A model generated the notes under the pieces. That model did no database searches. It was not told the origin of the DNA and worked only from the letters and a program-made list of their open reading frames with translations. The position numbers were made by a program, and so were the translations under genes. From Kappaphycus alvarezii (lineage: Eukaryota; Rhodophyta; Florideophyceae; Gigartinales; Solieriaceae), in NCBI GenBank assembly GCA_002205965.3, contig NADL03000609.1, positions 62,001 through 126,000 of the forward strand: 64,000 nucleotides of DNA, read 5' to 3'. Each line of letters starts with the position of its first letter. The first letter of the stretch is position 1. Shown piece by piece: positions 1-64,000 of this stretch.

Positions 1-81
1 GCGACAAAAGTGCTGCCGTGGTATTGTTGAACGAACAAAAGGGAGTGTATATAGAAGAGAGTTGAGAAAGCTACAAGCAAG

Positions 82-89
82 TATAAAAG
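82..89 (+). promoter_or_regulatory. Antisense TATA-like box in the LTR
   Basis: TATAAAAG followed by GGGC reads on the strand opposite to the element. The same sequence is kept in the LTRs near 7.64, 48.06 and 62.15 kb and is mutated near 57.1 kb. It could start antisense transcription out of the LTR; no transcript evidence is available. Confidence 0.35.
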
Positions 90-233
90 GGGCAGGGTCT
101 ACCACCGACGCTCTGCGACCGCGGAAAAATTTTCTTGGGTCTGAAGTTGACTCTCAACTTCCTACTACTCGGGACTTGGCTTGAAGTTGTCTGCCAACTT
201 GCTTGACCTCTCCATGAGGAAGCAGTTTACTCA

Positions 234-245
234 GCTTATATAGAC
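234..245 (-). promoter_or_regulatory. LTR genomic promoter TATA box
   Basis: GTCTATATAAGC on the minus strand, conserved at 7797-7808, 56972-56983 and 61984-61995, and altered to GTCTATAGAAGC at 48219-48230. It lies after the LTR gene and before the hairpins and U5, as expected for the U3 promoter of the full-length transcript. Confidence 0.6.
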
Positions 246-368
246 TTTTGGCTACCCCTAAAGTCCGAACAAAACTACAGAAGATACCAAGAAATGCATA
301 AAAACTTTGTGTGGACAATATACTCTAAGCAAAAGATACTTAAGAAACTAACAATTAATTTGGTCCTC

Positions 369-964
369 TTATTTCCCATTCTCTAAATCAGATCCAAACA
401 ACTCCTCTAAAATATCCATGCTGTCCAAGCAGTCCCCACAAATATCTGCGAATGGCTCCACTCTCTATTTCCCCCTGGGAGATATCTAGACTACTAAAGA
501 TATCTCCATCCGGTTCCATCGTGGGCACAACTTGATCCATACTCTCTATTCCAGGCCCCACCGTCCAACACTTTCCATGCCCCCTGTTCCTCATCCTCCT
601 CTCTCCTCCTCTCCTCCTCCCCTCTCCTCCTCCTCTTCTCCTCTTCTCCTCCTCATCCTCTTCCTCCTCTCCTCCTCCTCCTCTCCTCATCCTCCTCCTG
701 AGCCTCGTACACTAGCTCAGGGGCTAACCATTCCTCGAAGGACTCCCCGCTCTCCTCCTCGACCTTCTCAGCCTCTCCCGGACTTACCTCCCTCGCTTCT
801 TCTTCTATGAAGAGGCGGCGCACGAACTCGATGATTTGCTTCTTTGTTTGCCGCCGGATGTAGTCGTCGGCATCGGTTGGCCCGTAGGCGGCGAGACGAA
901 GGCCATTGATGGAACGGGAAGGGCGGTTTTTGGAAATAGGGACAGAGGGGCGAAGGTTGCTCAT
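369..964 (-). pseudogene. LTR-encoded acidic protein, copy 1
   Basis: The start is the ATG at 964, opening with MSNLRP; the conserved stop is at 369-371. An N-terminal basic stretch is followed by a conserved helix-like segment (K-Q-I-I-E-F-V-R-R-L-F-I-E-E-E), then ESFEEWLAPELVYE, then a long Glu/Arg/Gly tract, then the C-terminal motif MEPDGDIFSSLDIS. A small indel near 455 shifts the frame, so the conserved C-terminus (DICGDCLDSMDILEELFG in the copy at 61.3 kb) is read out of frame here. A TATTTAAA box lies 108 bp upstream. The family is not recognised. The acidic, bulky-hydrophobic C-terminus resembles an activation domain, which is inference only. Homologous copies lie at 48.4-48.9, 56.3-56.8 and 61.3-61.9 kb, each inside an LTR. 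Confidence 0.72.
588..705. repeat. Polypyrimidine CCT/CTC low-complexity tract
   Basis: Nearly pure C/T triplets (TCC, CTC). On the minus strand they encode the Glu/Arg/Gly low-complexity middle of the LTR gene. Replication slippage here probably explains the length and frame differences between gene copies. Confidence 0.8.
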
Positions 965-1071
965 TGTGATAGACGTTGGGGAACAGGAGGCAATGTAGGG
1001 TGTTTGGGTGTGTGGGGGAGAGGGGTGATGAGTAAAATGATCGGGGGCATTTGGAACTTAGAATAAAGGGG

Positions 1072-1079
1072 TTTAAATA
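1072..1079 (-). promoter_or_regulatory. TATTTAAA promoter of the LTR gene
   Basis: TATTTAAA on the minus strand, 108 bp upstream of the ATG at 964. The same octamer sits upstream of the other three copies (49017-49024, 56172-56179, 61200-61207). Conservation in four of four copies suggests the gene has its own promoter, separate from the TATATAAG box of the LTR. Confidence 0.6.
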
Positions 1080-1332
1080 GGCTCCCGGGGCAGGTTCTAT
1101 AGATTAGGAATAGGTAAAATAAATCTGCAAGGGATTTTGCAATAGTGCATTTGCGCCCTTCTTCTCAAAAAAGGCGAATTTGGAGGAGGAGGTAAGCTAA
1201 AAGGGAAAAGGGACTTGATTCGGGGTCGATTCAGAGGGTTAAATACAGTATAAAAATATCTAGATAAAATGGAAGTAAATTTGGAAATGACGGTTGGAGA
1301 AGTTAGGGGCGGGATCGTTGTAGGTTGCTGGA

Positions 1333-1414
1333 TTACACGAGGGGAGGACCATTTCCTGTATTACGTGAAGGGAGGACCATTTCCTGTATTAAATGAGGGG
1401 GACCATTTTTTGTA
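1333..1414. repeat. 28-bp tandem repeat at the LTR start
   Basis: Three imperfect units (1333-1360, 1361-1388, 1389-1414) centred on GAGGACCATTTCCTGTA. They lie at the 5' end of U3 of the left LTR. The other LTRs do not keep them clearly. Confidence 0.7.
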
Positions 1415-1490
1415 TTACACGCCCCCTTTCTCAAGGCGAACGTCCCGGGTCGTCACTGCTCTTCTTCTGCTTCCGTTAGTGTTCGCTGTC

Positions 1491-1826
1491 TTATTGATAA
1501 ATGTATGGTCTCTCAAACGGGTACGGATGCAACTGATTACCAATATGATGCTCTAAAAAGTAGGTTCGCATTACTGGTACCTCACTTTGTAGCATAGCCT
1601 CATATATTGGTTTGATCACATCGAGGTGGGGTTGAATACATTCTTCTTCCGTGACTCTTCCGAATCTTCCAAGAGTGAAAAAATATATGTGATATGCAAA
1701 CTCTTCTGGAAGATGCCGGAGGAATGGATGTCGATAAGAAAAGAAGACGCGCATCATCAAGAACGAATCTTCGTAAGATAAGTGCGGTCCATGTAGCGCC
1801 CTAAAACATAAACAGATGCTTATCAT
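1491..1826 (-). CDS. Unknown domain, second copy, downstream of Ty3 integrase
   Basis: A 111-residue ORF from the ATG at 1826 to a stop at 1491. It is a divergent duplicate of the C-terminal domain of the preceding integrase ORF: ICLCFRALHGP here versus ICLCFRTLNGP there, followed in both by a run of the type RV-FS, then a G-R-aromatic-G motif, then (D/N)-hydrophobic-I-(K/R)-PIY and a closing YP-E-PY. Similarity continues upstream of the ATG in the same frame (WLRNISEDA against WIISVTRDY) to about 1880. The original start therefore probably lay further upstream, or the domain was reached by frameshift from pol. No known family is recognised, and there is no signal peptide, convincing membrane segment or viral envelope feature. 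It ends just before the polypurine tract and 3' LTR. Confidence 0.7.
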   Translation of the reverse strand: MISICLCFRALHGPHLSYEDSFLMMRVFFSYRHPFLRHLPEEFAYHIYFFTLGRFGRVTEEECIQPHLDVIKPIYEAMLQSEVPVMRTYFLEHHIGNQLHPYPFERPYIYQ

Positions 1827-1933
1827 GAAATAAGAAATGACCTGCGCATCGTTCGCATCCTCGGAGATATTGCGCAGCCAAAAAGATAATCTTCTTCTTC
1901 CGACTGTATGCTGTGCATGGTTGTGAAGGAGAG

Positions 1934-3732
1934 CTAGAGATGAAGTTGTGGTGGACGGTCCCGATGAATGGCCGCGACCAGCTCCTGACGTACTGGGACC
2001 TGCACGAGGTCCTCTCGGGGACGACCGGAACCTCTTCTGGGCGGGTTGTTGTCTCCTGAAGGTCCTCCTCTGGTCATCATCACTGCTTCAGGAGGATCCT
2101 CGCCGCCTCCAACGTTCCCAATTTGTGGCGGAGAAACGTAAGGTTCCCATAGAGGATACGGGACCAGCCTGTATTCCATATCCGGGGGTAAGGCGTAACC
2201 TCTCAGTCGCACGTCTTGGTTGTTCTTGAGAAATACGTAAATTGGACGGATAATATTCAGATACGTTTGCGACAAGTCTCCAGCAGCTACCATTCCATAT
2301 CTTCCTATAGAGTAATGATATATTACCTCCACAAACTCTGGACCTGCTTCCGTGAACCTTCCGTTTTGGAATGAAAATAGAACTCTTATTAATAGTCGGA
2401 AATCTTCTTCAGGTAGCAATGGTCCGTTCAACGTACGAAAACATAGGCATATATTAATGTAGAAATGGATGATTACGTGGAGTTCGTAGTAGTCCCGCGT
2501 AACCGAGATGATCCATTCCCAGGCCCTTTTTCCTCCCATAGGAATCATTCTATAGTTAAAGATGAGTATGCCCCGTGGTTGCGCATAGTCCTGTGTGAGA
2601 AGGAATTCTTCAGGCCTCTGATGGTAAGGGACCAGACGACGTGCATGGATGGCCCTCCTTGATCTCTTCCCTGAGCTTGAACAGAGCTGATAGTGCGGGT
2701 GTCTTTCCTCCGTGACGATGCAAGGGTTCGAGTACTTGGTTTGGAAGGCCGGCCACTTCACAGCCTGCTGCATTGCTTTTCCATGTACTACAAGTACTTT
2801 AGAGCCAACTGAAAAGGTTCTGACTGCAGGTTCTGCATCCTTATTTCTTGTCTGTGTTAGCGCGCGGTGTGATCTCCAGCCTTCGGTGGCCAGTAGTTCA
2901 ACTTCCCTACTCTCTTCATCGATAATATTTGTTTCCATGTCTCTCTGTAACATTCTAGGAGCCCTTCCGTACATTAGCTCGAATGGTGAGCGTCCATTTC
3001 TTCCTCTTCTTCGACGGTAGCCGTATAACACTTTTGGTAAGGCATCTTCCCACTGGATTTCATTCTCCATAGTTTTCGATATTGCTCGTTTGATGGTTCC
3101 AACCATCCTCTCCGCTTTCCCGTTGGACATAGGAGCGTATGCGAGAACGGTCTTCAGCTGAATCCCTTTCTCTTCCAAAAAACGAAGCAGTGAAGTTGCA
3201 GTAAAACAAAGGGCGTTATCCGAGATGATCCTTTTTGGAAGACCAAACGGTTCAATTATTTCTTTTTCGATGAATCTCAGTACCACCTCAGCATTTGCCT
3301 CCTCGACTGCAACTGCTATTGGCCATCCAGTAAGATGTTCCACCCCTATAAGGAGATATTTGTTTCCGGAAGAAGTTTCCTTGAACGGGCCCGCGAAGTC
3401 AATTGAGAAGGTTTCAAAGAGACCGGAAACTGGAAAACTTAGAGTTGTCTTATACTTCCGTATTGGAGTGAATTTTTGGCAGTTGTCGCAGCTTTTCACG
3501 AAATTATAGACGTCCTTATGGATACCGGGCCACCAGAATCTCTCAGTTACGAATTTTTGGTTGTTTCGAGATCCCAATGCCCTAGCTCATCATGGAAAGT
3601 CCTCAAGATCTTCATTCTTTCTTTCAAAGGGGCCACTAGTCGGGGACCGGCTTTAGTGTGCCGGAAGTTTCCCATTCCACAATGTAAAAGCCTTTTGATT
3701 CCTGCGTACCCAATTTCGGTGTTCAAGATCAA
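1934..3732 (-). pseudogene. pol: Ty3/gypsy integrase with C-terminal extension
   Basis: The integrase inserts element cDNA into chromosomes. The His half of the HHCC zinc module (HDELGH) lies in the 3732-3547 frame. The Cys half (CDNC) and the rest lie in a 547-residue ORF, 3577-1934, so one frameshift splits the module near 3.56 kb. The catalytic core has FSIDFAGPF (Asp, about residue 58), ISDNA (Asp, about 119) and GKAERM (Glu, about 155); 35 residues separate the last two, the DD35E spacing. A basic region ending RLVPYHQ (about 270-325) resembles a GPY/F module. From about residue 355 an unrecognised domain with ICLCFRTLNGP follows, then a Pro/Gly/Arg-rich tail. This extension is not part of a standard Ty3 integrase, and its divergent duplicate lies immediately downstream. 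Confidence 0.85.
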
Positions 3733-4360
3733 CCTTTCTCATTTCTAGTCCATCGAGGAATTTGATCAGTCCGTGAATATTAGCTTCGTACTCGTTATCG
3801 TTCGGCAACTGCAACTCGGCGACTCCGACGATGTCCTCCGAAGCTTTTTCATTTGGAATCAGTGCGTCCCTCAAGCGGGATAGGTAATCGGCAGGCTGAT
3901 TATTGCGTCCGGGTCTATACACAATTTCAAACCGATATTCTGCGAAAATGTCGAGCCATCGGGCCAAGCGGTGATGTACATCCTTCTTTTGGAATGCTGT
4001 TTTAAGTGCCTGGTGATCAGTTATCAAGACAAATTTCTCGAGTGATAAAAGGTATACGCGAAACTTTTTCAGCGCGAAGACGACAGCTAGCGCTTCTTTC
4101 TCGCAGACTGAGTATCTCTTTTCCGCATCATTCAGAGTTCGGCTTGCGAATTGAACAGGGTGTAGTCTTCCGTTTTCATCTTTTTGGGACAAAACGGCAC
4201 CCAAAGACCGTTCTGAGGCATCTGTCTCCACAACGAATGGTCTCTTGAAATCTGGGTACATGAGAACTGGGGGGACACATAGCTTATCTTTAAGCTCCTG
4301 AAATGCAGTTTCCATTTCCTTGTTCCAGTAAAATTTTCCGTTCTTCGTAGTGCCTGGCAT
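3653..4360 (-). CDS. pol: Ty3/gypsy RNase H and connection
   Basis: A 235-residue ORF carrying RNase H, which removes genomic RNA during reverse transcription. Visible active-site residues are Asp in ETDAS (about residue 46), Glu in EKEALAV (about 87) and Asp in TDHQAL (about 117). It begins inside the RT-RNase H tether and is in a different frame from RT upstream (overlap 4290-4360) and from integrase downstream. A single continuous pol is therefore interrupted at both junctions. The indels may be mutations or assembly errors. The C-terminal part (YRPGRNNQPADYLSRL) is the usual end of gypsy RNase H. Confidence 0.88.
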   Translation of the reverse strand: MPGTTKNGKFYWNKEMETAFQELKDKLCVPPVLMYPDFKRPFVVETDASERSLGAVLSQKDENGRLHPVQFASRTLNDAEKRYSVCEKEALAVVFALKKFRVYLLSLEKFVLITDHQALKTAFQKKDVHHRLARWLDIFAEYRFEIVYRPGRNNQPADYLSRLRDALIPNEKASEDIVGVAELQLPNDNEYEANIHGLIKFLDGLEMRKVDLEHRNWVRRNQKAFTLWNGKLPAH

Positions 4361-5216
4361 GTAACGGTGCTGCAGTCTTGGCGAAATCTTTGATAAATCT
4401 TCTGTAATATGAGGCCAGTCCTAAGAAGCTTCGGACCTCCGTCTTTGAAGCGGGCCTTGGTGCCAACTTTATTTTTTTCGTTTTCTCTGGATCCACTCTA
4501 ATTCCCTCTTGGTCGACGATATGACCGAGTAATTGGATAGAAGTTTTCGCAAAGAAGCATTTGCTCAACTTAATTTTCAAGCTATACTCCGATATCCTCT
4601 CCACAACTGTCTTGACGTGCGAGATGTGCTGATCCAATGTTTCTGAGAATATGACGACATCATCGATATAGACTCTTGCGAATGGAAGTCCTTTCAAAAC
4701 CTCGTTCATCATTCTTTGGAATGTAGCTGGTGCATTCATGAGACCAAAAGGCATCACTTCGAACCTGAACGTACCGGCTTTGCTGGTAAAGGTTGTTTTT
4801 TCCTTACATTTTTCATCCAATGGAATCTGCCAATAGCCAGTGTAAAGGTCAATTGAGGTGAAATATCTCCCGTCCTTCAGGTCCTCGAGGATCTCCTCCA
4901 TGTTCGGAATCGGAAATCGATCGGGTATCATTCTCTGGTTCAGTTGTCGGTAATCGACGCAAAAACGCAGCTTTCCATCCTTCTTTGGTGCGACCACAAC
5001 TGGAAACGACCATGGGGATGAAACTGGTCGAATAATATCATTTTTCAGCATACTTGTAACATTTTCTGAGATAAATTGGTCATATTTTGGCGGTTGACGT
5101 CTAGGCTTGTGGTAAATCGGTTGAGTGTCGGTAAGTTCGAACGAGTGAGTAACCGGTACACTTGCTTGTCTTAAATCTGAAACGCTCCATGCAATTACTT
5201 CGGAAGATGTTAACAT
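4290..5216 (-). CDS. pol: Ty3/gypsy reverse transcriptase
   Basis: A 308-residue ORF spanning fingers to thumb. Motifs in order are SPWSFPVVVAPKKDG, FCVDYRQLN, FTSIDLYTGYWQI (first catalytic Asp), FEVMPFGLMNAPATFQ, VYIDDVVIFS (the YxDD box, about residue 183), LGHIVD and the thumb motif RSFLGLASYYRRFI. All RT landmarks are present, so the domain looks near intact up to a frameshift at about 4.34 kb. The final residues of this ORF are then out of frame and RNase H resumes in the next frame. Domain order PR-RT-RH-IN is that of Ty3/gypsy, not copia. Confidence 0.93.
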   Translation of the reverse strand: MLTSSEVIAWSVSDLRQASVPVTHSFELTDTQPIYHKPRRQPPKYDQFISENVTSMLKNDIIRPVSSPWSFPVVVAPKKDGKLRFCVDYRQLNQRMIPDRFPIPNMEEILEDLKDGRYFTSIDLYTGYWQIPLDEKCKEKTTFTSKAGTFRFEVMPFGLMNAPATFQRMMNEVLKGLPFARVYIDDVVIFSETLDQHISHVKTVVERISEYSLKIKLSKCFFAKTSIQLLGHIVDQEGIRVDPEKTKKIKLAPRPASKTEVRSFLGLASYYRRFIKDFAKTAAPLHARHYEERKILLEQGNGNCISGA

Positions 5217-5227
5217 GTCGGATATTT

Positions 5228-5721
5228 TCAGTGAGGCGGGGCGGGAAGGTGCTGCACTTTTCCTTGGATTTCTGCCATTTGGCGCCCTTTTTCTTCTTGA
5301 TCCTCAACCTCAATATTTTGAAGGACCTCTTCCGTCGTGCTCACATCTTCATATATGGAATTCGACGTATTCTTATTTTCTTTGCAAAGGTAATCTTCTT
5401 TCATGCTCCGAATTCTGTCCTTTGATTCGATATCATCGCAAAAAGAAACACATTCGGGTTTCAAACTTATCCTAGAATTCCAGTCGTCATCTGTTTCAAA
5501 CCCAGAATCATAATCGTCCCATGCCATGTTCATTACCCCCGAGGGTACCCTTTTCCACTTCCGAAAGTGTTAGTTGGTTCCGAATCTTCGCTGTCATAGC
5601 TAGAAGTGAAATCTTCACTGTCCGTTTCTTTTAAATCTTCAGGATGCGTGCTTTTGTCGAAATCCAGGGGCATCTTCACGGTTCTGCCGTCAATATTAAC
5701 TGAAACCATTTGGTTGCCCAA
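5228..5721 (-). pseudogene. pol: Protease C-terminus and acidic PR-RT linker
   Basis: Two short frames, 5721-5533 and 5533-5228, join the protease to RT. The first resumes the retropepsin fold in a new frame: IDLGNQ matches the usual position after the DAIIG motif of gag-PR, so a frameshift near 5740 splits protease. What follows is rich in Asp, Glu and Ser, without motifs. Whether the shift is programmed, mutational or an assembly error cannot be told; the right-hand copy reaches the window end before this point. Confidence 0.6.
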
Positions 5722-7406
5722 GTCAATGCATTCCTAGTCTTTCCATGGGGGCAGCCAATGATTGCATCGAAAGGGAGATCCGGCATGACAAGAAAGTCTA
5801 CATCAACTTTAGAGTCCCCAAAGAACACGGAAACCTTGTCAACAGTGCCCATGCATTTTGAGACGGTTCCATCCGCTACAGTTATTTTTCGAGTCGTTGG
5901 AGTAATTTCGAGACCTAGATCTGTCACCAAAGTTTCTGAAATGAGGTTTGGAACAGCACCCGAATCGAAGAGAGCTTGGGTTTTCATACCCAATACTTTG
6001 ACTGGTACCAGCTTAAGACGTCTTGGTGCTGTCGAGGCCGATTGAAGAAACAGTTTCTTACCCTTAGCGGACTTATTAGACCTGATAATTTTTTTGAGTT
6101 CTTTTCTCGCATCCTCTGCGTCGCCCCTCAAAAGTTGACCAAACGTTATCCCAGTTGGGGCCGATGCAAGCTCAGCCACCAAATTGTACCTCTTCACATA
6201 CTCTAGTACGTCCTTAGAGATACTCTTAACTTTCTTACTCTTTTTCGTCTTCTTGGCCGGAGTGACTCCCACTCCTGGAACAACTTGATCAGACCTCTTG
6301 GTTCGAGGAGGTACAGGTGCTGGGATATGCTCCAGCATTCCATACTCTAGCCTAGGTTTCTTCGATAAAATGTTCCCTTCCCCATCCCTTTTTGTCACAT
6401 TGACTTGACTAATCTCTTCAGCGATGGATACGTTACCGGCATCCGTCAACCTTTGATCCCTTCTATTTTGTAAGATTTTCACCTCTGGTCCTGACTCACT
6501 CCTTGCTTCCGATAAATTTGCTCTTCTGTTGTCTTTAGACCAGCAGTTACTTTCATGATGCCCATATCGACCGCACTTTGCACAACGAGTGTTTCTATGT
6601 GGATTATCAGGACACCTGTTTGCAAAGTGTCCAGGCTTGTGACAGTAAGAACAGACTTCTGCGGCCTTAGGGGCCCCAGACTGGTTCTTCTTAATGGTAA
6701 GAGTAAGGCTTTCCAACTGCGAGGTTATCATGTCAAGTCGATTATCGAATCGGGTTTCCAACCTTTCTTCCAAGTTTTTGACATCGCTCCTGACAGATTC
6801 TAATGCCGCTGCACTAGTAGCCGGCCTTTGATAATTCTTTTCAGGATGTACGATAGACATCGATGTGCGGGTTTCCCTCGGTACCTCACTCAGTGACTGA
6901 AACGTCTCCGAATTTTTGACAAATTCTACTATGGTACCCTTCAGTTCATCAAAAGTGTGAGGGCCCTTGATGAGGAGGAAATCGGAGAGCCGCTTATCCC
7001 CCATAGCCGCCTTACGCAGCATTCCGTACTTGGCTTGGGCGTTGAACCCAGCCTTTTCATAAAGATCACACAAGTACACCAATGAGCTTAACAAATCGTC
7101 GAAGTTGAGCCGGGCCTCTATGGCGGTACGAATCATCTCATCTGGTTCTACCTCCTTAGCATACTCTTTCACAAGCCACTCACATACCTCACCGAAGTTA
7201 CGCCCATTCCCGTTAAGAGACCACCCGTCGATAAACTTGGACTTATATTTGTGCTTTGCGTCACCATGAAGATAGGCGAAGATACTTGCGGCCTTCTCTT
7301 CATCGCCCTTCTCTCGCATCACAACGTTGACATATGTGTAAAGAAACTCCTCAACGTCTTCAGTCTTGCCCCCTGTGAACGTTATACGAGCAGCGTTGAG
7401 ATCCAT
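5676..7406 (-). CDS. gag: Ty3/gypsy Gag-protease
   Basis: A 576-residue ORF beginning MDLNAA at 7406, about 90 bp after the 5' LTR. The N-terminal half is a gypsy-type capsid region. Two CCHC zinc knuckles follow: C-S-Y-C-x4-H-x4-C (about 250-265) and C-A-K-C-x4-H-x4-C (about 275-288), the nucleocapsid. Then comes a Lys-rich stretch (TPAKKTKKSKKVKS) and a retropepsin with the catalytic ALFDSGA (about residue 480) and the DAIIG flap-side motif. Gag and protease are fused in one frame here. The ORF leaves the protease frame after DAIIGCP and ends in unrelated residues. A near-identical but frameshifted copy lies in inverted orientation at 62389-64000. Confidence 0.92.
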   Translation of the reverse strand: MDLNAARITFTGGKTEDVEEFLYTYVNVVMREKGDEEKAASIFAYLHGDAKHKYKSKFIDGWSLNGNGRNFGEVCEWLVKEYAKEVEPDEMIRTAIEARLNFDDLLSSLVYLCDLYEKAGFNAQAKYGMLRKAAMGDKRLSDFLLIKGPHTFDELKGTIVEFVKNSETFQSLSEVPRETRTSMSIVHPEKNYQRPATSAAALESVRSDVKNLEERLETRFDNRLDMITSQLESLTLTIKKNQSGAPKAAEVCSYCHKPGHFANRCPDNPHRNTRCAKCGRYGHHESNCWSKDNRRANLSEARSESGPEVKILQNRRDQRLTDAGNVSIAEEISQVNVTKRDGEGNILSKKPRLEYGMLEHIPAPVPPRTKRSDQVVPGVGVTPAKKTKKSKKVKSISKDVLEYVKRYNLVAELASAPTGITFGQLLRGDAEDARKELKKIIRSNKSAKGKKLFLQSASTAPRRLKLVPVKVLGMKTQALFDSGAVPNLISETLVTDLGLEITPTTRKITVADGTVSKCMGTVDKVSVFFGDSKVDVDFLVMPDLPFDAIIGCPHGKTRNALTWATKWFQLILTAEP

Positions 7407-7478
7407 GATTACAGAAAAGAAATCCCCCGAAGTGTTCCTTACTACTGCTCAACTCGAATACCTCGGGTGCAACCCCCT

Positions 7479-7492
7479 CCACAAGAGTACCA
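7479..7492 (-). promoter_or_regulatory. Primer-binding site of the Ty3 element
   Basis: Two bases after the LTR end (CTATCA) the minus strand reads TGGTACTCTTGTGG. It starts with the TGG expected for pairing with the CCA end of a primer tRNA; the tRNA species was not identified. The same sequence follows the LTR ending at 62300. Confidence 0.55.
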
Positions 7493-7494
7493 AA

Positions 7495-8211
7495 TGATAG
7501 GGGTAAATCGGCGGGGGAAGAGATCCTCAGAACCAATTACCCTGAGAAGGAGGTGTTGCGAGCGACAAAAGTGCTACCGTGGTATTGTTGAACGAACAAA
7601 AGGGAGTGTATATAGAAGAGAGTTGAAAGCTACAAGCAAGTATAAAAGGGGCAGGGTCTACCACCGACGCTCTGCGACAGCGTAAGAAAAAGTTTTCTTG
7701 GGTCTGAAGTTGACTCTCAACTTCCTACTACTCGGGACTTGGCTTGAAGTTGTCTGCCAACTTGCTTCACCTCCACTAAAGGAAGCAGTTTACTCGGCTT
7801 ATATAGACTTTTGGCTACCCCAAAAGTCTCAAACAAACATACTAATAACCATAAAATGTATTCACGGTAATCGTGTGAACCAGAGAGACTATTAGAAGAT
7901 ATTTCCTCAAGGTAAATATCTAGGTGCCATACCCATGCCAGCCACCCATCGGCCAGGGGTGGGAATTGATGTGGCCATTATATAGACCTTTCAGAGCTAC
8001 TTGTAGTATCACCCACAACCTGGAACTGTACTGACATCTACTATGACAGCGTGTCCTAAAATGAAAAAAATCAACCGATGAATTTGCCACACTCCCAAAT
8101 TAAAAATATCTGCAAATTCAAAAACTGTAAAAATATTTTCCGAATTCCGATACTGTATACAATCATGGTCCTCATCTAGATTTTTTTTCGTGTGCGGATT
8201 TGCGCACATCA
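7495..8211 (-). repeat. 5' LTR of Ty3 element A, lacking the LTR gene
   Basis: A 717-bp LTR from TGATGTGCGC (8211, minus strand) to CTATCA (7495). The first 180 bp match the start of the solo LTR at 55954, and the last 430 bp match the other LTRs. Between them (about 7915-8030) the 0.7-kb gene segment is replaced by about 110 bp of unrelated sequence that carries another TATATAA-like box near 7980. The 5' and 3' LTRs of this element therefore differ in structure. Confidence 0.8.
7797..7808 (-). promoter_or_regulatory. Ty3 5' LTR TATA box
   Basis: GTCTATATAAGC, about 390 bp upstream of the gag ATG and upstream of the paired hairpins of the R region. It is the expected promoter of the full-length element RNA. 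Confidence 0.6.
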
Positions 8212-8281
8212 TAATGCTCACGAACATTCACTCGTCAGATTCCTGCTCCAGTGAATACTGGCGGCACTCTATTACGGACAA

Positions 8282-8543
8282 AATGAGGGAAAGAATAGAT
8301 TTATGGAACGCGGGGCACTTCAGAACACTATGGGCGCAAGCACTCGACCAGCCCAAACACCGCACCGCACGAGCTCCGTTCACTTCGGACCAGCAACAGG
8401 TCAATGTAAAACGGGCGACAGAACTGGCCAAAGAAGGTGCGTACGGAAAGGCTGCACAAGCTTTGCGCTCGCTAGGCTTTCTGCCAGCTACCAGTGATGT
8501 AATTGATGCTCTTATCGATAACATCCCCAGCAGGCCCCGATGA
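8282..8543 (+). CDS. LINE-A pre-RT segment
   Basis: This frame reads MRERIDLWNAGHFRTLW, then a Gln-Val-x-x-Lys-Arg-Ala-x-x-Leu-x-x-x-Gly motif and YGKAAQALRSLGF, then a stretch ending IDALID. It is the helical region that usually leads into the RT of REL-type LINEs (SLGFLPAT here; SLSVFPAT in copy 2). A stop just after it and a frame change separate it from RT. Its molecular role is not known. Confidence 0.55.
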
Positions 8544-8583
8544 AAAACTCCAGTCAGGGGAACATCTTCTACCAACTACAGTT

Positions 8584-9961
8584 TCCGACCGATCACTGAA
8601 GACGAAGTCCTTGGCGCTATCACGGCTTTTAAACCAGGATCCTCTCCCGGAGGCTCAGGTGTAAAGCCTTGCCACTGTAGAATTGCTAAGATGTCCATCC
8701 TCATCGGGAATTCAGGCTTTTTGGCAGCTCTTACGAGACTTATTATGTTCTAGCAACTGGAAAGCACCAGCCGTTCTCGCTCCTTGGATCGCTGGTGCTC
8801 CACTTACCCCGTTGGCGAAGAAGGACATGTCGCCCAGGCCAATCGCCGTTGGGGAGACGCTGCGCAGGTTAGTCGGTAGTTGCTTAATGAAGCGAGTGTC
8901 CGAGAAGGCGGCAGACTACCTCCAACCTCTCCAAGTGGGTATCGCCACAAAGTCGGGTACCGACACAGTCGTGCACGGAATCCGACGAGTCGTCCAGGAG
9001 TACGGCAGTAACCCAGCATATGGGTTATTGACTGTCGATCTCAAGAACGCTTTTAATATGTGCAGCAGACCCGCTTTTCTGACCGCGGTGAGACAGCTAT
9101 TCCCAGAGTTACAGCCTTGGGTCTCATATTGCTATGCAAACGAGCCCGCATTCCTGTGGATAGGTAGTCACACAATAAGAAGCGTCTGCGGGACCCAACA
9201 GGGAGACAATCTTGGAGGCCTCCTCTTCGACCTGGTGCTGCACCCTATTATCCTCAAAATACAAGAACTCTTCAGTTCAGAAAGGGGAGAACAGAGACTT
9301 GGCAAAGTTGTTACTTCAACTGTGGTACCACGATGACGGGTACATTATCGGGCGCCACGACCAACTCGTCAAAGCCATCGAAGTACTTCGCTCCGTGGAT
9401 GCTGAAAGCCGAGGACTGCACTTGTCGCTGCCGAAGTGCACCGTCTGGTGGCCTACAGCCCCTCCAGGGTCAGCACAGAGTCTCTACCCAGACGGGATTA
9501 AGCAAGAGTACAGCGAGGGTACTTCCGTCCTGAACGCCCCCGTCGGTACTAAGGAATACACCACACGGTCCTTTACGAACCATGTCTCATCCCTCAGACC
9601 ATTCCTCGAGACCATTGCTGACCTTGAGAATAGGCAAGTGGCATTCCAGCTACTGCGTAACTGTTTTGGCGTTTGCAAAGTAGGCTATTTGTTGCGGGTA
9701 GTGCCCCCGTCTTGCACTGGAGAAGGAGCGGAAGAGTTCGACAGGATGATGGAGGACTGTGTTCGAAAATTGGCAGGGGGAGTACTGGATTCGGAAGTAT
9801 TCCGAGAACTCCAGCTGCCGGTCACACCAAAGGACAAGAAAAAACCATCTCTTGGGATCGGACTCACCTCCGCGAAGAACATCGCGGCTGCGGCGTTCTT
9901 GGCTTCTAGCTCATCATCTAGCAAGCTTTGCAAGAGCTCCCAACGCCTATTAAGGAGCTAG
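8584..9961 (+). pseudogene. LINE-A reverse transcriptase, copy 1
   Basis: RT used for target-primed reverse transcription. It starts with FRPITEDEVLGAI, then RPIAVGETLRRLVG (motif 2), LLTVDLKNAFN (first catalytic Asp), a GTQQGDNLGG loop (motif B) and, after a shift into the 9212-9961 frame, LWYHDDGYIIG at 9326-9337 (motif C). Thumb-like helices and the LNAPVGT motif follow. At least two frameshifts (about 8.68 and 9.33 kb) break the ORF. The active-site box is Y-H-D-D where most non-LTR elements have Y/F-A-D-D; copy 2 has the same variant. Confidence 0.85.
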
Positions 9962-9969
9962 GGAACATA

Positions 9970-10932
9970 CGAAGCAGCTGCAGATGCCCATCGGAGGTGG
10001 TCGACCTCTTGCCTGCCGTCTAGGATTATCCCGTTCAGTGTAATTTGCTCGCAAAAAACACCATCGCAAAAGACGCTGACGGACGCAATCCATGAAGCAG
10101 TGCAAGAACGAATTCCTCTTGGGGATTCGAGGAGGCAGGCGTTTCGCGCGTCTATGGCCCTCCCGGGAGCCAAGGAATGGGTGTATTGTCCCCCATGCCC
10201 CGGACTACAGACAAGCATTGACCCTCGAGAATTCTCGGTGTGGCTTCAATACTACTGTCAAGTCCCACTTTTTCACCCTGGCACGCCATGCCCGAGAAGG
10301 AATTGCCCGGACACACTCGATGTACATGGCGATCATCTGATGCACTGCTTGCATGGAGCCCAAAGGATCAACCGACACGATCGCCAAGTAACCCTTCTCG
10401 CGAAAGACCTGGCAAGAGCTGCTCGTCATCCTGTTGTAGAGCCACGCCATGGTCTCCACCGCACGAGACCAGACATCCAGGCAATGGGAAGCAGCGGAGG
10501 GACCGACTTTTTTGATGTTACCTTCGTGAATCCCCTCGCTCCCTCCAACAGAAGAGTAGGGCCTTCAACCCGATGTCCTCTCTGAATGCGGCGCGAAATG
10601 CAAAGCAGAGAAGATATCAATCCTTTATCGCGACCTCCACCAGAGGTAGGCTCGTGCCTGTGCCAATCTCCACTCTTGGAGGTTGGCACCCGGATGCATG
10701 TGCAGTGCTAAATGACGTGGCAGAAGAACGTGGCTGTGAGGGCACTGGAGACGTACGGAAAGGTTCGGGGGGTTTTGATGCAAAGGCACGCTGCAGCAGC
10801 CGTCATGTCCAATGCGGCCTGCTTGATGGCTGGCCTGAAGGTAGCATTTTAGGGAGCGTAGTTCCTTCCCCATTACGGTGTCGGTATACCCTTTTTGAGT
10901 CGATTGTGGTTGTCTGGAAAACCATGGGATAG
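9970..10932 (+). pseudogene. LINE-A zinc module, REL endonuclease and tail, copy 1
   Basis: The 10100-10585 frame has a Cys/His cluster (C-P-P-C, then C-P-R-R-N-C, DVHGDH and MHC), a basic linker, then TRPDIQAM and FFDVTFVNP. The order CCHC, R-P-D, D-V-T is that of the PD-(D/E)xK-like endonuclease at the C-terminus of R2/CRE/NeSL-type LINEs; it nicks the target DNA. The 10573-10932 frame continues with RRYQSFIATS and PISTLGGWHPDA, the conserved tail. A frameshift joins the two. The endonuclease residues are all present. Confidence 0.82.
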
Positions 10933-11084
10933 ATCGGCATACCTTCCAAGAGTAAAACACCCAAACGTTCCCCTTAGAGTGTACAAGTACAGAGGACTCC
11001 CACCTGTCCATTACTTCTGCTTGGTAAAGTCTTCTTCTTCCATTACTCGCAGTAAACCGACCTACTACCAACTGCCCACTCAAG

Positions 11085-11360
11085 CCCCTTAACCATGCTC
11101 TCCTGGGCAAGGACACTCGCTTTGCCGAGTTAATACGTTCCAAGGGTCCTGGGCATCGCTTCATTGCCCTTCCATTCTCCACGTTGGGAGGCTGGCACCC
11201 TTCCGCTCGGGACTTCGCCAACCGGGTTGCGATTGGCATTGCCGCACGGGCAGCCATTCCGATCGCTGATGCGCAGCGAACATTGTTCGCTCGTCACGCG
11301 GCGAGACTCGTCCAGAATAACGGTAGTTGTTTGCTGGAAGGAGTTTTGAGCGACACTTAG
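11085..11360 (+). pseudogene. C-terminal tail of a further REL LINE
   Basis: An open 91-codon stretch ending in TAG, too short for an ATG-based ORF. It reads PLNHALLGKDTRFAEL, then LPFSTLGGWHPSA and an Ala/Arg-rich helix, ending LLEGVLSDT. It is homologous to the LINE-A tail (PISTLGGWHPDA) but clearly divergent, so it comes from a related lineage. Only the last 90 residues remain, a typical 5'-truncated insertion. Confidence 0.65.
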
Positions 11361-11559
11361 GCCGCAACTTGAAATTGTGTATACAGTGTATTCCAGAGAA
11401 CCTCCGTTCCGAGGGTATGTACAGTAAGTGGTTACCCTACTTACAGTAGTCCTAGTGTGCGATTGCTCTTAGCAGGAAAATTAAGTATACCAACCCATTC
11501 AAGTAAACCCAATTTAACCCATTGAAACTGTACTACAAGACCTCCCTGTACCGTACATG
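11361..11559. other. Short spacer, no gene seen
   Basis: Between the LINE tail and the LINE-B 3' end. It contains GTGTATACAGTG and TACTTACAGTAG palindrome-like words but no coding signal. Confidence 0.5.
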
Positions 11560-12090
11560 GTGGTAGATCTTTATTTGTCATACAATGTCGCACAGAGGCG
11601 TGCGGAGGGTATTTATAAATTAACTACGGATGCGGGCGGCGGGTAGAAACTTGTCGCGCCTGCATTATTTGGAGACTAAATGCAAAACGGGTAACGAAGT
11701 CGCGGAGCTCCTGATGAGGGGAGGAACCGCGACGAGAAGCAGCGAAGGAAGCAAGGCGGCGGAAAAAAGCCTTACCGTCGTCGCCCAAGGCGCCATAGAT
11801 ATCAATCCCGACGGGGGAGAGGAGGATATCGTTTCGGTTGCAGTAAGTGCCGTAATGACGATGTTTCTCGCGCTCTGCGAGTGTCGCGGCGGCGCCGGCA
11901 GTAACCGTACTTGGCGAAATGTGGCGGCGTGCGGAGGGGTGGGCAACAGTAACATGAGGTATAGTAACAACCCTATGGGCGTCAAAACCAGACACCACAA
12001 ACATCCCCTCTACTTTTACGTTGGCCTCGGTCCGCCCTACGTTTTCTCTCCGTTGTGTTCCGTTTATTCCAGTAGGAAGCATTCACCATA
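11560..12090 (-). mobile_element. LINE-B 3' fragment, copy 1
   Basis: On the minus strand the 12082-11624 frame reads VTVAHPSARRHISPSTV, a LAEREKHRHY helix, LLSPVGIDIYGALGDDG and RRGSSPHQELRDF. It is the end of an REL endonuclease domain (the D-V-T-V-x-x-P-S motif with the Asp altered) plus the C-terminal tail. It is followed by a conserved 3' UTR ending AATAAAGATCTACCACCA. An inverted near-copy lies at 19447-19890; others are at 38030 and 55305. The sequence upstream of the endonuclease is missing, so the copy is 5' truncated. Confidence 0.72.
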
Positions 12091-12217
12091 ATAAATCGGA
12101 TGCCAAACCCACCGTTTATATTTATTACAATTTCTCCATTTGAGATACCGTAGCTAGAACAAATCGAACCATTTGCTGCTTCACCACAGTTACGTTAGTA
12201 AAATTTCACCCCATCAC

Positions 12218-12268
12218 CATGGTGGTAGATCTTTATGGGTTGTACAATGTCGCACAGAGGCGCCATCA
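12218..12268 (-). mobile_element. LINE-B extreme 3' end
   Basis: About 50 bp matching only the last bases of LINE-B (GGTGGTAGATCTTTAT on the plus strand, then the GCACAGAGGCG word). It is a severely 5'-truncated insertion. Confidence 0.55.
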
Positions 12269-12499
12269 CCATAAATGTTCACCCATCACCAACAACCACA
12301 CAATATAGCCAGGTCACCCGTTAAAGCCGCACTCTTCTTCACTCTGATTTCAAGCTCTACCACCGCCATGATCCACACCATCCTCATTTCCCATTCAGCA
12401 ACACTTCCCCGAAACCTCAAACCATTATTTACCCCTCCTGTATCCCCCTCCCCCTTTACCCTTCCCTACGCACTCATCTTCTTCCTCATCTTTCCCAAC

Positions 12500-13225
12500 C
12501 TCCGCATCACATCCCACTCTCCAAATGAACCTCCTGTACCTATACCCATTCTCGTAGAATCTGCCGCCCTCCTCCTCATAATTTCTGGGCACTTTTGTTT
12601 CGACATTCTCTTCCAACTTTTCGCCCCTCTGGGCATCAACCACTTTGCCATCCCTTTCCCCAGCTCGTACGTCCTATCCCCGACCGCCCTCGATCTCAAA
12701 CACGCAAATCCGTTCATCCTCCTCTCTTGACAGTGCAACTGTCACGGCCTGCGCGGCATCTACCTCTTCACCAAACGCTACCCCTCCCCAACACCCACAG
12801 CCCTATCCTCCCACCTACCTTACCCCGTCCACTACCTCCTCGCGTGCTCCCAGGTCAACTTTGTCGCACACGTCTCGGATCTGGGCCCCCGCTACTTTCG
12901 GTTTCGTTCAATAATGGCCCGTGCAGAAACAGGATTTCAAACTGCATGCCAGCGCGAAGATGGTGCGAATTGTTCTCATTCTGGTGTTTGTGAATTTTCA
13001 GAGAGGAGGATGAAGGAGGTTGTGTGTTTGAGCTCGAGGGCAGTCGGGGATATGATGTAGGAGCTGGAGAAAGGGATGGGCCTACGGTTACTGCCCAGGG
13101 GGGCGAGAAGCTTGAATAGAATGTCGAAAGAGAAGTGCACAGAAATTGAAAGGAGGGGGCTGCAGATTCTATGAGGATGGGGCAGATGCTTCCAGGATGG
13201 GTGTGGGTAATGTGTATCTGGAATG
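12500..13225. repeat. Inverted repeat with coding-like arms
   Basis: The arms, about 12500-12735 and 12998-13225, are reverse complements at roughly 80 percent identity, with about 260 bp between. In the minus strand of the left arm and the plus strand of the right arm the same protein-like reading appears (SRAVGD, then KGM, then LMPRGAKSW or LLPRGARSL). An old sequence was thus duplicated head to head. No family is recognised. The C/T-rich left arm explains the long plus-strand frame over it, which I do not call. Confidence 0.6.
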
Positions 13226-13600
13226 CGAAGTCACGTCTAAAAAGCTATTTTACAACTTGGTGAGGTCCTTTTGCTATACCACAGGCCGCAACGAGTCATT
13301 CCAGACCATTTACCTCACCAACAATCAGCACCGCCACCTGTTTTACCGCGATTTGTACAAGGATTTTTCCAAGGTGGACAAGGAACTTGCAAACTGGGTC
13401 ATCGTCTCCATATCCTTCTACACTAGGCACCACCCAGCAAGCGGCGTGCTGAGCGCACAGCACTTCCTGTGAATAGAGTGGATTTAGGCAGTGACTTCTG
13501 ACGCAAGAAAAATCCTTCCCTTGCTGCACTTACTGCAACCTCTTTTTCTTACCTCGTCGGTGCTATCACTTTATTGAGCAGTTCTTACGCGCAGGTAGCT
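13226..13600. other. Spacer with one unassigned ORF
   Basis: The plus frame 13146-13472 is open for 108 codons and its second half (QTIYLTNNQHRHLFYRDLY) looks protein-like, but it matches no family I know. Nothing else is visible before LINE-A copy 2. Confidence 0.3.
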
Positions 13601-13819
13601 TTTCGACCTTAACGCTCTCCCCTTCCATACTAGACTGCCCTTCTTCAACCTTCATTCTACCACGCTCTGCGCCTGCCCTAGAATCCCTCAGCGTCTTCCC
13701 TGCTACACCTAGCGTGACCAAAGCTTTACTCGACAAGCACCCCAACATGCACCGGATCATGAAACCCGCACGCTACCTCTCTCGACGAAGAACATTCCTC
13801 GGGATTTAGATAATTTACT

Positions 13820-15190
13820 GAAGATGTCTTGCGCGCCATCCAAGCCTCTAAACCGGGTTCCGGTGCTAGTGGCTCGGATTTAAGCCATGCAACCTCGTCA
13901 AACTCTTGCGAGATTCCTCCTCCACGCAGGCGGGATTTCGACAGGCTATTACAAAATTGGTCAATGTGATAGCCTCTGGACGAACTCTCGTTACACTTGC
14001 TCCGTGGATCGCAGGAGCCCACTCACGTCACTGGCAAAAAAGGACGGGCCCCGAGGCCGATTGCGGTCGGAGAGACGCTGTGTAGGCTCTTCTGAAGCTA
14101 TCTACGGCGAAGAGTGCCCAAGAAAGCTGCACCACAATTCCAGCCTCTTCAAGTTGGGTTAGCAACAAGAGCCGGGACGGACACCGTGGTGCACACTACG
14201 CGAAGAATGGTACAAGCATTCGGAAAGAAGGCAGGCTACTCATTGCTCTCTGTCGACCTCAAGAATGCTTTCAACCTCTGCAGCCGATCCTCGTTCCTCC
14301 AATCCGTTAAAGATCTGTGCCCCGAGCTCCTTCCATGGGTGCAGTATTGCTATGCTAAAGAGCCAGCTTATCTATGGGTAGGCTCCAAGACCATGCGGAG
14401 CGTGGTTGGAACCCGACTGGGCGACACCTGGGTGGGCTGTTTTCCAACCTAGTCCTGCATCCCTTCATGCTGAGAATACTGGATTTGCTGTCCTCTAACT
14501 AGGATGGCGTCAGAGAGGTAGGGCAGTTCCTACTACAGCTATGGTATCATGACGACTGATATATCATAGGAAATCCATAAGCAGCTACTGAGAGCAATAG
14601 AAGTCCTCTCGTCGTCATAATCCACAGACCGCGGCCTTCATCTGTCAATGACAAAGTTCAAGGTTCAGTGGCCTACTGCGCTACCGCCGTCCGTCCGTCC
14701 AAGAGCTTTATCTAGCCGGCCTAAAGCAAGTGTATAGCGAAGGAACTCACATTCTTAACGCGCCCAAAGGGTTCGACGGCAGTCATGCAGCGGGACTTCT
14801 ACGAACAAGTCGAGTCCCGCAAACCTTTCCTGGCAACAATTGCCGATCTCGACGACACACAAGTGGCCATTCAACTCCTCCGAAATTGCCCTGGCGTCCG
14901 CAGGGTCGCCTACTTGTTACGCGTCGTTCATCCATCTAGTACAACGAAGGCGCCAAGTACTTCGACGAGATGATCGAGAAACGCTTCCGAACTCTGGCCG
15001 GAGGCGTCCTAGACCGTGAAGTCTTTCGAGAACTCTAGCTCGCAGTGAAACTGCTGAAACCCAAGGAACCATTGCTGGGGATAGGTCTCACGTCGCCGCG
15101 CGACATTTCCGCTGCCGCTTTCCTCCCCCCTTGTGTCGCTGCTGATACCCTCGGCAGCTCCATATTACCAACTTCGGTATGACCGCTGAG
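13820..15190 (+). pseudogene. LINE-A reverse transcriptase, copy 2
   Basis: RT readable across frames: PRPIAVGETLCRL near 14.06 kb; the 14114-14452 frame with FQPLQVGLATRAGTDTVVH, LLSVDLKNAFNLCSR (catalytic Asp) and the altered loop GTRLGDT (motif B Gln lost); then YHDD at 14545-14556 followed at once by a stop; then HILNAPKG and LLRNCPGVRRVAYLLRVV. Frameshifts and nonsense codons show it is dead. The YHDD box agrees with copy 1. Confidence 0.8.
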
Positions 15191-15221
15191 CACATACAAA
15201 GATGCAGCCGACGCCTATAGG

Positions 15222-15960
15222 GTGTGGTCTGCCTCTTGTCCGCCGTGGAAGATAGTTCCCTTCAGCGACTTTTGCTTCAACAACTCACCCTCGCAAAAGA
15301 AGCTGACGGATGCAATTCACGAAACAGCTCAAGAACTCATATCCCCTGGCGACAGCAGGAAACAAGCTTTTCGCTCTTCGATGGGCCTTCCTGGTGCTAA
15401 ACAATGGCTATACTGCCCACCATGCCCGGGCCTTAAGACACAAATTGCTCCTAAAGCTTTCTCCGTCTGGCTCCAATATTATTTCCAGGTACCGTTCTTC
15501 GCCTCCAAAACCTGTGCCTCAAGAACAACAACCGGGAACCCTGGACATCTTCGGCGACCACCTCATGCACTGCTTGCATGGCTGAGAGCGAATCGAGCGT
15601 CACGACTACCAGGCTACGGTCCTCACATCGGACTTCGCAAAGGCAGCGTGACACCCGGTCATGGAGCCCCGTCCCAATGGCCAACACCGCACAAGGCAAG
15701 GCATCAAGGCTACAGGGAGCACCAGAGGGGCTGCTTTCTCGACGTTACATTCGTCAATCCACTTGCTCCCTCCAACATACAAGCCCGTTGCTTCAACCCC
15801 TTGATATCTCTGAGCACCGCCAAAGCGTCAAAGTTCAGGAGGTACAAAGACTTCATCACCACGCATGCCAGGTCCCGACTGATCCAGTGCTGATATCCAC
15901 CCTTGGCGGGTAGCACCCGGACGCAATCACGGTGCTCACAGACGTGGCTATACACGTCAC
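15222..15960 (+). pseudogene. LINE-A REL endonuclease, copy 2
   Basis: The frame opens with VPFSDFCFNN, then LTDAIHETAQ, MGLPGAKQWLYCPPCPG (zinc-module Cys pair), GDHLMHCLHG in a shifted frame, and FLDVTFVNPLAP, which holds the catalytic Asp-Val region. The tail RRYKDFITTHARSRLI continues to about 15890. The R-P-D motif is blurred by indels near 15.68 kb. Homologous positions match copy 1 throughout. Confidence 0.75.
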
Positions 15961-16144
15961 CATATGAGCTATAGAGACCTTTGGGTGGGTGCGATCTTTC
16001 TTTACGCAAAGAGACGCTGCGGAGACGGTTTCGTCCAACGCAGCATACCTTACAGCTGGCATCACAACCAGCCCTGCTCGGTAGAAGAAGAGAGGATTTA
16101 CCAAGCAGGAAAGGGGGGGCTAGCGGCCCTCAAAAGGGAAAAAT

Positions 16145-17125
16145 CTATCCGAGCCAGGAGCGGTGAGTTGTCGTCGGTTGATCGCGACAGAAGTTCGTTG
16201 TTGTGTGAGCGAACTGATAATCGTGAACAAGCGATCGCGCTCGGGCAGGGCTACTGCCTTTCCGTAGAGCGATGTACTCAGCAATTCTGGACAGACCTCG
16301 TTCGGCACCGGGACCGGCAGACCCGTATATATCGAAAGCCATCGGTGGAAGTCGATACGTAGTTCGCGCAGAGGTGGCCATAGCGGAGAGATTTCGCGCG
16401 CTCAGATGCAGTAAGGGCAGCGAGGGGCGTGAATCCGCTGTTGGGCGTATGGAGCGGAGTGGGGGCTGATGACAGTGACGTCGTAGCCCTGCGGGACGGG
16501 AGAGAACTGGACATCATCGATGTAGATGTCGAGGCGGCGGCGGAGTTGGAGGGTCGGGGCAAGTCTTGCGGGAAGGTCCATTCCGGACAGGGCGAATCCC
16601 AATTGATAAGCGTGATACCTCGGAAATGAGGCGGTCGCGAACACAATTGTGGCGCCGAATGGAGCCGTCGGCGCAGGGACAGACAGAGGCGGTGTCCGTA
16701 GGAATCCAGGGTGGGGACAGTGCGGAAGTGGGCGGCGGCGCAATAGGTGCAGGGTTGTGTGCCAGAGAAGATGGGGACACCAAGACGGAGGCAAACCATG
16801 GTTCGCCAGACTTCAGGAGCGGCCCGGGTACCGAGATGGCTCTGCGGGAGGTTGTGAAAGGGACGGGGGGTGGGAAGAAGAGGCGGAAGCTAGGCGGCGG
16901 AGTAGCCGGGAGCCTTCGGGGAGGAGAGGTCGACGGAAGAGAGAAGTTTGGCGCGAAGCGCCTTTGAGATCTCAGCAGTAGCGGTTGTCTGGAAGTCAGA
17001 CAGGCCGGGGGAAGAAGAGGCGCGGAGGCCAGCAAGGACGGCGGGGGGGAGAAACTGTCGGGAGGCTGTATTTGGCCCGGATAGAGGCGAGAGACGTTGA
17101 GATCAAGGGCGAGACGTCGAAGCAA
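16145..17125 (-). pseudogene. LINE-C zinc module, REL endonuclease and tail
   Basis: The minus-strand frames 16799-16278 and 16794-16402 contain CTYCAA, then LDSYGHRLC (zinc module), RLDIYIDD (the place of R-P-D) and GYDVTVISP (catalytic D-V-T-V). The 16381-16145 frame gives the tail YRLPPMAFDIYGSAGPG. The Pro of R-P-D is replaced by Leu, so nuclease function is doubtful. Several frameshifts. Confidence 0.65.
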
Positions 17126-17399
17126 TCACCGAGGAGGCGAAGAAGTGGGTAGGAGGAGAGAACAGAGCCAGCGTAGCATGCCTCTGCGATGGTTTCGGTT
17201 AGGGGCAGTCCGAGCCCTCCCATACGGTGGAAGCTGGGCGGTGAGCCAGGCACTGTCTGGGAGACGACGGTGCATGTCTTCGAACACCCTTCGCATTCCA
17301 GAGTCAAAGGTTTGAGCTCCGGAAAGGTGCTGCGGCGGGGTGCAGCGAAGAACATAGATCAGGCGGCAGGAACTGGCACAGTGTCTCAGTAGTTGGTAG

Positions 17400-18430
17400 C
17401 CCAGTTGAGGGTCATTCAATCCGGAGATGCGCGACCAAACCTCGGAAATGGCATGTACGCGGGAGGCAAGAAAAGACTGGCAGCTTTGAGGGGTGCCGAT
17501 TGGGGATCCGAGGACTGTCACGGAATTGTGGGAACGTATCGTGCAGGGTATGGCACACCGAAGGGACGTGGGGAGGGATCCGGGCCAGGACGCCATAGCG
17601 TTGTTTCACCATGTTGATAGAGAACCCGAGTGGCTTTCCACGATCTGAGATGAAGCGGAGAACCTCAGAAGCGAGGTTGACAGGGACGATGACGGTACCG
17701 TCGTCGGCGAACCAAGCGTTTAGGCGTATGGCGGGAAAGCGTGATGAGAGCTGGGTACCAATGGATGGATGCCAAGGGCAAACAGGATGCTTCCGAGCGG
17801 ATCTCCCTGGTGGGTGCCTGTGCGACTGTGCAGGATGTGTGAACCGAACATGAGCGTGGAATCACCTCCATACAAGTAGTGCACAAACCGGGCGAGGTCG
17901 GGGATATGCTTGGCCGTCTCGAGCAGAATGTTGTGGCGCTCGATTTTGTTGAACGCGTTTGACGCGTCAATTTGAAGGAGGGAAGCTGGCGCTGTCAGGG
18001 CGGGTGGAGAAAAGCCGTGTCGCATGAATGATGGCTTCTGTTCCGTGGCGGACTCCGACGGCGAGCTGGTGAGGAAGGAAATAAGAGACGACGGTGGTTG
18101 TGTAGACAAGCGCCGAACGACGAGGCGGCAGATGAAGCGTCGGAGAACCGTACCCATGGCGATGGGGCGGAGACTGTCGCCGCGGGCCTTTGGGATGCCG
18201 AGTAGGGTAGCCCCGGCGAAGAGATGACGGAGCTCAGTTGGGACGGCCGTCCACGGCAGAGTTCACAAAGACTGTGAGCTGAGACAGGGCGGAGCGATCT
18301 TCGGTATCACCGCCTGGTGCATGGGAGAGGGATTTGAGACGGATGTGCGGAGGCCATCAGGGCCCGGAGAGCTGTGGTGTGGTAGGAAGGCGAGCTGACG
18401 GCGAACCTCGGCCTCCGTAAGTTAGGTAGT
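17400..18430 (-). pseudogene. LINE-C reverse transcriptase
   Basis: On the minus strand: SSPGPDGLR near 18.37 kb, LRPIAMGTVLRRFICRLV (motif 2), LQIDASNAFNKIERH (catalytic Asp), GTHQGDPLGSILFALGIHPL (motif B, intact) and FADDGTVIV at 17700-17711 (motif C). Then VTVLGSPIGTPQ and a helical thumb with LLRHCASSCRLIYVL. Frames change between these motifs, so no full-length product is possible as sequenced, yet every RT active-site motif is preserved. Confidence 0.78.
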
Positions 18431-18589
18431 ACCTCATGACCCGGTCTCATCTCCAGACTCTCCATTACATGTACATGGTAATACAGCATGAAACATGGCC
18501 CAGTGAAAAATGGATAAAATTATTTTCGATGATTAGTAGATACTGAACGCATTAAACTTCTTCTATTCACAATAAATAAAAAAGGGGGA

Positions 18590-19320
18590 AATTTAAGGTG
18601 TTCTTAAACCATGAAAAATATGGTCAGCTGTTCCCTGAGGGATTTCGTGATGTGGGTAAAGGCTTACAACGTAAAGAATTGGCGGGAAGCCGTCAGAACG
18701 ATAGAAAACTGACTGGAGGCCGGCCAACAGGCACGCCGCATCGGACATCGCTACCGCTGCGGCATGAAGCTGTGTTAAGACTTGTTTGACCTTTGCGTAG
18801 GTCTCCCTTGCCCTCTTAGCGACGTTGCGTGCGGCGTTGGTTAACACCGCGTGGGCTTCCGGGTGCCACTCTCCGAGGGTAGAGATAGTGACGGGCACAG
18901 CCTACTTTGGGCGGAAGACAAGATAAAGGACTCGTATCTTCTGTGTTTCGCCGTTATTACTGCGTTAAGCGAGGTGGGAGGGTTGAAAGTCCGTAATCTC
19001 CTATTGAAGGGCGCTAAGTGGTTGACGACGGTGACATCGAAGAAGTCTGTTCCGCCAGATCGTCTCATTGCGCGAATACCAGGTCTTGTGCGGTGGAACC
19101 CTTCTCCTGGCTCGATGACTGGATGTCGCGCAGCTTTCTTGAGATCGCTCGCAATAAATGAGCCTGACGGTCATGTCTTCGCGTCCTTTTGCCCCTGTGC
19201 AAGCAGTGCAACAGATGATCGCAGAAACAGTCGAGAGTTTCGGGGCAGTCCCGCTTGGTGTATGGTGTTTACGGAGGGAAAAGCGGGACTTGGCAGTAGT
19301 ATTGGAACCACGTAAAGAGT
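18590..19320 (-). pseudogene. LINE-A-type REL endonuclease and tail fragment
   Basis: From about 19270 leftward on the minus strand: a zinc module (DCPETLDCFCDHLLHCLH), TDFFDVTVVNHLAPFNRR (catalytic region), RRYESFILSSAQSRL, then ISTLGEWHPEAHAVL and the Ala-rich tail SDAACLLAG. The RT part is missing, so this is a 5'-truncated insertion. Frame changes occur near 19.07 and 18.89 kb. The R-P-D motif is damaged (AQDLVFAQ). Confidence 0.7.
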
Positions 19321-19446
19321 TTCTCTTGGTTCAATGAATACTTAATGCATTAAAATTCTTCTTTTTCTTCTTTCTTCAATGCCGGTTTTTAAGGCCCGGA
19401 GATGGGATGATAAAAATAATTTAAATAAAGGGTTCTCCTTATAGTA

Positions 19447-19890
19447 ATGATTGGTTGTTGTATTGGTACCGATATCGCCGTCGACGTTACTGTTGCCCAC
19501 CCCTCCGCACGCCGCCACATTTCGCCAAGTACGGTTACTGCCGGCGCCGCCACGACACTCGCAAAGCGCGAGAAACATCGTCATTACGACACTTACTGCA
19601 ACCGAAACGATATCCTCCTCTCCCCCGTCGGGATTGATATCTATGGCGCCTTGGGCGACGACGGTAAGGCTTTTTTCCGCCGCCTTGCTTCCTTCGCTGC
19701 TTCCCGTCGCGGTTCCTCCCCTCAACAGGACCTCCGCGACTTCGTTACCCGTTTTGCATTGTCTCCAAATAATGCAGGCGCGACAAGTTTCTACCCGCCG
19801 CCCGCATCCGTAGTTAATTTATGAATACCCTCCGCACGCCTCTGTGCGACATTGTACGACAAATAAAGATCTACCACCACGTATTAGTTG
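19447..19890 (+). mobile_element. LINE-B 3' fragment, copy 2
   Basis: The 19447-19824 frame starts in CIGTDIAVDVTVAHPS, here with the catalytic Asp intact, and ends near the conserved TAATTTATGAATACCCTCCG. The 3' UTR finishes with AATAAAGATCTACCACCACG. It is an inverted near-copy of 11560-11960, more than 90 percent identical by eye. Confidence 0.75.
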
Positions 19891-20122
19891 TAGAGGGGCT
19901 AGTAGGAGGGTAGTATACAGGTAATGTTGAAAAAATAGGTAAAATCGCAGACCGCTCGCCAAATAAAAAAGGATAGGGTGTACAGTAAATGTAGGAAAAA
20001 TACCCAAAATCGCACATTCTGTATTATGACACGCAAGTTCCGTCTAATGTAAGCCCTTTTGAGTACAACCTGCGAAAAATCTGTCAAAAATCCTCAAAAT
20101 GAGAGCCAATCAAAAAATTTAG

Positions 20123-20153
<31 letters not shown>

Positions 20154-20487
20154 AGCGGCAGCAGCAAAGCTCAGTTCTAATTGGCTGTGGTTTTTTAATT
20201 TAGGAAATTTAAATTTCTTTCGACCAATGCGCACCAAGTGCACGCGTGCACTCTGCTGCGGTTAGCTGTAGATTTTTTAATACTCTATTGTCGTTGGCTG
20301 GTGCGATACCAATTTGGGCCAATGGGCTTGTGCCAAGCTGGCATGGCGCCGCCCATTGGCCCCTGGTCTAAGGTATTCCTGACTTAGTTTCCAGTGCACG
20401 GCTACAGTACCTAATTTCTGAACTACAGTACCAAATTTCCCTTTTCTTTCTCCAACGCCCCCACAAAACTCCGATCCATCCGCCAAC
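19891..20487. other. Spacer, no gene apart from the triplet repeat
   Basis: AT-rich up to 20.1 kb, then the triplet repeat, then sequence with ACAGTACC words that leads into the ORF1 5' UTR. No coding signal. Confidence 0.5.
20117..20170. repeat. CAT/CAG trinucleotide repeat
   Basis: Six CAT/ATC triplets followed by about ten CAG/GCA-type triplets. The flanking frame would read poly-Ser then poly-Ala but has no other protein character. Confidence 0.85.
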
Positions 20488-21555
20488 ATGGACAGCGGTG
20501 CCAAGGCGTAAGCCAAGTCATGCCCGACTTTGTGGGCACCAATCGTGAAGGCTCACAAAAGCCCCGAGTAGCTACCGTCCCCTCCACTGTGCGCGATTTC
20601 TGCCGACTGCAGGCAGGATCGCTTGCTCCGAATGCTTCATCGCACGAGGAGACCCCGACGCGTAGGAGCCGCACCCCAAACTGACAGCCCCTGTCGTCCT
20701 GAATGATATGACAGGATTACCTCCAACACTGGCCCCTATGATGTCCACGCTGGCTTTCTCTGCAGGCCCTCCACGCATTGGCGCCCTACCGGCATTGGAG
20801 CCCCGCCGGTATACGAAGACGAGCAAAAAAGCACACATCGGGAGATTGGACAATTGTTGTGCACTACGCAGCGGACTCCAACGACTTTTTAAAAATACTC
20901 CGGGGGATCTCAAACATTTGCGATGGCACCCCTCCCCACCAGCCCGCTTTTTCCAAGCTCAACGCCGAGCTCCCCACAACAGAGTCGAAAGTTGGCACTT
21001 GCGTCGCTGCTGCGCGCGAGCTTGCGTAGCTGAAGACCGTGGCCTCCAAAATAACACTGGAAAACAGGAAAGCCCTGGCGGGAGCAATCACCAGCCTCAT
21101 TGACGCAGCAGCAACAACACTTCCGGAAGGGGATGCTTTGGTTGAAACCTCTATTGCGAAATTCTACGCGGGGTGCGAAATCCTTTCTCCCGCAAAAAAC
21201 TGACTTGCATATGCAGCACACCCCACACGTAGCACCGGCGGCAGACAATCCACCAGCGGTCCACTACAACAACAAAGGTGAGACCCCGGGCAGTGGAGGG
21301 GAAACACTGGAGACCACCACAGTCCATGAAGAACCCGACAGTGCGACGCCACCAGCGACAAACAAAACCACCCTGGCCCCACGCCTACAGAACCCTCACC
21401 TGTCAACCTCAACTTTAGGGTCGCAAAAAACCAGGAAACAGGTGCAGCTAACCTCCTTACGCAACCAAAACCGGACGTTCCTGAAGTCCACTCCACACAC
21501 ATGGGGAAGACCGAACGACGCGCGAAACACACCCGCGCCCTGTCACAACGCATGA
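20488..21555 (+). pseudogene. LINE ORF1, copy 1
   Basis: The ATG at 20488 opens a frame homologous to the better copy at 29034: TGLPPTLAPMM, TLAFSAGPP, HREIGQLL (in place of GDWTIVVHYAAD), SRKLALASLLRA, ITSLIDAAATTL. After it comes a Pro/Thr-rich linker (21230-21555). Frameshifts are numerous. It probably encodes the nucleic-acid-binding first protein of a LINE; no zinc knuckle or RRM is visible, so the function is by position only. A LINE-A endonuclease follows directly at 21673 with RT missing. Confidence 0.6.
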
Positions 21556-21672
21556 AGGAGATGCGGACGGTGAAGACACAACTCGACCTATCCCCCCACT
21601 GGGAAAACGGGCGAGCAAGTCCTCTCGCCATTAGTCCCTCCCTCCTTTTCCCTTCCCCGTAACAATGCCCTG

Positions 21673-22300
21673 ATGTTTCCGACGACTTCCTCCGCACCCA
21701 ACGACCAGTCCACCCCTACCACTTCCCATGCGGCAGTGCAACAGCCGATTCCCAAAGGAGACTGCAGGAGGCAAGCATTCCGCGCATCCATGGGGATTAC
21801 GGGCTCTACAGAGTGGGTATTCTGTGCGTCACACCCTGGACTACAAACGCACATCGAGGCCCGACAATTTTCCCAGTGGCCCCGATATCACTGCCAAGTC
21901 CCGCTGATTGCTCCCGGCACACCATGCCCCGGAGCAAAGTGCCCTCACACACTGGACGTATATGGTGACCACCTCCTCCACTCCCTGCACGGCCCCCACA
22001 GGAGCGTCCGTCACGACCGGCAAGTGAATCTGTTGGCTACGGACCTGGCCAAAGCCGCCCGTCATCCCGTCGTAGAGCCGGGAGAAGGCCTCCACCGTAC
22101 TAGACCAGATATTCGGGCAATGGAAGCCGCGGGGAACTGACTTCTTCGACGTCACCTTTGTCAGTCCTCGCGCCATCGAATAGGAGAGTCAACACGTTCA
22201 ACCCCTTGACCACCCTAACGCAGCCCCAGCAGCGAAGCACAGAAAGTCCCATTCTTTCATTGCTACTTCCTCTCGAGGCAAACTCGTCCCCGTGCCGCGG
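21673..22300 (+). pseudogene. LINE-A REL endonuclease remnant, copy 3
   Basis: The frame opens MFPTTSSAPNDQ, then RQAFRASMGITGSTEWVFC, KCPHTLDVYGDHLLHSLHG, TRPDIRAM and, after a one-base shift near 22.13 kb, TDFFDVTFVSP. One zinc-module Cys is replaced (LLHS for LMHC). The tail begins (SFIATSSRGKLVPVP) but stops at about 22300, where the TACTGTAC palindrome array starts. RT is absent between ORF1 and this domain, an internal deletion. Confidence 0.75.
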
Positions 22301-22400
22301 TGGACGTACTGTACTGTGCTGTACTGTACGGTAAACAAACATACTGTACAGTACTGTACAGTAAAGAGCTGTATACATTAGTGTATACAGTACAGTACTA
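22301..22400. repeat. TACTGTACAGTAC palindromic array
   Basis: A run of overlapping TACTGTAC and GTACAGTA words. Similar shorter arrays occur at 28915-28955, 37118-37165, 37250-37375, 45630-45690 and 47890-47905. It abuts the truncated LINE tail. Confidence 0.7.
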
Positions 22401-22719
22401 CACTCAAATCCACCGTCATTTTGACGGACTGCGAGGGGTTGCGGTCTTCACAGCCTTGCGGGCTTTCGTCAAGCTCGCTCGTCCGGAGTTCTCGCCGTTG
22501 TCGTCGCCGTCTCTATTTGTAAGCCTATGTTCTTACAGCTGGAGTTTTTTAAGCCCCTGAATCCTTGGTTCAGGTGGTGGAGTTTTCTTCCGGTCCCCTT
22601 CTCGCTTGAGTGGGCAATTGGTTCAGCCATTGCCCGGAGTCGTCTGTCTAGCAGAACCCAAGGTCCTGTGTAATGCGGACTTGTCCTCAAACAATAAAGC
22701 GTCATTCTTCCTTCTATAC
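22401..22719. other. Unassigned GC-balanced segment
   Basis: Between the palindrome array and copia-1. It contains AATAAAG near 22693 but no coding signal or recognised repeat. It may be a gene 3' end or a further element remnant. Confidence 0.3.
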
Positions 22720-22727
22720 AGTACTGT

Positions 22728-23131
22728 TGTACAGTGCATACTGTAAAAATGGTCTTGTCCAATCGCGGGCCACGACTACAGTGACTTGGCAACTTCGATG
22801 ACTTGTGCCGTATTTGACAGGTGGCAGTACTGGTGTATGATGCTACCGGTAATACAGTACTGTACTTATCGAGCTGTTACCACTCCTCTGTTGCCATGCG
22901 AACGGCTATATAAGCAGAGCTCTTCGCCCGATCGAGGCGATAAGAGAGAGAGGAGAGGATAGGAAAAAGCGGTCAATCGGACTTACCTACCTACCCGTTT
23001 GTAAACTATTTATGGCGATCGGTCCAATGAAACACACCAAGTACGGACTGCAACGGCATCCCAGGGGCTTTTGTACACGTTCACTGTGCCTTTCTTCCTC
23101 GCCCCTCCTCGCTGAAACTACGCATACTACA
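22728..23131 (+). repeat. Copia-1 5' LTR
   Basis: Starts TGTACAGTGCATACTG and ends CATACTACA. It contains GGCTATATAAG near 22905, a likely TATA box, followed by a GATCGAGGCGATAAGAGAG leader shared with the 3' LTR. Confidence 0.85.
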
Positions 23132-23144
23132 GCTATGGGCCCAG
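23132..23144 (+). promoter_or_regulatory. Copia-1 primer-binding site
   Basis: GCTATGGGCCCAG directly after the LTR. Apart from one base it complements the anticodon arm of eukaryotic initiator methionine tRNA (CTGGGCCCATAAC), the half-tRNA primer known for Drosophila copia. Copia-2 has the perfect version. Confidence 0.7.
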
Positions 23145-24470
23145 GGAAGGACTTCGCGAAAGGCTTTGGCATGATGAACTCTCCGGTATTCGAACCGGAT
23201 CAAGACCTTGTGTGTAGGAAGGAGGTTGTGGGCTGGGTTGATTTGATTGCAGCCGCTGCAGAAATGGAGAAGACAAGTTCTACAAAACGGGTTTCCATAC
23301 TCTTGGACGTCAGCTCTATGACAGAGGTTTTCGCTAAGCTCAGGAAAGTCTCGCTGATGAAGCACATAAGAAAGGCAAGATCGATTACAAGCAGAATGAC
23401 CAGATCAAGGCTGTCCAGGAGATTGTAAACTTGATTGCACAGTATCCTCCCATCTCTGTTGTTACGCGCCTCATTGACTGTTTTAATGAGGTCAGTTCTT
23501 GCAGACGCAAGAACGATGAGCACTTGAACCGCTATGTCTCAAGGTTTAGTGGGTTAGCCGCCGAACACCTGATGAAAGCCGGTTCAACCAGCCAATCTCA
23601 AATCGGAGAAGTACTGGAAAAACCCTGCTCAATAACGCCGCTCTCTCAAAGCATCTGTGACCAACGCCAAGCTCTGACTTACTGGAATGGCGAATGAAAG
23701 AAGCAAGGGAAAGATACGCGCTGAGAAAAAGTTCACATTGACTTTGGATGAGGCACAGAGATATCTTTGAGTACCAGAAAGCTTGCCGTTTCGATTTCAA
23801 GAGTCTCTGTGAGTTCAGTTGTACTGGAAACTCTCCATCAGGAAGACGACGGCTCGGTTCAATGATACGTGTCGAGATGTCAAGCTCATCTTCGGTAATA
23901 TCAGGAAACTAAATGGTACTCGAGATAAAGCCAAATCCATTGCTTCCTTTGGTCATGTTGCACACTTAAGTCTGGATGACGTGGTTGATGTACTCTGATC
24001 TCTTGCCAGACTACCACAGAACTGAAGCCTCGGTAACAAAGCTCAAATTGAGTCTGCAGTTGACTTATATAGTTAGAAGTTTCTTTGGAAGTCAAGAGAA
24101 TAATTAACGAGACTCAAGGATCAGAAACCAGTCAACTCATCGCGCTTTCAACGGAAAGAACGGGAAGATTACGGCAACGACGGATAATTACAAATCCGAT
24201 CGGATGGCAAGAGAAGAAGTCAACAATGCTGGCGGAACTCGTCGGAGAAGCCTGCATGGACTGTGGAAGAAGGAACACGCTCGAGGTGATTTTAAGTGCC
24301 CGCATCCGAGCTATGCCACTTTGAAGATCCGAGAAGCAAAAGATCGCCATGACGAAGATTCCGAAAGAAACAGAATACCTGAAAACTTCAATGGGTATTT
24401 TCGTCCGGGCTCCAAGCATTCCAAGGCAAAGGAGCCTGGTAAGCGGATCCCTACAAGTCCGATATGATGC
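23133..24470 (+). pseudogene. gag: Copia-1 gag
   Basis: Readable from MGPGKDFAKGFGMM near 23135, on through KEVVGWVDLIAAAAEM. Frame changes follow near 23.42 and 23.7 kb. A zinc-knuckle remnant (CMDCG, then DFKCPHP) lies near 24.26-24.3 kb. The order and helical character fit a copia Gag, but identity rests mainly on position between primer site and integrase. Stops make it non-functional. Confidence 0.55.
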
Positions 24471-25129
24471 ATTCAGACGACCCAAATCCTATATTGGACG
24501 GGTTTCCCAAATCGGTTGGCGGAATAAAGTCAGCGGTAGCGCTTCTTTGGCGATGGGCATCGAATTCAAGTTGATCCTCTAGATTGTGTGAAATTCTACC
24601 ACGTTACGTGAGAATTGCAGCGATGCGAATCACATTCGGTATATGGAGACTTCCTCTTGAAGACTTGAAAGGGAATAAAATCGTTATTCCGTTCTACGTA
24701 CGAAGGGCGATGGTCCTCTTCTACTGGAAATTGTGTCTTGAGAAGTCAGATGTACTCAATTCACAAAACCTCGTGTTCTTATAATACCACCAGGTGTTTT
24801 CGAGGGATTGGATAGCAAAATCGTGCTTCCAATCTACGTTGCTGAAGGTAGAGAAACTCGAACTCACCTTCATGTTGTCATGAGCCAAATATCCAAAATT
24901 AAAGCTATTTGCGACACAGCGGGCTCTGCTTGGAACAAAAGGAGATTGGGACAACCAAGTAACAAAAACTCACGCTTCATGGAAATTATGCGAAATACTT
25001 CTCATCAAAACTTCACCTGTACTCGCACTTACCTCTGAAGGACATGAAAGATCTTTGCAAACGGGGCGGAGTTCTTTCTCCAGTCTTGAAAAGCTCTAGA
25101 AGCAGTTGTGCAAAAGTGCTCTAGCTGCA

Positions 25130-26031
25130 AGACGACTGGAAGGCACTCAACGTGTGCAAGATAACCTTGCGGAGTCCACTTCGAACCTTTAACGAGGAAG
25201 TGCAAATCGATTTCATGTACGTGGTTGAATTAACGAAGTACCCAATATTCCATATGAAAGATCTGGCTTCACTTTTGTAACGCAGTCGTTGTGTTGACCA
25301 GGGATATGGAAGAAGCTGCAAGGCTCCTTGAAACTCACTGGATCGCGGTGAATGGAGCGCCTGCATCAATATCGTTTGATCAGGAATTCGACAATGATGA
25401 TTTTTGCAAAACGTTGCAAAAACATGGCATCAAACCGAAACCTCGCCCTGCGAGGAGACACAGCAAAATTGGTTCAGTGGAAAGTGCAAACTTCACTCTG
25501 CGTCAGATGTCACTGCGTATTCTCAAGGATGCAATTCACGAACGAAACACGAAGGGTTCTTCGTTCACAGCTCAAGAAATAGTCTCAAGAGCTGTTCTTG
25601 CGACGAATCTTCTTCGTGGAAACAATCGTGTCAGTTCCTTTGAACTTGCAAGAGGATACAAACCATCCATTCTTGGTCTACCACAGATGCCAGCGGACTC
25701 CGAGTTAATTGACGCAATTATGAGCAAGTTGCACGCCACGCTCTCAAAGGTGCTGGAATCTCGATCACCAAAAACTGTTCCTTCAAACATTCTCACACGG
25801 GGAACTCCAGTATATTTCTTTGAGAAGCAAACAAAGCATGGTATTTGGAATTTGGGTTACGTCCAAAACGCAAAAGAACATTTCGTCGAGCTCACACGGA
25901 GCAAATACGGAACCGGGAAACGGCTGAAAGTCGCATACGAGGACATACGCTACCCATCTTCATCCCTTTTGCAAGAGTTGGACAGTATCGAATTCAGAAC
26001 AAGGACAGGGCAATCAGATCCCGTTGGATGA
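25130..26031 (+). pseudogene. pol: Copia-1 integrase
   Basis: A pre-integrase zinc remnant (CSSCKTTGRH) and TFNEEVQIDFMYV (first core Asp) are readable in shifted frames from 25.1 kb. The 246-residue frame 25291-26031 gives the rest of the core: SISFDQEFDND (second Asp region), KIGSVESANFTLRQM (the Glu region), FELARGYKPSILGLP and a C-terminal SH3-like part (YFFEKQTKHGIWNLG). The TFNE segment matches copia-3 (SKTFNEVVCLDHFYLDEI), so the two are one lineage. Confidence 0.72.
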
Positions 26032-26559
26032 AGAAGGTGCATCTATTGCCGCTGCACCTATCTGTCTGCTTCTACCAAGACCAATACCAGAGATTGAAAA
26101 GTCTCAGAACCAAGCTGTCAATGAAGAAAATCGTTCTCGAGTCGTGTCGATGACATCGAGAGTTCTCGGATAATCGTTCCAGAGTCAAAATCGTTCCTTG
26201 TGACTGAGATTACTGCCAATCGGGCAAAGTACAAGAACGTCGAAGTTGATACAAAAAAGATTACTCCAACTAGTCGATCGGACAAAGATGTTGGAAGTAC
26301 CACTCTTGAGGGAGTAACGAAGTTTCCGAAAGAGTTGAAGTCACAGAAGCAAGCAATACTTCGCCAAATTCGAATCGCGATTGGTGATGAGCCTGTGACG
26401 GAAAACAAAATCGCTTCGATCGCACCAGGGTGACTTATTGATGAATCTATCGCGAAGGAAAACTCCAATTACAAGGATAAAAACGCGTATGAGGAAGTGT
26501 ATATTAGAAGCTCACCCAGAGATGCAAATCTTATATCGCATTTCATCCGTAAGGACTAG

Positions 26560-27870
26560 GCAACGGCTCAGTTTCCTGTTATACGGGCTCTTCTTTGCGC
26601 TGCAGCGATACTTCGACTTTCGTTAGCAACGATTGACATCTCTGGTGCATTTCTCCAATCGGGACCGTTGAATCGCAACGTCTATGTCCGCCTGCCCAAA
26701 GGATGGACTACGAATAGCTTCTTCGTGTGGAAGCTTCTCGTCCTTACGGTCTCGTAGAATCAGGCCGTTTGTGGCAACTTGCAGTCGAAGAATGGATGTT
26801 CGACAATGAAATTGAAAGTTCCCCTGGAATACCGAAATTATTTCTGAAACGTGAATCAACTGGAAATCTGCTTATCATTGTTTGCTAAAGTTGTGGCCGA
26901 ATTTCTTCTGGCTGGAAATGCACAAAAGATTTACGATTTACATTCGGTGATTTCCAAACGTTCTTAGGTCAGCAGATTCATTTCTGATTCGAACTTGGTT
27001 TTCAGCAGACTCCACATCTTCCAGGACAGTGATCTTGAAATAACTGTCTCAATGGAGGATATTTGGATACTATTGTCAAACCACCATCAGACCGCAATAG
27101 AATGAAGGATCAAGGAGCTAAATGATCACCGGATGAACTTGAGCTGTTTCAAGCTCTTGCTGGACAGCTGAATTGGTTTGGGCATGGTTTTCTCAGTCCT
27201 GCTGCATTTGTGTCTAGTATATTGCAGCAATGGACTTCCGAGCTCAAAGTGCGCCACTGGGTGACGCAAATCGGGCTTTTGATGAGATTCGCCAACTCAC
27301 TCCAGTCCTCACGTATCATGTGTCTTCTAATCGTGAAGTCAGTGCTAACGATGCGGCATATTTAGCATATTCTGACGTAAACCAAGGGAATTCGTCCTAC
27401 GGCCAAACGAGATACTTTTCGGGAATATTCTTTCCACATTCTAAAATATTCCGTGCCATTGACTGGCACAGATTCAAGCAAGCTCGAGTCTCGTTCTCGT
27501 CCATGGGAGCATAGATATTTGCAGCGGCAGAGTCAGCCGGTCGTGCTGGACTCATGGCATACTGCCTATCCAAGGTGTACGCTTCTGGCAGCTCCCTGTC
27601 ACTTATCTTGACGGTTGATTCACATGATCTACTCGGCCATCACTACTATTCACGAAATTCGTGATTATAGGCTCCGTCCAACAGTTGAAAGGCTTAGAGT
27701 CTCCTTTGAATCCGTCGAGATGGCTGTAATACAGTGGATAAAAGCACAAATAACTTGGCTGATGCATTGAAAAAGCCGACCTTAAATACTTTCCGAAAAC
27801 TTAACCGGACTTATGCAATTGGATGTCAAGACTCGGAGATCCATAATGATGCTGAGAGAGTGAAGACAGA
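26560..27870 (+). pseudogene. pol: Copia-1 reverse transcriptase and RNase H
   Basis: RT: LRLSLATIDISGAFLQ and NRNVYVRLPKGW are diagnostic of copia RT, then PYGLVESGRLWQLAVEEW. The active-site position reads KVVAEFLLAG (GCC GAA at 26896-26901), whereas copia-3 has KIVDDLKVAG, so both catalytic Asp residues are gone; a stop also lies just before. RNase H: AESAGRAGLMAYCLSKVYA near 27.53 kb and NLADALKKPT near 27.75 kb. Multiple frameshifts. Clearly dead. Confidence 0.72.
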
Positions 27871-27980
27871 TTGAGAACTTGAGACCAAAAGAAGAAACAT
27901 CTTCTAGCTTAACCGATGTACCCACGGATTTCCAGCAATCTCTCCTGTTTTGGTTAAGTTATTATTCAATTGATGGTCCA

Positions 27981-28106
27981 ATTCTGTGTTTACATTTCTG
28001 TAAGCATGCTTAAACAAGAGTTAGTGCATACCCGGTGCCATAAATTCTGTGTTTACATTTCTGTAAGCATGCTTAAACAAGAGTTAGTGCATACCCGGTG
28101 CCATAG
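27981..28106. repeat. 63-bp tandem duplication
   Basis: Two nearly perfect units (27981-28043 and 28044-28106) beginning ATTCTGTGTTTACATTTC. The unit is a multiple of three. It lies between RNase H and the polypurine tract of copia-1. Confidence 0.9.
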
Positions 28107-28516
28107 TACTGCTGCAAAATTCATCTTCTGTAACACGTGGCAGTTGTTGTTGGATGAGTTATGTGCATCAGAAATTGCTGGCACATTATGTCGACAGGTG
28201 AAAATGAACATCTATGGCAGAGAATGCTCCTTTATAGGCAGGACTTCCGACGATAAGGTGTTGAAATTTACTCAACTTAGGAGTGCTTTATGTCGTGCAG
28301 CATTTCGTACCATACTGTACATTTCTGATGCTCATGAATAGGGACTACTGTTGGATTAAGACTGTTAATGCGATATAAAAATACTGTACTGTGCGTGGCA
28401 TGTAAAACGGTTGAATTAAAGATATTCGAGATGCACAGAAATTATTTGTCTTTTCTAGTAATTTACTGTGTTAATATTTTACTTGGGCCTACTGTCGGTT
28501 CGGACAGTTTCAGACC

Positions 28517-28531
28517 AACAGGGGGGTAAGG
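28517..28531 (+). promoter_or_regulatory. Copia-1 polypurine tract
   Basis: AACAGGGGGGTAAGG directly before the TGTACAGTG start of the 3' LTR; primes plus-strand synthesis. Confidence 0.75.
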
Positions 28532-28917
28532 TGTACAGTGCATACTGTACAAACAGTCTTGCCCAATCGCGGGCCACGACTACAGTGACTTGGCAACTTC
28601 GATGACTACTGCCGTATTTGACAGGTGCAGTACTGGTGTATGATGCTACCGGTAATACAATACTGTACTTATCGAGCTGGTACCACTCAACGGCTATATA
28701 AGGCAGAGCTCTCCGCCCGATCGAGGCGATAAGAGAGAGAGGAGAGGATAGGAAAAAGCGGTCAATCGGACTCCTACCTACCCGTGTGTCAACTATGTAT
28801 GGCGATCGGCCTAATTAAACACACCGAATACGGGACTGCAACGGCATCCCGGAGCTTTTGTACCCGTTCACTGTGCCTTCCTTCCTCACCCCCCTCGCTG
28901 ACTCTAGGCATACTACA
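28532..28917 (+). repeat. Copia-1 3' LTR
   Basis: 386 bp, matching 22728-23131 at about 90 percent by eye, with small deletions. The divergence between the LTRs points to an old insertion. Confidence 0.85.
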
Positions 28918-29033
28918 AGTACTGTACTGTATACAGTAACGTATACATTACTGCTTTTCCCCTTCTTGTACCTTCGCTTCGCTCGTCTTCCCTTCCTCTT
29001 CCTCCAACGCTCCCCACAAATTCTCGATCCAGA

Positions 29034-30435
29034 ATGGAAAGAGCCGCCAAGGCCAAGGCCAAGGCGCGACCGCCTTCGTGGGCACAGATCGTTAAGGCCA
29101 ACACGAGTCCTTGACTTGCTACTGTCCCGTCTACCGTATGAGATTTCTGTCGACTGCAGACAGGATCGCTTGACCTGGCCACCCCACCGCAGGTCGAGAC
29201 TTCAACGCGCCGGAGTCGCGTGCCCACACCGAACGCACCTATCCACCTGAATGGAATGACAGGCTTACCTCCTACATTGGCCCCGATGATGGACACGCTG
29301 GCTTTCTCCGCAGGTCTTCCAAGCAGCGGAGCCCTACTGGCCTATGAGGATGCGCAAGCTAGCTTGCTAATTGCAGCTGAAGATGCTGAAGTACCCCTGC
29401 CCAAGCACGCCCTCATTACATCGGGAGACTGGACAATTGTTGTGCACTACGCCGCGGATAAGAATAGCTGGGCTGTAGTCTGATCGATAGAACTAAAAGG
29501 GTGTAGAACAGTGTATACTGTTCAGAGATCCGATAGTCTCGGTAATTCTTTACTCTCAAAGCACTCTCAGACATTAAGTAGCAAAACACATTACAATAAT
29601 AACGCATACGGTTGCATCATGAAGCAACCTGATGACAAGTATTGTATTACTGTTGCAACATGAAGCACCAGATGATTCCAGACGACAAGTAATACAATAA
29701 CAATTAATACAATACAAATTCAAATATGACCGGTCGTCATATTCATAGCGGACTCCCAAGATCTCTTGAAAATACTCCATGAGATCCCCAACATTTACAA
29801 TGGTGCTCGCCTTTCCCCAAACTCCCTTTCTGAGCTCATCGCCGAGCTCCCCACAACCGAGTGGAAAGTTGGCACTTGCGTCGCTGCTGCGCGCGAAGTC
29901 GCAAAGCTCAAAACCGTGGCCCCCGAAATCACAATGGAAAACCGCAAAGCCCTGGCGGGAGCAATCACCCGCCTCGTCGACACAGCAGCAGCAACCCTCC
30001 AAGAGGGATGTCTTCGTGGAAAATTTCATCACTACGTTCTACGCGGGATGCGAGAACCTCGCTCCCCCAAAGATTGACTCAGATGCTGAAGCATCCAAGG
30101 ACAACACTTCCGGACCCGAAACTCCCACTGCGACCAAAACTGATACAGCCCCACACACTCAAATCGATCAACAAGAAAATGATGCACCCTTAGAAGAACC
30201 CGAGGATGAAATGCCACCCGTGACAGGCAAAACCTCCAATCCCAACACAACTGCAGACCCAACGCCGCCTGCCAAGACAGCCAACAGGGTCGCATCACAA
30301 CAGAAGGGATCTGTCGCCCAACGGCCAAAGGACATTCACTCTAATCGTCCCGGGAACCCCTCTACCTCGGCGAAGACCACGGAACTGCGTGCAAACCTCA
30401 CTCGCGCCCCTTCCCAACGCATGCTGGACATGTAA
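29034..30435 (+). pseudogene. LINE ORF1, copy 2
   Basis: The ATG at 29034 opens with a Lys/Ala-rich stretch and PPSWAQIVKA. Then TGLPPTLAPMMDTLAFSAG, GDWTIVVHYAADK, a 289-bp insertion (29459-29747), LLKILHEIPNIYNGA, TEWKVGTCVAAAREVAKL, ITRLVDTAAATL and a long acidic, Pro/Thr-rich linker to 30435. It is the best-preserved ORF1 of the window. No RRM or CCHC is visible. It is probably the RNA-binding first ORF of a LINE, placed here upstream of LINE-D; the copy at 20488 precedes a LINE-A endonuclease, so its parent lineage is not certain. Confidence 0.62.
29459..29747. mobile_element. 289-bp non-autonomous insertion in ORF1
   Basis: The sister ORF1 copy (20.87 kb) reads straight through GCGGACTCC; here GCGGA occurs at both ends of the insert (29454-29458; 29748-29752), a 5-bp target duplication. 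The insert ends are TAAGAATA and, reverse-complemented, TATGAATA (7 of 8 matched), so short terminal inverted repeats are possible. Non-coding. Probably a MITE-like DNA transposon. Confidence 0.65.
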
Positions 30436-30573
30436 ACGAAGAAGGCAAAGCTATCCGTGGTCCTACTGCAGGAGACAAGGGAACTAAAGCATCTCGCAAC
30501 TAGTCACTCCTCCAGCTTCGCTTTCCTCCCCTAAACCTGTACATATGCCACCCACAACCAAGAGAGCTCCCCG

Positions 30574-31820
30574 TTGAATGTTCTCCTTCCGTCAGTACAT
30601 GATGCGCTGCACAGCCCGCTGCGGCCTTCTAACATCTTTGACCGCATCCCCGGGACCTGCCTGCACAGCCTCGCGATCTTACTGATCTCACTGTTTCGAG
30701 CCGCAGCCAATGCTCGGAATACCGGTGTCGTCCACTCTGCCTTCCTCAGGATTCACCTACTTCCCACTGCAGTCTTGCGACGGTTAATGTGGGGGAAGCC
30801 GGGTGGCAATCCAAGGCAAGACAAAGCCAAGCCACGACACGAGGGAATACCTCGCTCCACTACAGTGGCCAACGGAGTGCACTGTGGACTGGATTCTATC
30901 GTACACGAAGCCCGAAGACTGGTCTCCACCAAGGTGAAGATGAGGACTACGCGCTGGTTTCAGTGGATGCACATAATGCGTTCAACCGCTTTTCGAGACA
31001 GAAAATGATCGACCTCCTGCCGACCAAAGTGCCGTCGTTATGCCGTTTTCTGAACATGGTGTATGCCCGTCAAATGCCGTCCCTAATCTTGCCTGCGGCA
31101 TCGACACAAGACATCCCCAGCCAAGAAGGGATGCAACAAGGGGACCCAGCAAGTATGTTGATGTTCTCCCTTGTCATACACCCACTGGCAAGAGAAATTT
31201 CCGATCAGACCCAACTCCATTTACACAGATGGTATGCGGATGACTGCACCCTGGTAGGCAATCACACTGAGCTCGACAAGGCTGTCGAGATCCTGAGGTC
31301 TAAGGGACCTGATCATGGCCTGTATCTAAACCCGGCGAAGACACGCCTATTCTGGCCGCGCCACCCTGCCACTGAGACACCCCTACTGCACCGCTTTCCA
31401 AATGAGAACTTCTCAAATCACGGCATTGACCTCCTCGGCGCCCCGATCGGTTCGCCTGAATTCATGGAGAACTTTCTCAATGAAAAAATTGCAGGATGCA
31501 AAAACACTATCGCTGATCGATGGGATTGGGGATGCTCGCATCCGGTTCCACCTCACCGCGTTTGTGCCTCGGCATGCAAGCTACATCATGTGATGAAGCT
31601 AACACCGCCGAGTGCAACAAGCGTCCTGGCAATGAGATTTGACCAAGAACAGATGGAATATTACGCGGTCAAACAACGTGCCGATGACAAGTGCGGTCCG
31701 TCAGCAAGTGGCTCTTCCGCTGCGCCTCGGAGGCCACGGATTCACACCCGTGGCAACGCTGAATCTAGCGTCGTATGCGGCCAGCGTCATCGACTCCGAA
31801 CAAGTGACATGCCCCGATGA
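30574..31820 (+). pseudogene. LINE-D reverse transcriptase
   Basis: Pre-RT helices lie in the frame from 30574 (GLDSIVHEARRLV matches GTDTVVHGIRRVV of LINE-A). The frame 30789-31820 then gives ALVSVDAHNAFNRFSR (catalytic Asp), GMQQGDPASMLMFSLVIHPL (motif B), WYADDCTLVG with YADD at 31233-31244 (motif C), LYLNPAKTRLFWP and GIDLLGAPIGSPEF. One frameshift near 30.93 kb and one near 31.5 kb interrupt it. All catalytic residues are intact. Confidence 0.85.
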
Positions 31821-32768
31821 TCCTAGCGTAGCGCACCACCGTGCACAAAGCTATGCACATGCTGATACCCACCTTCTCGAGTTTGTCCGACGACTCCACC
31901 CAAGCTTCTCCGACGGACATGGTGGTCTCCCAGAAACGCTGACAGCGGCCAATCTTGCAAACAAGCCCGATAATACACACAGTATTTTATATCGAGCCTG
32001 GTGCAAGTCGGCAGCAAAGGTATTCTGGAAAGAGAAGAAATGGGAGAGGTACCCAAGCACTACGCTGCATACGGAAGCTGATATTCGGCGAAGGATCCGC
32101 CGCCAGGCATACTTAGAGACGCCTGCTGCAGCCTTTCTCACCGCACATCCGTCTGTGGTCAGCCGGACCTATAATAAGATGTGGTCAGTGATGCTACGCC
32201 GCCACCTGGGAGTTCACGTGTTTGACGACACTGTGCCGCTGCAATGCGCGGAGTGCAACAGGCCCATGGACAACCGAGGTGACCATGCCGCGGATTTTTG
32301 CAAAAAAGGCCTGGGATGGACTAACCGGTGAAGGTATTTGGCCGACAACTGTTCAAAGCAGCAGGAGTCGGCGTCCAATATGAGGTGAAATACTTACTTC
32401 CCGGACTGAATGCACGGCCTGCCGACATTCTAGTGTACCCGAGATCGGAAGAGATCAACACCTTGCCGCCCCTCCCGGTGGCGTACGACGTCACAGTAAC
32501 ATCGCCATTCCAAGAGGGGTTCATGTCCATTGGAGCGCGTGAGGCGCGCGCCGTTGCCAATGCAGCGGAAAGACGGAAAAATAGGGAGCTTGCCAGCAAA
32601 TTAGCAGCCATCCCCGGTGAAGCCCTCCCAGGACGATCAAAACTGGGATGGAAGTTTGTGCCGCTAGCCTTCGACTCACTTGGATCGCCGTCTGCGACGA
32701 CGTCGAAGGTAATCGACGAATACGCGGCCGCGTCGCGACTCGCAGCGCATGCTCGGCGGGAGGAGTGA
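31639..32768 (+). pseudogene. LINE-D zinc module and REL endonuclease
   Basis: The frame 31639-32331 has LPLRLGGHGFTPVATL, then a zinc module CAECNRPMDNRGDHAADFC. The frame 32328-32768 continues with LNARPADILVYPRS (the R-P-x-D site) and VAYDVTVTSPFQ (D-V-T-V), a long Ala/Arg helix and KFVPLAFDSLGSPS, ending at a stop. It overlaps the previous frame by 4 bases, so a single indel may be all that separates the two. The endonuclease motifs look competent. Confidence 0.8.
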
Positions 32769-32821
32769 AGACTCGGCTTTATCAGCAGTTTAGTTATGCG
32801 ATTTGGTCCACGTGTGCGGCG

Positions 32822-33046
32822 TGTAGCTTGATCACAACTTGGATATGTCTACTTTACTAGGACTTGGGCTCAACTTGGGACTTAAGTAGATGTCCGGAGT
32901 CTTACTCTTCGCTTGAACCACATATGCAAATCAAAGACTGCAAACCTACCTAACGTAAGTAAAGATATTATGCTATAACTCACAATTCATTCTGGTTAGA
33001 ACGCATGTAAACTGTCATCATATCACGTATAGGAATTCTGGCACCA
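32822..33046 (-). repeat. Copia-2 3' LTR
   Basis: 225 bp; the minus strand reads TGGTGCCAGAATTCC at the start and ends GATCAAGCTACA. On the internal side a purine-rich GAGAGGGTG precedes it, a likely polypurine tract. Confidence 0.88.
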
Positions 33047-34262
33047 CACCCTCTCGTTCGAAGCCATTGAATCAGTTGCCAGTCCCAAGCTTTTGCAATG
33101 ACGATTGCGCAACTCAGCCTGCAGCCCTTTTGTCAGAACATCGGCCACCATTAATGAGGTTGGGATATACGCCAGCTGAACAATTTTCTTCTGGACATGA
33201 TCACGAACCAAGTGAAAACGAACTTCAATATATTCGTTCTGTCACTGCACAGGTTATCCTTGAAAAGAGCCAACATTCCTCGGTTATCCCCATGGATGAC
33301 GACCGCTTCTCTGATGCGAAGTCTAATTCTATCATTAGTTGTTGTAGCGAGAGAGATTCACGAATAGAATGTGCCATTGCGACATACTCAGCTTCGACTA
33401 TAGACTGCGCGACAATAGATTGTTTCTTAGATCTACAAAAGACTGCAGCACCAGAAAAGAGAAACCTAAATCCCTAGTCGATTTGCGGTCTATCACATCA
33501 CCAGCAAAGTCTGCATCACTGTAAACAACTAGGAGGCCATTGGTTTTCGGTACACAAGTCCGACATACTCCGTCCCTTGAGGTAACGCAGGACCCTCTTT
33601 GCAGCCTTCTAATGTTCATTTACATGCTTGTCCAGGAACCTAGAGAGGTATCCTACCGCAAAGAAATGTTAGGGCGACATGTGTTAGCCAAATGTAGGAG
33701 AACGCCTACCAGCTCACAAGTAAGTTACAGTGCTTAACTGTTCTTCACCATTTGCCGCACGAACCTTGCATTCCGAAGGATGGGTGTTGCCACTGGTGAG
33801 CAATTCTCCATACCAACCGCAGAAGAGCATCCTCAATAAGTGGAGCGTTGTGTATCTTAATAGTGTAGTCACCGCTTCTCAATTACCAAGCCCAAGAACT
33901 TGCTGTCATGAGCTTCTACGCGTAGCTCAACATGCTTTCATAACGCTTCCGCAACCGTTTGCAGGTCTCTGTCGGTTCTTCCGGCAATGAGGACGTCATC
34001 AACATACACCACGAGTAAATCTTCAGCTTGGTCTTATCGTTCACCAGATATAACGATAGATCCGCGGAGGACACAAAAGCACCAAAACTAACAAGAATGG
34101 GGGGCAGAATCTTCCGAAAAGCTCTTGAGACTTGCTTTAAAACAATAAATGGCCTTTCGCAAACGGTTCACTAAGTGTTCTTTGCCTTGGACTTCAAAAC
34201 CGCGGGCTGCTTCATGTACAAGTCTTCATCAAATTTGCCGTAAAGAAACGCAGACTTTATGC
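33023..34262 (-). pseudogene. pol: Copia-2 RT C-terminal part and RNase H
   Basis: RT resumes with SAFLYGKFDEDLYMKQP near 34.24 kb, directly after integrase C-terminal residues. The fingers and first catalytic region are therefore deleted. The active site VYVDDVLIAG lies near 34.0 kb. RNase H follows: VVYSDADFAGDVIDRKSTR near 33.5 kb, and the end ADVLTKGLQAELRNRHC near 33.15 kb. Frameshifts also occur. It cannot encode a working RT. Confidence 0.8.
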
Positions 34263-35875
34263 GGGTAATGGGTTACAAGTTCCGGGTCCACATTTCCAAA
34301 TTCATCCAGAAATTCCAACTCCATCAAATCTTCATCGTGTTCAGCCGAATTCCCTTTAGTGGCATTTGCCAAATCTTCATTATCTACTTTGTTTCCACTT
34401 ATCTCCATATTTTCAATTTCTTCATCATCACTGCCAAAAAAAAAGACTGGTAGTGTCTTCTCTATGATTCTCAGTCGGCCAGCAAGAATCGACTCGTCAA
34501 ACTGAACATCCCTTGACACAGAAAACGTAGCACTGTCGGGATAGTAGATTCTGTAAGAATTTTCTTTCAAACCCGACGAGTATGCCCTTTCGAGCCCTCG
34601 GACCAAACTTTCCATCTCTCTTCTCCTTTGGTATATGCACATAGGCTAATGACCCAAAATTCTAATATGAGATAAGTTGGGACGTGTTCCAAACACTTTC
34701 TCAGCAGTGTACTGCTTTCCTCAGAAGCAGAGGTGTACATACGATTTCGAATATGGTTAGCAGTATTGATAGCCTCAGCCCAAAGCCTGTTCCGTCCAGG
34801 AAATGAAGATAGAGATAGCAACATAGTCCTCGGGCATCATTCAAAGTCCGATTCAATCGTTCTGCTTTTCCATTCGATTCGGGGCTGTACGGTGCCGCCG
34901 GCTGCTTCTTGATGCCTCGTTGAGAAAGCCAGTTCTGCAAAGTCTTCGAGAGGTACTCTTTGGCATTGTCGAACCTGATACTCTTCACATGCCTTTCCAA
35001 TCCGGTTTCTAGCTCAACAATCATATCTTGTACAGCTGCGGGAACTTCAGAACGATTCTGAAGGAACCTCACCATCGAGTAAGCAGTCTTGTCATCGTAC
35101 AGAGTCACATAATACTTAGCACCACCAATGGATTCGATACGCATAGGTCCAACAACATCAGTGTGTACCAAATCACCCGGTTGTCTTGCATGACGATTCA
35201 CTTGAACTGCGGGCCTAGTATCTCGAACAGACTTCGATACCTTGCAGTCGTCGCATATACCCCAATCATAAATATTCTGCAATGGCACACCATTAACAAG
35301 TGGGACAGTCTTACGAATATGGTCTCTGCACGTGTGTTTCAGTCGACGATGCCATATCAATGATTCATTCACCTTTGCCTTGGAAACTAAGGTTGCAGTG
35401 CCCGTACTTCCCGTTGAGGGTTTCAATAACGCTGTGTACAATCCAGTGCGTTCTGACTCAAATCCGAGGAGACAAATGGTGTTCGTCTTCGGATCGGTTA
35501 CAGTACAAGTACCATATCCTTCTCGTTCGTCACTCTGAAACGTTATTACTAGGCCTTTCTTGCGCATACATCCAACAGAGAGAAGATTGAACTTCAAATC
35601 AGGGACATACTGCACATCAGTAAGAGTGACGAGGCTCGTAATACCATAGGCGACAGTGCTTGCATGTATGTTGCCTTGACCATGCACTGATACATGAGTT
35701 CCATCTCCGACTTCAACAGAATCACGATTTGATCTTTCCAACGTCTTAAACAGAGAACGATCATTACACATGTGGGTTGTTGCCCCAGAATCGATGAACC
35801 ATTTTGGATGAGGGTCAGAGAAATCAGGTCCAACAGGAGCGCTCTAGCAACATTTGATGCAGTATCAGTGTCCAA
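34229..35875 (-). pseudogene. pol: Copia-2 protease and integrase
   Basis: The 35771-34701 frame (356 residues) begins just after the protease DSG site, with MCNDRSLF and the flap region YVPDLKFNLLSVG. Then the zinc module (WHRRLKH through CDDCKVSK) and the core: VHTDVVGPM (Asp), IRFDNAKEYLS (Asp) and YSPESNGKAERLN (Glu), all intact. The frame is lost near 34.8 kb. The 34642-34229 frame carries the integrase C-terminal stretch YRIYYPDSATFSVSRDVQF and an acidic linker. Confidence 0.88.
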
Positions 35876-36641
35876 CGTACGATCATCCGACTTTTCCTGC
35901 GGTGGACGGTACTTCTTGCTCTCGGATTCGTATAACAGTTGACCTTCTTGTGTCCAGCTTTACCACAGTAGTAGCATTTGATCTTTGACTTCGTCTTCGG
36001 CTTCTGACGAGTACTTAATGCTCTGGTAACTTCACTGGAAAGTTCAATGCTGGCCAGGTAACTTGCTTCCTTGGAAATAAGAAGCGCAAGAGATTCTGAT
36101 AGAGACTTGTCCATTCCCCTTATAACTTCTGCAGTGACACCAAATTCATCTCGGAGACCACGCAGTAAAGCGCGTAACTGTTCCGCTTCAGAAGTGTTGT
36201 AGCCAATCCCCCAAGTTGGGATTCCAATTCAGAGAGACGAGCACGAAATTCAAGCACACTTTCGCTTGGCTTCATCTTCATGGCCTGATAACGGTCCAAA
36301 AGGCCGTCTCTACTAGCCTGAGATACGGCCTGATGCTGTTCCTTGAGAGTCTTCCACACAAGGGACGGAGCTCGCATATCCATTACAGGGGCTAACAGGA
36401 GTCGTGCACTAGTAAGATTTGTAGACAAGGCTACTTCCTTACGGCGATTAAACTTTCGTAAACTTTCGTCACTTCCTTCAGGTGGAGATTCAGAGCCATC
36501 GACGATGCTCCACAGTCCCTTACTGCGCAGAACAAGTTCAACTTTCCGAGACCAGAGAAAGTAGTTCGTTGACGTAAGCAGCGGTAAACGAATCTTATTA
36601 ACGTCAACCACAGAACTGCGATCATCCCAATCTTCATTCAT
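35824..36641 (-). pseudogene. gag: Copia-2 gag
   Basis: The ATG at 36641 opens NEDWDDRSS; LTSTNYFLWSRKVELVL is the typical copia Gag opening (UBN2-like), then LWSIVDGSE, VWKTLKEQH and FRARLSELESQLGG. A frame change near 36.12 kb leads to 36114-35824, with the zinc knuckle C-Y-Y-C-x4-H-x4-C and a basic region. The start lies about 100 bp after the primer site. Confidence 0.85.
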
Positions 36642-36740
36642 CCTTCAAGTACGCAGAATGCAGCGTGAATGCCTAGGACAACGGATATCGTGAACACTCA
36701 GACAATAGAGAACGGTAATCGACAAGAGGCAGAATGAAAA

Positions 36741-36756
36741 GGCTGGGCCCATAACC
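36741..36756 (-). promoter_or_regulatory. Copia-2 primer-binding site (initiator tRNA-Met half)
   Basis: The minus strand reads GGTTATGGGCCCAGCC directly after the LTR. Its complement GCTGGGCCCATAACC is the anticodon arm of eukaryotic initiator methionine tRNA. This is the half-tRNA priming known from Drosophila copia. Confidence 0.85.
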
Positions 36757-36981
36757 TGTAGCTTGATCACAACTTGGATATCTCTACTTTACTAGGACTT
36801 GGGCTCAACTTGGGACTTAAGTAGACGTCCGGAGTCTTACTCTTCGCTTGAACACATATATAATTCAAAGGACTGTAAACCTACCTAACGTAAGTAAAGA
36901 TATTATGATATAACTCACAATTCATTCTGTTAGAACGCATGTAAACTGTCATCAATATCATGTATAGAAATTCTGGCAACA
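36757..36981 (-). repeat. Copia-2 5' LTR
   Basis: 225 bp, TGTTGCCAGAATTTC to AAGCTACA on the minus strand; matches 32822-33046. Confidence 0.88.
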
Positions 36982-38019
36982 CGGAGTCTGTATTGTGTCG
37001 CGCCCCACAACATGGAGAGTTTAGCCACCCTATTCAAACCTAATTGTTTTAGGTTTGTTACAATGGGGTATGCAAGACTATGCATGTTTCACCTGCATAT
37101 GTCTGTGGGAATGTAATTCATTACATTACTGTATACAATACAGTACAGTACTTTACATTACGGCTTCAAGTATATCACTGCAGCATCCACTGAACGCTTC
37201 ATGTCATCAAAGCATGCACCCATTATCAAAAAGAAAAAAAGACAGCAAGTGAATCAATTACAGTACCAGTTGAGTACGGGACTGTCCATGCCAGTATTCT
37301 ACATACTGCACTACTGTACTACAGCAATGTACAGTATTGTAGCAGCACTGTTGCAGCACTGTACTGTTACAACTTGACAATGAAGTTGCAAAGCACGGAC
37401 CAGGACTGATAGGATCACAACCACTGATCCTATCCGGCCTTGGGACCAAGTCAGGGGCATTTTATATAGACCTTTGCGGGGCTCTAAATGCAAACTAGAT
37501 ACGTTGCTGACAGAATTATATTGTACGTGTTAATGCACTTTGCTGACAGTACACAAGTACGTGCCACTTACTAATTGAATACTAACAGTACAGTACTGCA
37601 ACTCCTCGAGAACATACAGAGGGCGCACCAACGGTCTTAGATACCAGAAGGATGAATGGCACTGGATTTGAAGGGACAAGTAAAATAAATGTAGTTTTCC
37701 CTGATAATTACTCCACGCAGAAGCATTTTTCTCGAATAGAAAAGCGAGACCCGCGAAGCGGGGTCGATGTGTTCGGGTCTTGTCACCTATGATAAAAATT
37801 TGTTCCACAATTTTTCATCATTGAATTCGATATGGAAAACCAATTAAATGGTTTTTTAATATTTACAAAAATATTTTGGAATTTTCTCATTCGTCCAACG
37901 CAGCATGCCTTACGGCTGGCCTAACACCGGCCATGTGAGGTAGTACCTCATGATTCGGCCTCATTTCTAGACTCCATTGCACAGACCTTTCCCCCTTAGT
38001 CTTGGCATTCGGAGTACCC
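36982..38019. other. Intergenic stretch with palindrome arrays
   Basis: No gene. TACTGTAT/ACAGTAC arrays at about 37118-37165 and 37250-37375. A 40-bp word starting GAGGTAGTACCTCATGA (37936) also occurs at about 18424, probably a LINE 3' fragment. A TATATAGACC word near 37460 resembles one near 7980. Confidence 0.5.
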
Positions 38020-38029
38020 CGGGTTACGA

Positions 38030-38480
38030 ATGGACATTTACATACCCGCTGCATACGGGCCTTACAGTAGCGATATCGCCGTCTACGTTACTGTTACCCA
38101 TCCCTCCCCACGCCGCCACATATCGCCGAGTACAGTTACCGCAGGCCCTGCCGCGACACTCGCAGAGCGCGAGAAGCATCTTCATTACGACACTTGCTGC
38201 GACCAAAGCGATATCCTCCTCTCCCTTCTCGGGATTGATGTCTATGGCGCCTCGGGCGACGACAGCCTGGGTTTCTTCCACAGCCTTGATTCCTTCGCTG
38301 CTTCTTGTCGCAGTTACTCCTCTCAACAGGAGTTTCGCGACTTCGTTACCTGTTTGCGTTGACTCCAAGTGATGCAATCGCAACAGGTCTCTACCGGCCC
38401 CTTGCATTCGTAGTTAATTTCTGAATACCCTCTGTACACTTACGTGCCATTCTTTACAACTCGTGAAGATCTACCATCAC
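38030..38480 (+). mobile_element. LINE-B 3' fragment, copy 3
   Basis: The 38030-38362 frame reads DIAVYVTVTHPSPRRHIS (catalytic Asp changed to Tyr), then LLGIDVYGASGDDS. The 3' UTR ends GAAGATCTACCATCAC. More diverged than the copies at 11.6 and 19.5 kb. Confidence 0.7.
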
Positions 38481-38489
38481 AACCACTGT

Positions 38490-39250
38490 GGTCTCCAACA
38501 CCCACTGTGCCACCATGCCCCGCAGAAACATGGTATTTACGGTTTTCTGGGACTCGCTCTCTCTTTAATGGCAACACCGCGCCCAAGAAATGGACGACGC
38601 TCGCGAACAAACCGTCATCCTTCGCCAATCTGGATCGAGTGCATTCACTGTCCCAGTTCCCTCCGCCAAAACTACCCCACAACGCCCTGGCCTATCTGGC
38701 TATCCGCGCCGTTTGACTAAAGTGCCAGTTGGAGGCACCCCTCCTTGTCCTAGGTACAGAACTGAGGCACGCGAATATACTGGTGGACCATCCAGCTCTC
38801 CTAAACGCGGACTCACCCCATCCCACCGCCTTCGATAAAACGGTGGTCCCGCCATGCAAATTCAGCCACTGCGAAGGCCACCCATGCTGCCGGTGGGGCC
38901 GCTGGACTCTCCCGCTGCGATAAGCTCAAGGACCTGGAACGTAACTTCATACGTCGACTGCTGCCCCCTCCGACTGATCAGACCGAAACCCTGTCTTCGA
39001 TTTCGCCCTATCCCTTGGATTCCCTGGGGTGACTCGCTCCCTCCACTACCCAACTACAAAATGAATTCATCCCCGGTATAGCTCTCCGTTACCACACTTC
39101 GGTCCGAGTGATTCGGCGACGCATCTACCAGGGCATTCCCAGCGTCATGTGGTGGTCCATCGCTTTGTAAATTCTGTACCGGGCCCTACTGCACGTGGCC
39201 GACGTGTCTCACCGGGTTACCTCTTACGTAGCCGAATAGTCGCAGGGGCC
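38490..39250 (+). pseudogene. Unidentified degraded element
   Basis: Plus-strand frames give a coherent trail: MDDAREQTVILRQSGS, then a Pro-rich part, LERNFIRRLLPPPTDQTE, then VRVIRRRIYQGIPSVMW near 39.1 kb. It starts directly at the LINE-B 3' end. It may be an ORF1 or gag remnant; no family could be assigned. Confidence 0.35.
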
Positions 39251-39479
39251 AGTTTATCGCACAGATACTGTACAATTTGACCTACAGTAAGAATACTACA
39301 GTTAACTGTAATAGGTGTAAGCTTCCAATCGAAAGGATCAACAATGCGACCTTAGTACCAGGAGAGGAATATTTGGGTAGTTTTAGAAGTGACGTCGTTC
39401 CATGAATTGTTGCCATATGTTCCATTAGGGAATGAGGCGAGTGGAGGTAAGCTTACTTACAGTAGTAACAGGTTTTCAG

Positions 39480-39590
39480 CGTGCCTTCGTCACCTTTGAA
39501 AACGGGCAGCCACATTCCGTGCTATATCGATTCGCTGCGCGTAGACATCCGGGCTCCAACCTCCCAGCGTAGAGATGGGGACGGGAACAA
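39480..39590 (-). pseudogene. LINE-A tail fragment
   Basis: The minus strand reads LVPVPISTLGGWSPDVYA and ARNVAARFQR, matching the C-terminal tail of LINE-A. About 110 bp only. Confidence 0.65.
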
Positions 39591-39689
39591 GTATAACTTT
39601 GCCATAATTGCATAATAATTGGAATAGATAGATCTAAAAAGTAAATAGTCCCAACTTGAATAAATAAATAAATGCCGCAATCGGACTTG

Positions 39690-40150
39690 GAATGAATAAT
39701 GAATAGAAAACCAAATTTAATGATAGCTGATCGAGGGGAATATTCGATGGCTCGAGGATGTAAAAAATATTTCTAACAACCTAGGGCTACTTATACTCTA
39801 CACCAGAGTGAACCTGCTACAAAAAATCAGGTAAGCCGCGCAATAATTTTGGTAGACAGGATTCAGGCTCAGCAATAATTATTGCAGTATTTTCCAGGTA
39901 AGCAATCATCCAGATAATAATTTATTTGTAGCATAAATGCAATAATTATAGCCTGTTTAATGTAAAATCTCAACTGCAGGACATAAAAATTATTTCACAC
40001 TGAATTGAGCATCAAATTGTGCCAGTGTGAAATAGATAAAATTATTCCTTTATGATTCACAAGAAATATGAATTGTGGGCCACAAAAAAATAATGCTCCA
40101 CAATTAAGCATCACTGTAGGACACCGGGATAGATATTAAAATATTTTGTC
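39690..40150. repeat. AT-rich repeat, inverted copy at 58380-58830
   Basis: The reverse complement matches 58380-58830 over about 450 bp, beginning in both with AAATATTTTAAT, then CTATCCCGGTGTCCTACAG. Both are rich in AATAATTATTGC words. Here it joins directly to the degraded LINE-A endonuclease. Non-coding. Confidence 0.75.
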
Positions 40151-40790
40151 AATTTTCGCAATAATCCGCAATGAATGACTTGTATCTCTTCACTTTCTAG
40201 TTTTCTTGCTGCGTTGAATGATTTCAGCAGGATAAAGCTGCAACTTCTTCTGCGACAGGGTACCGAGGGGTTTGGCGAAGGTGATGTCGAAAAAGTCCAT
40301 GCTTCCAATATGAACCATTGCGCAAATATCGGGTCTGGTGCGGTAAAGCCCTTCTTGGGGTTTCCGGGTAGAATATCAAGCTTCTTTTTTCAGACCAGTG
40401 GCCAGTAGATCGACCTGAAGGTCGTGATTCCGTGTCGTTTCGCTTCATTGCAAGCAATGAAGGAGTGGATTTACGAAACAGTCTAGAATTTGGGATAATT
40501 TCCTCTTTGTGCATAGGGTCTGGGGAGCAGAAAGTGGTACTATACAATAATACTGGGACCACAACGAGAATCCTGTTCGTTCAATATTTGTCTGAAATAC
40601 AGAAGATGATGCAAAGTGCAGCCATGCTTTCGAACCAGGGAAAGCCATTAAGTCCCGAAAAGCCGGATTCCTGTTGTTGCTCAGGGGTACTCTTCATTCA
40701 ACCTTTCCTTGATTGCATTCGTTAAGGCCTTCTGCGATGTGGCTTTCCTGGAGCAGAAATCACCGAACGAGCGAATTCTATATTGTGTAC
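40150..40790 (-). pseudogene. LINE-A REL endonuclease fragment, copy 4
   Basis: Minus strand: FGDFCSRKATSQKALTNAI near 40.77 kb, MAFPGSKAWLHFASS in the 40648-40445 frame, GFSLWSQYYCIVPLSAPQT, LLHCLQ, and near 40.3 kb the REL site in broken frames (MDFFDITF with the R-P-D region before it). Zinc-module Cys residues are partly lost. A 5'-truncated, old copy. Confidence 0.68.
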
Positions 40791-40880
40791 ATGGAAGGGA
40801 CCAAGCTCTGTGGGCGCCCAAGTTGTGTTGGTGCTTAGCCAAATCTCCCATCGAATGGGTAAGGAAGTTAGACCGCTACT

Positions 40881-40947
40881 AGAACAATAGCACAGAACAA
40901 TAGCACAGAACAATAGCACAGAACAATAGCACAGAACAATAGCAAAC
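40881..40947. repeat. 13-bp tandem repeat
   Basis: About five units of ACAGAACAATAGC, next to the copia-3 3' LTR. Confidence 0.9.
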
Positions 40948-40984
40948 CCGCTTGCTCTCGTTTATGTCAATGACAAGGCGACTT

Positions 40985-41145
40985 ACGTATCAATTCAAAC
41001 AAAAAAACCAACTGCAAGTTCCCACAATACAAATGAACATATCATTACATGTAAAAGAATAGAGCGGTCGTAATCATTAAATGACAATACGAAATTCCAG
41101 CGAATGGCCGTTTCATGGCGCATTCATAATCATCAAGATCATATC
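40985..41145 (-). repeat. Copia-3 3' LTR
   Basis: Minus strand from near TGATGATTATGAATGC to about TTGATACG; paired with 46283-46443. The exact ends are uncertain. Confidence 0.65.
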
Positions 41146-42095
41146 ACTCCTCTTTCTGATGTTTCCAAGTTTCTTCTCTGAAGACTTAGTCTCAGCGACA
41201 GACTCTAGATCAACACAGAGCTTACCACTGTAGAGCGTCAACTGTAATGCCTCAGTAAGAGGGCTGTCTTTCTTAGTAAGTGGATCAGAGAGATTAACGT
41301 TGCCAGGAATCTAGGAGATTTGATCTACTGCACCTGTTTGAAACTCATATCGAATTCAACCTACATCCCCACGAATCGATCTATCGATAGAGTTACTTTG
41401 CGTCGAAAGTGATGTAAAAAGATCTTTGGAGTCAACACAGATTCGTGACTTAATTTCCATATCCATCAACTCCGAATAAGCACTAGAGATTACTTTTCGT
41501 TCATCGATGGCTTCGGCTGCTGCAAGTATCTCAGCGGCAGGGACACTCTTAACAGGACGTTTAGCCTTATGAGAAATCCATGAGATAGCATGATGTATGG
41601 AATTCTGTTTCATCTCTCCAACAAGGAGTCCAGTTATCAAACCTATCTGTCCTGTTTCGCTGTTCGTGATGCATCAAATAAAGAATGCTTAGCTCGTACT
41701 CTGTAGAGTCAGATGGTCTAGGGTAAGATATGATAGTACCCAATTTCTTAAGCTTACGAACAACATGCACTTGCTCCACAAGGTGATTGACTTTTGATCT
41801 GGGGTCTTGTGCTGCAGGTAACTTGCATAAAAAGAGCAAAATGGTGAAGCAGCAGTACCGATCCATCCAACTGAGCTGTTAAAAGACGCAAAAAAGACTT
41901 CTCGATATCGTTCAGAGGCTGATCAGATTGGCGACGGCGTTGTCTAGAAAAAGGATATTCTGTTACGGCATTCAGCTTATCGTCTGCATCAGTCTCTATT
42001 GTGTGGTCCTCGTTTTGCACAGTATTAATTCCAAAGAAGCGAAGTTTCCCAGGACCGTGATTGACAGTACCAAGCTTAAAACGGCTGTTGAACAT
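41146..42095 (-). pseudogene. pol: Copia-3 RNase H and connection
   Basis: The frames 42095-41754 and 41866-41567 carry the connection. The 41640-41356 frame gives AISWISHKAKRPVKSVPAAE, ILAAAEAIDE and RICVDSKDLF, the RNase H core. Near 41.25 kb NLSDPLTKKDSPLTEAL is the standard copia RNase H end. Frames are interrupted by indels. The end of the domain lies within a few bases of the 3' LTR. Confidence 0.72.
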
Positions 42096-42099
42096 ATCT

Positions 42100-42700
42100 A
42101 AAAAGTTTTCGCACGTTTTCCTTCGCCAGCTACCTTCAAGTCATCAACAATTTTGGCAACGACAAGAACTAGCTTTCCGCTTTCCTTTTTGAAAATAGCT
42201 GCGGCACATGCCTGGACTGTGCGAGACCAAGTTGAAACATGAGGTCATCAGATTGATTTTGCCATTTTGCATTTGAATTGACCAATCCATAAGCTGCAGT
42301 CAGTAGCAACCACAAGTGGGTTGATTTCATGGAACCTCACGTGGTGGTCTGACATATACATCACGTTTTGCTTGTCAGTCTGTCAGTCAGCCTTATATAT
42401 CTTCCAACCGTGCAGAGACGCAAGCGATTCAACAATTCTGAGACCTGTGGGAGGGCACGTTGTGCAGTCCTTATTTAGGACAGCTTTTAGTCATCCTCAT
42501 TACCATGAGGAGCTATACGAGCCTTCAGTTTAAGCGACCCGTCATCATTTTTCTTAACCTTATAAATTGTATGGCTTCTAATAATGTTTGCTCCGTCCGG
42601 AACATCGGACACGTGTACTGGACGCACGATTTTCATAAAAGTTTCCTCTTCTTGCTTGTACGAATTAACCATTGGAAACTGGTCAAAACCCTGTGCCTGA
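42100..42700 (-). pseudogene. pol: Copia-3 reverse transcriptase
   Basis: Minus strand: IIRSHTIYKVKKNDDGSLKL and KARIAPHGNEDD (the copia RT opening), CPPTGLRIVESLASLHGWK, YGLVNSNAKWQ and LVVAKIVDDLKVAG, with Val-Asp-Asp at 42140-42148 as the active site. The stretch around the first catalytic Asp (after HGWKIYKAD) is shortened by a deletion. The box is I-V-D-D where copia usually has Y-V-D-D. Confidence 0.75.
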
Positions 42701-42839
42701 TGCAATAAGAACGGCTTGTTCCCAAAGTGCTGACCCATCGATGTAAGCACCTCTGTTTCAAACTGTGGACCTGCAAGTTCTTGCAACGATTCCCCTTTTT
42801 CACAGTACTGGTGCTTGCATTTGCAGTGCTCTCAGAAAT

Positions 42840-43010
42840 TTCATTCCATTTCCAGGTTTCTTTAGAAATGTCCAGACATTCATAGTCACCATCATCGTAC
42901 CGAATGTGTAACCGACCATCATCTTCAGTAGAATATACAAGACCAGGGTAAAACTGATCATCCAACGGCCAATAAACAGATATTCGGTCTCCAATAGCAG
43001 GTTCGACCAA
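42840..43010 (-). CDS. Copia-3 Tudor-like module
   Basis: At the start of the 43010-42633 frame: IGDRISVYWPLDDQFYPG, then IRYDDGDYECLDISKETWKW. The aromatic and Asp pattern (YWPLDD, YPG, YDDGD, E-W) fits a Tudor/Agenet-type small barrel, a fold that in other proteins binds methylated residues or DNA. It lies between integrase and RT, where it could guide target choice; that role is inference. Confidence 0.6.
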
Positions 43011-43297
43011 TGCAGTCTCAGATGAGAAATCAGCATCGAGTTCATTAGATTCATTAGCGACTTCATTCTCAATGTTGGGAACATTGGTATTAGATATATA
43101 TCGTGATGTTTGTATGATTCAAAGCGTCATCAGGTTTTCATCGAGCTCTGTAATGCTGTCCTGGACTAATTTTGCAAAGCTGTCTTGTGGAACAGACAGA
43201 CGTACATCCTCTATTGCAACAGTTAGACATTTACCGTTTTTACCCGGCACGGACACAGTCCTTGCTTCATTGTCAATCGAGAGGATAGTTTTCGATG

Positions 43298-44040
43298 CTA
43301 GCCATTTCCCCTTTTAGCATGATCTTGTTTTCGAAAGACATCAACAACATCACCTACAGCTAAAGGAATATCTGTAAGCGCCTTTGAGCGTAGTATCAAA
43401 GACAGCTTACGTCGAGCCTGTAATTTCTCGTGAGCATCACAGATTTCTTGCGGTACAGAGAGTAAGTTCTGTTTTGATGTCACGTTTTGTGAATCCTTTA
43501 GAAAGCTCGAATGCAGACATGACATGACATTATTTCCATAGAGATCATTCGAAATACGTACAGCTTCGTATGCGCCACATCTTGAATCAAATTTCCTGAG
43601 CAGCATCTTTTAGACGAAGATAAATGCTGCGGATAACTGTATGTTTGCTCTCTAGAGATTTTTGTTATGTCTCCCTGGTGGAACAGTCTCATTAGGATGT
43701 TTCTTGAATCTAAGTATTCTTTAAAATCCCCCGATGAAAACGCCTTATCTGCATGCACAGCTTCAGGATACCAAAACTGCGATATCAGCAGGCTCAAAAG
43801 CTTCAACAGCATCTTTCATCGTCGCTGTATCAACTATATGTGCAGCAGAAAACCGGGTCACAAGATCCATGCAGTGCATTAACGAATTTCATCGAGATAA
43901 AAATGATCAAGGCATACGACCTCGTTAAAAGTTTTAGACAAAGAGCTGATCGAGACTTTCCTGCTCGGGTTCGGCGGAGCAGTAGACCGACAAGAGGAGC
44001 ATCTCTCAATTAGCTGCGAGATATAAGCTTCAATTGCTTC
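43298..44040 (-). pseudogene. pol: Copia-3 integrase
   Basis: The core starts with KVSISSLSKTFNEVVCLDHF (first Asp) at about 43.95 kb. Then EAVHADKAFSSGDFKEYLDS (second Asp region) near 43.7 kb, and the helix and LYGNNVMSC region near 43.5 kb, with a C-terminal part LAVGDVVDVFRKQDHAKRGN ending at 43298. The expected E-containing helix falls at a frame break near 43.65 kb. Broken, but the order is clear. Confidence 0.66.
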
Positions 44041-44523
44041 GTTCCATAATCCATTGCGCTGTAGCAATAATTGAAAATCAGTAAAGTTGGCATGGCCGCA
44101 CACGTGTTTGTGAACCTTGTCAACAAGCGATTGGATCTCAGTCCATGACTTGTCTTCCAAAACAACACTGTTTAGGCAGGACAACACTGAATCGGAAGTA
44201 GCAGTAGGAACAAATCGATCGAGCGATATGTAACTCAAAAAATTACTATCGACCATTGATATGGCGTCTTCTGAGCCACCGTTCGTAAATACCAGAGCGT
44301 TCCTCTCTAAATGCTCAATATTCGCCTTTCTAGTAACATTACGGCCGATCACCCACTGAGATGAGCCATCAAGTACTAGGTGAGTTATTCTTACATTGTT
44401 TCCAGAGTCAGAAGTAGCACATAAAATCACAGATCCTAAAATGCGACGGGCTGCACTTGAATGCTGGCCGGAACCGTACTGCCAGTGTGTATGCCCCTTG
44501 AGGGACATTGGAATAGGTTTCAT
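44040..44523 (-). pseudogene. pol: Copia-3 protease and pre-integrase zinc module
   Basis: The 44523-43879 frame contains HLVLDGSSQWVIGRNVT, where LDGSS stands in the place of the protease D-S/T-G. Later VHKHVCGHANFTDFQ and ERCSSC form the HHCC-like zinc module that precedes copia integrases. The protease triad has Asp-Gly-Ser instead of Asp-Ser-Gly, so protease identity rests on position and flanking hydrophobics. Confidence 0.55.
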
Positions 44524-44647
44524 TGCCGGAACTGACGGAAATCCGGCTGTTTCAGTTAATAGTTTTAGCTCCAGTTGCCCTATTGCGGAGTATGGAGCAC
44601 CGTCATCAACAAGAGGTCCAAGATCTTGTTTAGGAGACCATTTATGT

Positions 44648-45497
44648 TTAGCAGTAGCAGAATATGCAGTGAGCTCGCCATGTTAAACGAAACGGTTTTC
44701 TTTTCTTTTTTGAACCAGAATCACTGCCTTGACCAGATGAGGACGGACCGCTAGAGTCTTCTTTATCAACAGACTTGACATGGGAGGGCAGTGAGCCGTC
44801 TTCATTGTGCGATTTCTTCCAATGACCGTATTTGCCACATAGATCACAAGGAAATTTCATGGTCAACTCTGCATAGTTGGGCTTATATGAGGCTTTCTTT
44901 TTGTCGCTTTGATTGCGATCACGACCAAAACCAGATGAGTCATCATTTAACGAACTGCCACCTTCAACTTTCGTAGATGTATCAAGTGCTTAACAACAGA
45001 TGCTACACTGTTGTATGTGATTGCAGCTAGAAATTGATCATTGGTTGACTGACTGTTAAGACTGGGGTCAGATGGCGCGGCGGCAGCCATAACAGATACC
45101 CTCTGATTATCATCGATAGAAGAGTTTGATAAAAGCATCAAAGCTGTTATACATTCTGGGAGCTTGGTGGTATTTGATATCGAGTTGAACTTGGCAATGG
45201 CAGAAAAACGCAATCGAAATTCTTCATCGACTCGTTGGTACCTCTCCTTGTATTCCATAATAGGTTGAACACTCTAAATGCTTCACTTACGACAGACAAA
45301 GCATCTCTCTTATAAATTGATTGAACAATGAGAGTAACACCATTCACTGATGAGTTGATCATCGGTAATACCGGAGCATAGATCTTTTGCGCGACCGATG
45401 TTGGCTGTGAACCCTGTGCTGTCACTGAAAACCAAAATTGCAGGGGAGCATGGGCTGTTTTGGAGGGTGCCGTTTGGAAAGCGCATATGCGCCTCAT
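44648..45497 (-). pseudogene. gag: Copia-3 gag with zinc knuckle
   Basis: The frames 45497-45147 and 45258-44947 give a helical Gag (FNLLWNTRRGTNESM in one, YKERYQRVDEEFRLRFSAI in the other, which is the same region read past an indel). The 44866-44648 frame holds C-D-L-C-G-K-Y-G-H-W-K-K-S-H, a zinc knuckle with the last Cys replaced by His, then a Ser/Gly-rich tail. Confidence 0.6.
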
Positions 45498-45549
45498 CTC
45501 AAACTCAACGTGAAACGGGCTTATGATTGGCTACTGTAAATGCTCATAG

Positions 45550-46270
45550 GAAACGTGGTGCGTACAAGTGTTGTGGCTCTAGTGGGTTGTTCTGGCGTAA
45601 ACGTGTGTAGCTAGTACATATGGCTATGCTGTACAGTACGGCTGTGCAGTACAGAGTGGAGAGGTATGTACGTGTACATACAGTACAGGTTGATGGGTGT
45701 TGCTGTACTATGGTGATGAGTCAAGTACAGTGGTGGCGGCATGTGTAAGAGTTGTGTTGTGAATTTGGGGACGTGTAGTGATTGTGTGGTTACGTGCAGT
45801 TGATGAGTTAGTGCATACACATGATAACGTGATGTAGTGTTGTGCACTGTTGTGCACTGTTAGTTGTAAGCTGGCATGAGTCTGTGCCAGTGTTACTATG
45901 TCATGTCTTGTGATGATTGGTAGTATTGAGTGTCCCGTTCAGATGGCTAGGGTTTAGTTGGAGTAAGAGTTGAGTGCGAGTGTGGCGAAATAGTTCTATA
46001 TAAGTTGCGACTTGAGCACCTCCAAGTAAAATCTGGCCAGAGCTGGCGAACTTCCTTTCATTCCCCCCACCTTCCTTATCCAACCTTCCCTTTCAGCTTC
46101 AACCTCTATCAACCGAAAAGTTGGGACTCCAAACAAACTCCTCGGAGCTTCGACGAGATTTTGTTGCTGTCGCTGTCTGGAAGAGCATTGTGGAACGCCT
46201 CCCACAACCTGACAGCATCACTGTATTCTTCCTGATACCCTTTACCGTCTGTCCAAGGGGCAGACTTCTC
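45550..46270. other. GT-rich non-coding stretch within the copia-3 right end
   Basis: Strand-biased GTGT-rich sequence with TACAGTAC words (45630-45690). A TATATAAG box on the plus strand near 45998 may belong to another LTR remnant. No gene. Confidence 0.45.
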
Positions 46271-46282
46271 ATCCCAGGACTT

Positions 46283-46443
46283 ATGTATCAATTCTAACAT
46301 AAAAATCAACTGCAAGTTCCCACAATACAAACGAACATATCATTACATGTAAAAGAATAGAGCGGTCGTAATCATTAAATGACAATACGAAATTCCAGCG
46401 AATGGCCGTTTCATGGCGCATTCATAATCATCAAGATTCATAT
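46283..46443 (-). repeat. Copia-3 5' LTR
   Basis: Matches 40985-41145 nearly base for base from CAACTGCAAGTTCCCAC to the right end. Confidence 0.65.
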
Positions 46444-47910
46444 TGGGGTAGAATGCCTGCGCAAAATTCTTCTAATGCTGAGCTGGAAGAGATGAATACT
46501 GTGGCTGCCATGGACTTCTCAGATGTCATTCTGACATCCCAGCGACGATTTTCCGTGGTCAGCTTGGCTGGGAGCTGCAGTTATATAAATTTAATATAGT
46601 CGAGTACTCCTCCGGCTAATGTCTACACGCAGCGCTCCATCCTCTCTTTAAATTTCGCAGCGCCATTTGCCGTGCATGACGATGGCAACACGCGTAAAAC
46701 AAAGCAGATATTTCAAACACCGAAACAGCTGCGCAGAAGCTGGGAAGAGATCTGCGTGTCCTCGAGGTTGATGATGGTGTTGGTGAACGGCTTCAAAGAT
46801 TGGATAAGAGCTGTGAAGAGCTTTCTTCCTAACGTAGTTGGAACCAAATGAAGCGTTCAAAACTACTACGCCTTACGTGAAAATCAAGATGAGGTTTTCT
46901 TTTCTGCGCTCTCTGGATTTTACTGTTCAGGAACTGCCGTCTGTATAAGTTATTACAAGGCACGCTCTGCTACATGATTCTTGTTCCTTAAGCGTATAGT
47001 CGTTTCTTCCTAATTGCTGTGCCTGCATACTTTTTTGGGTAACTTGTGGTTCTCCGGAAAACTATGAGATAGATCGCATATATATTCCATGAGTAAAACA
47101 CTCAAACATTTCCCCATCAGCAATCAAAGTATTGTACGGAATCAGTAGGCTATTCTCTGATGGTAGAGGTATTTTGTTCCCAGAAAGGGCTGCGATGGAA
47201 ATCTATCGCTGAGCTACAGAAAGGTTACACTCAGCAAATACTTCTCCCATAGGTTCTGGCCATCGGTCTCTGGGTAGTATGGCCGAGCTGCCTTGTGGGC
47301 TGTATATTTGATAATGGAGAGAGCACTGATGGGAAGGTTTGGCAGGGAGAGAGAAGATGAGAGCTAGAATTGCTGAAAGTCTGCAGAGGCGACTTCAGGG
47401 AACAGGTTTTACAGGGTGAGCAAGTGGGCACGCGAACTAGCTGCAGAATTTACTGAAAGAGCTAAACCATCATATATTAAACGCGGTCTCGGTTCAAAGA
47501 ATTTATAGGATGTGAAGCATTGGTAAAACCACAGTAGAGTGGGCTACGTGATATTCAACTGGTACATGAATACGTATCAGTCCATTTTGGGGTTGACATT
47601 CGCAACAATATTGCTGTAAACCACTATGACAATCCTCTTTAGGATACATACCAGGGCAGTAAACCATAGAGCGAGGTTCAGCGTCTCGTTCGGTGCACAA
47701 TACCAAGGTTTGCAAGGCAAGAGAGAAAACAGAAAAGGGATGCGACTGTGTTAGGACGTAGAAAATGAGTAAGTGACAGAGTACAGTAATGAATTGATGG
47801 GTTGAAGTCGATTAACCCCATTGCACAGTAATAAATAATGTACACGTACGATAGCCTGTGTGCCAATGACTGTTGCACCGAAGTTATACTATACAATGTA
47901 CTGTACTTAT
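46444..47910. other. Intergenic stretch, no gene recognised
   Basis: A short LINE-A 3'-end fragment at 47040-47105 (GGAAAACTATGAGATAGATCG compares with the LINE-A end at 10916). Otherwise no coding signal that I can support. Confidence 0.5.
47040..47105 (+). mobile_element. LINE-A extreme 3' end
   Basis: About 65 bp matching 10905-10970, ending AAACATTTCCCC; a heavily truncated insertion. Confidence 0.55.
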
Positions 47911-48353
47911 TGATAGGGATAAATAGGCGGAGGAATAGATCCTCAGAACCAATTACTCCAAGAAGGAGGTGTTGCAAGCGACAAAAATGCTAATACCACG
48001 GTATAGTGGTGAGAAACAAATGAGGTGGATGAGGAAGACAGTTCAAGGGCAATGGATAAGTATAAAAGGGGCAGGGTCTACCACATATGCTCATTGATCA
48101 GCGTAAAATAAATTTTTCTTGGGTCGGAAGTTGACTCTCAACTTTCTAACTATTTGGGACTGGGCTTGAAGTTTTCTGCTCACTTACTTGACCTCTCAAG
48201 GAGGAAGCAGTTTACTCAGCTTCTATAGACTTTTCGGCTATCGTAAAGTCCCAATAACGCACACTAAATACCATAAAATACACTAAAACAAATCATGTGG
48301 ACGATAGAGACTAGCAATAAGATACTTCCAACAAATATCTAGATCTACTCCTC

Positions 48354-48910
48354 AAAATCTTCATTCTCAAGGCTAGAACCGAGCAAATCCTGCAAAATAT
48401 CCATGCTACTCATACAGTCCACTCATATCCCTTCTAGAGGTTCGCAGCTTCTTGTGGTCTCTCCTAAAATATACAGACCTCTTAAGATATCTTTATGCAC
48501 TTACATGACCGGTACCACTTGGTCCTCCATTCCTAGCTCCCGTTCAGTCTCAAAGTTCTGGGAGCTCCGGTCCAATTCCTGCACTTTCACCTCCTCCCCC
48601 ATGGACCTATCTTCCATCCCATCCCCGTTCTACTCATCCTTCTCCTGAGTCTCGTAAACCAGCTCAGGGCTACGCATTCCTCGAAGGAGTCCCCGCTCTC
48701 CTCATCGACTTTCTCAGAATCATCCTCACTTACCTCCCTCGCCTCTTCTTCTATAAAGAGGAGGCGAACGAACTCGATGATCTTCTCCTTAGTTTGAAGC
48801 CGGAGGTATTCGTCGGCAACGGTTGGACGGTGGTGGCGAGACGGAGGCCATTGATGAGGCTGGAGGGGAGGTTTTTGGAGATAGGACAGAGGGGCGATTT
48901 GACGTCACAT
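48354..48910 (-). pseudogene. LTR-encoded acidic protein, copy 2
   Basis: Recognised by ISKNLPSSLINGLRLA, then DEYLRLQTKEKIIEFVRLLF and EEEAREVSEDDSEKVDEE, then DSFEEC. The C-terminus reads MEDQVVPVM and SSMDILQDLLGSSLEN. The ATG at the conserved place (48910) is followed at once by a stop because of an indel. An upstream ATG at 49005 is in the correct frame, but with unrelated residues. The segment KEKIIEFVRLLF is almost identical to the other copies while flanks have drifted, which suggests past selection on the protein. Confidence 0.68.
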
Positions 48911-49016
48911 TTCTGGAAGAGAGGTGAGCGGGGTTGCGAATGTTGACAGAAAAGGGTAATAAGCTTATGGAATTGTTGGTGGTAGGAGTAATGCTTCAGC
49001 GACAATACTATAGCAC

Positions 49017-49024
49017 TTTAAATA
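49017..49024 (-). promoter_or_regulatory. TATTTAAA promoter of LTR gene, copy 2
   Basis: Same octamer, 107 bp upstream of the conserved start position. Confidence 0.55.
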
Positions 49025-50054
49025 GGGGTATTTCTTCCGTAATCACCACGGTCTTGGTCAAAAAAAGCGAGTTGATCTGCGGCCTTGAATTTGCATGAAT
49101 TCGGGGCATCATAAAAATCTGTGTGATAAAATATCGGAACTGAATTTGGAAGGCGAAGTGACCACGAATTGAAAGGCATCTCTTTGAAGAAGGAGGACCA
49201 AAACTTCAAACATAAAATACAAAGTGGAGTTGTACAGTTAATTTCGATTCATAAAGGAAAAAGATATTTAGAATAGTGTTTTGGAAAGCAAAGGTAGGAC
49301 GATTGGTCAAGGATGAATTTCAATATGCGAAGGGCGCCTTTTTCGTTCCGACACTTATCACGTATGATGGCGCTGCTGTAGATTCCATTTGCAGTATCTT
49401 GACAACATTTCGCTGTGAATAAATATTGAGAACAAAGTTGCACACAAACAATAACTGTTTACGTAAAGAGTACTATGTGTATTACAGTAAATAGGGATAA
49501 TGAATCCTAATAGCATGTATGGATAACTTAAAATTTAGCAGATTGTCCTAGTACCTGGGGATATCCAGATTCACCGCGCTATGCAGAAGCGCATTCCCAC
49601 CGGTGCTTGCATTGATGGGTGCCCTCGGGAGGCGCATGTTGAAGTCGGATATTCCTAGTGGACGAAAATGGATGATGAAGACGGGAAAAGTGGGAAGTAA
49701 TGAAAAAGATAGAACGGCGGATAGGTTAAAAGTGTTTCTCTCCGAACGTCTCGATTTTTCCTCGGTTTTCTTTTCCGTGATTCCATTTCCAAGTACATGT
49801 AAATGTATACTTTTGAAGGGTAAAATCTCATACTCGGTGCGTTCGCGGTCAGGAGATTTGTGAAGAGTGTAGTGAGATTAAATCACCCCTACTAATGTGC
49901 CCGTTCGAAACTCCACCTAACCGAATAACGGACTCCGTTGACTGTATACAGGTGTAAAGAACACAAAAACATCAAATAATCAAGAATAACTGACGGCTTG
50001 TGAATATGACATGACAGATGAGTGGGGAAGGAGGCGGGAGAATAGGCGATGACT

Positions 50055-50300
50055 TCATAAAGCAGAGACAGCAGCATTAGCGACCAAAACTAAGATCATA
50101 TAGCCCGGTTCAACGCGTTGCCTTTGCACTTGCCCAAGTACTCGCACTCTAGAACCACTTTTGTTCAGCGTTGGTGTACTTATGACATTTCTTAGAGTAG
50201 GAGGCATTCTTCCACGCGTGACTTTCTGGAAGCGGTGGAAGCCAAAAACGATAAATCCCTCAGGCAGTCTCCCCTGGTTTTTCAATTATTACACCGAATA
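50055..50300 (-). pseudogene. Unknown degraded coding segment U, copy 1
   Basis: The frame 50285-50055 reads GFIVFGFHRFQKVTRGRMPP, then a variable part, GQVQRQRVEPGYMILVLVAN. It is homologous to 54280-54520. Family unknown. Confidence 0.45.
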
Positions 50301-53300
50301 ACATATTTGGGAAGGCAAAGAAACCAAGTGATGATACGAGGGAGATGTCAAAGTAAATGACCAGAGGATAAATGACAATCGTAACACTGCATACAAAGAA
50401 CATCTAAATATAATTCGCGGAAAGTGCGACCAGCGGATCAGTCGTCCCGAATAAAGGTATGATATTCTTGAACAGCAATAGCAGCAAATTTAGAGACTGC
50501 ACTCATGCGCGACGATTGCCAGAACCATAAAAATTGAGCAAGAGGGATATTTTGACGAGAGAGAGACCGTTTCTTAATCAAAAAGTGATTTTTAAGAGCG
50601 CTGATGAAGACCCTAGTTCCAAGTGGGGCCCAATAATACATACTTTAAGAGCGAATTTGCGGAGAACAGAATCATAGCGAATTGCTGCGTCCACCAAACT
50701 TTAAAATGTGCGGATTTCGACGGTAGAACAGATTGAGAGCCACTCTGTGCTGGGGTTTTCGGAAAACGATGGGTATTTTGATTGAATCAGAGTTGAAAGA
50801 AAGTTTGGCGAGCAAAAGAGAAACAGGAGCTTTCCCCCTTTCAATTAACACATAGTGACCAGAAAAGCAGTGGTATGAAAAGAAACTCGATGTCATTATT
50901 GGGCGAGGCGATTGAGGTTTCCAAAATCCTGCGCGTGAATAAATTGGACAAAGAACGGTGCTCTTTAAAGAGTTCGGGATCAACGACTAATTTTTTTTTG
51001 TCTTAATCGACTTTTTGGAAAACCGCAATTTGCAGCTAGACAAAAGGAGATACTGTGATGGACTTTTCAATCTGGAATGGGCGTTAGTGATTGTGGACAG
51101 TTATTTCCGATCTGATAGTGCACCAACTTTTTTTTCTGTATACAGCCAACCTAGAAAGCGGAAAAGAGGTGCCTTCAAGTCATCGAACAGGGAAATTTTG
51201 CCCTGCGCAGAAAAAAGTAACAATTTTCCACAATATCTCATCTGAGCGCCACGTATTCGGTAGTAGAGCTTTCAGCATTAGTTGGGCGATTGTTAGTGCT
51301 CGATTAGAGCTACCATCTCCTGTGGTTGAATACAAATTCTGCTTGTGCGTTACCGCGAGACTAGACGATGGTTCTTCCTTTTCGAGATTTTCCAGACTGA
51401 GATTTTCTATGGCGGAGCTGGTTGGGAGGGAGGTTACCAAATTAGTGTAATGTAGAGGTTCCCGGAGTCGAAACGATGCAAACTCGACAAATTCAGCAAC
51501 TGGGTAAACACATTCCCAAGTTGACCAATGGTGGGTGATAAGGATACCCTAAGCATTCTCCTGGTAGATTTTGGTATTGAAAAGGCCTATCAACTTGAGT
51601 ATTGGGTTCCAAGAACTGATTTTTCGGCACCATTCTTCTGCAGGCGTTTTTTTTCAGGAATTTAGGACATGCATGCTCGCTCTTGAACCGAAGGCATATA
51701 TTGTTTGAGCTGCTGGCAAAACTATCTGGGTTCTATGCTGCGTAACAGGAGACTGAGTGTCTGAGTATGATCTACTGATCGCTGTGAGTGTGAAGACGAG
51801 TAATTTGGTTGGTGAAACGATTTACCGCGTACGAAAGATAGTGCGATTTGATAGGGATCCCTGAAGTGGTGCACAATCGGTGTAACACTCGAAGTCCTCG
51901 CATGATTTTTTTTATTCGCTAGTCATGACGTTCACTATGAAAAATAACGCTTGGTTTTTTCCCCAAATCGTGAAATTTGTCCCAGAATGTAACATCTTGG
52001 CAAGCGATCTGATATTGTCGGATAAGGCTCATAGTTTCAGAAATTTAACTGACTTGACAATAAGCACTGAATCACACATGCCTCAGGCTTCCTATTTCCT
52101 TTGGGCTCCCTGTGGAAGATTAAACACCAGCGTTAATCCCAGAACAATTGAGGTTGACGCGTCTGAGTGCATTTTCAATGTAGAGGATGTCGTTGACACT
52201 GGGCTTTCCGGCGGATGAACCGTGAGGTCTTTTCAGAACTTGAGATGTCGGATTTACGCGTGTAGGAGGCGGGTTTTTTTTAAGATTTGGTGCCCTATTG
52301 TTTCAAGGAGTCTTTGATTGCCCGTGTGTAGAAACGGGCGAGTGACTTTGCGAGAGACCTAGAAAGAGCTACTCCAGTGAAGTGGAGTAACAGTTGGAAG
52401 TCAAAAAATCGGCGGTTTCGTCGACTTAGGCTTATAGCTGCTGGGAAATCCAAGTGATTTTTACATTAGATGGGCGGAATTCCAGAAATTATGCATGAAG
52501 TTTCTATTACGAATCCAAGGTGACCGAGGCTGTGGATATTTCTCCGGTTTCCTCTCTCCCCCTTGCGCAACAGCTCGCAAAAGGCAAGGAGGCGGTTGAT
52601 TTGGTTAAAATCTTTTCCGGATCGGGATCGACTTCTCAGAGCGATTAGAAACCTATCCATGTGCGGATGAATTCCAAACAATAGTGCTTGAGAACCTAGC
52701 GACGAGCTGTCAAATCAGCTTGACGAAATATGCGCTTAGTTTTCCCGCCAGAGGGCAGCAAAATGCCTCAGTAGTACCTATAATTAAATTTGAACATGTG
52801 CTAGTTTGGTATTTTTGGGTGCATCCAAAAATTGACTGTAACTCTCGGCTATATTGGAAGAGAACATGAGATCGGCTTGCTTGAGTTCCAGAGCGAAACC
52901 TTACCGAATTACATTTTGACAGGGACTTCTTTCAAGAAGGTAGACCGACAAGATATGTTGACTATGAGACGCTGCTTGCCAGTAGATTCCACGACAAACA
53001 AGTTTGAGATTGCTAACCTTGGAGATGCAAATTGAGGGCGGTAAGATCTTCTCGTAGGTTCTCCGATATAGAGCGTTAGCGATAGCTGAGTCGAAAAATT
53101 TTCTTTTGCTTCGGGTCCACGCGATTTAGGTGAGTTTAATTGAGTGCAGTAAAGGGAAGTCGTAACAGGTACTTCGTATATTCCGAACCGAATTGCAAAA
53201 ATGAGAAATTAAAAGAGAGGAGGTAATCGGATCAGTATGAGACGACCTTAAGGGTTTTACACCGTAGGATGTGCGACATAGCCGAAAAAAGATCGAAGTA

Positions 53301-53399
53301 ATGACGGCTTTACTTGCCAGACGGGTTCCGGTCGTTAGAGGAGTTACAATTCCCCTGGATTTGTTAACGAGGCAGGTACCGGCTTACGCCTGTTGTTGA

Positions 53400-54598
53400 T
53401 TTAATTGTTTGGCGTAACCATGGGAGCGGAGCTCGGCAAACTTTTGATTGGTCGAGCGGTAGAGTTTAGATTAATAGTTGAAATCTTCCTCCCTGTGGTA
53501 TTTCTGTAGCCAAATAGTCTCAGACTTGGCATATTTCCGAGCATCCAAGAAGTGATACATTCTTTCGAGGACTCGAGAATAAGAAGCTTCGAGGATGTGC
53601 TGGAGAACCAGGAATGGCTTGGTAGCGGCTTGGACGTCCATGGCAACCAGCGCCCTAGTAACAAGGTGTGCCTTAGCGTGGGTTTTCTCTCAACTGTTTC
53701 CGATATTCCAGAAGACATCTCCCTCCCGACCGTCGTGAAGGTCAGCTGATTTGATGTGACCGAATAGTCCTTCAGGATCCGAGATGAACCAGTGGAAAGG
53801 AGATAGGGGAACTGCAGACGGTTTCATGAACTTGTTAGGCTTGTCGATAACTGCAAATAATCGATGGATACCGAATATTTCGGGCATGGCCTTCAGTGGA
53901 CGGTGGAGGTAACCATAAGGAGATTACCATTTTGGAATGCTTCGGTGGTGGTACTAGCAGCTTCTATAGCCAGTGTGGGATTAGAGACGAGATTTGCAGT
54001 CCGAAACTCTTTGTAATAACCTTTATGAGATGCAAGAGCGGTTAGCCAGCAAGTAAAAACTTATAGTGTAAGATAATTTCGAAAAAATTGGATTTGGATG
54101 CCCACAACTTTGTTTTCGAGGGATAAGAGACGAGTTTGGCGGCTGGAGCAGCAGAGGATGAGGAAGATGCATTAGACATGAGTGATATGTGAAATTTGAA
54201 TCTGGATCTAGACCTTTACCTCGTCTGGAGATGGTCCGAGGTATGGAAACGAGCCTCAACTTGGAAACAGATATTGCAGGGATGGCGACTATAACCGAAG
54301 GTAATATAGCCTGGTTCAACGGGTTGCCTCCGGACTTTCGCAGGTGCTCGAACACTGGAAATTGACCCAGTAACCACGATGGTTCAGCCTTGATATGCTT
54401 ATGAAATAGCTTTAGAGAAGGACGCATTCTGTCACGCCTGACTTGCTGAAAGTGGTGGAAGGCAAACACGATGAATCTTCTCCGTAAATTCACCCATAAG
54501 TTTTCATTCATTACACCAGAACGACATGAATAACCTTTTCGATTGGACCAATTGCTCCTTATTACATCAAAAAAGACTTTATATTTTGAATAATACAA
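53400..54598 (-). pseudogene. Unknown degraded coding segment U, copy 2, with extension
   Basis: The frame 54598-54023 contains RRRFIVFAFHHFQQVRRDRM, then GNPLNQAILPSVIVAIPA, aligned with copy 1. Further along the minus strand, in changing frames: ANLVSNPTLAIEAAS near 53.98 kb; MPEIFGIHRLFAVIDKPNKF and DPEGLFGHIKSADLHDGRE in the 53887-53690 frame; then HAKAHLVTRALVAMDVQ and ERMYHFLDARKYAKSETIW near 53.6 kb. The run of coherent, non-repetitive protein-like sequence implies a gene of at least 350 codons that has decayed. No family is recognised: neither RT nor transposase motifs are seen. Confidence 0.4.
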
Positions 54599-54699
54599 AC
54601 GATGTCGCCGTTGACGCCTGTAGGCCTTGGCTTACCTCTTGCTAGCAGTCACATGAATTCCGTTCAGCGGATTTTCTCCAGTAACACACCTATGAAATA

Positions 54700-55260
54700 G
54701 AGGTTACTGATGCAGCTCACGCGGAAAGTGCAGGTACGCATGCCTCTCAGAGACGGTACGCGACAGGCGTTCCGCTTTTCAACGGGCCTCCGCCATTTCC
54801 AAACAATTGATTCATTGGGCTCCTTGTCTGTGCCTAGAGACAAACAACAGCCCAAGAGCGTTCTCAGTATGGCTTCAATACTACTAACAAGTATCTCTCT
54901 CGCTCCGGACACACCATGACACATACTTTACCACTCCGAGTCGCTCGATATCTTCGGGGACCACCTCGTTCACTGGGTGCATGGACAAGAGAGAAGTGAC
55001 CGCCACGACTGTCAGGCTACATTACTCACATAGTACTTGGCGAGGGCCAGTCGGCACCTAGCCATGTAACCCCACTCACACGGTAAACAACGCACGAGAC
55101 AGGACAGTAGGTCTATGTGGCGAAGCGGCGGAACAGATTTCTTTGGTGTCACATTCGGTAATAAGCGCGCTCCCTAAAATGGAAGAGTTTCTACGTCTCA
55201 ATCCATTGACTTCATTGAATGAAGTCAACGCTTGGAAGCTCAGGACGTAAAAAATTTCAT
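54700..55260 (+). pseudogene. LINE-A REL endonuclease fragment, copy 5
   Basis: RQAFRFSTGLRHFQ near 54.76 kb, SILLTSISLAPDTP, SLDIFGDHLVHWVHG near 54.95 kb (zinc-module Cys replaced by Trp) and TDFFGVTFGNKRAP near 55.14 kb (catalytic Asp replaced by Gly). Heavily mutated, 5' truncated. Confidence 0.65.
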
Positions 55261-55304
55261 AGCCGAGATTTCGAATTGTATGTACAGGCTTACAAAGTTT
55301 GCCT

Positions 55305-55770
55305 ACCGTGGTGGTAAATCTTTATGGGTTGTAAAATGTTGTACAGAAGCGTGCGAATGGCATTCATAAACTAACTACGGATGCGGGCGGCGGATAGAAA
55401 CTTGTCGGGCCTGCATTACTTGGAGACTAGACGCAGAACGGGTAACCAAGTTACGGAGCTCCTGTTGAGGGAGGAACCGCGACGGGAAGCAGCGAAGGAA
55501 GCAGGGCGACTGAAAAAACCCTTGCCATCGTCGCTCAAGGCGTCATAGATATCAATCGACGGGGAGAGGAATATATCGTTTCGATTGCATTACGTGCCGT
55601 AATGAAGATGTTTCTCGCGATCTGCGAGTGTCGCGGCAGCTACTGCGGTAACCGTACTTGGCGAAATGTTGCGGCATGCGGAGGGGTGGGCAACAGTAAC
55701 GTCGATGGCGATATCAGTACTGTGATGCCCGTATGCAGCAGGTATGTAAATGCTCATTCGTAACGTGGGG
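55305..55770 (-). mobile_element. LINE-B 3' fragment, copy 4
   Basis: The minus strand matches LINE-B from the endonuclease Asp region (about 55.7 kb) to the 3' end at about 55305 (ATAAAGATTTACCACCACG). Indels break every frame. Confidence 0.68.
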
Positions 55771-56171
55771 GACTCTGAATTCCCGAGTTGGTAAAGTGGT
55801 AGAGAAGCGGATGCTCGACGAGGGCGACGATCCCAACTTCCTCACAGTGCCGGGCAATAACGTTCCGGAGGACGTGATATCGACGAGTCATACCGTCCTC
55901 GTATGTGGAGGTCAACGCGTGTTGACCGCTTAGATCTAAGATGGGATGCATACTGATGTGCGCAAATGTTGCCAAAAAAATCTAGAAGAGGACCAAATTC
56001 GGATACAGTATCGGAATTTGTAAGTTATTTTTACATTTCTGAATTTGCAAGATATTTTTAATTAGGATGAATGTGACAAATTCATTGGTTGATTTTTTGT
56101 TTCAAGACACGGTGTAATTAATAAATGTCATTAAACGTCCTAGCTCGTCATAATTTTCGAAGACGTCGCAG

Positions 56172-56179
56172 TATTTAAA
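56172..56179 (+). promoter_or_regulatory. TATTTAAA promoter of LTR gene, copy 3
   Basis: 76 bp upstream of the TTAAC-ATG start at 56255. Confidence 0.55.
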
Positions 56180-56254
56180 GTTCGAAATCGAAGTCGTTGA
56201 GGCAAACCCCCCGCCATCAACTACTCCATCGGCTCACCCCTTTTGGCCCTTAAC

Positions 56255-56840
56255 ATGACCAACCTCCGCCCTTCCCGCTCCATCACCAAGTCATCCAAGG
56301 CCTTCGTCCACTCAACGTTCTGGCCCTGCGATCAAATGGTCCTACCGACTACGACGATTACTGTAGAAGATTGGACCGGGGACGTGTTCGGGAGTGGGTC
56401 CGCCGTAACTGCTTCGAGCAGGCAGAAGAGGCAGAGGAGGAGGAGGAGTGAGAAGAGAACGAAGTGGATGAAGAGGAGGATGAGGAGGACTGGGTGGACC
56501 CCTGGGAGCCACTAGCTTACAACGGTGGGGAGCTCCCATGGAGAACGAAGGGAAGACTGAGAGAGTAATTTTGATCCATGACTTTTCTGACAAAGATGAA
56601 GAGAAGTTTGAAGAGGAGGATGAGTAGGATGAGGGCAAGGGAGACATGGAAAGCCTGGAACACTGGGGGGGGCCGAAAAATATGGACCCGGCTCTGGAAC
56701 CGGATGGGGGTATCTTCAGTGGTCAAGATGTTTCGCAGGGGGCAATGGAGAACTCTAAGCCGTTGGTGGATATTTGTGGGGACTGCTTGGGTGTAATGTA
56801 TAATTTGGAAGAACTTTTTTGCTCTCATGTAGAGGACTAA
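56255..56840 (+). pseudogene. LTR-encoded acidic protein, copy 3
   Basis: The ATG at 56255 opens MTNLRPSRSITK, as in copy 4 (MTNLRP). The middle is decayed; a helix corresponding to IIEFVR is not readable. Acidic stretches (DKDEEKFEEEDE near 56.61 kb) and the C-terminus are clear in the 56646-56840 frame: ALEPDGGIFSGQDVSQG, then VDICGDCLG and LEELFCSHVED before TAA. Stops and indels separate the two ends. Oldest-looking of the four copies. Confidence 0.65.
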
Positions 56841-56971
56841 GATATTTAGGAAAGAATCTAGATATTTATGCTGATAGTATCTGCTGTTAGTCTTTCTCGT
56901 TCACACGATTCCATTTGATGCATTTTCATGGTTCTTGGTATGTTTCTTTGAACTTTACGGTTAGCCAAAAG

Positions 56972-56983
56972 GTCTATATAAGC
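56972..56983 (+). promoter_or_regulatory. Solo LTR genomic TATA box
   Basis: GTCTATATAAGC, identical to the other Ty3 LTRs; still able to drive transcription into flanking DNA in principle. Confidence 0.55.
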
Positions 56984-57293
56984 GGAGTAAACTGATTCTT
57001 CTTGTGGAAGTCAAGCAAGTTGGGAGACAACTTGAAGTCAAGTCCTGAGTAGTAGGAAGCTGACATTCAACTTCAGACCAAGGAAAAAGTTTTCTTACGC
57101 TGGTCGCAGAGCATCAGTTGTAGACCCTGCCCCTTCTATACTTGTTTTTAGCCCTCTTAAATGTCTTCCTTATCCACTACATTTCTTTCGTTCAAATAGA
57201 ACACAGTACTACTTTTTTCGCTTGCAATAATTCGTTCTTGGGGTAATTGGTTCTGAGTATCTCTTTTCCCGACGTTTTACCTCTATCACATAC

Positions 57294-58379
57294 AGTGAAT
57301 GAAATATTTTCATATTTTATGCTGAATTCACGGCAGCCTTTTAAATGCCGCTTAGAAACCAGTCATTTCCAGATTCAGTACGGTCCATTCATTATTTGCC
57401 GTAACCTTGGTTAGCAGCTTGTACATCCTTGCACAGGGCCCTCAGTGCCACTTCGCAATAAGCCACCCAAAATTTCCATCTCTTCTGCAGCTGTCAACTG
57501 GCGCTGCTAGCTGATGACTCACCCAGCGTGCACATTAGAGCAAATGAGTTGCATGCAAAATTCAAATACGTCCTTTCACAAAGACATGTGCAGCGGTAAA
57601 AATGTCCAAATCTAGCATATTTGTCGTATCGGTTTCAATCAGTCCTTCAGGAAATTCCACAGCATCTTCCTAATTCACTAGTTTGTAAGCCCTGTTGCAC
57701 GATTCACGGTTATACGGTAATTAGCTGACCTTGCTTTTTGAAACGGCGACAATAACAAAAGCACTTTTTAAATGCCTCCCTGCTCACAATAACCCTCAAA
57801 CCATTTCCCCTTCCTTCCTAGACTGTCCTTCTCCAACCTTCATTCTGCCACGCTCCGGTGCCTGCGCCGCATTAGGCGTGGGCGCCCGGGCAGTCCTGCC
57901 CTCGTGCGTCTTGCGGATCGCCACTTACGTCTACGGGCTCTGGTTGCATCTATTAGGGATATGGCCTTCTCAAGTGGCGACTTTTCCGCGCCCAGGAAGG
58001 CTTATAACCCTCGAACAAGTAACGCAGCCCCCAGTGCACCCTGTCACTGCCAACCCTGCAGTTTTCCCGCAAGCAGAGTAGAGCTTCTGAACCAAACTCT
58101 CCTTCTGTTCGTACTCAACTTCATTCTGATGGAGAACTTGTCTTCGTCGCTTTCTGTAAGTATCGCGCTCACAGCGGAAGTTTTTCAAACAATTGAAGCA
58201 AAACATGACTCGCCACGGTTGTGATGATGGATTTTTCTTCTTCCACTTCTGCCGGGCATCACACTACTGGCTCAACGCGCAAGACGGCCCTTTGCTTCTC
58301 ATCACTGGTCCATCTGTCTTAAGTCTCAAGTGGACGCAAGTAAGCCAAGAGCAACAATTCGTGTCTTGTGAAAGTTGAC
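57294..58379. other. Spacer with LINE-A-like 5' traces
   Basis: 57810-57870 resembles LINE-A copy 2 near 13.62 kb (CTAGACTGTCCTTCTCCAAC; CATTCTGCCACGCTC). The 116-codon plus frame from 57731 covers this and is not otherwise protein-like. No gene. Confidence 0.4.
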
Positions 58380-58830
58380 CAAATATTTTAATCTCTATCC
58401 CGGTGTCCTACAGTGATGCTGAATTGTGAACAATATTTTTATTGAGGCCCATAATTAATATTATGTGAATCATCAAGGAATAATTTTATATATTTACACT
58501 GGCGCTATTTTATGCTAAATTCAGTGTGAAATAAGTTTTATGTCCTACAGTTGGGTTTATATTATACAGGCTATAATTATTCCAATCATGCTACCAACAA
58601 ATTATTATCTGGATTATTGCTAACCTGGAAAATACTGCAATAATTATTGGTGAGCCTGAATTTTGTCTACCAAAATTATTGCACGGCTTACCTTATTTTG
58701 TAGCAGGTTCACCTGGTTAAAGTGTAAGTAGTCCTATGTTGTTGGAAATACTTTTTTATATCCTCGGGCTAACGAAATATTCCCCTCGAACAGATATAAT
58801 TAAATTTAGTTTTCTATTCATTATCATTCT
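58380..58830. repeat. AT-rich repeat, inverted copy of 39690-40150
   Basis: See 39690-40150. Both copies end towards a CCTCGGGCTA or CTCGAGGATG word followed by ATATTCCCCTCGA. Each stands 3' of LINE-A-like sequence, so it may be a LINE 3' region or an independent element. Confidence 0.72.
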
Positions 58831-58976
58831 AAGACCAATTGTGGCATTTGTTTATTTATTCAAGTTGGAACTACTTATGTTTTGGATCTACCTATCCCAA
58901 TATTTTGCAGGTAATTTGTTGTATTTCTAAGAAAATAACACATAATTCGAGGCCTGGACGTTTTCTGTCCAAGGTA

Positions 58977-59264
58977 TGCATGGGCAACCTTGTTAAGTTC
59001 TACGTCATTCTGCTTAATTTGGCTGTTGAATATCGTGAAAAAAATTGGGCATACAACATACCGGATCAGTACCCTACGAATGCTGTAGTCGGGGATGATT
59101 TTGTTCCAATTCGGCGGTCACTTGACCAAAATTCACTGGATAATCTACTATTTGACTTCATTCTCAACAGCGTTGGTGAGCCTGGAGGACCATCCTCAGA
59201 TGAAAATGAAATGGAAAGCAGAGAAAATTCATATTTGACCGTCAATGGAGCGTCTCTGATCTAG
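58977..59264 (+). CDS. Hypothetical small protein
   Basis: The better start is the ATG at 58977 (MHGNLVKFYVILLN, hydrophobic, with an in-frame ATG at 58981 reading MGNL); the frame is open from 58839 to 59264. It reads FYVILLNLAVEYREKNWAY, DQYPTNAVVGDDFVPIRRSL, NLLFDFILNSVGEPG and an acidic C-terminus (DENEMESREN). The composition is that of a real soluble protein with an acidic tail, and no low-complexity repeat supports an artefact. No family was recognised. It may be an exon of a host gene or a piece of an unknown element. Confidence 0.35.
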   Translation, partial: CMGNLVKFYVILLNLAVEYREKNWAYNIPDQYPTNAVVGDDFVPIRRSLDQNSLDNLLFDFILNSVGEPGGPSSDENEMESRENSYLTVNGASLI

Positions 59265-59389
59265 CTTTCCTTAAAGCCTCTGCGTAGAAGATTAAAAAAA
59301 ATCAACGCTCTCAAACTTGCCACATTGCTCTGGGTCATTACAATAGAGCATTATTTCGTTGTATGTAATAAGAGCTTCGTTTCTTTCTT

Positions 59390-60240
59390 TTGCGACTGCA
59401 ACACGAATTCGGAGAGCTTAATTTTTCAGTGTTTAAGCCTGTTTTGAAAGATTATTTTGGTCTTTCGCCGACCAACTGGTGTTCTGCTGAGTTTCTGAAA
59501 AGAACTGTTGCTTTATGGAGTTTATTTATCATCAATACATTCAATAACGGCGCCCTTTGCATCACGCAGTCCATTGTTGGACCACTCACGCATTTCTGAG
59601 ATCTACTTCAAGATATGGATGATCTTTCCGCAGTTTCTATACATCACGAAACTTGAAGGCCTTACCGCAGTCTTCGGGAGCGAGTTAATGGTATTTTCCG
59701 CTATAGAGTGCCGTCGCCATACGAAAAACTCCGGAATCAATAACCTATTTAAATTCATTGTACTAAAATTTTGCAACTTAACCGGACAAATTAACGCATT
59801 ACTTGCTCATTTGCCTAATCAGTGCCTTTGAGTATTCCACAGAGCCATATCTCGTCGTTGGCGGTTCGGAATGATGAAACAAATCCTTTACTTTCCAAAA
59901 AATGGCAAGAGATTTCTGCTCGGGCCCGATAATCGGGTCTTCGGAGACGCGAAAACCAAGCACGGGTAGAGAGTAGACTTCTTTTGTAGAGTAGTTAGAT
60001 CTTCTTCTCCGCGTGTTTAGGCGCGCCGCGAGTGCGTTTTGTGCTGCCGTTTTACTGAGACACCATTATCGATGAATGGATTAAGCTGCCCAGGGGCCGA
60101 TCGGCAGTTGGTCATCGGGGAGCTCCGGGTAAAACGTAGGTAGCTGTAAAGAGGGCTGTTTGAAATTATTCGAGTAGAATCGAGGAGGGATCAAGTACGT
60201 AGGATTCATAATCTGTGACGAAGGAGGAATCGTTTGGCAT
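59390..60240. other. Spacer with weak coding-like frames
   Basis: Plus frames 59390-59599 (FGELNFSVFKPVLKDYFGLS) and 59508-59831 look faintly protein-like and could be further pieces of the unknown gene at 58977. Nothing recognisable to 60240. Confidence 0.3.
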
Positions 60241-60244
60241 TTTA

Positions 60245-60852
60245 GTCTTGGAAGATAGATCCTATTGCCATGGTTTTCCAGACAAACACAATCAACTCAA
60301 AAAGGGTATACCGAAACAGTAATGGGGAAGGAAGCACGCTCCCTAAAAGCTGCCTTCAGGCAGCCATCAAGCAGGGCGCATTTGACATGACGGCTGCTGC
60401 AGCGTGCCTTTGCATCAAAACCCCGCGAACCTTTCCGTACGTCTCCAGTTCCCTCACAGACACGTTCCTTTCCACGTCATTTAGCACTCCACACGCATCC
60501 GGGTGCAACTCCAAGAGTGGAGATTGGCACAGGCACGAGCCTATCTCTGGTGGAGGTCGCGATAAATGATTGATAACTTCTCTGCTTTGAATTCGCGCCG
60601 TATTCAGAAAAAAGCATCGGGTTGAAGGCCCTCACTCTCCTGTTGGATGGAGCGAGGGATTCACAGAAGTAACATCAAAAAAGTCGGTCCCTCCGCTGCT
60701 TCCCATTGCCTGGATGTCAGGTCTCGTGCGGTGGAGACCATGCGTGGCTCTACAACAAGATGACGAGCAGCTCTTGCCAGGTCTTTCGAGAGAAGTCTTA
60801 CTTGGCGATCATGTCGGTTGATACTTTGGCTCCATGCAAGCAGTGTGTTAGG
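60245..60852 (-). pseudogene. LINE-A REL fragment with 3' end, copy 6
   Basis: Minus strand from RHDRQVRLLSKDLARAARH near 60.79 kb through the R-P-D region in broken frames (TARDLTSRQW), FLMLLL, the tail with HPDACGVLN near 60.5 kb, and AAAAVMSNAPCLMAA near 60.38 kb, to the 3' end near 60245. It is very close to LINE-A copy 1. The 5' truncation point at 60852 abuts the Ty3 LTR. Confidence 0.72.
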
Positions 60853-61199
60853 CGCGTGCTGATAGGAATTGATTTTTTTTGTCGCTGTCATCTACAGACA
60901 TTTAGTTTACTGTACTCCCTCTCCTTGTCCAAATGCTTATAGTTCCGGTCCTTCCTCGTCGTCCTCACTGAGCCTCGCTTATCATTACTGCGGTCCTCTC
61001 CAAACTTACTTCCATTATATCTAGATATTTCTACACTGCATGTACCTCTCTGAATCGATCCTGAATCAAGTTCTTTTCCCTTTTTGCTTATCTTCTCCTC
61101 CAAATTTGTTTTTTCATTGAAAGGGCACAAATGCACTACTACAAATCCTTACAGATTTATTTTACCTATTCCTAATCTATTGAACCTGCCACGGGAACC

Positions 61200-61207
61200 T
61201 ATTTAAA
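61200..61207 (+). promoter_or_regulatory. TATTTAAA promoter of LTR gene, copy 4
   Basis: Placed 107 bp before the ATG at 61314; the flanking GGGAACCTATTTAAACCCC is nearly identical to the left LTR. Confidence 0.6.
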
Positions 61208-61313
61208 CCCCTTTATTCCAAGTTTAAACGTCCCCGATTATTTTGCACATCATCCCTGTCCCCAACACACATAAAACACCTTCCATTACCTCCCATTCCC
61301 CAACCCTACCACA

Positions 61314-61859
61314 ATGACCAATCTACGCCCCTTGAAAGTCATTTCCAAAAATCGCCATCCCCCGCCCCCTAATCTCTGTTCCCCTACTCCCTTTAGAACC
61401 TACTGACCGCGAGGACTACCTGTGCCGGCAAAGAAAGAAAAAAGTTATCGAATTTGTGCGTCTCCTCATTATTGAGGATGAGGTGGAGGAGGTAGTAAGG
61501 GGCGGGAGTGGGACATCGAGGAGGGAGCTGATGAGACCTTCGAGGAGTGGCTGGCCCCTGAGTTGGTCTACGAGGTTAATGAAGAGGAGGAAGGGAAGAA
61601 AAAGAGGAGGATGAGGAGGCGAGGACGAGTTGGATGAGGAACAAGGGGCATGGAAAGTGTTGACTGGTGGGGCTTGGACTGGAAAGTATGGAACGAGTGT
61701 CCGACGATGGAACCGGATGGAGATATCTTTAGTAGTCTAGATATCTCCCAGGGGGAAATAGAGAGTTGTGAGCCATTCGCAGATATTTGTGGGGACTGCT
61801 TGGACAGCATGGATATTTTAGAGGAGTTGTTTGGATCTGATTTAGAGAATGGGAAATAA
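61314..61859 (+). pseudogene. LTR-encoded acidic protein, copy 4
   Basis: The ATG at 61314 opens MTNLRPLKVISKNRH. An in-frame stop follows near 61406 after an indel. In the next frame TDREDYLCRQRKKKVIEFVR and LLIIEDEVEEVV, then (another frame) ETFEEWLAPELVYEVNEEEE, a Lys/Arg/Glu tract, and an intact C-terminus from the ATG at 61650: VDWWGLDWKVWNE, MEPDGDIFSSLDISQGEIES, FADICGDCLD, SMDILEELFGSDLENGK, stop at 61859. The best C-terminal half of the family. At about 180-195 residues the full protein would be small. Localisation and partners unknown. Confidence 0.7.
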
Positions 61860-61983
61860 GAGGACCAAATTAATTGTTAGTTTCTTAAGTATTTTTGCTT
61901 AGAGTATATTGTCCACACAAAGTATTTTTATGCATTTCTTAGTATCTTCTGTAGTTTTGTTCGGACTTTAGGGGTAGCCAAAA

Positions 61984-61995
61984 GTCTATATAAGC
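61984..61995 (+). promoter_or_regulatory. Ty3 element B genomic TATA box
   Basis: GTCTATATAAGC, 125 bp after the stop of the LTR gene and about 400 bp before gag. Confidence 0.6.
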
Positions 61996-62028
61996 TGAGT
62001 AAACTGCTTCCTCATGGAGAGGTCAAGC

Positions 62029-62086
62029 AAGTTGGCAGACAACTTCAAGCCAAGTCCCGAGTAGTAGGAAGTTGAGAGTCAACTTC
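62029..62086 (+). promoter_or_regulatory. Paired hairpins in the Ty3 LTR transcript leader
   Basis: Two inverted repeats follow the TATA box: AAGTTG-GCAGA-CAACTT (62029-62045) and GAAGTTGA-GAG-TCAACTTC (62068-62086). Both are kept in the LTRs at 1 kb and 7.7 kb. The first is broken in the 48-kb copy and the second is altered in the 57-kb copy. In RNA they would form two stem-loops near the 5' end. A packaging or termination role is possible but unproven. Confidence 0.5.
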
Positions 62087-62388
62087 AGACCCAAGAAAAC
62101 TTTTTCTTACGCTAGTCGCAGAGCGTCGGTGGTAGACCCTGCCCCTTTTATACTTGCTTGTAGCTTCTCTCAACTCTCTTCTATATACACTCCCTTTTGT
62201 TCGTTCAACAATACCACGGCAGCACTTTTGTCGCTCGCAACACCTCCTTCTCAGGGTAATTGGTTCTGAGGATCTCTCCCCCGCCGATTTACCCCTATCA
62301 TTTGGTACTCTTGTGGAGGGGGTTGCACCCGAGGTATTCGAGTTGAGCAGTAGTAAGGAACACTTCGGGGGATTTCTTTTCTGTAATC

Positions 62389-64000
62389 ATGGATCTCAAC
62401 TGCTCGTATAACGTTCACAGGGGGCAAGACTGAAGACGTTGAGGAGTTTCTTTACACATATGTCAACGTTGTGATGCGAGAGAAGGGCGATGAAGAGAAG
62501 GCCGCAAGTATCTTCGCCTATCTTCATGGTGACGCAAAGCACAAATATAAGTCCAAGTTTATCGACGGGTGGTCTCTTAACGGGAATGGGCGTAACTTCG
62601 GTGAGGTATGTGAGTGGCTTGTGAAAGAGTATGCTAAGGAGGTAGAACCAGATGAGATGATTCGTACCGCCATAGAGGCCCGGCTCAACTTCGACGATTT
62701 GTTAAGCTCATTGGTGTACTTGTGTGATCTTTATGAAAAGGCTGGGTTCAACGCCCAAGCCAAGTACGGAATGCTGCGTAAGGCGGCTATGGGGATAAGC
62801 GGCTCTCCGATTTCCTCCTCATCAAGGGCCCTCACACTTTTGATGAACTGAAGGGTACCATAGTAGAATTTGTCAAAAATTCGGAGACGTTTCAGTCACT
62901 GAGTGAGGTACCGAGGGAAACCCGCACATCGATGTCTATCGTACATCCTGAAAAGAATTATCAAAGGCCGGCTACTAGTGCAGCGGCATTAGAATCTGTC
63001 AGGAGCGATGTCAAAAACTTGGAAGAAAGGTTGGAAACCCGATTCGATAATCGACTTGACATGATAACCTCGCAGTTGGAAAGCCTTACTCTTACCATTA
63101 AGAAGAACCAGTCTGGGGCCCCTAAGGCCGCAGAAGTCTGTTCTTACTGTCACAAGCCTGGACACTTTGCAAACAGGTGTCCTGATAATCCACATAGAAA
63201 CACTCGTTGTGCAAAGTGCGGTCGATATGGGCATCATGAAAGTAACTGCTGGTCTAAAGACAACAGAAGAGCAAATTTATCGGAAGCAGGAGTGAGTCAG
63301 GACCAGAGGTGAAAATCTTACAAAATAGAAGGGATCAAAGGTTGACGGATGCCGGTAACGTATCCATCGCTGAAGAGATTAGTCAAGTCAATGTGACGAT
63401 GGGAAGGGAACATTTTATCGAAAAACCTAGGCTAGAGTATGGAATGCTGGAGCATATCCCAGCACCTGTACCTCCTCGAACCAAGAGGTCTGATCAAGTT
63501 GTTCCAGGAGTGGGAGTCACTCCGGCCAAGAAGACGAAAAAGAGTAAGAAAGTTAAGAGTATCTCTAAGGACGTACTAGAGTATGTGAAGAGGTACAATT
63601 TGGTGGCTGAGCTTGCATCGGCCCCAACTGGGATAACGTTTGGTCAACTTTTGAGGGGCGACGCAGAGGATGCGAGAAAAGAACTCAAAAAAATTATCAG
63701 GTCTAATAAGTCCGCTAAGGGTAAGAAACTGTTTCTTCAATCGGCCTCGACAGCACCAAGACGTCTTAAGCTGGTACCAGTCAAAGTATTGGGTATGAAA
63801 ACCCAAGCTCTCTTCGATTCGGGTGCTGTTCCAAACCTCATTTCAGAAACTTTGGTGACAGATCTAGGTCTCGAAATTACTCCAACGACTCGAAAAATAA
63901 CTGTAGCGGATGGAACCGTCTCAAAATGCATGGGCACTGTTGACAAGGTTTCCGTGTTCTTTGGGGACTCTAAAGTTGATGTAGACTTTCTTGTCATGCC
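62389..64000 (+). pseudogene. gag: Ty3 element B gag-protease (cut by window end)
   Basis: An inverted near-identical copy of 7406-5795. The ATG is at 62389, but two bases are missing at codon 4, so the first frame stops after 14 codons. Further single-base losses occur near 62.79 kb (after AAMG), 63.29 kb (ARSE to AG) and 63.40 kb. Between them all gag parts are readable: the capsid region, both zinc knuckles (near 63.14 and 63.21 kb), the Lys-rich stretch and the protease ALFDSGA (near 63.81 kb). Most indels fall in short runs of one base (GGGGG, AA), so they may be assembly errors. Protease continues past the window. Confidence 0.9.

Follow-up and report, generated by a model that had tools for sequence, protein, structure and literature searches.

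A probable protein-coding gene within the long terminal repeats of a Ty3/gypsy retrotransposon family of Kappaphycus alvarezii

The window, which is the whole 64,000-nt stretch of K. alvarezii DNA analysed here (C605:62001-126000), contains five LTRs of one Ty3 family. Four of the five carry homologous parts of a single gene, equally placed and in sense orientation: those at 1-1419 (-), 47911-49353 (-), 55954-57288 (+) and 60880-62300 (+). This bears out the proposal of an earlier, sequence-only reading that the same gene occupies the same place in these four LTRs. The fifth LTR (A5), at 7495-8211 (-), is 717 bp long; it lacks the gene and a TATTTAAA box found 5' of the gene elsewhere, and retains a TATATAAG box.

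The LTR at 55954-57288 (type 2) is a solo LTR, as had been recognized from its perfect 5-bp target site duplication (TSD), CATAC, at 55949-55953 and 57289-57293; it also has TG...CA ends. It contains a TATTTAAA box at 56172-56179 (+), 5' of the gene start, the gene at 56255-56840 (+) and a TATATAAG box, the putative genomic-RNA promoter (U3/R), at 56975-56982 (+). The claim that this LTR holds a gene copy is correct as to location, but the copy itself is broken, with frame shifts and stops between the ATG at 56255 and the stop at 56838-56840. The LTR at 47911-49353 (type B), not previously called solo, is a second solo LTR, with TG...CA ends and a perfect 5-bp TSD, CTTAT, at 47906-47910 and 49354-49358. 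Its gene has lost the ATG and is represented by an in-frame N-domain piece (48668-48826, -) and a C-terminal piece (48345-48437, -), with a TATTTAAA box at 49017-49024 (-). Since two solo LTRs in the window have perfect TSDs, the gene lies inside the LTR.

A 99% copy of the 55954 LTR with the same flanks is present on contig C831 (425669-537762), together with a 93% copy with a similar flank. Among the matches listed, the type B piece also has a 100% copy on C831. The matches between C831 and the window (C605) represent a segmental duplication or a second haplotype.

The other two gene-bearing LTRs belong to long elements, A and C. The 3' LTR of element A (A3; type 1) occupies 1-1419 (-) and is truncated by the window start, with 67 bases more outside. 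Its gene, at 369-964 (-), has an open 103-aa N part (656-964) and a C-terminal part (369-452) in a different frame, and a TATTTAAA box lies at 1072-1079 (-). The 5' LTR of element C (C5), at 60880-62300 (+), is type-1-like in its C domain and R/U5 and diverged in its N domain; a TATTTAAA box is located at 61200-61207 (+), and the gene at 61314-61859 (+), with an ATG at 61314 and a stop at 61859, is frame broken. An acidic low-complexity tract, described previously, is indeed present, but its reading frame differs between copies.

The internal region of element A (1420-7494, -) encodes gag with zinc knuckles, protease, reverse transcriptase and RNase H. Pfam matches to RVT_1, RT_RNaseH and an aspartyl protease are above cut-off; the CCHC knuckles were recognized by eye only. 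In elements of this family a primer-binding site, TTTGGTAC, follows the 5' LTR and a polypurine tract, GAGAAAGGGGGCG, precedes the 3' LTR; a tRNA scan found no primer. A 398-aa ORF at 1934-3130 has no Pfam match, and its start resembles an integrase end by eye only. Downstream of RNase H, a domain of ~108 residues occurs twice in element A (1494-1826, -, and within 1937-3130, -; 38% identical), and it likewise has no Pfam match. Elsewhere in the window, inspection by eye of the ORF list alone reveals Copia-like gag/integrase ORFs at 34229-36641 (-) and, at 8827-22140, several ORFs of LINE-like character that contain a ...TLDVxGDHLxH motif.

The genome searched comprises 336 Mb in 884 contigs. 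The 103-aa open part (656-964) has at least 150 matches in it, 90-100% identical, and by our own count of the table 133 of the 150 listed are free of internal stops. Visual inspection shows no fewer than 24 sets of matches that share a contig and strand and lie 6.6-7.7 kb apart; 20 of these were fetched as LTR pairs, giving 40 type-1 LTRs. Alignment of pair members indicates an LTR length of ~1440-1600 bp. Most start with TGTAATACAA after the tract GAGAAAGGGGGCG and end ...CTATCA before TTTGGTACTC. An exact 5-bp TSD flanks 12 of the 20 pairs, and the remaining eight may be worn or recombined. A genome-wide check of the LTR ends against the gene, as the sequence-only reading had proposed, finds the gene enclosed by the LTR ends in those element pairs that have TSDs. 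Within-pair mismatches number 1-12 per 1.45-1.6 kb (18 pairs whose best piece covers almost the full LTR), and the type-1 family is therefore young.

Of the 40 type-1 LTRs, 39 have the gene start (L073 does not), and 10 have an ORF of 180-206 aa that begins at the ATG and ends at the usual stop. In three pairs (L049/L050, L057/L058 and L059/L060) the ORF is complete in both LTRs, in agreement with the expectation of two gene copies per full element. Eight of the 10 full ORFs were inspected, and four of these eight read the tract partly or wholly outside the acidic frame. The length and frame of the GAG-rich tract vary even between both LTRs of one element (for example L041/L042 and L061/L062), which may reflect either slippage or assembly error.

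The lineage of the 55954 LTR, type 2, has at least 150 genome matches, most of which share 67-86% identity with the query. TSDs were found in 11 of 21 type-2 rows; L079 and L080 are a single locus that was assembled twice, and L002 duplicates the 55954 solo LTR of the window. These 11 rows, the two solo LTRs of the window and the 12 type-1 pairs have the TG...CA ends and 5-bp TSDs characteristic of a Ty3/gypsy LTR retrotransposon. In type 2, L089 contains an uninterrupted 199-aa ORF with the start MTNLRP, and L082 is also open, with the start MANLRL. The type B piece, used as query, led to seven more copies, with open ORFs in L099, L101, L103, L104 and L105; in L100 and L102 the usual end is not reached in one frame. 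Open frames of 180-215 codons occur in five sequence lineages.

The gene is located wholly in U3, between the TATTTAAA and TATATAAG boxes. TATTTAAA lies 114-117 bases 5' of the ATG in 39 of the 40 type-1 LTRs (L073 lacks both this box and the start of the gene) and 78-86 bases 5' of the ATG in 17 of the 21 type-2 LTRs. The distance from TATATAAG to the LTR end is 306-320 bases in 39 of the 40 type-1 LTRs. When the first 320 bp of L089 were base-shuffled, TATTTAAA appeared in 38 of 2000 shuffles. In the comparisons made, the U3 5' of the gene gives no DNA alignment between type 1 and type 2, and the kept TATTTAAA box stands out for this reason. The near-fixed distance of TATTTAAA from the ATG in both types, and its absence from the gene-less LTR, support the earlier suggestion of a promoter-like box belonging to the gene itself.

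Coding selection was assessed in 36 pairs of nine intact ORFs; the 143 codon columns used, of 232 in all, exclude the acidic tract. In 28 of the 36 pairs pN/pS was below that of all 300 neutral simulations; in these, dN/dS was 0.11-0.44 where computable, and third positions were the most changed. The other eight comprise one identical pair, six very close pairs, none decisive taken singly (8 to 48 of ~300 simulations each), and a type-2 pair (1 of 300). In a separate alignment the corresponding figures were 0 of 1000 simulations for four type 1-type 2 pairs and 59 of 1000 within type 2. The intact ORFs of different lineages are thus under purifying selection in a shared frame, the second check that had been proposed. 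The window pieces as they stand give dN/dS of 0.12-0.52 where computable and non-zero. Among the in-frame pieces of A3, B and C5, third positions account for 13/24, 17/31 and 20/34 of the differences. Comparisons with the 55954 copy show a weaker excess, and a binomial test on 32-codon window pieces, weak alone, gives p < 0.05 in two of six pairs.

Variants within each type were also compared. Five of the six type-1 N-domain variants common to at least two copies are at third positions (39 LTRs), as is one of two in the C domain. Within 20 type-2 LTRs there is no codon-position bias (singletons 80, 77 and 79; shared variants 26, 30 and 28 at the three positions), and variants in at least four copies (5, 7 and 12) lean to third positions with p = 0.2. 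The even spread within type 2 indicates that copies are not kept up after insertion. We read this as selection acting on the transposing lineages, while each copy decays freely once inserted. Location, layout, coding capacity and purifying selection between lineages are all evident at the level of sequence, and it appears nearly certain that the LTR contains a selected coding gene.

The predicted product is ~180-215 residues long. Its N domain contains basic residues and, at low confidence, a predicted helix; it also has an acidic tract, and its C end is both acidic and hydrophobic. Among ~5.8 billion proteins, no homologue at E <= 0.01 was found for the 103-aa part (candidates of ~57-180 aa only) or for residues 1-95 of a 204-aa ORF. 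A Pfam search with the LTR protein gave nothing at cut-off, and a PDB search gave two matches under E 0.05, at residues 86-138 and 40-136; in both searches the best matches lay in or across the acidic tract. Scans of viral contigs with gag and with the LTR protein gave no useful lead. AlphaFold placed helices at residues 32-37, 41-56, 76-79 and 82-99 of the window pieces with low confidence (mean pLDDT 58.8, pTM 0.20).

The motif VIVISDSSDEDEE, or a near form, is present in 17 of the 21 type-2 rows by pattern and in L007 by eye, and also in the 3' LTR of element C. It is absent from the type B and C5 LTRs of the window, from type 1 and from the intact ORFs of other lineages. We take this type-2 motif to resemble a SUMO-interaction motif. 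In type 1 the C end reads DICGDCLDSMDILEELFGSDLE. The last 30 residues contain nine D/E, nine hydrophobic and one basic residue in L057 (type 1), and six, 11 and one, respectively, in L082 (type 2); the C end presumably resembles an acidic activation domain.

A young gene-less sister LTR family was missed by the earlier reading. The 717-bp LTR (7495-8211) has at least 40 copies including itself, 98-100% identical over 716-717 of 717 bases; since this holds for 40 of the 40 matches listed, A5 is not a one-off deletion. Two element-spaced gene-less pairs (L095-L098; on C593 and C543) have LTRs 99.2% and 99.7% alike, with three mismatches and one, respectively. The C593 pair is flanked by a GCCCC duplication; no target duplication was found for the C543 pair. 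The internal DNA of these two elements was compared at both ends only: over the first 1.4-1.5 kb, identity is 99.5-99.7% with element A and 98.2-98.3% with the type-1 element of L057, and over the last 0.2-0.35 kb it is 96.4-97.7% with element A. No similarity was detected between the U3 of the gene-less elements and the type-1 U3. The ends of the 717-bp LTR match type 2 (82-86%), with ~100 unrelated bases in place of the gene region.

The type 1 and type 2 genes differ with a pS of about 0.75. Because they parted long before, loss of the gene in the gene-less lineage would be the simpler reading. A single kind of internal region appears to be combined with either of two different U3 modules, so that, judging from the internal ends of two elements, the U3 with its gene would constitute a swappable module. 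The existence of a young gene-less family with near-identical internal ends means that not every recently active element requires the gene in cis. Scattered single-base shifts break the gag frame in most type-1 and both gene-less elements read; these may be assembly errors, and they were set aside as a mark of autonomy.

Element A has a gene-less 5' LTR, a gene-bearing 3' LTR and unlike outer flanks. In element C (60880 to C605:131771), the 5' LTR has a type-1-like end, and the 3' LTR has a type-1-like start and a type-2-like gene. As the LTRs of each element differ in U3 and the outer flanks mismatch, neither is a plain insertion, and both long elements of the window look like recombinants.

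On balance, the most probable explanation of these observations is an accessory gene situated wholly in the LTR U3 of a Ty3/gypsy family, the leading candidate for its product being a nuclear transcriptional regulator or anti-silencing factor. That it regulates the LTR promoters of its own family is our leading guess and a tentative one. It is based on residue composition and the SUMO-like motif, both judged against the general character of activation domains and SUMO-interaction motifs. The upstream TATTTAAA box would drive a short mRNA whose 3' end is the poly(A) site of R, and any LTR that is intact, whether 5', 3' or solo, could act as a freestanding copy of the gene. The protein would work in trans at the LTR promoters of the family, and sister elements lacking the gene could draw on it in the same manner. 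Because the gene sits in U3, it would be replaced at each U3 exchange. Several findings count against this explanation: no homologue or domain from the searches described supports a function, the fold prediction is poor, a young gene-less family has near-identical internal ends, type-2 copies are not kept up after insertion, eight of the 36 ORF pairs fail to beat all simulations, only 10 of the 40 type-1 LTRs have the full ORF, and type 1, its near lineages and type B are without the SUMO-like motif.

An accessory gene in the LTR could instead serve in counter-defence or encode a protein associated with particles; an RNA-silencing suppressor and a decoy for histones or SUMO are examples. We consider this possible, if rather unlikely. 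An orphan acidic protein under purifying selection would suit such a role, as would the SUMO-interaction-like motif of 17 of the 21 type-2 rows and L007, but the motif is missing from the other lineages and nothing ties the LTR protein to a role of this kind. It is improbable that the ORF is a passenger gene fragment, riding in U3 and useless to the element. Many gene copies are frame-broken, and the gene-less elements with near-identical internal ends are also young and numerous, as a passenger would allow; purifying selection in several separate lineages is already strongly against it, and the gene, its start and the TATTTAAA box have been kept while the U3 5' of the gene did not align between types 1 and 2. 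A chance open frame, or a conserved RNA or DNA element that is no protein gene, is very improbable: low-complexity GAG repeats do give long open frames in two frames, but the selection signal was measured outside the acidic tract (143 of 232 columns), and the shared type-1 variants fall at third positions (N domain 5/6, C domain 1/2). Misdrawn LTR ends, with the gene really between pol and the 3' LTR, can be dismissed, as the solo LTRs have TSDs and the gene occurs in 5' LTRs upstream of the primer-binding site; nothing was found in favour of this placement.

Returning to an accessory gene with a regulatory product, a further reading is speculative and somewhat doubtful: the promoter and gene may form a cassette in U3 that serves as the trans-acting regulator of the family, with a sister lineage of gene-less U3 and the same gag-pol living on the product in trans. 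If this were true, an intact solo LTR would be a freestanding regulator gene, and regulation and transposition would be separately inherited modules. With a selected gene in U3, recombination to a solo LTR need not be the dead end for which it is usually taken, as an entire gene can survive it. Young families that differ in having or lacking the gene, on a near-identical internal region, offer a natural comparison for its role.

Accessory genes of LTR retrotransposons described previously, in the portions of the literature available, sit between the LTRs. No gene inside a Ty3 LTR was found among the titles and abstract openings listed for open-licence papers. In this literature, the phrase for LTR ORFs led to mouse mammary tumour virus (MMTV) and otherwise to non-LTR elements. 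Phrases for LTR-located ORFs were absent from the available part of one review (PMC7264820).

The plant aORFs, Retand and Retrosat2 ORF0 are similar in being extra orphan ORFs in LTR retrotransposons, some of them thought to be regulatory, according to the excerpts available. In contrast to the gene described here, they lie in the internal region, either upstream of gag-pol (PMC3485330, in part) or between pol and the 3' LTR (PMC11963269, in part). The crapaud element of Podospora resembles the present family in that one element has several diverged 5' LTR halves, and crapaud elements with unlike 5' and 3' LTRs have been attributed to gene conversion or ectopic recombination; the available part of that paper differs in making no mention of a gene in the variable LTR part (PMC10787394).

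The superantigen parallel drawn in the sequence-only reading holds for layout but not for protein similarity, as no superantigen is among the PDB and Pfam matches of the LTR protein. The MMTV sag product is a membrane glycoprotein. MMTV is a mouse retrovirus, unlike the Ty3 element described here, whose LTR protein is an acidic orphan. In foamy viruses the internal promoter and the tas gene are not confined to the LTR. Foamy virus tas is alike in combining a regulatory protein with an internal promoter additional to the LTR one (PMC7828637, in part). The likeness to MMTV sag is one of arrangement, with coding sequence within U3 and a U3 promoter (P2) apart from the main one, and the available text also describes Naf, a product of the sag ORF, as a negative regulator of transcription (PMC9412291).
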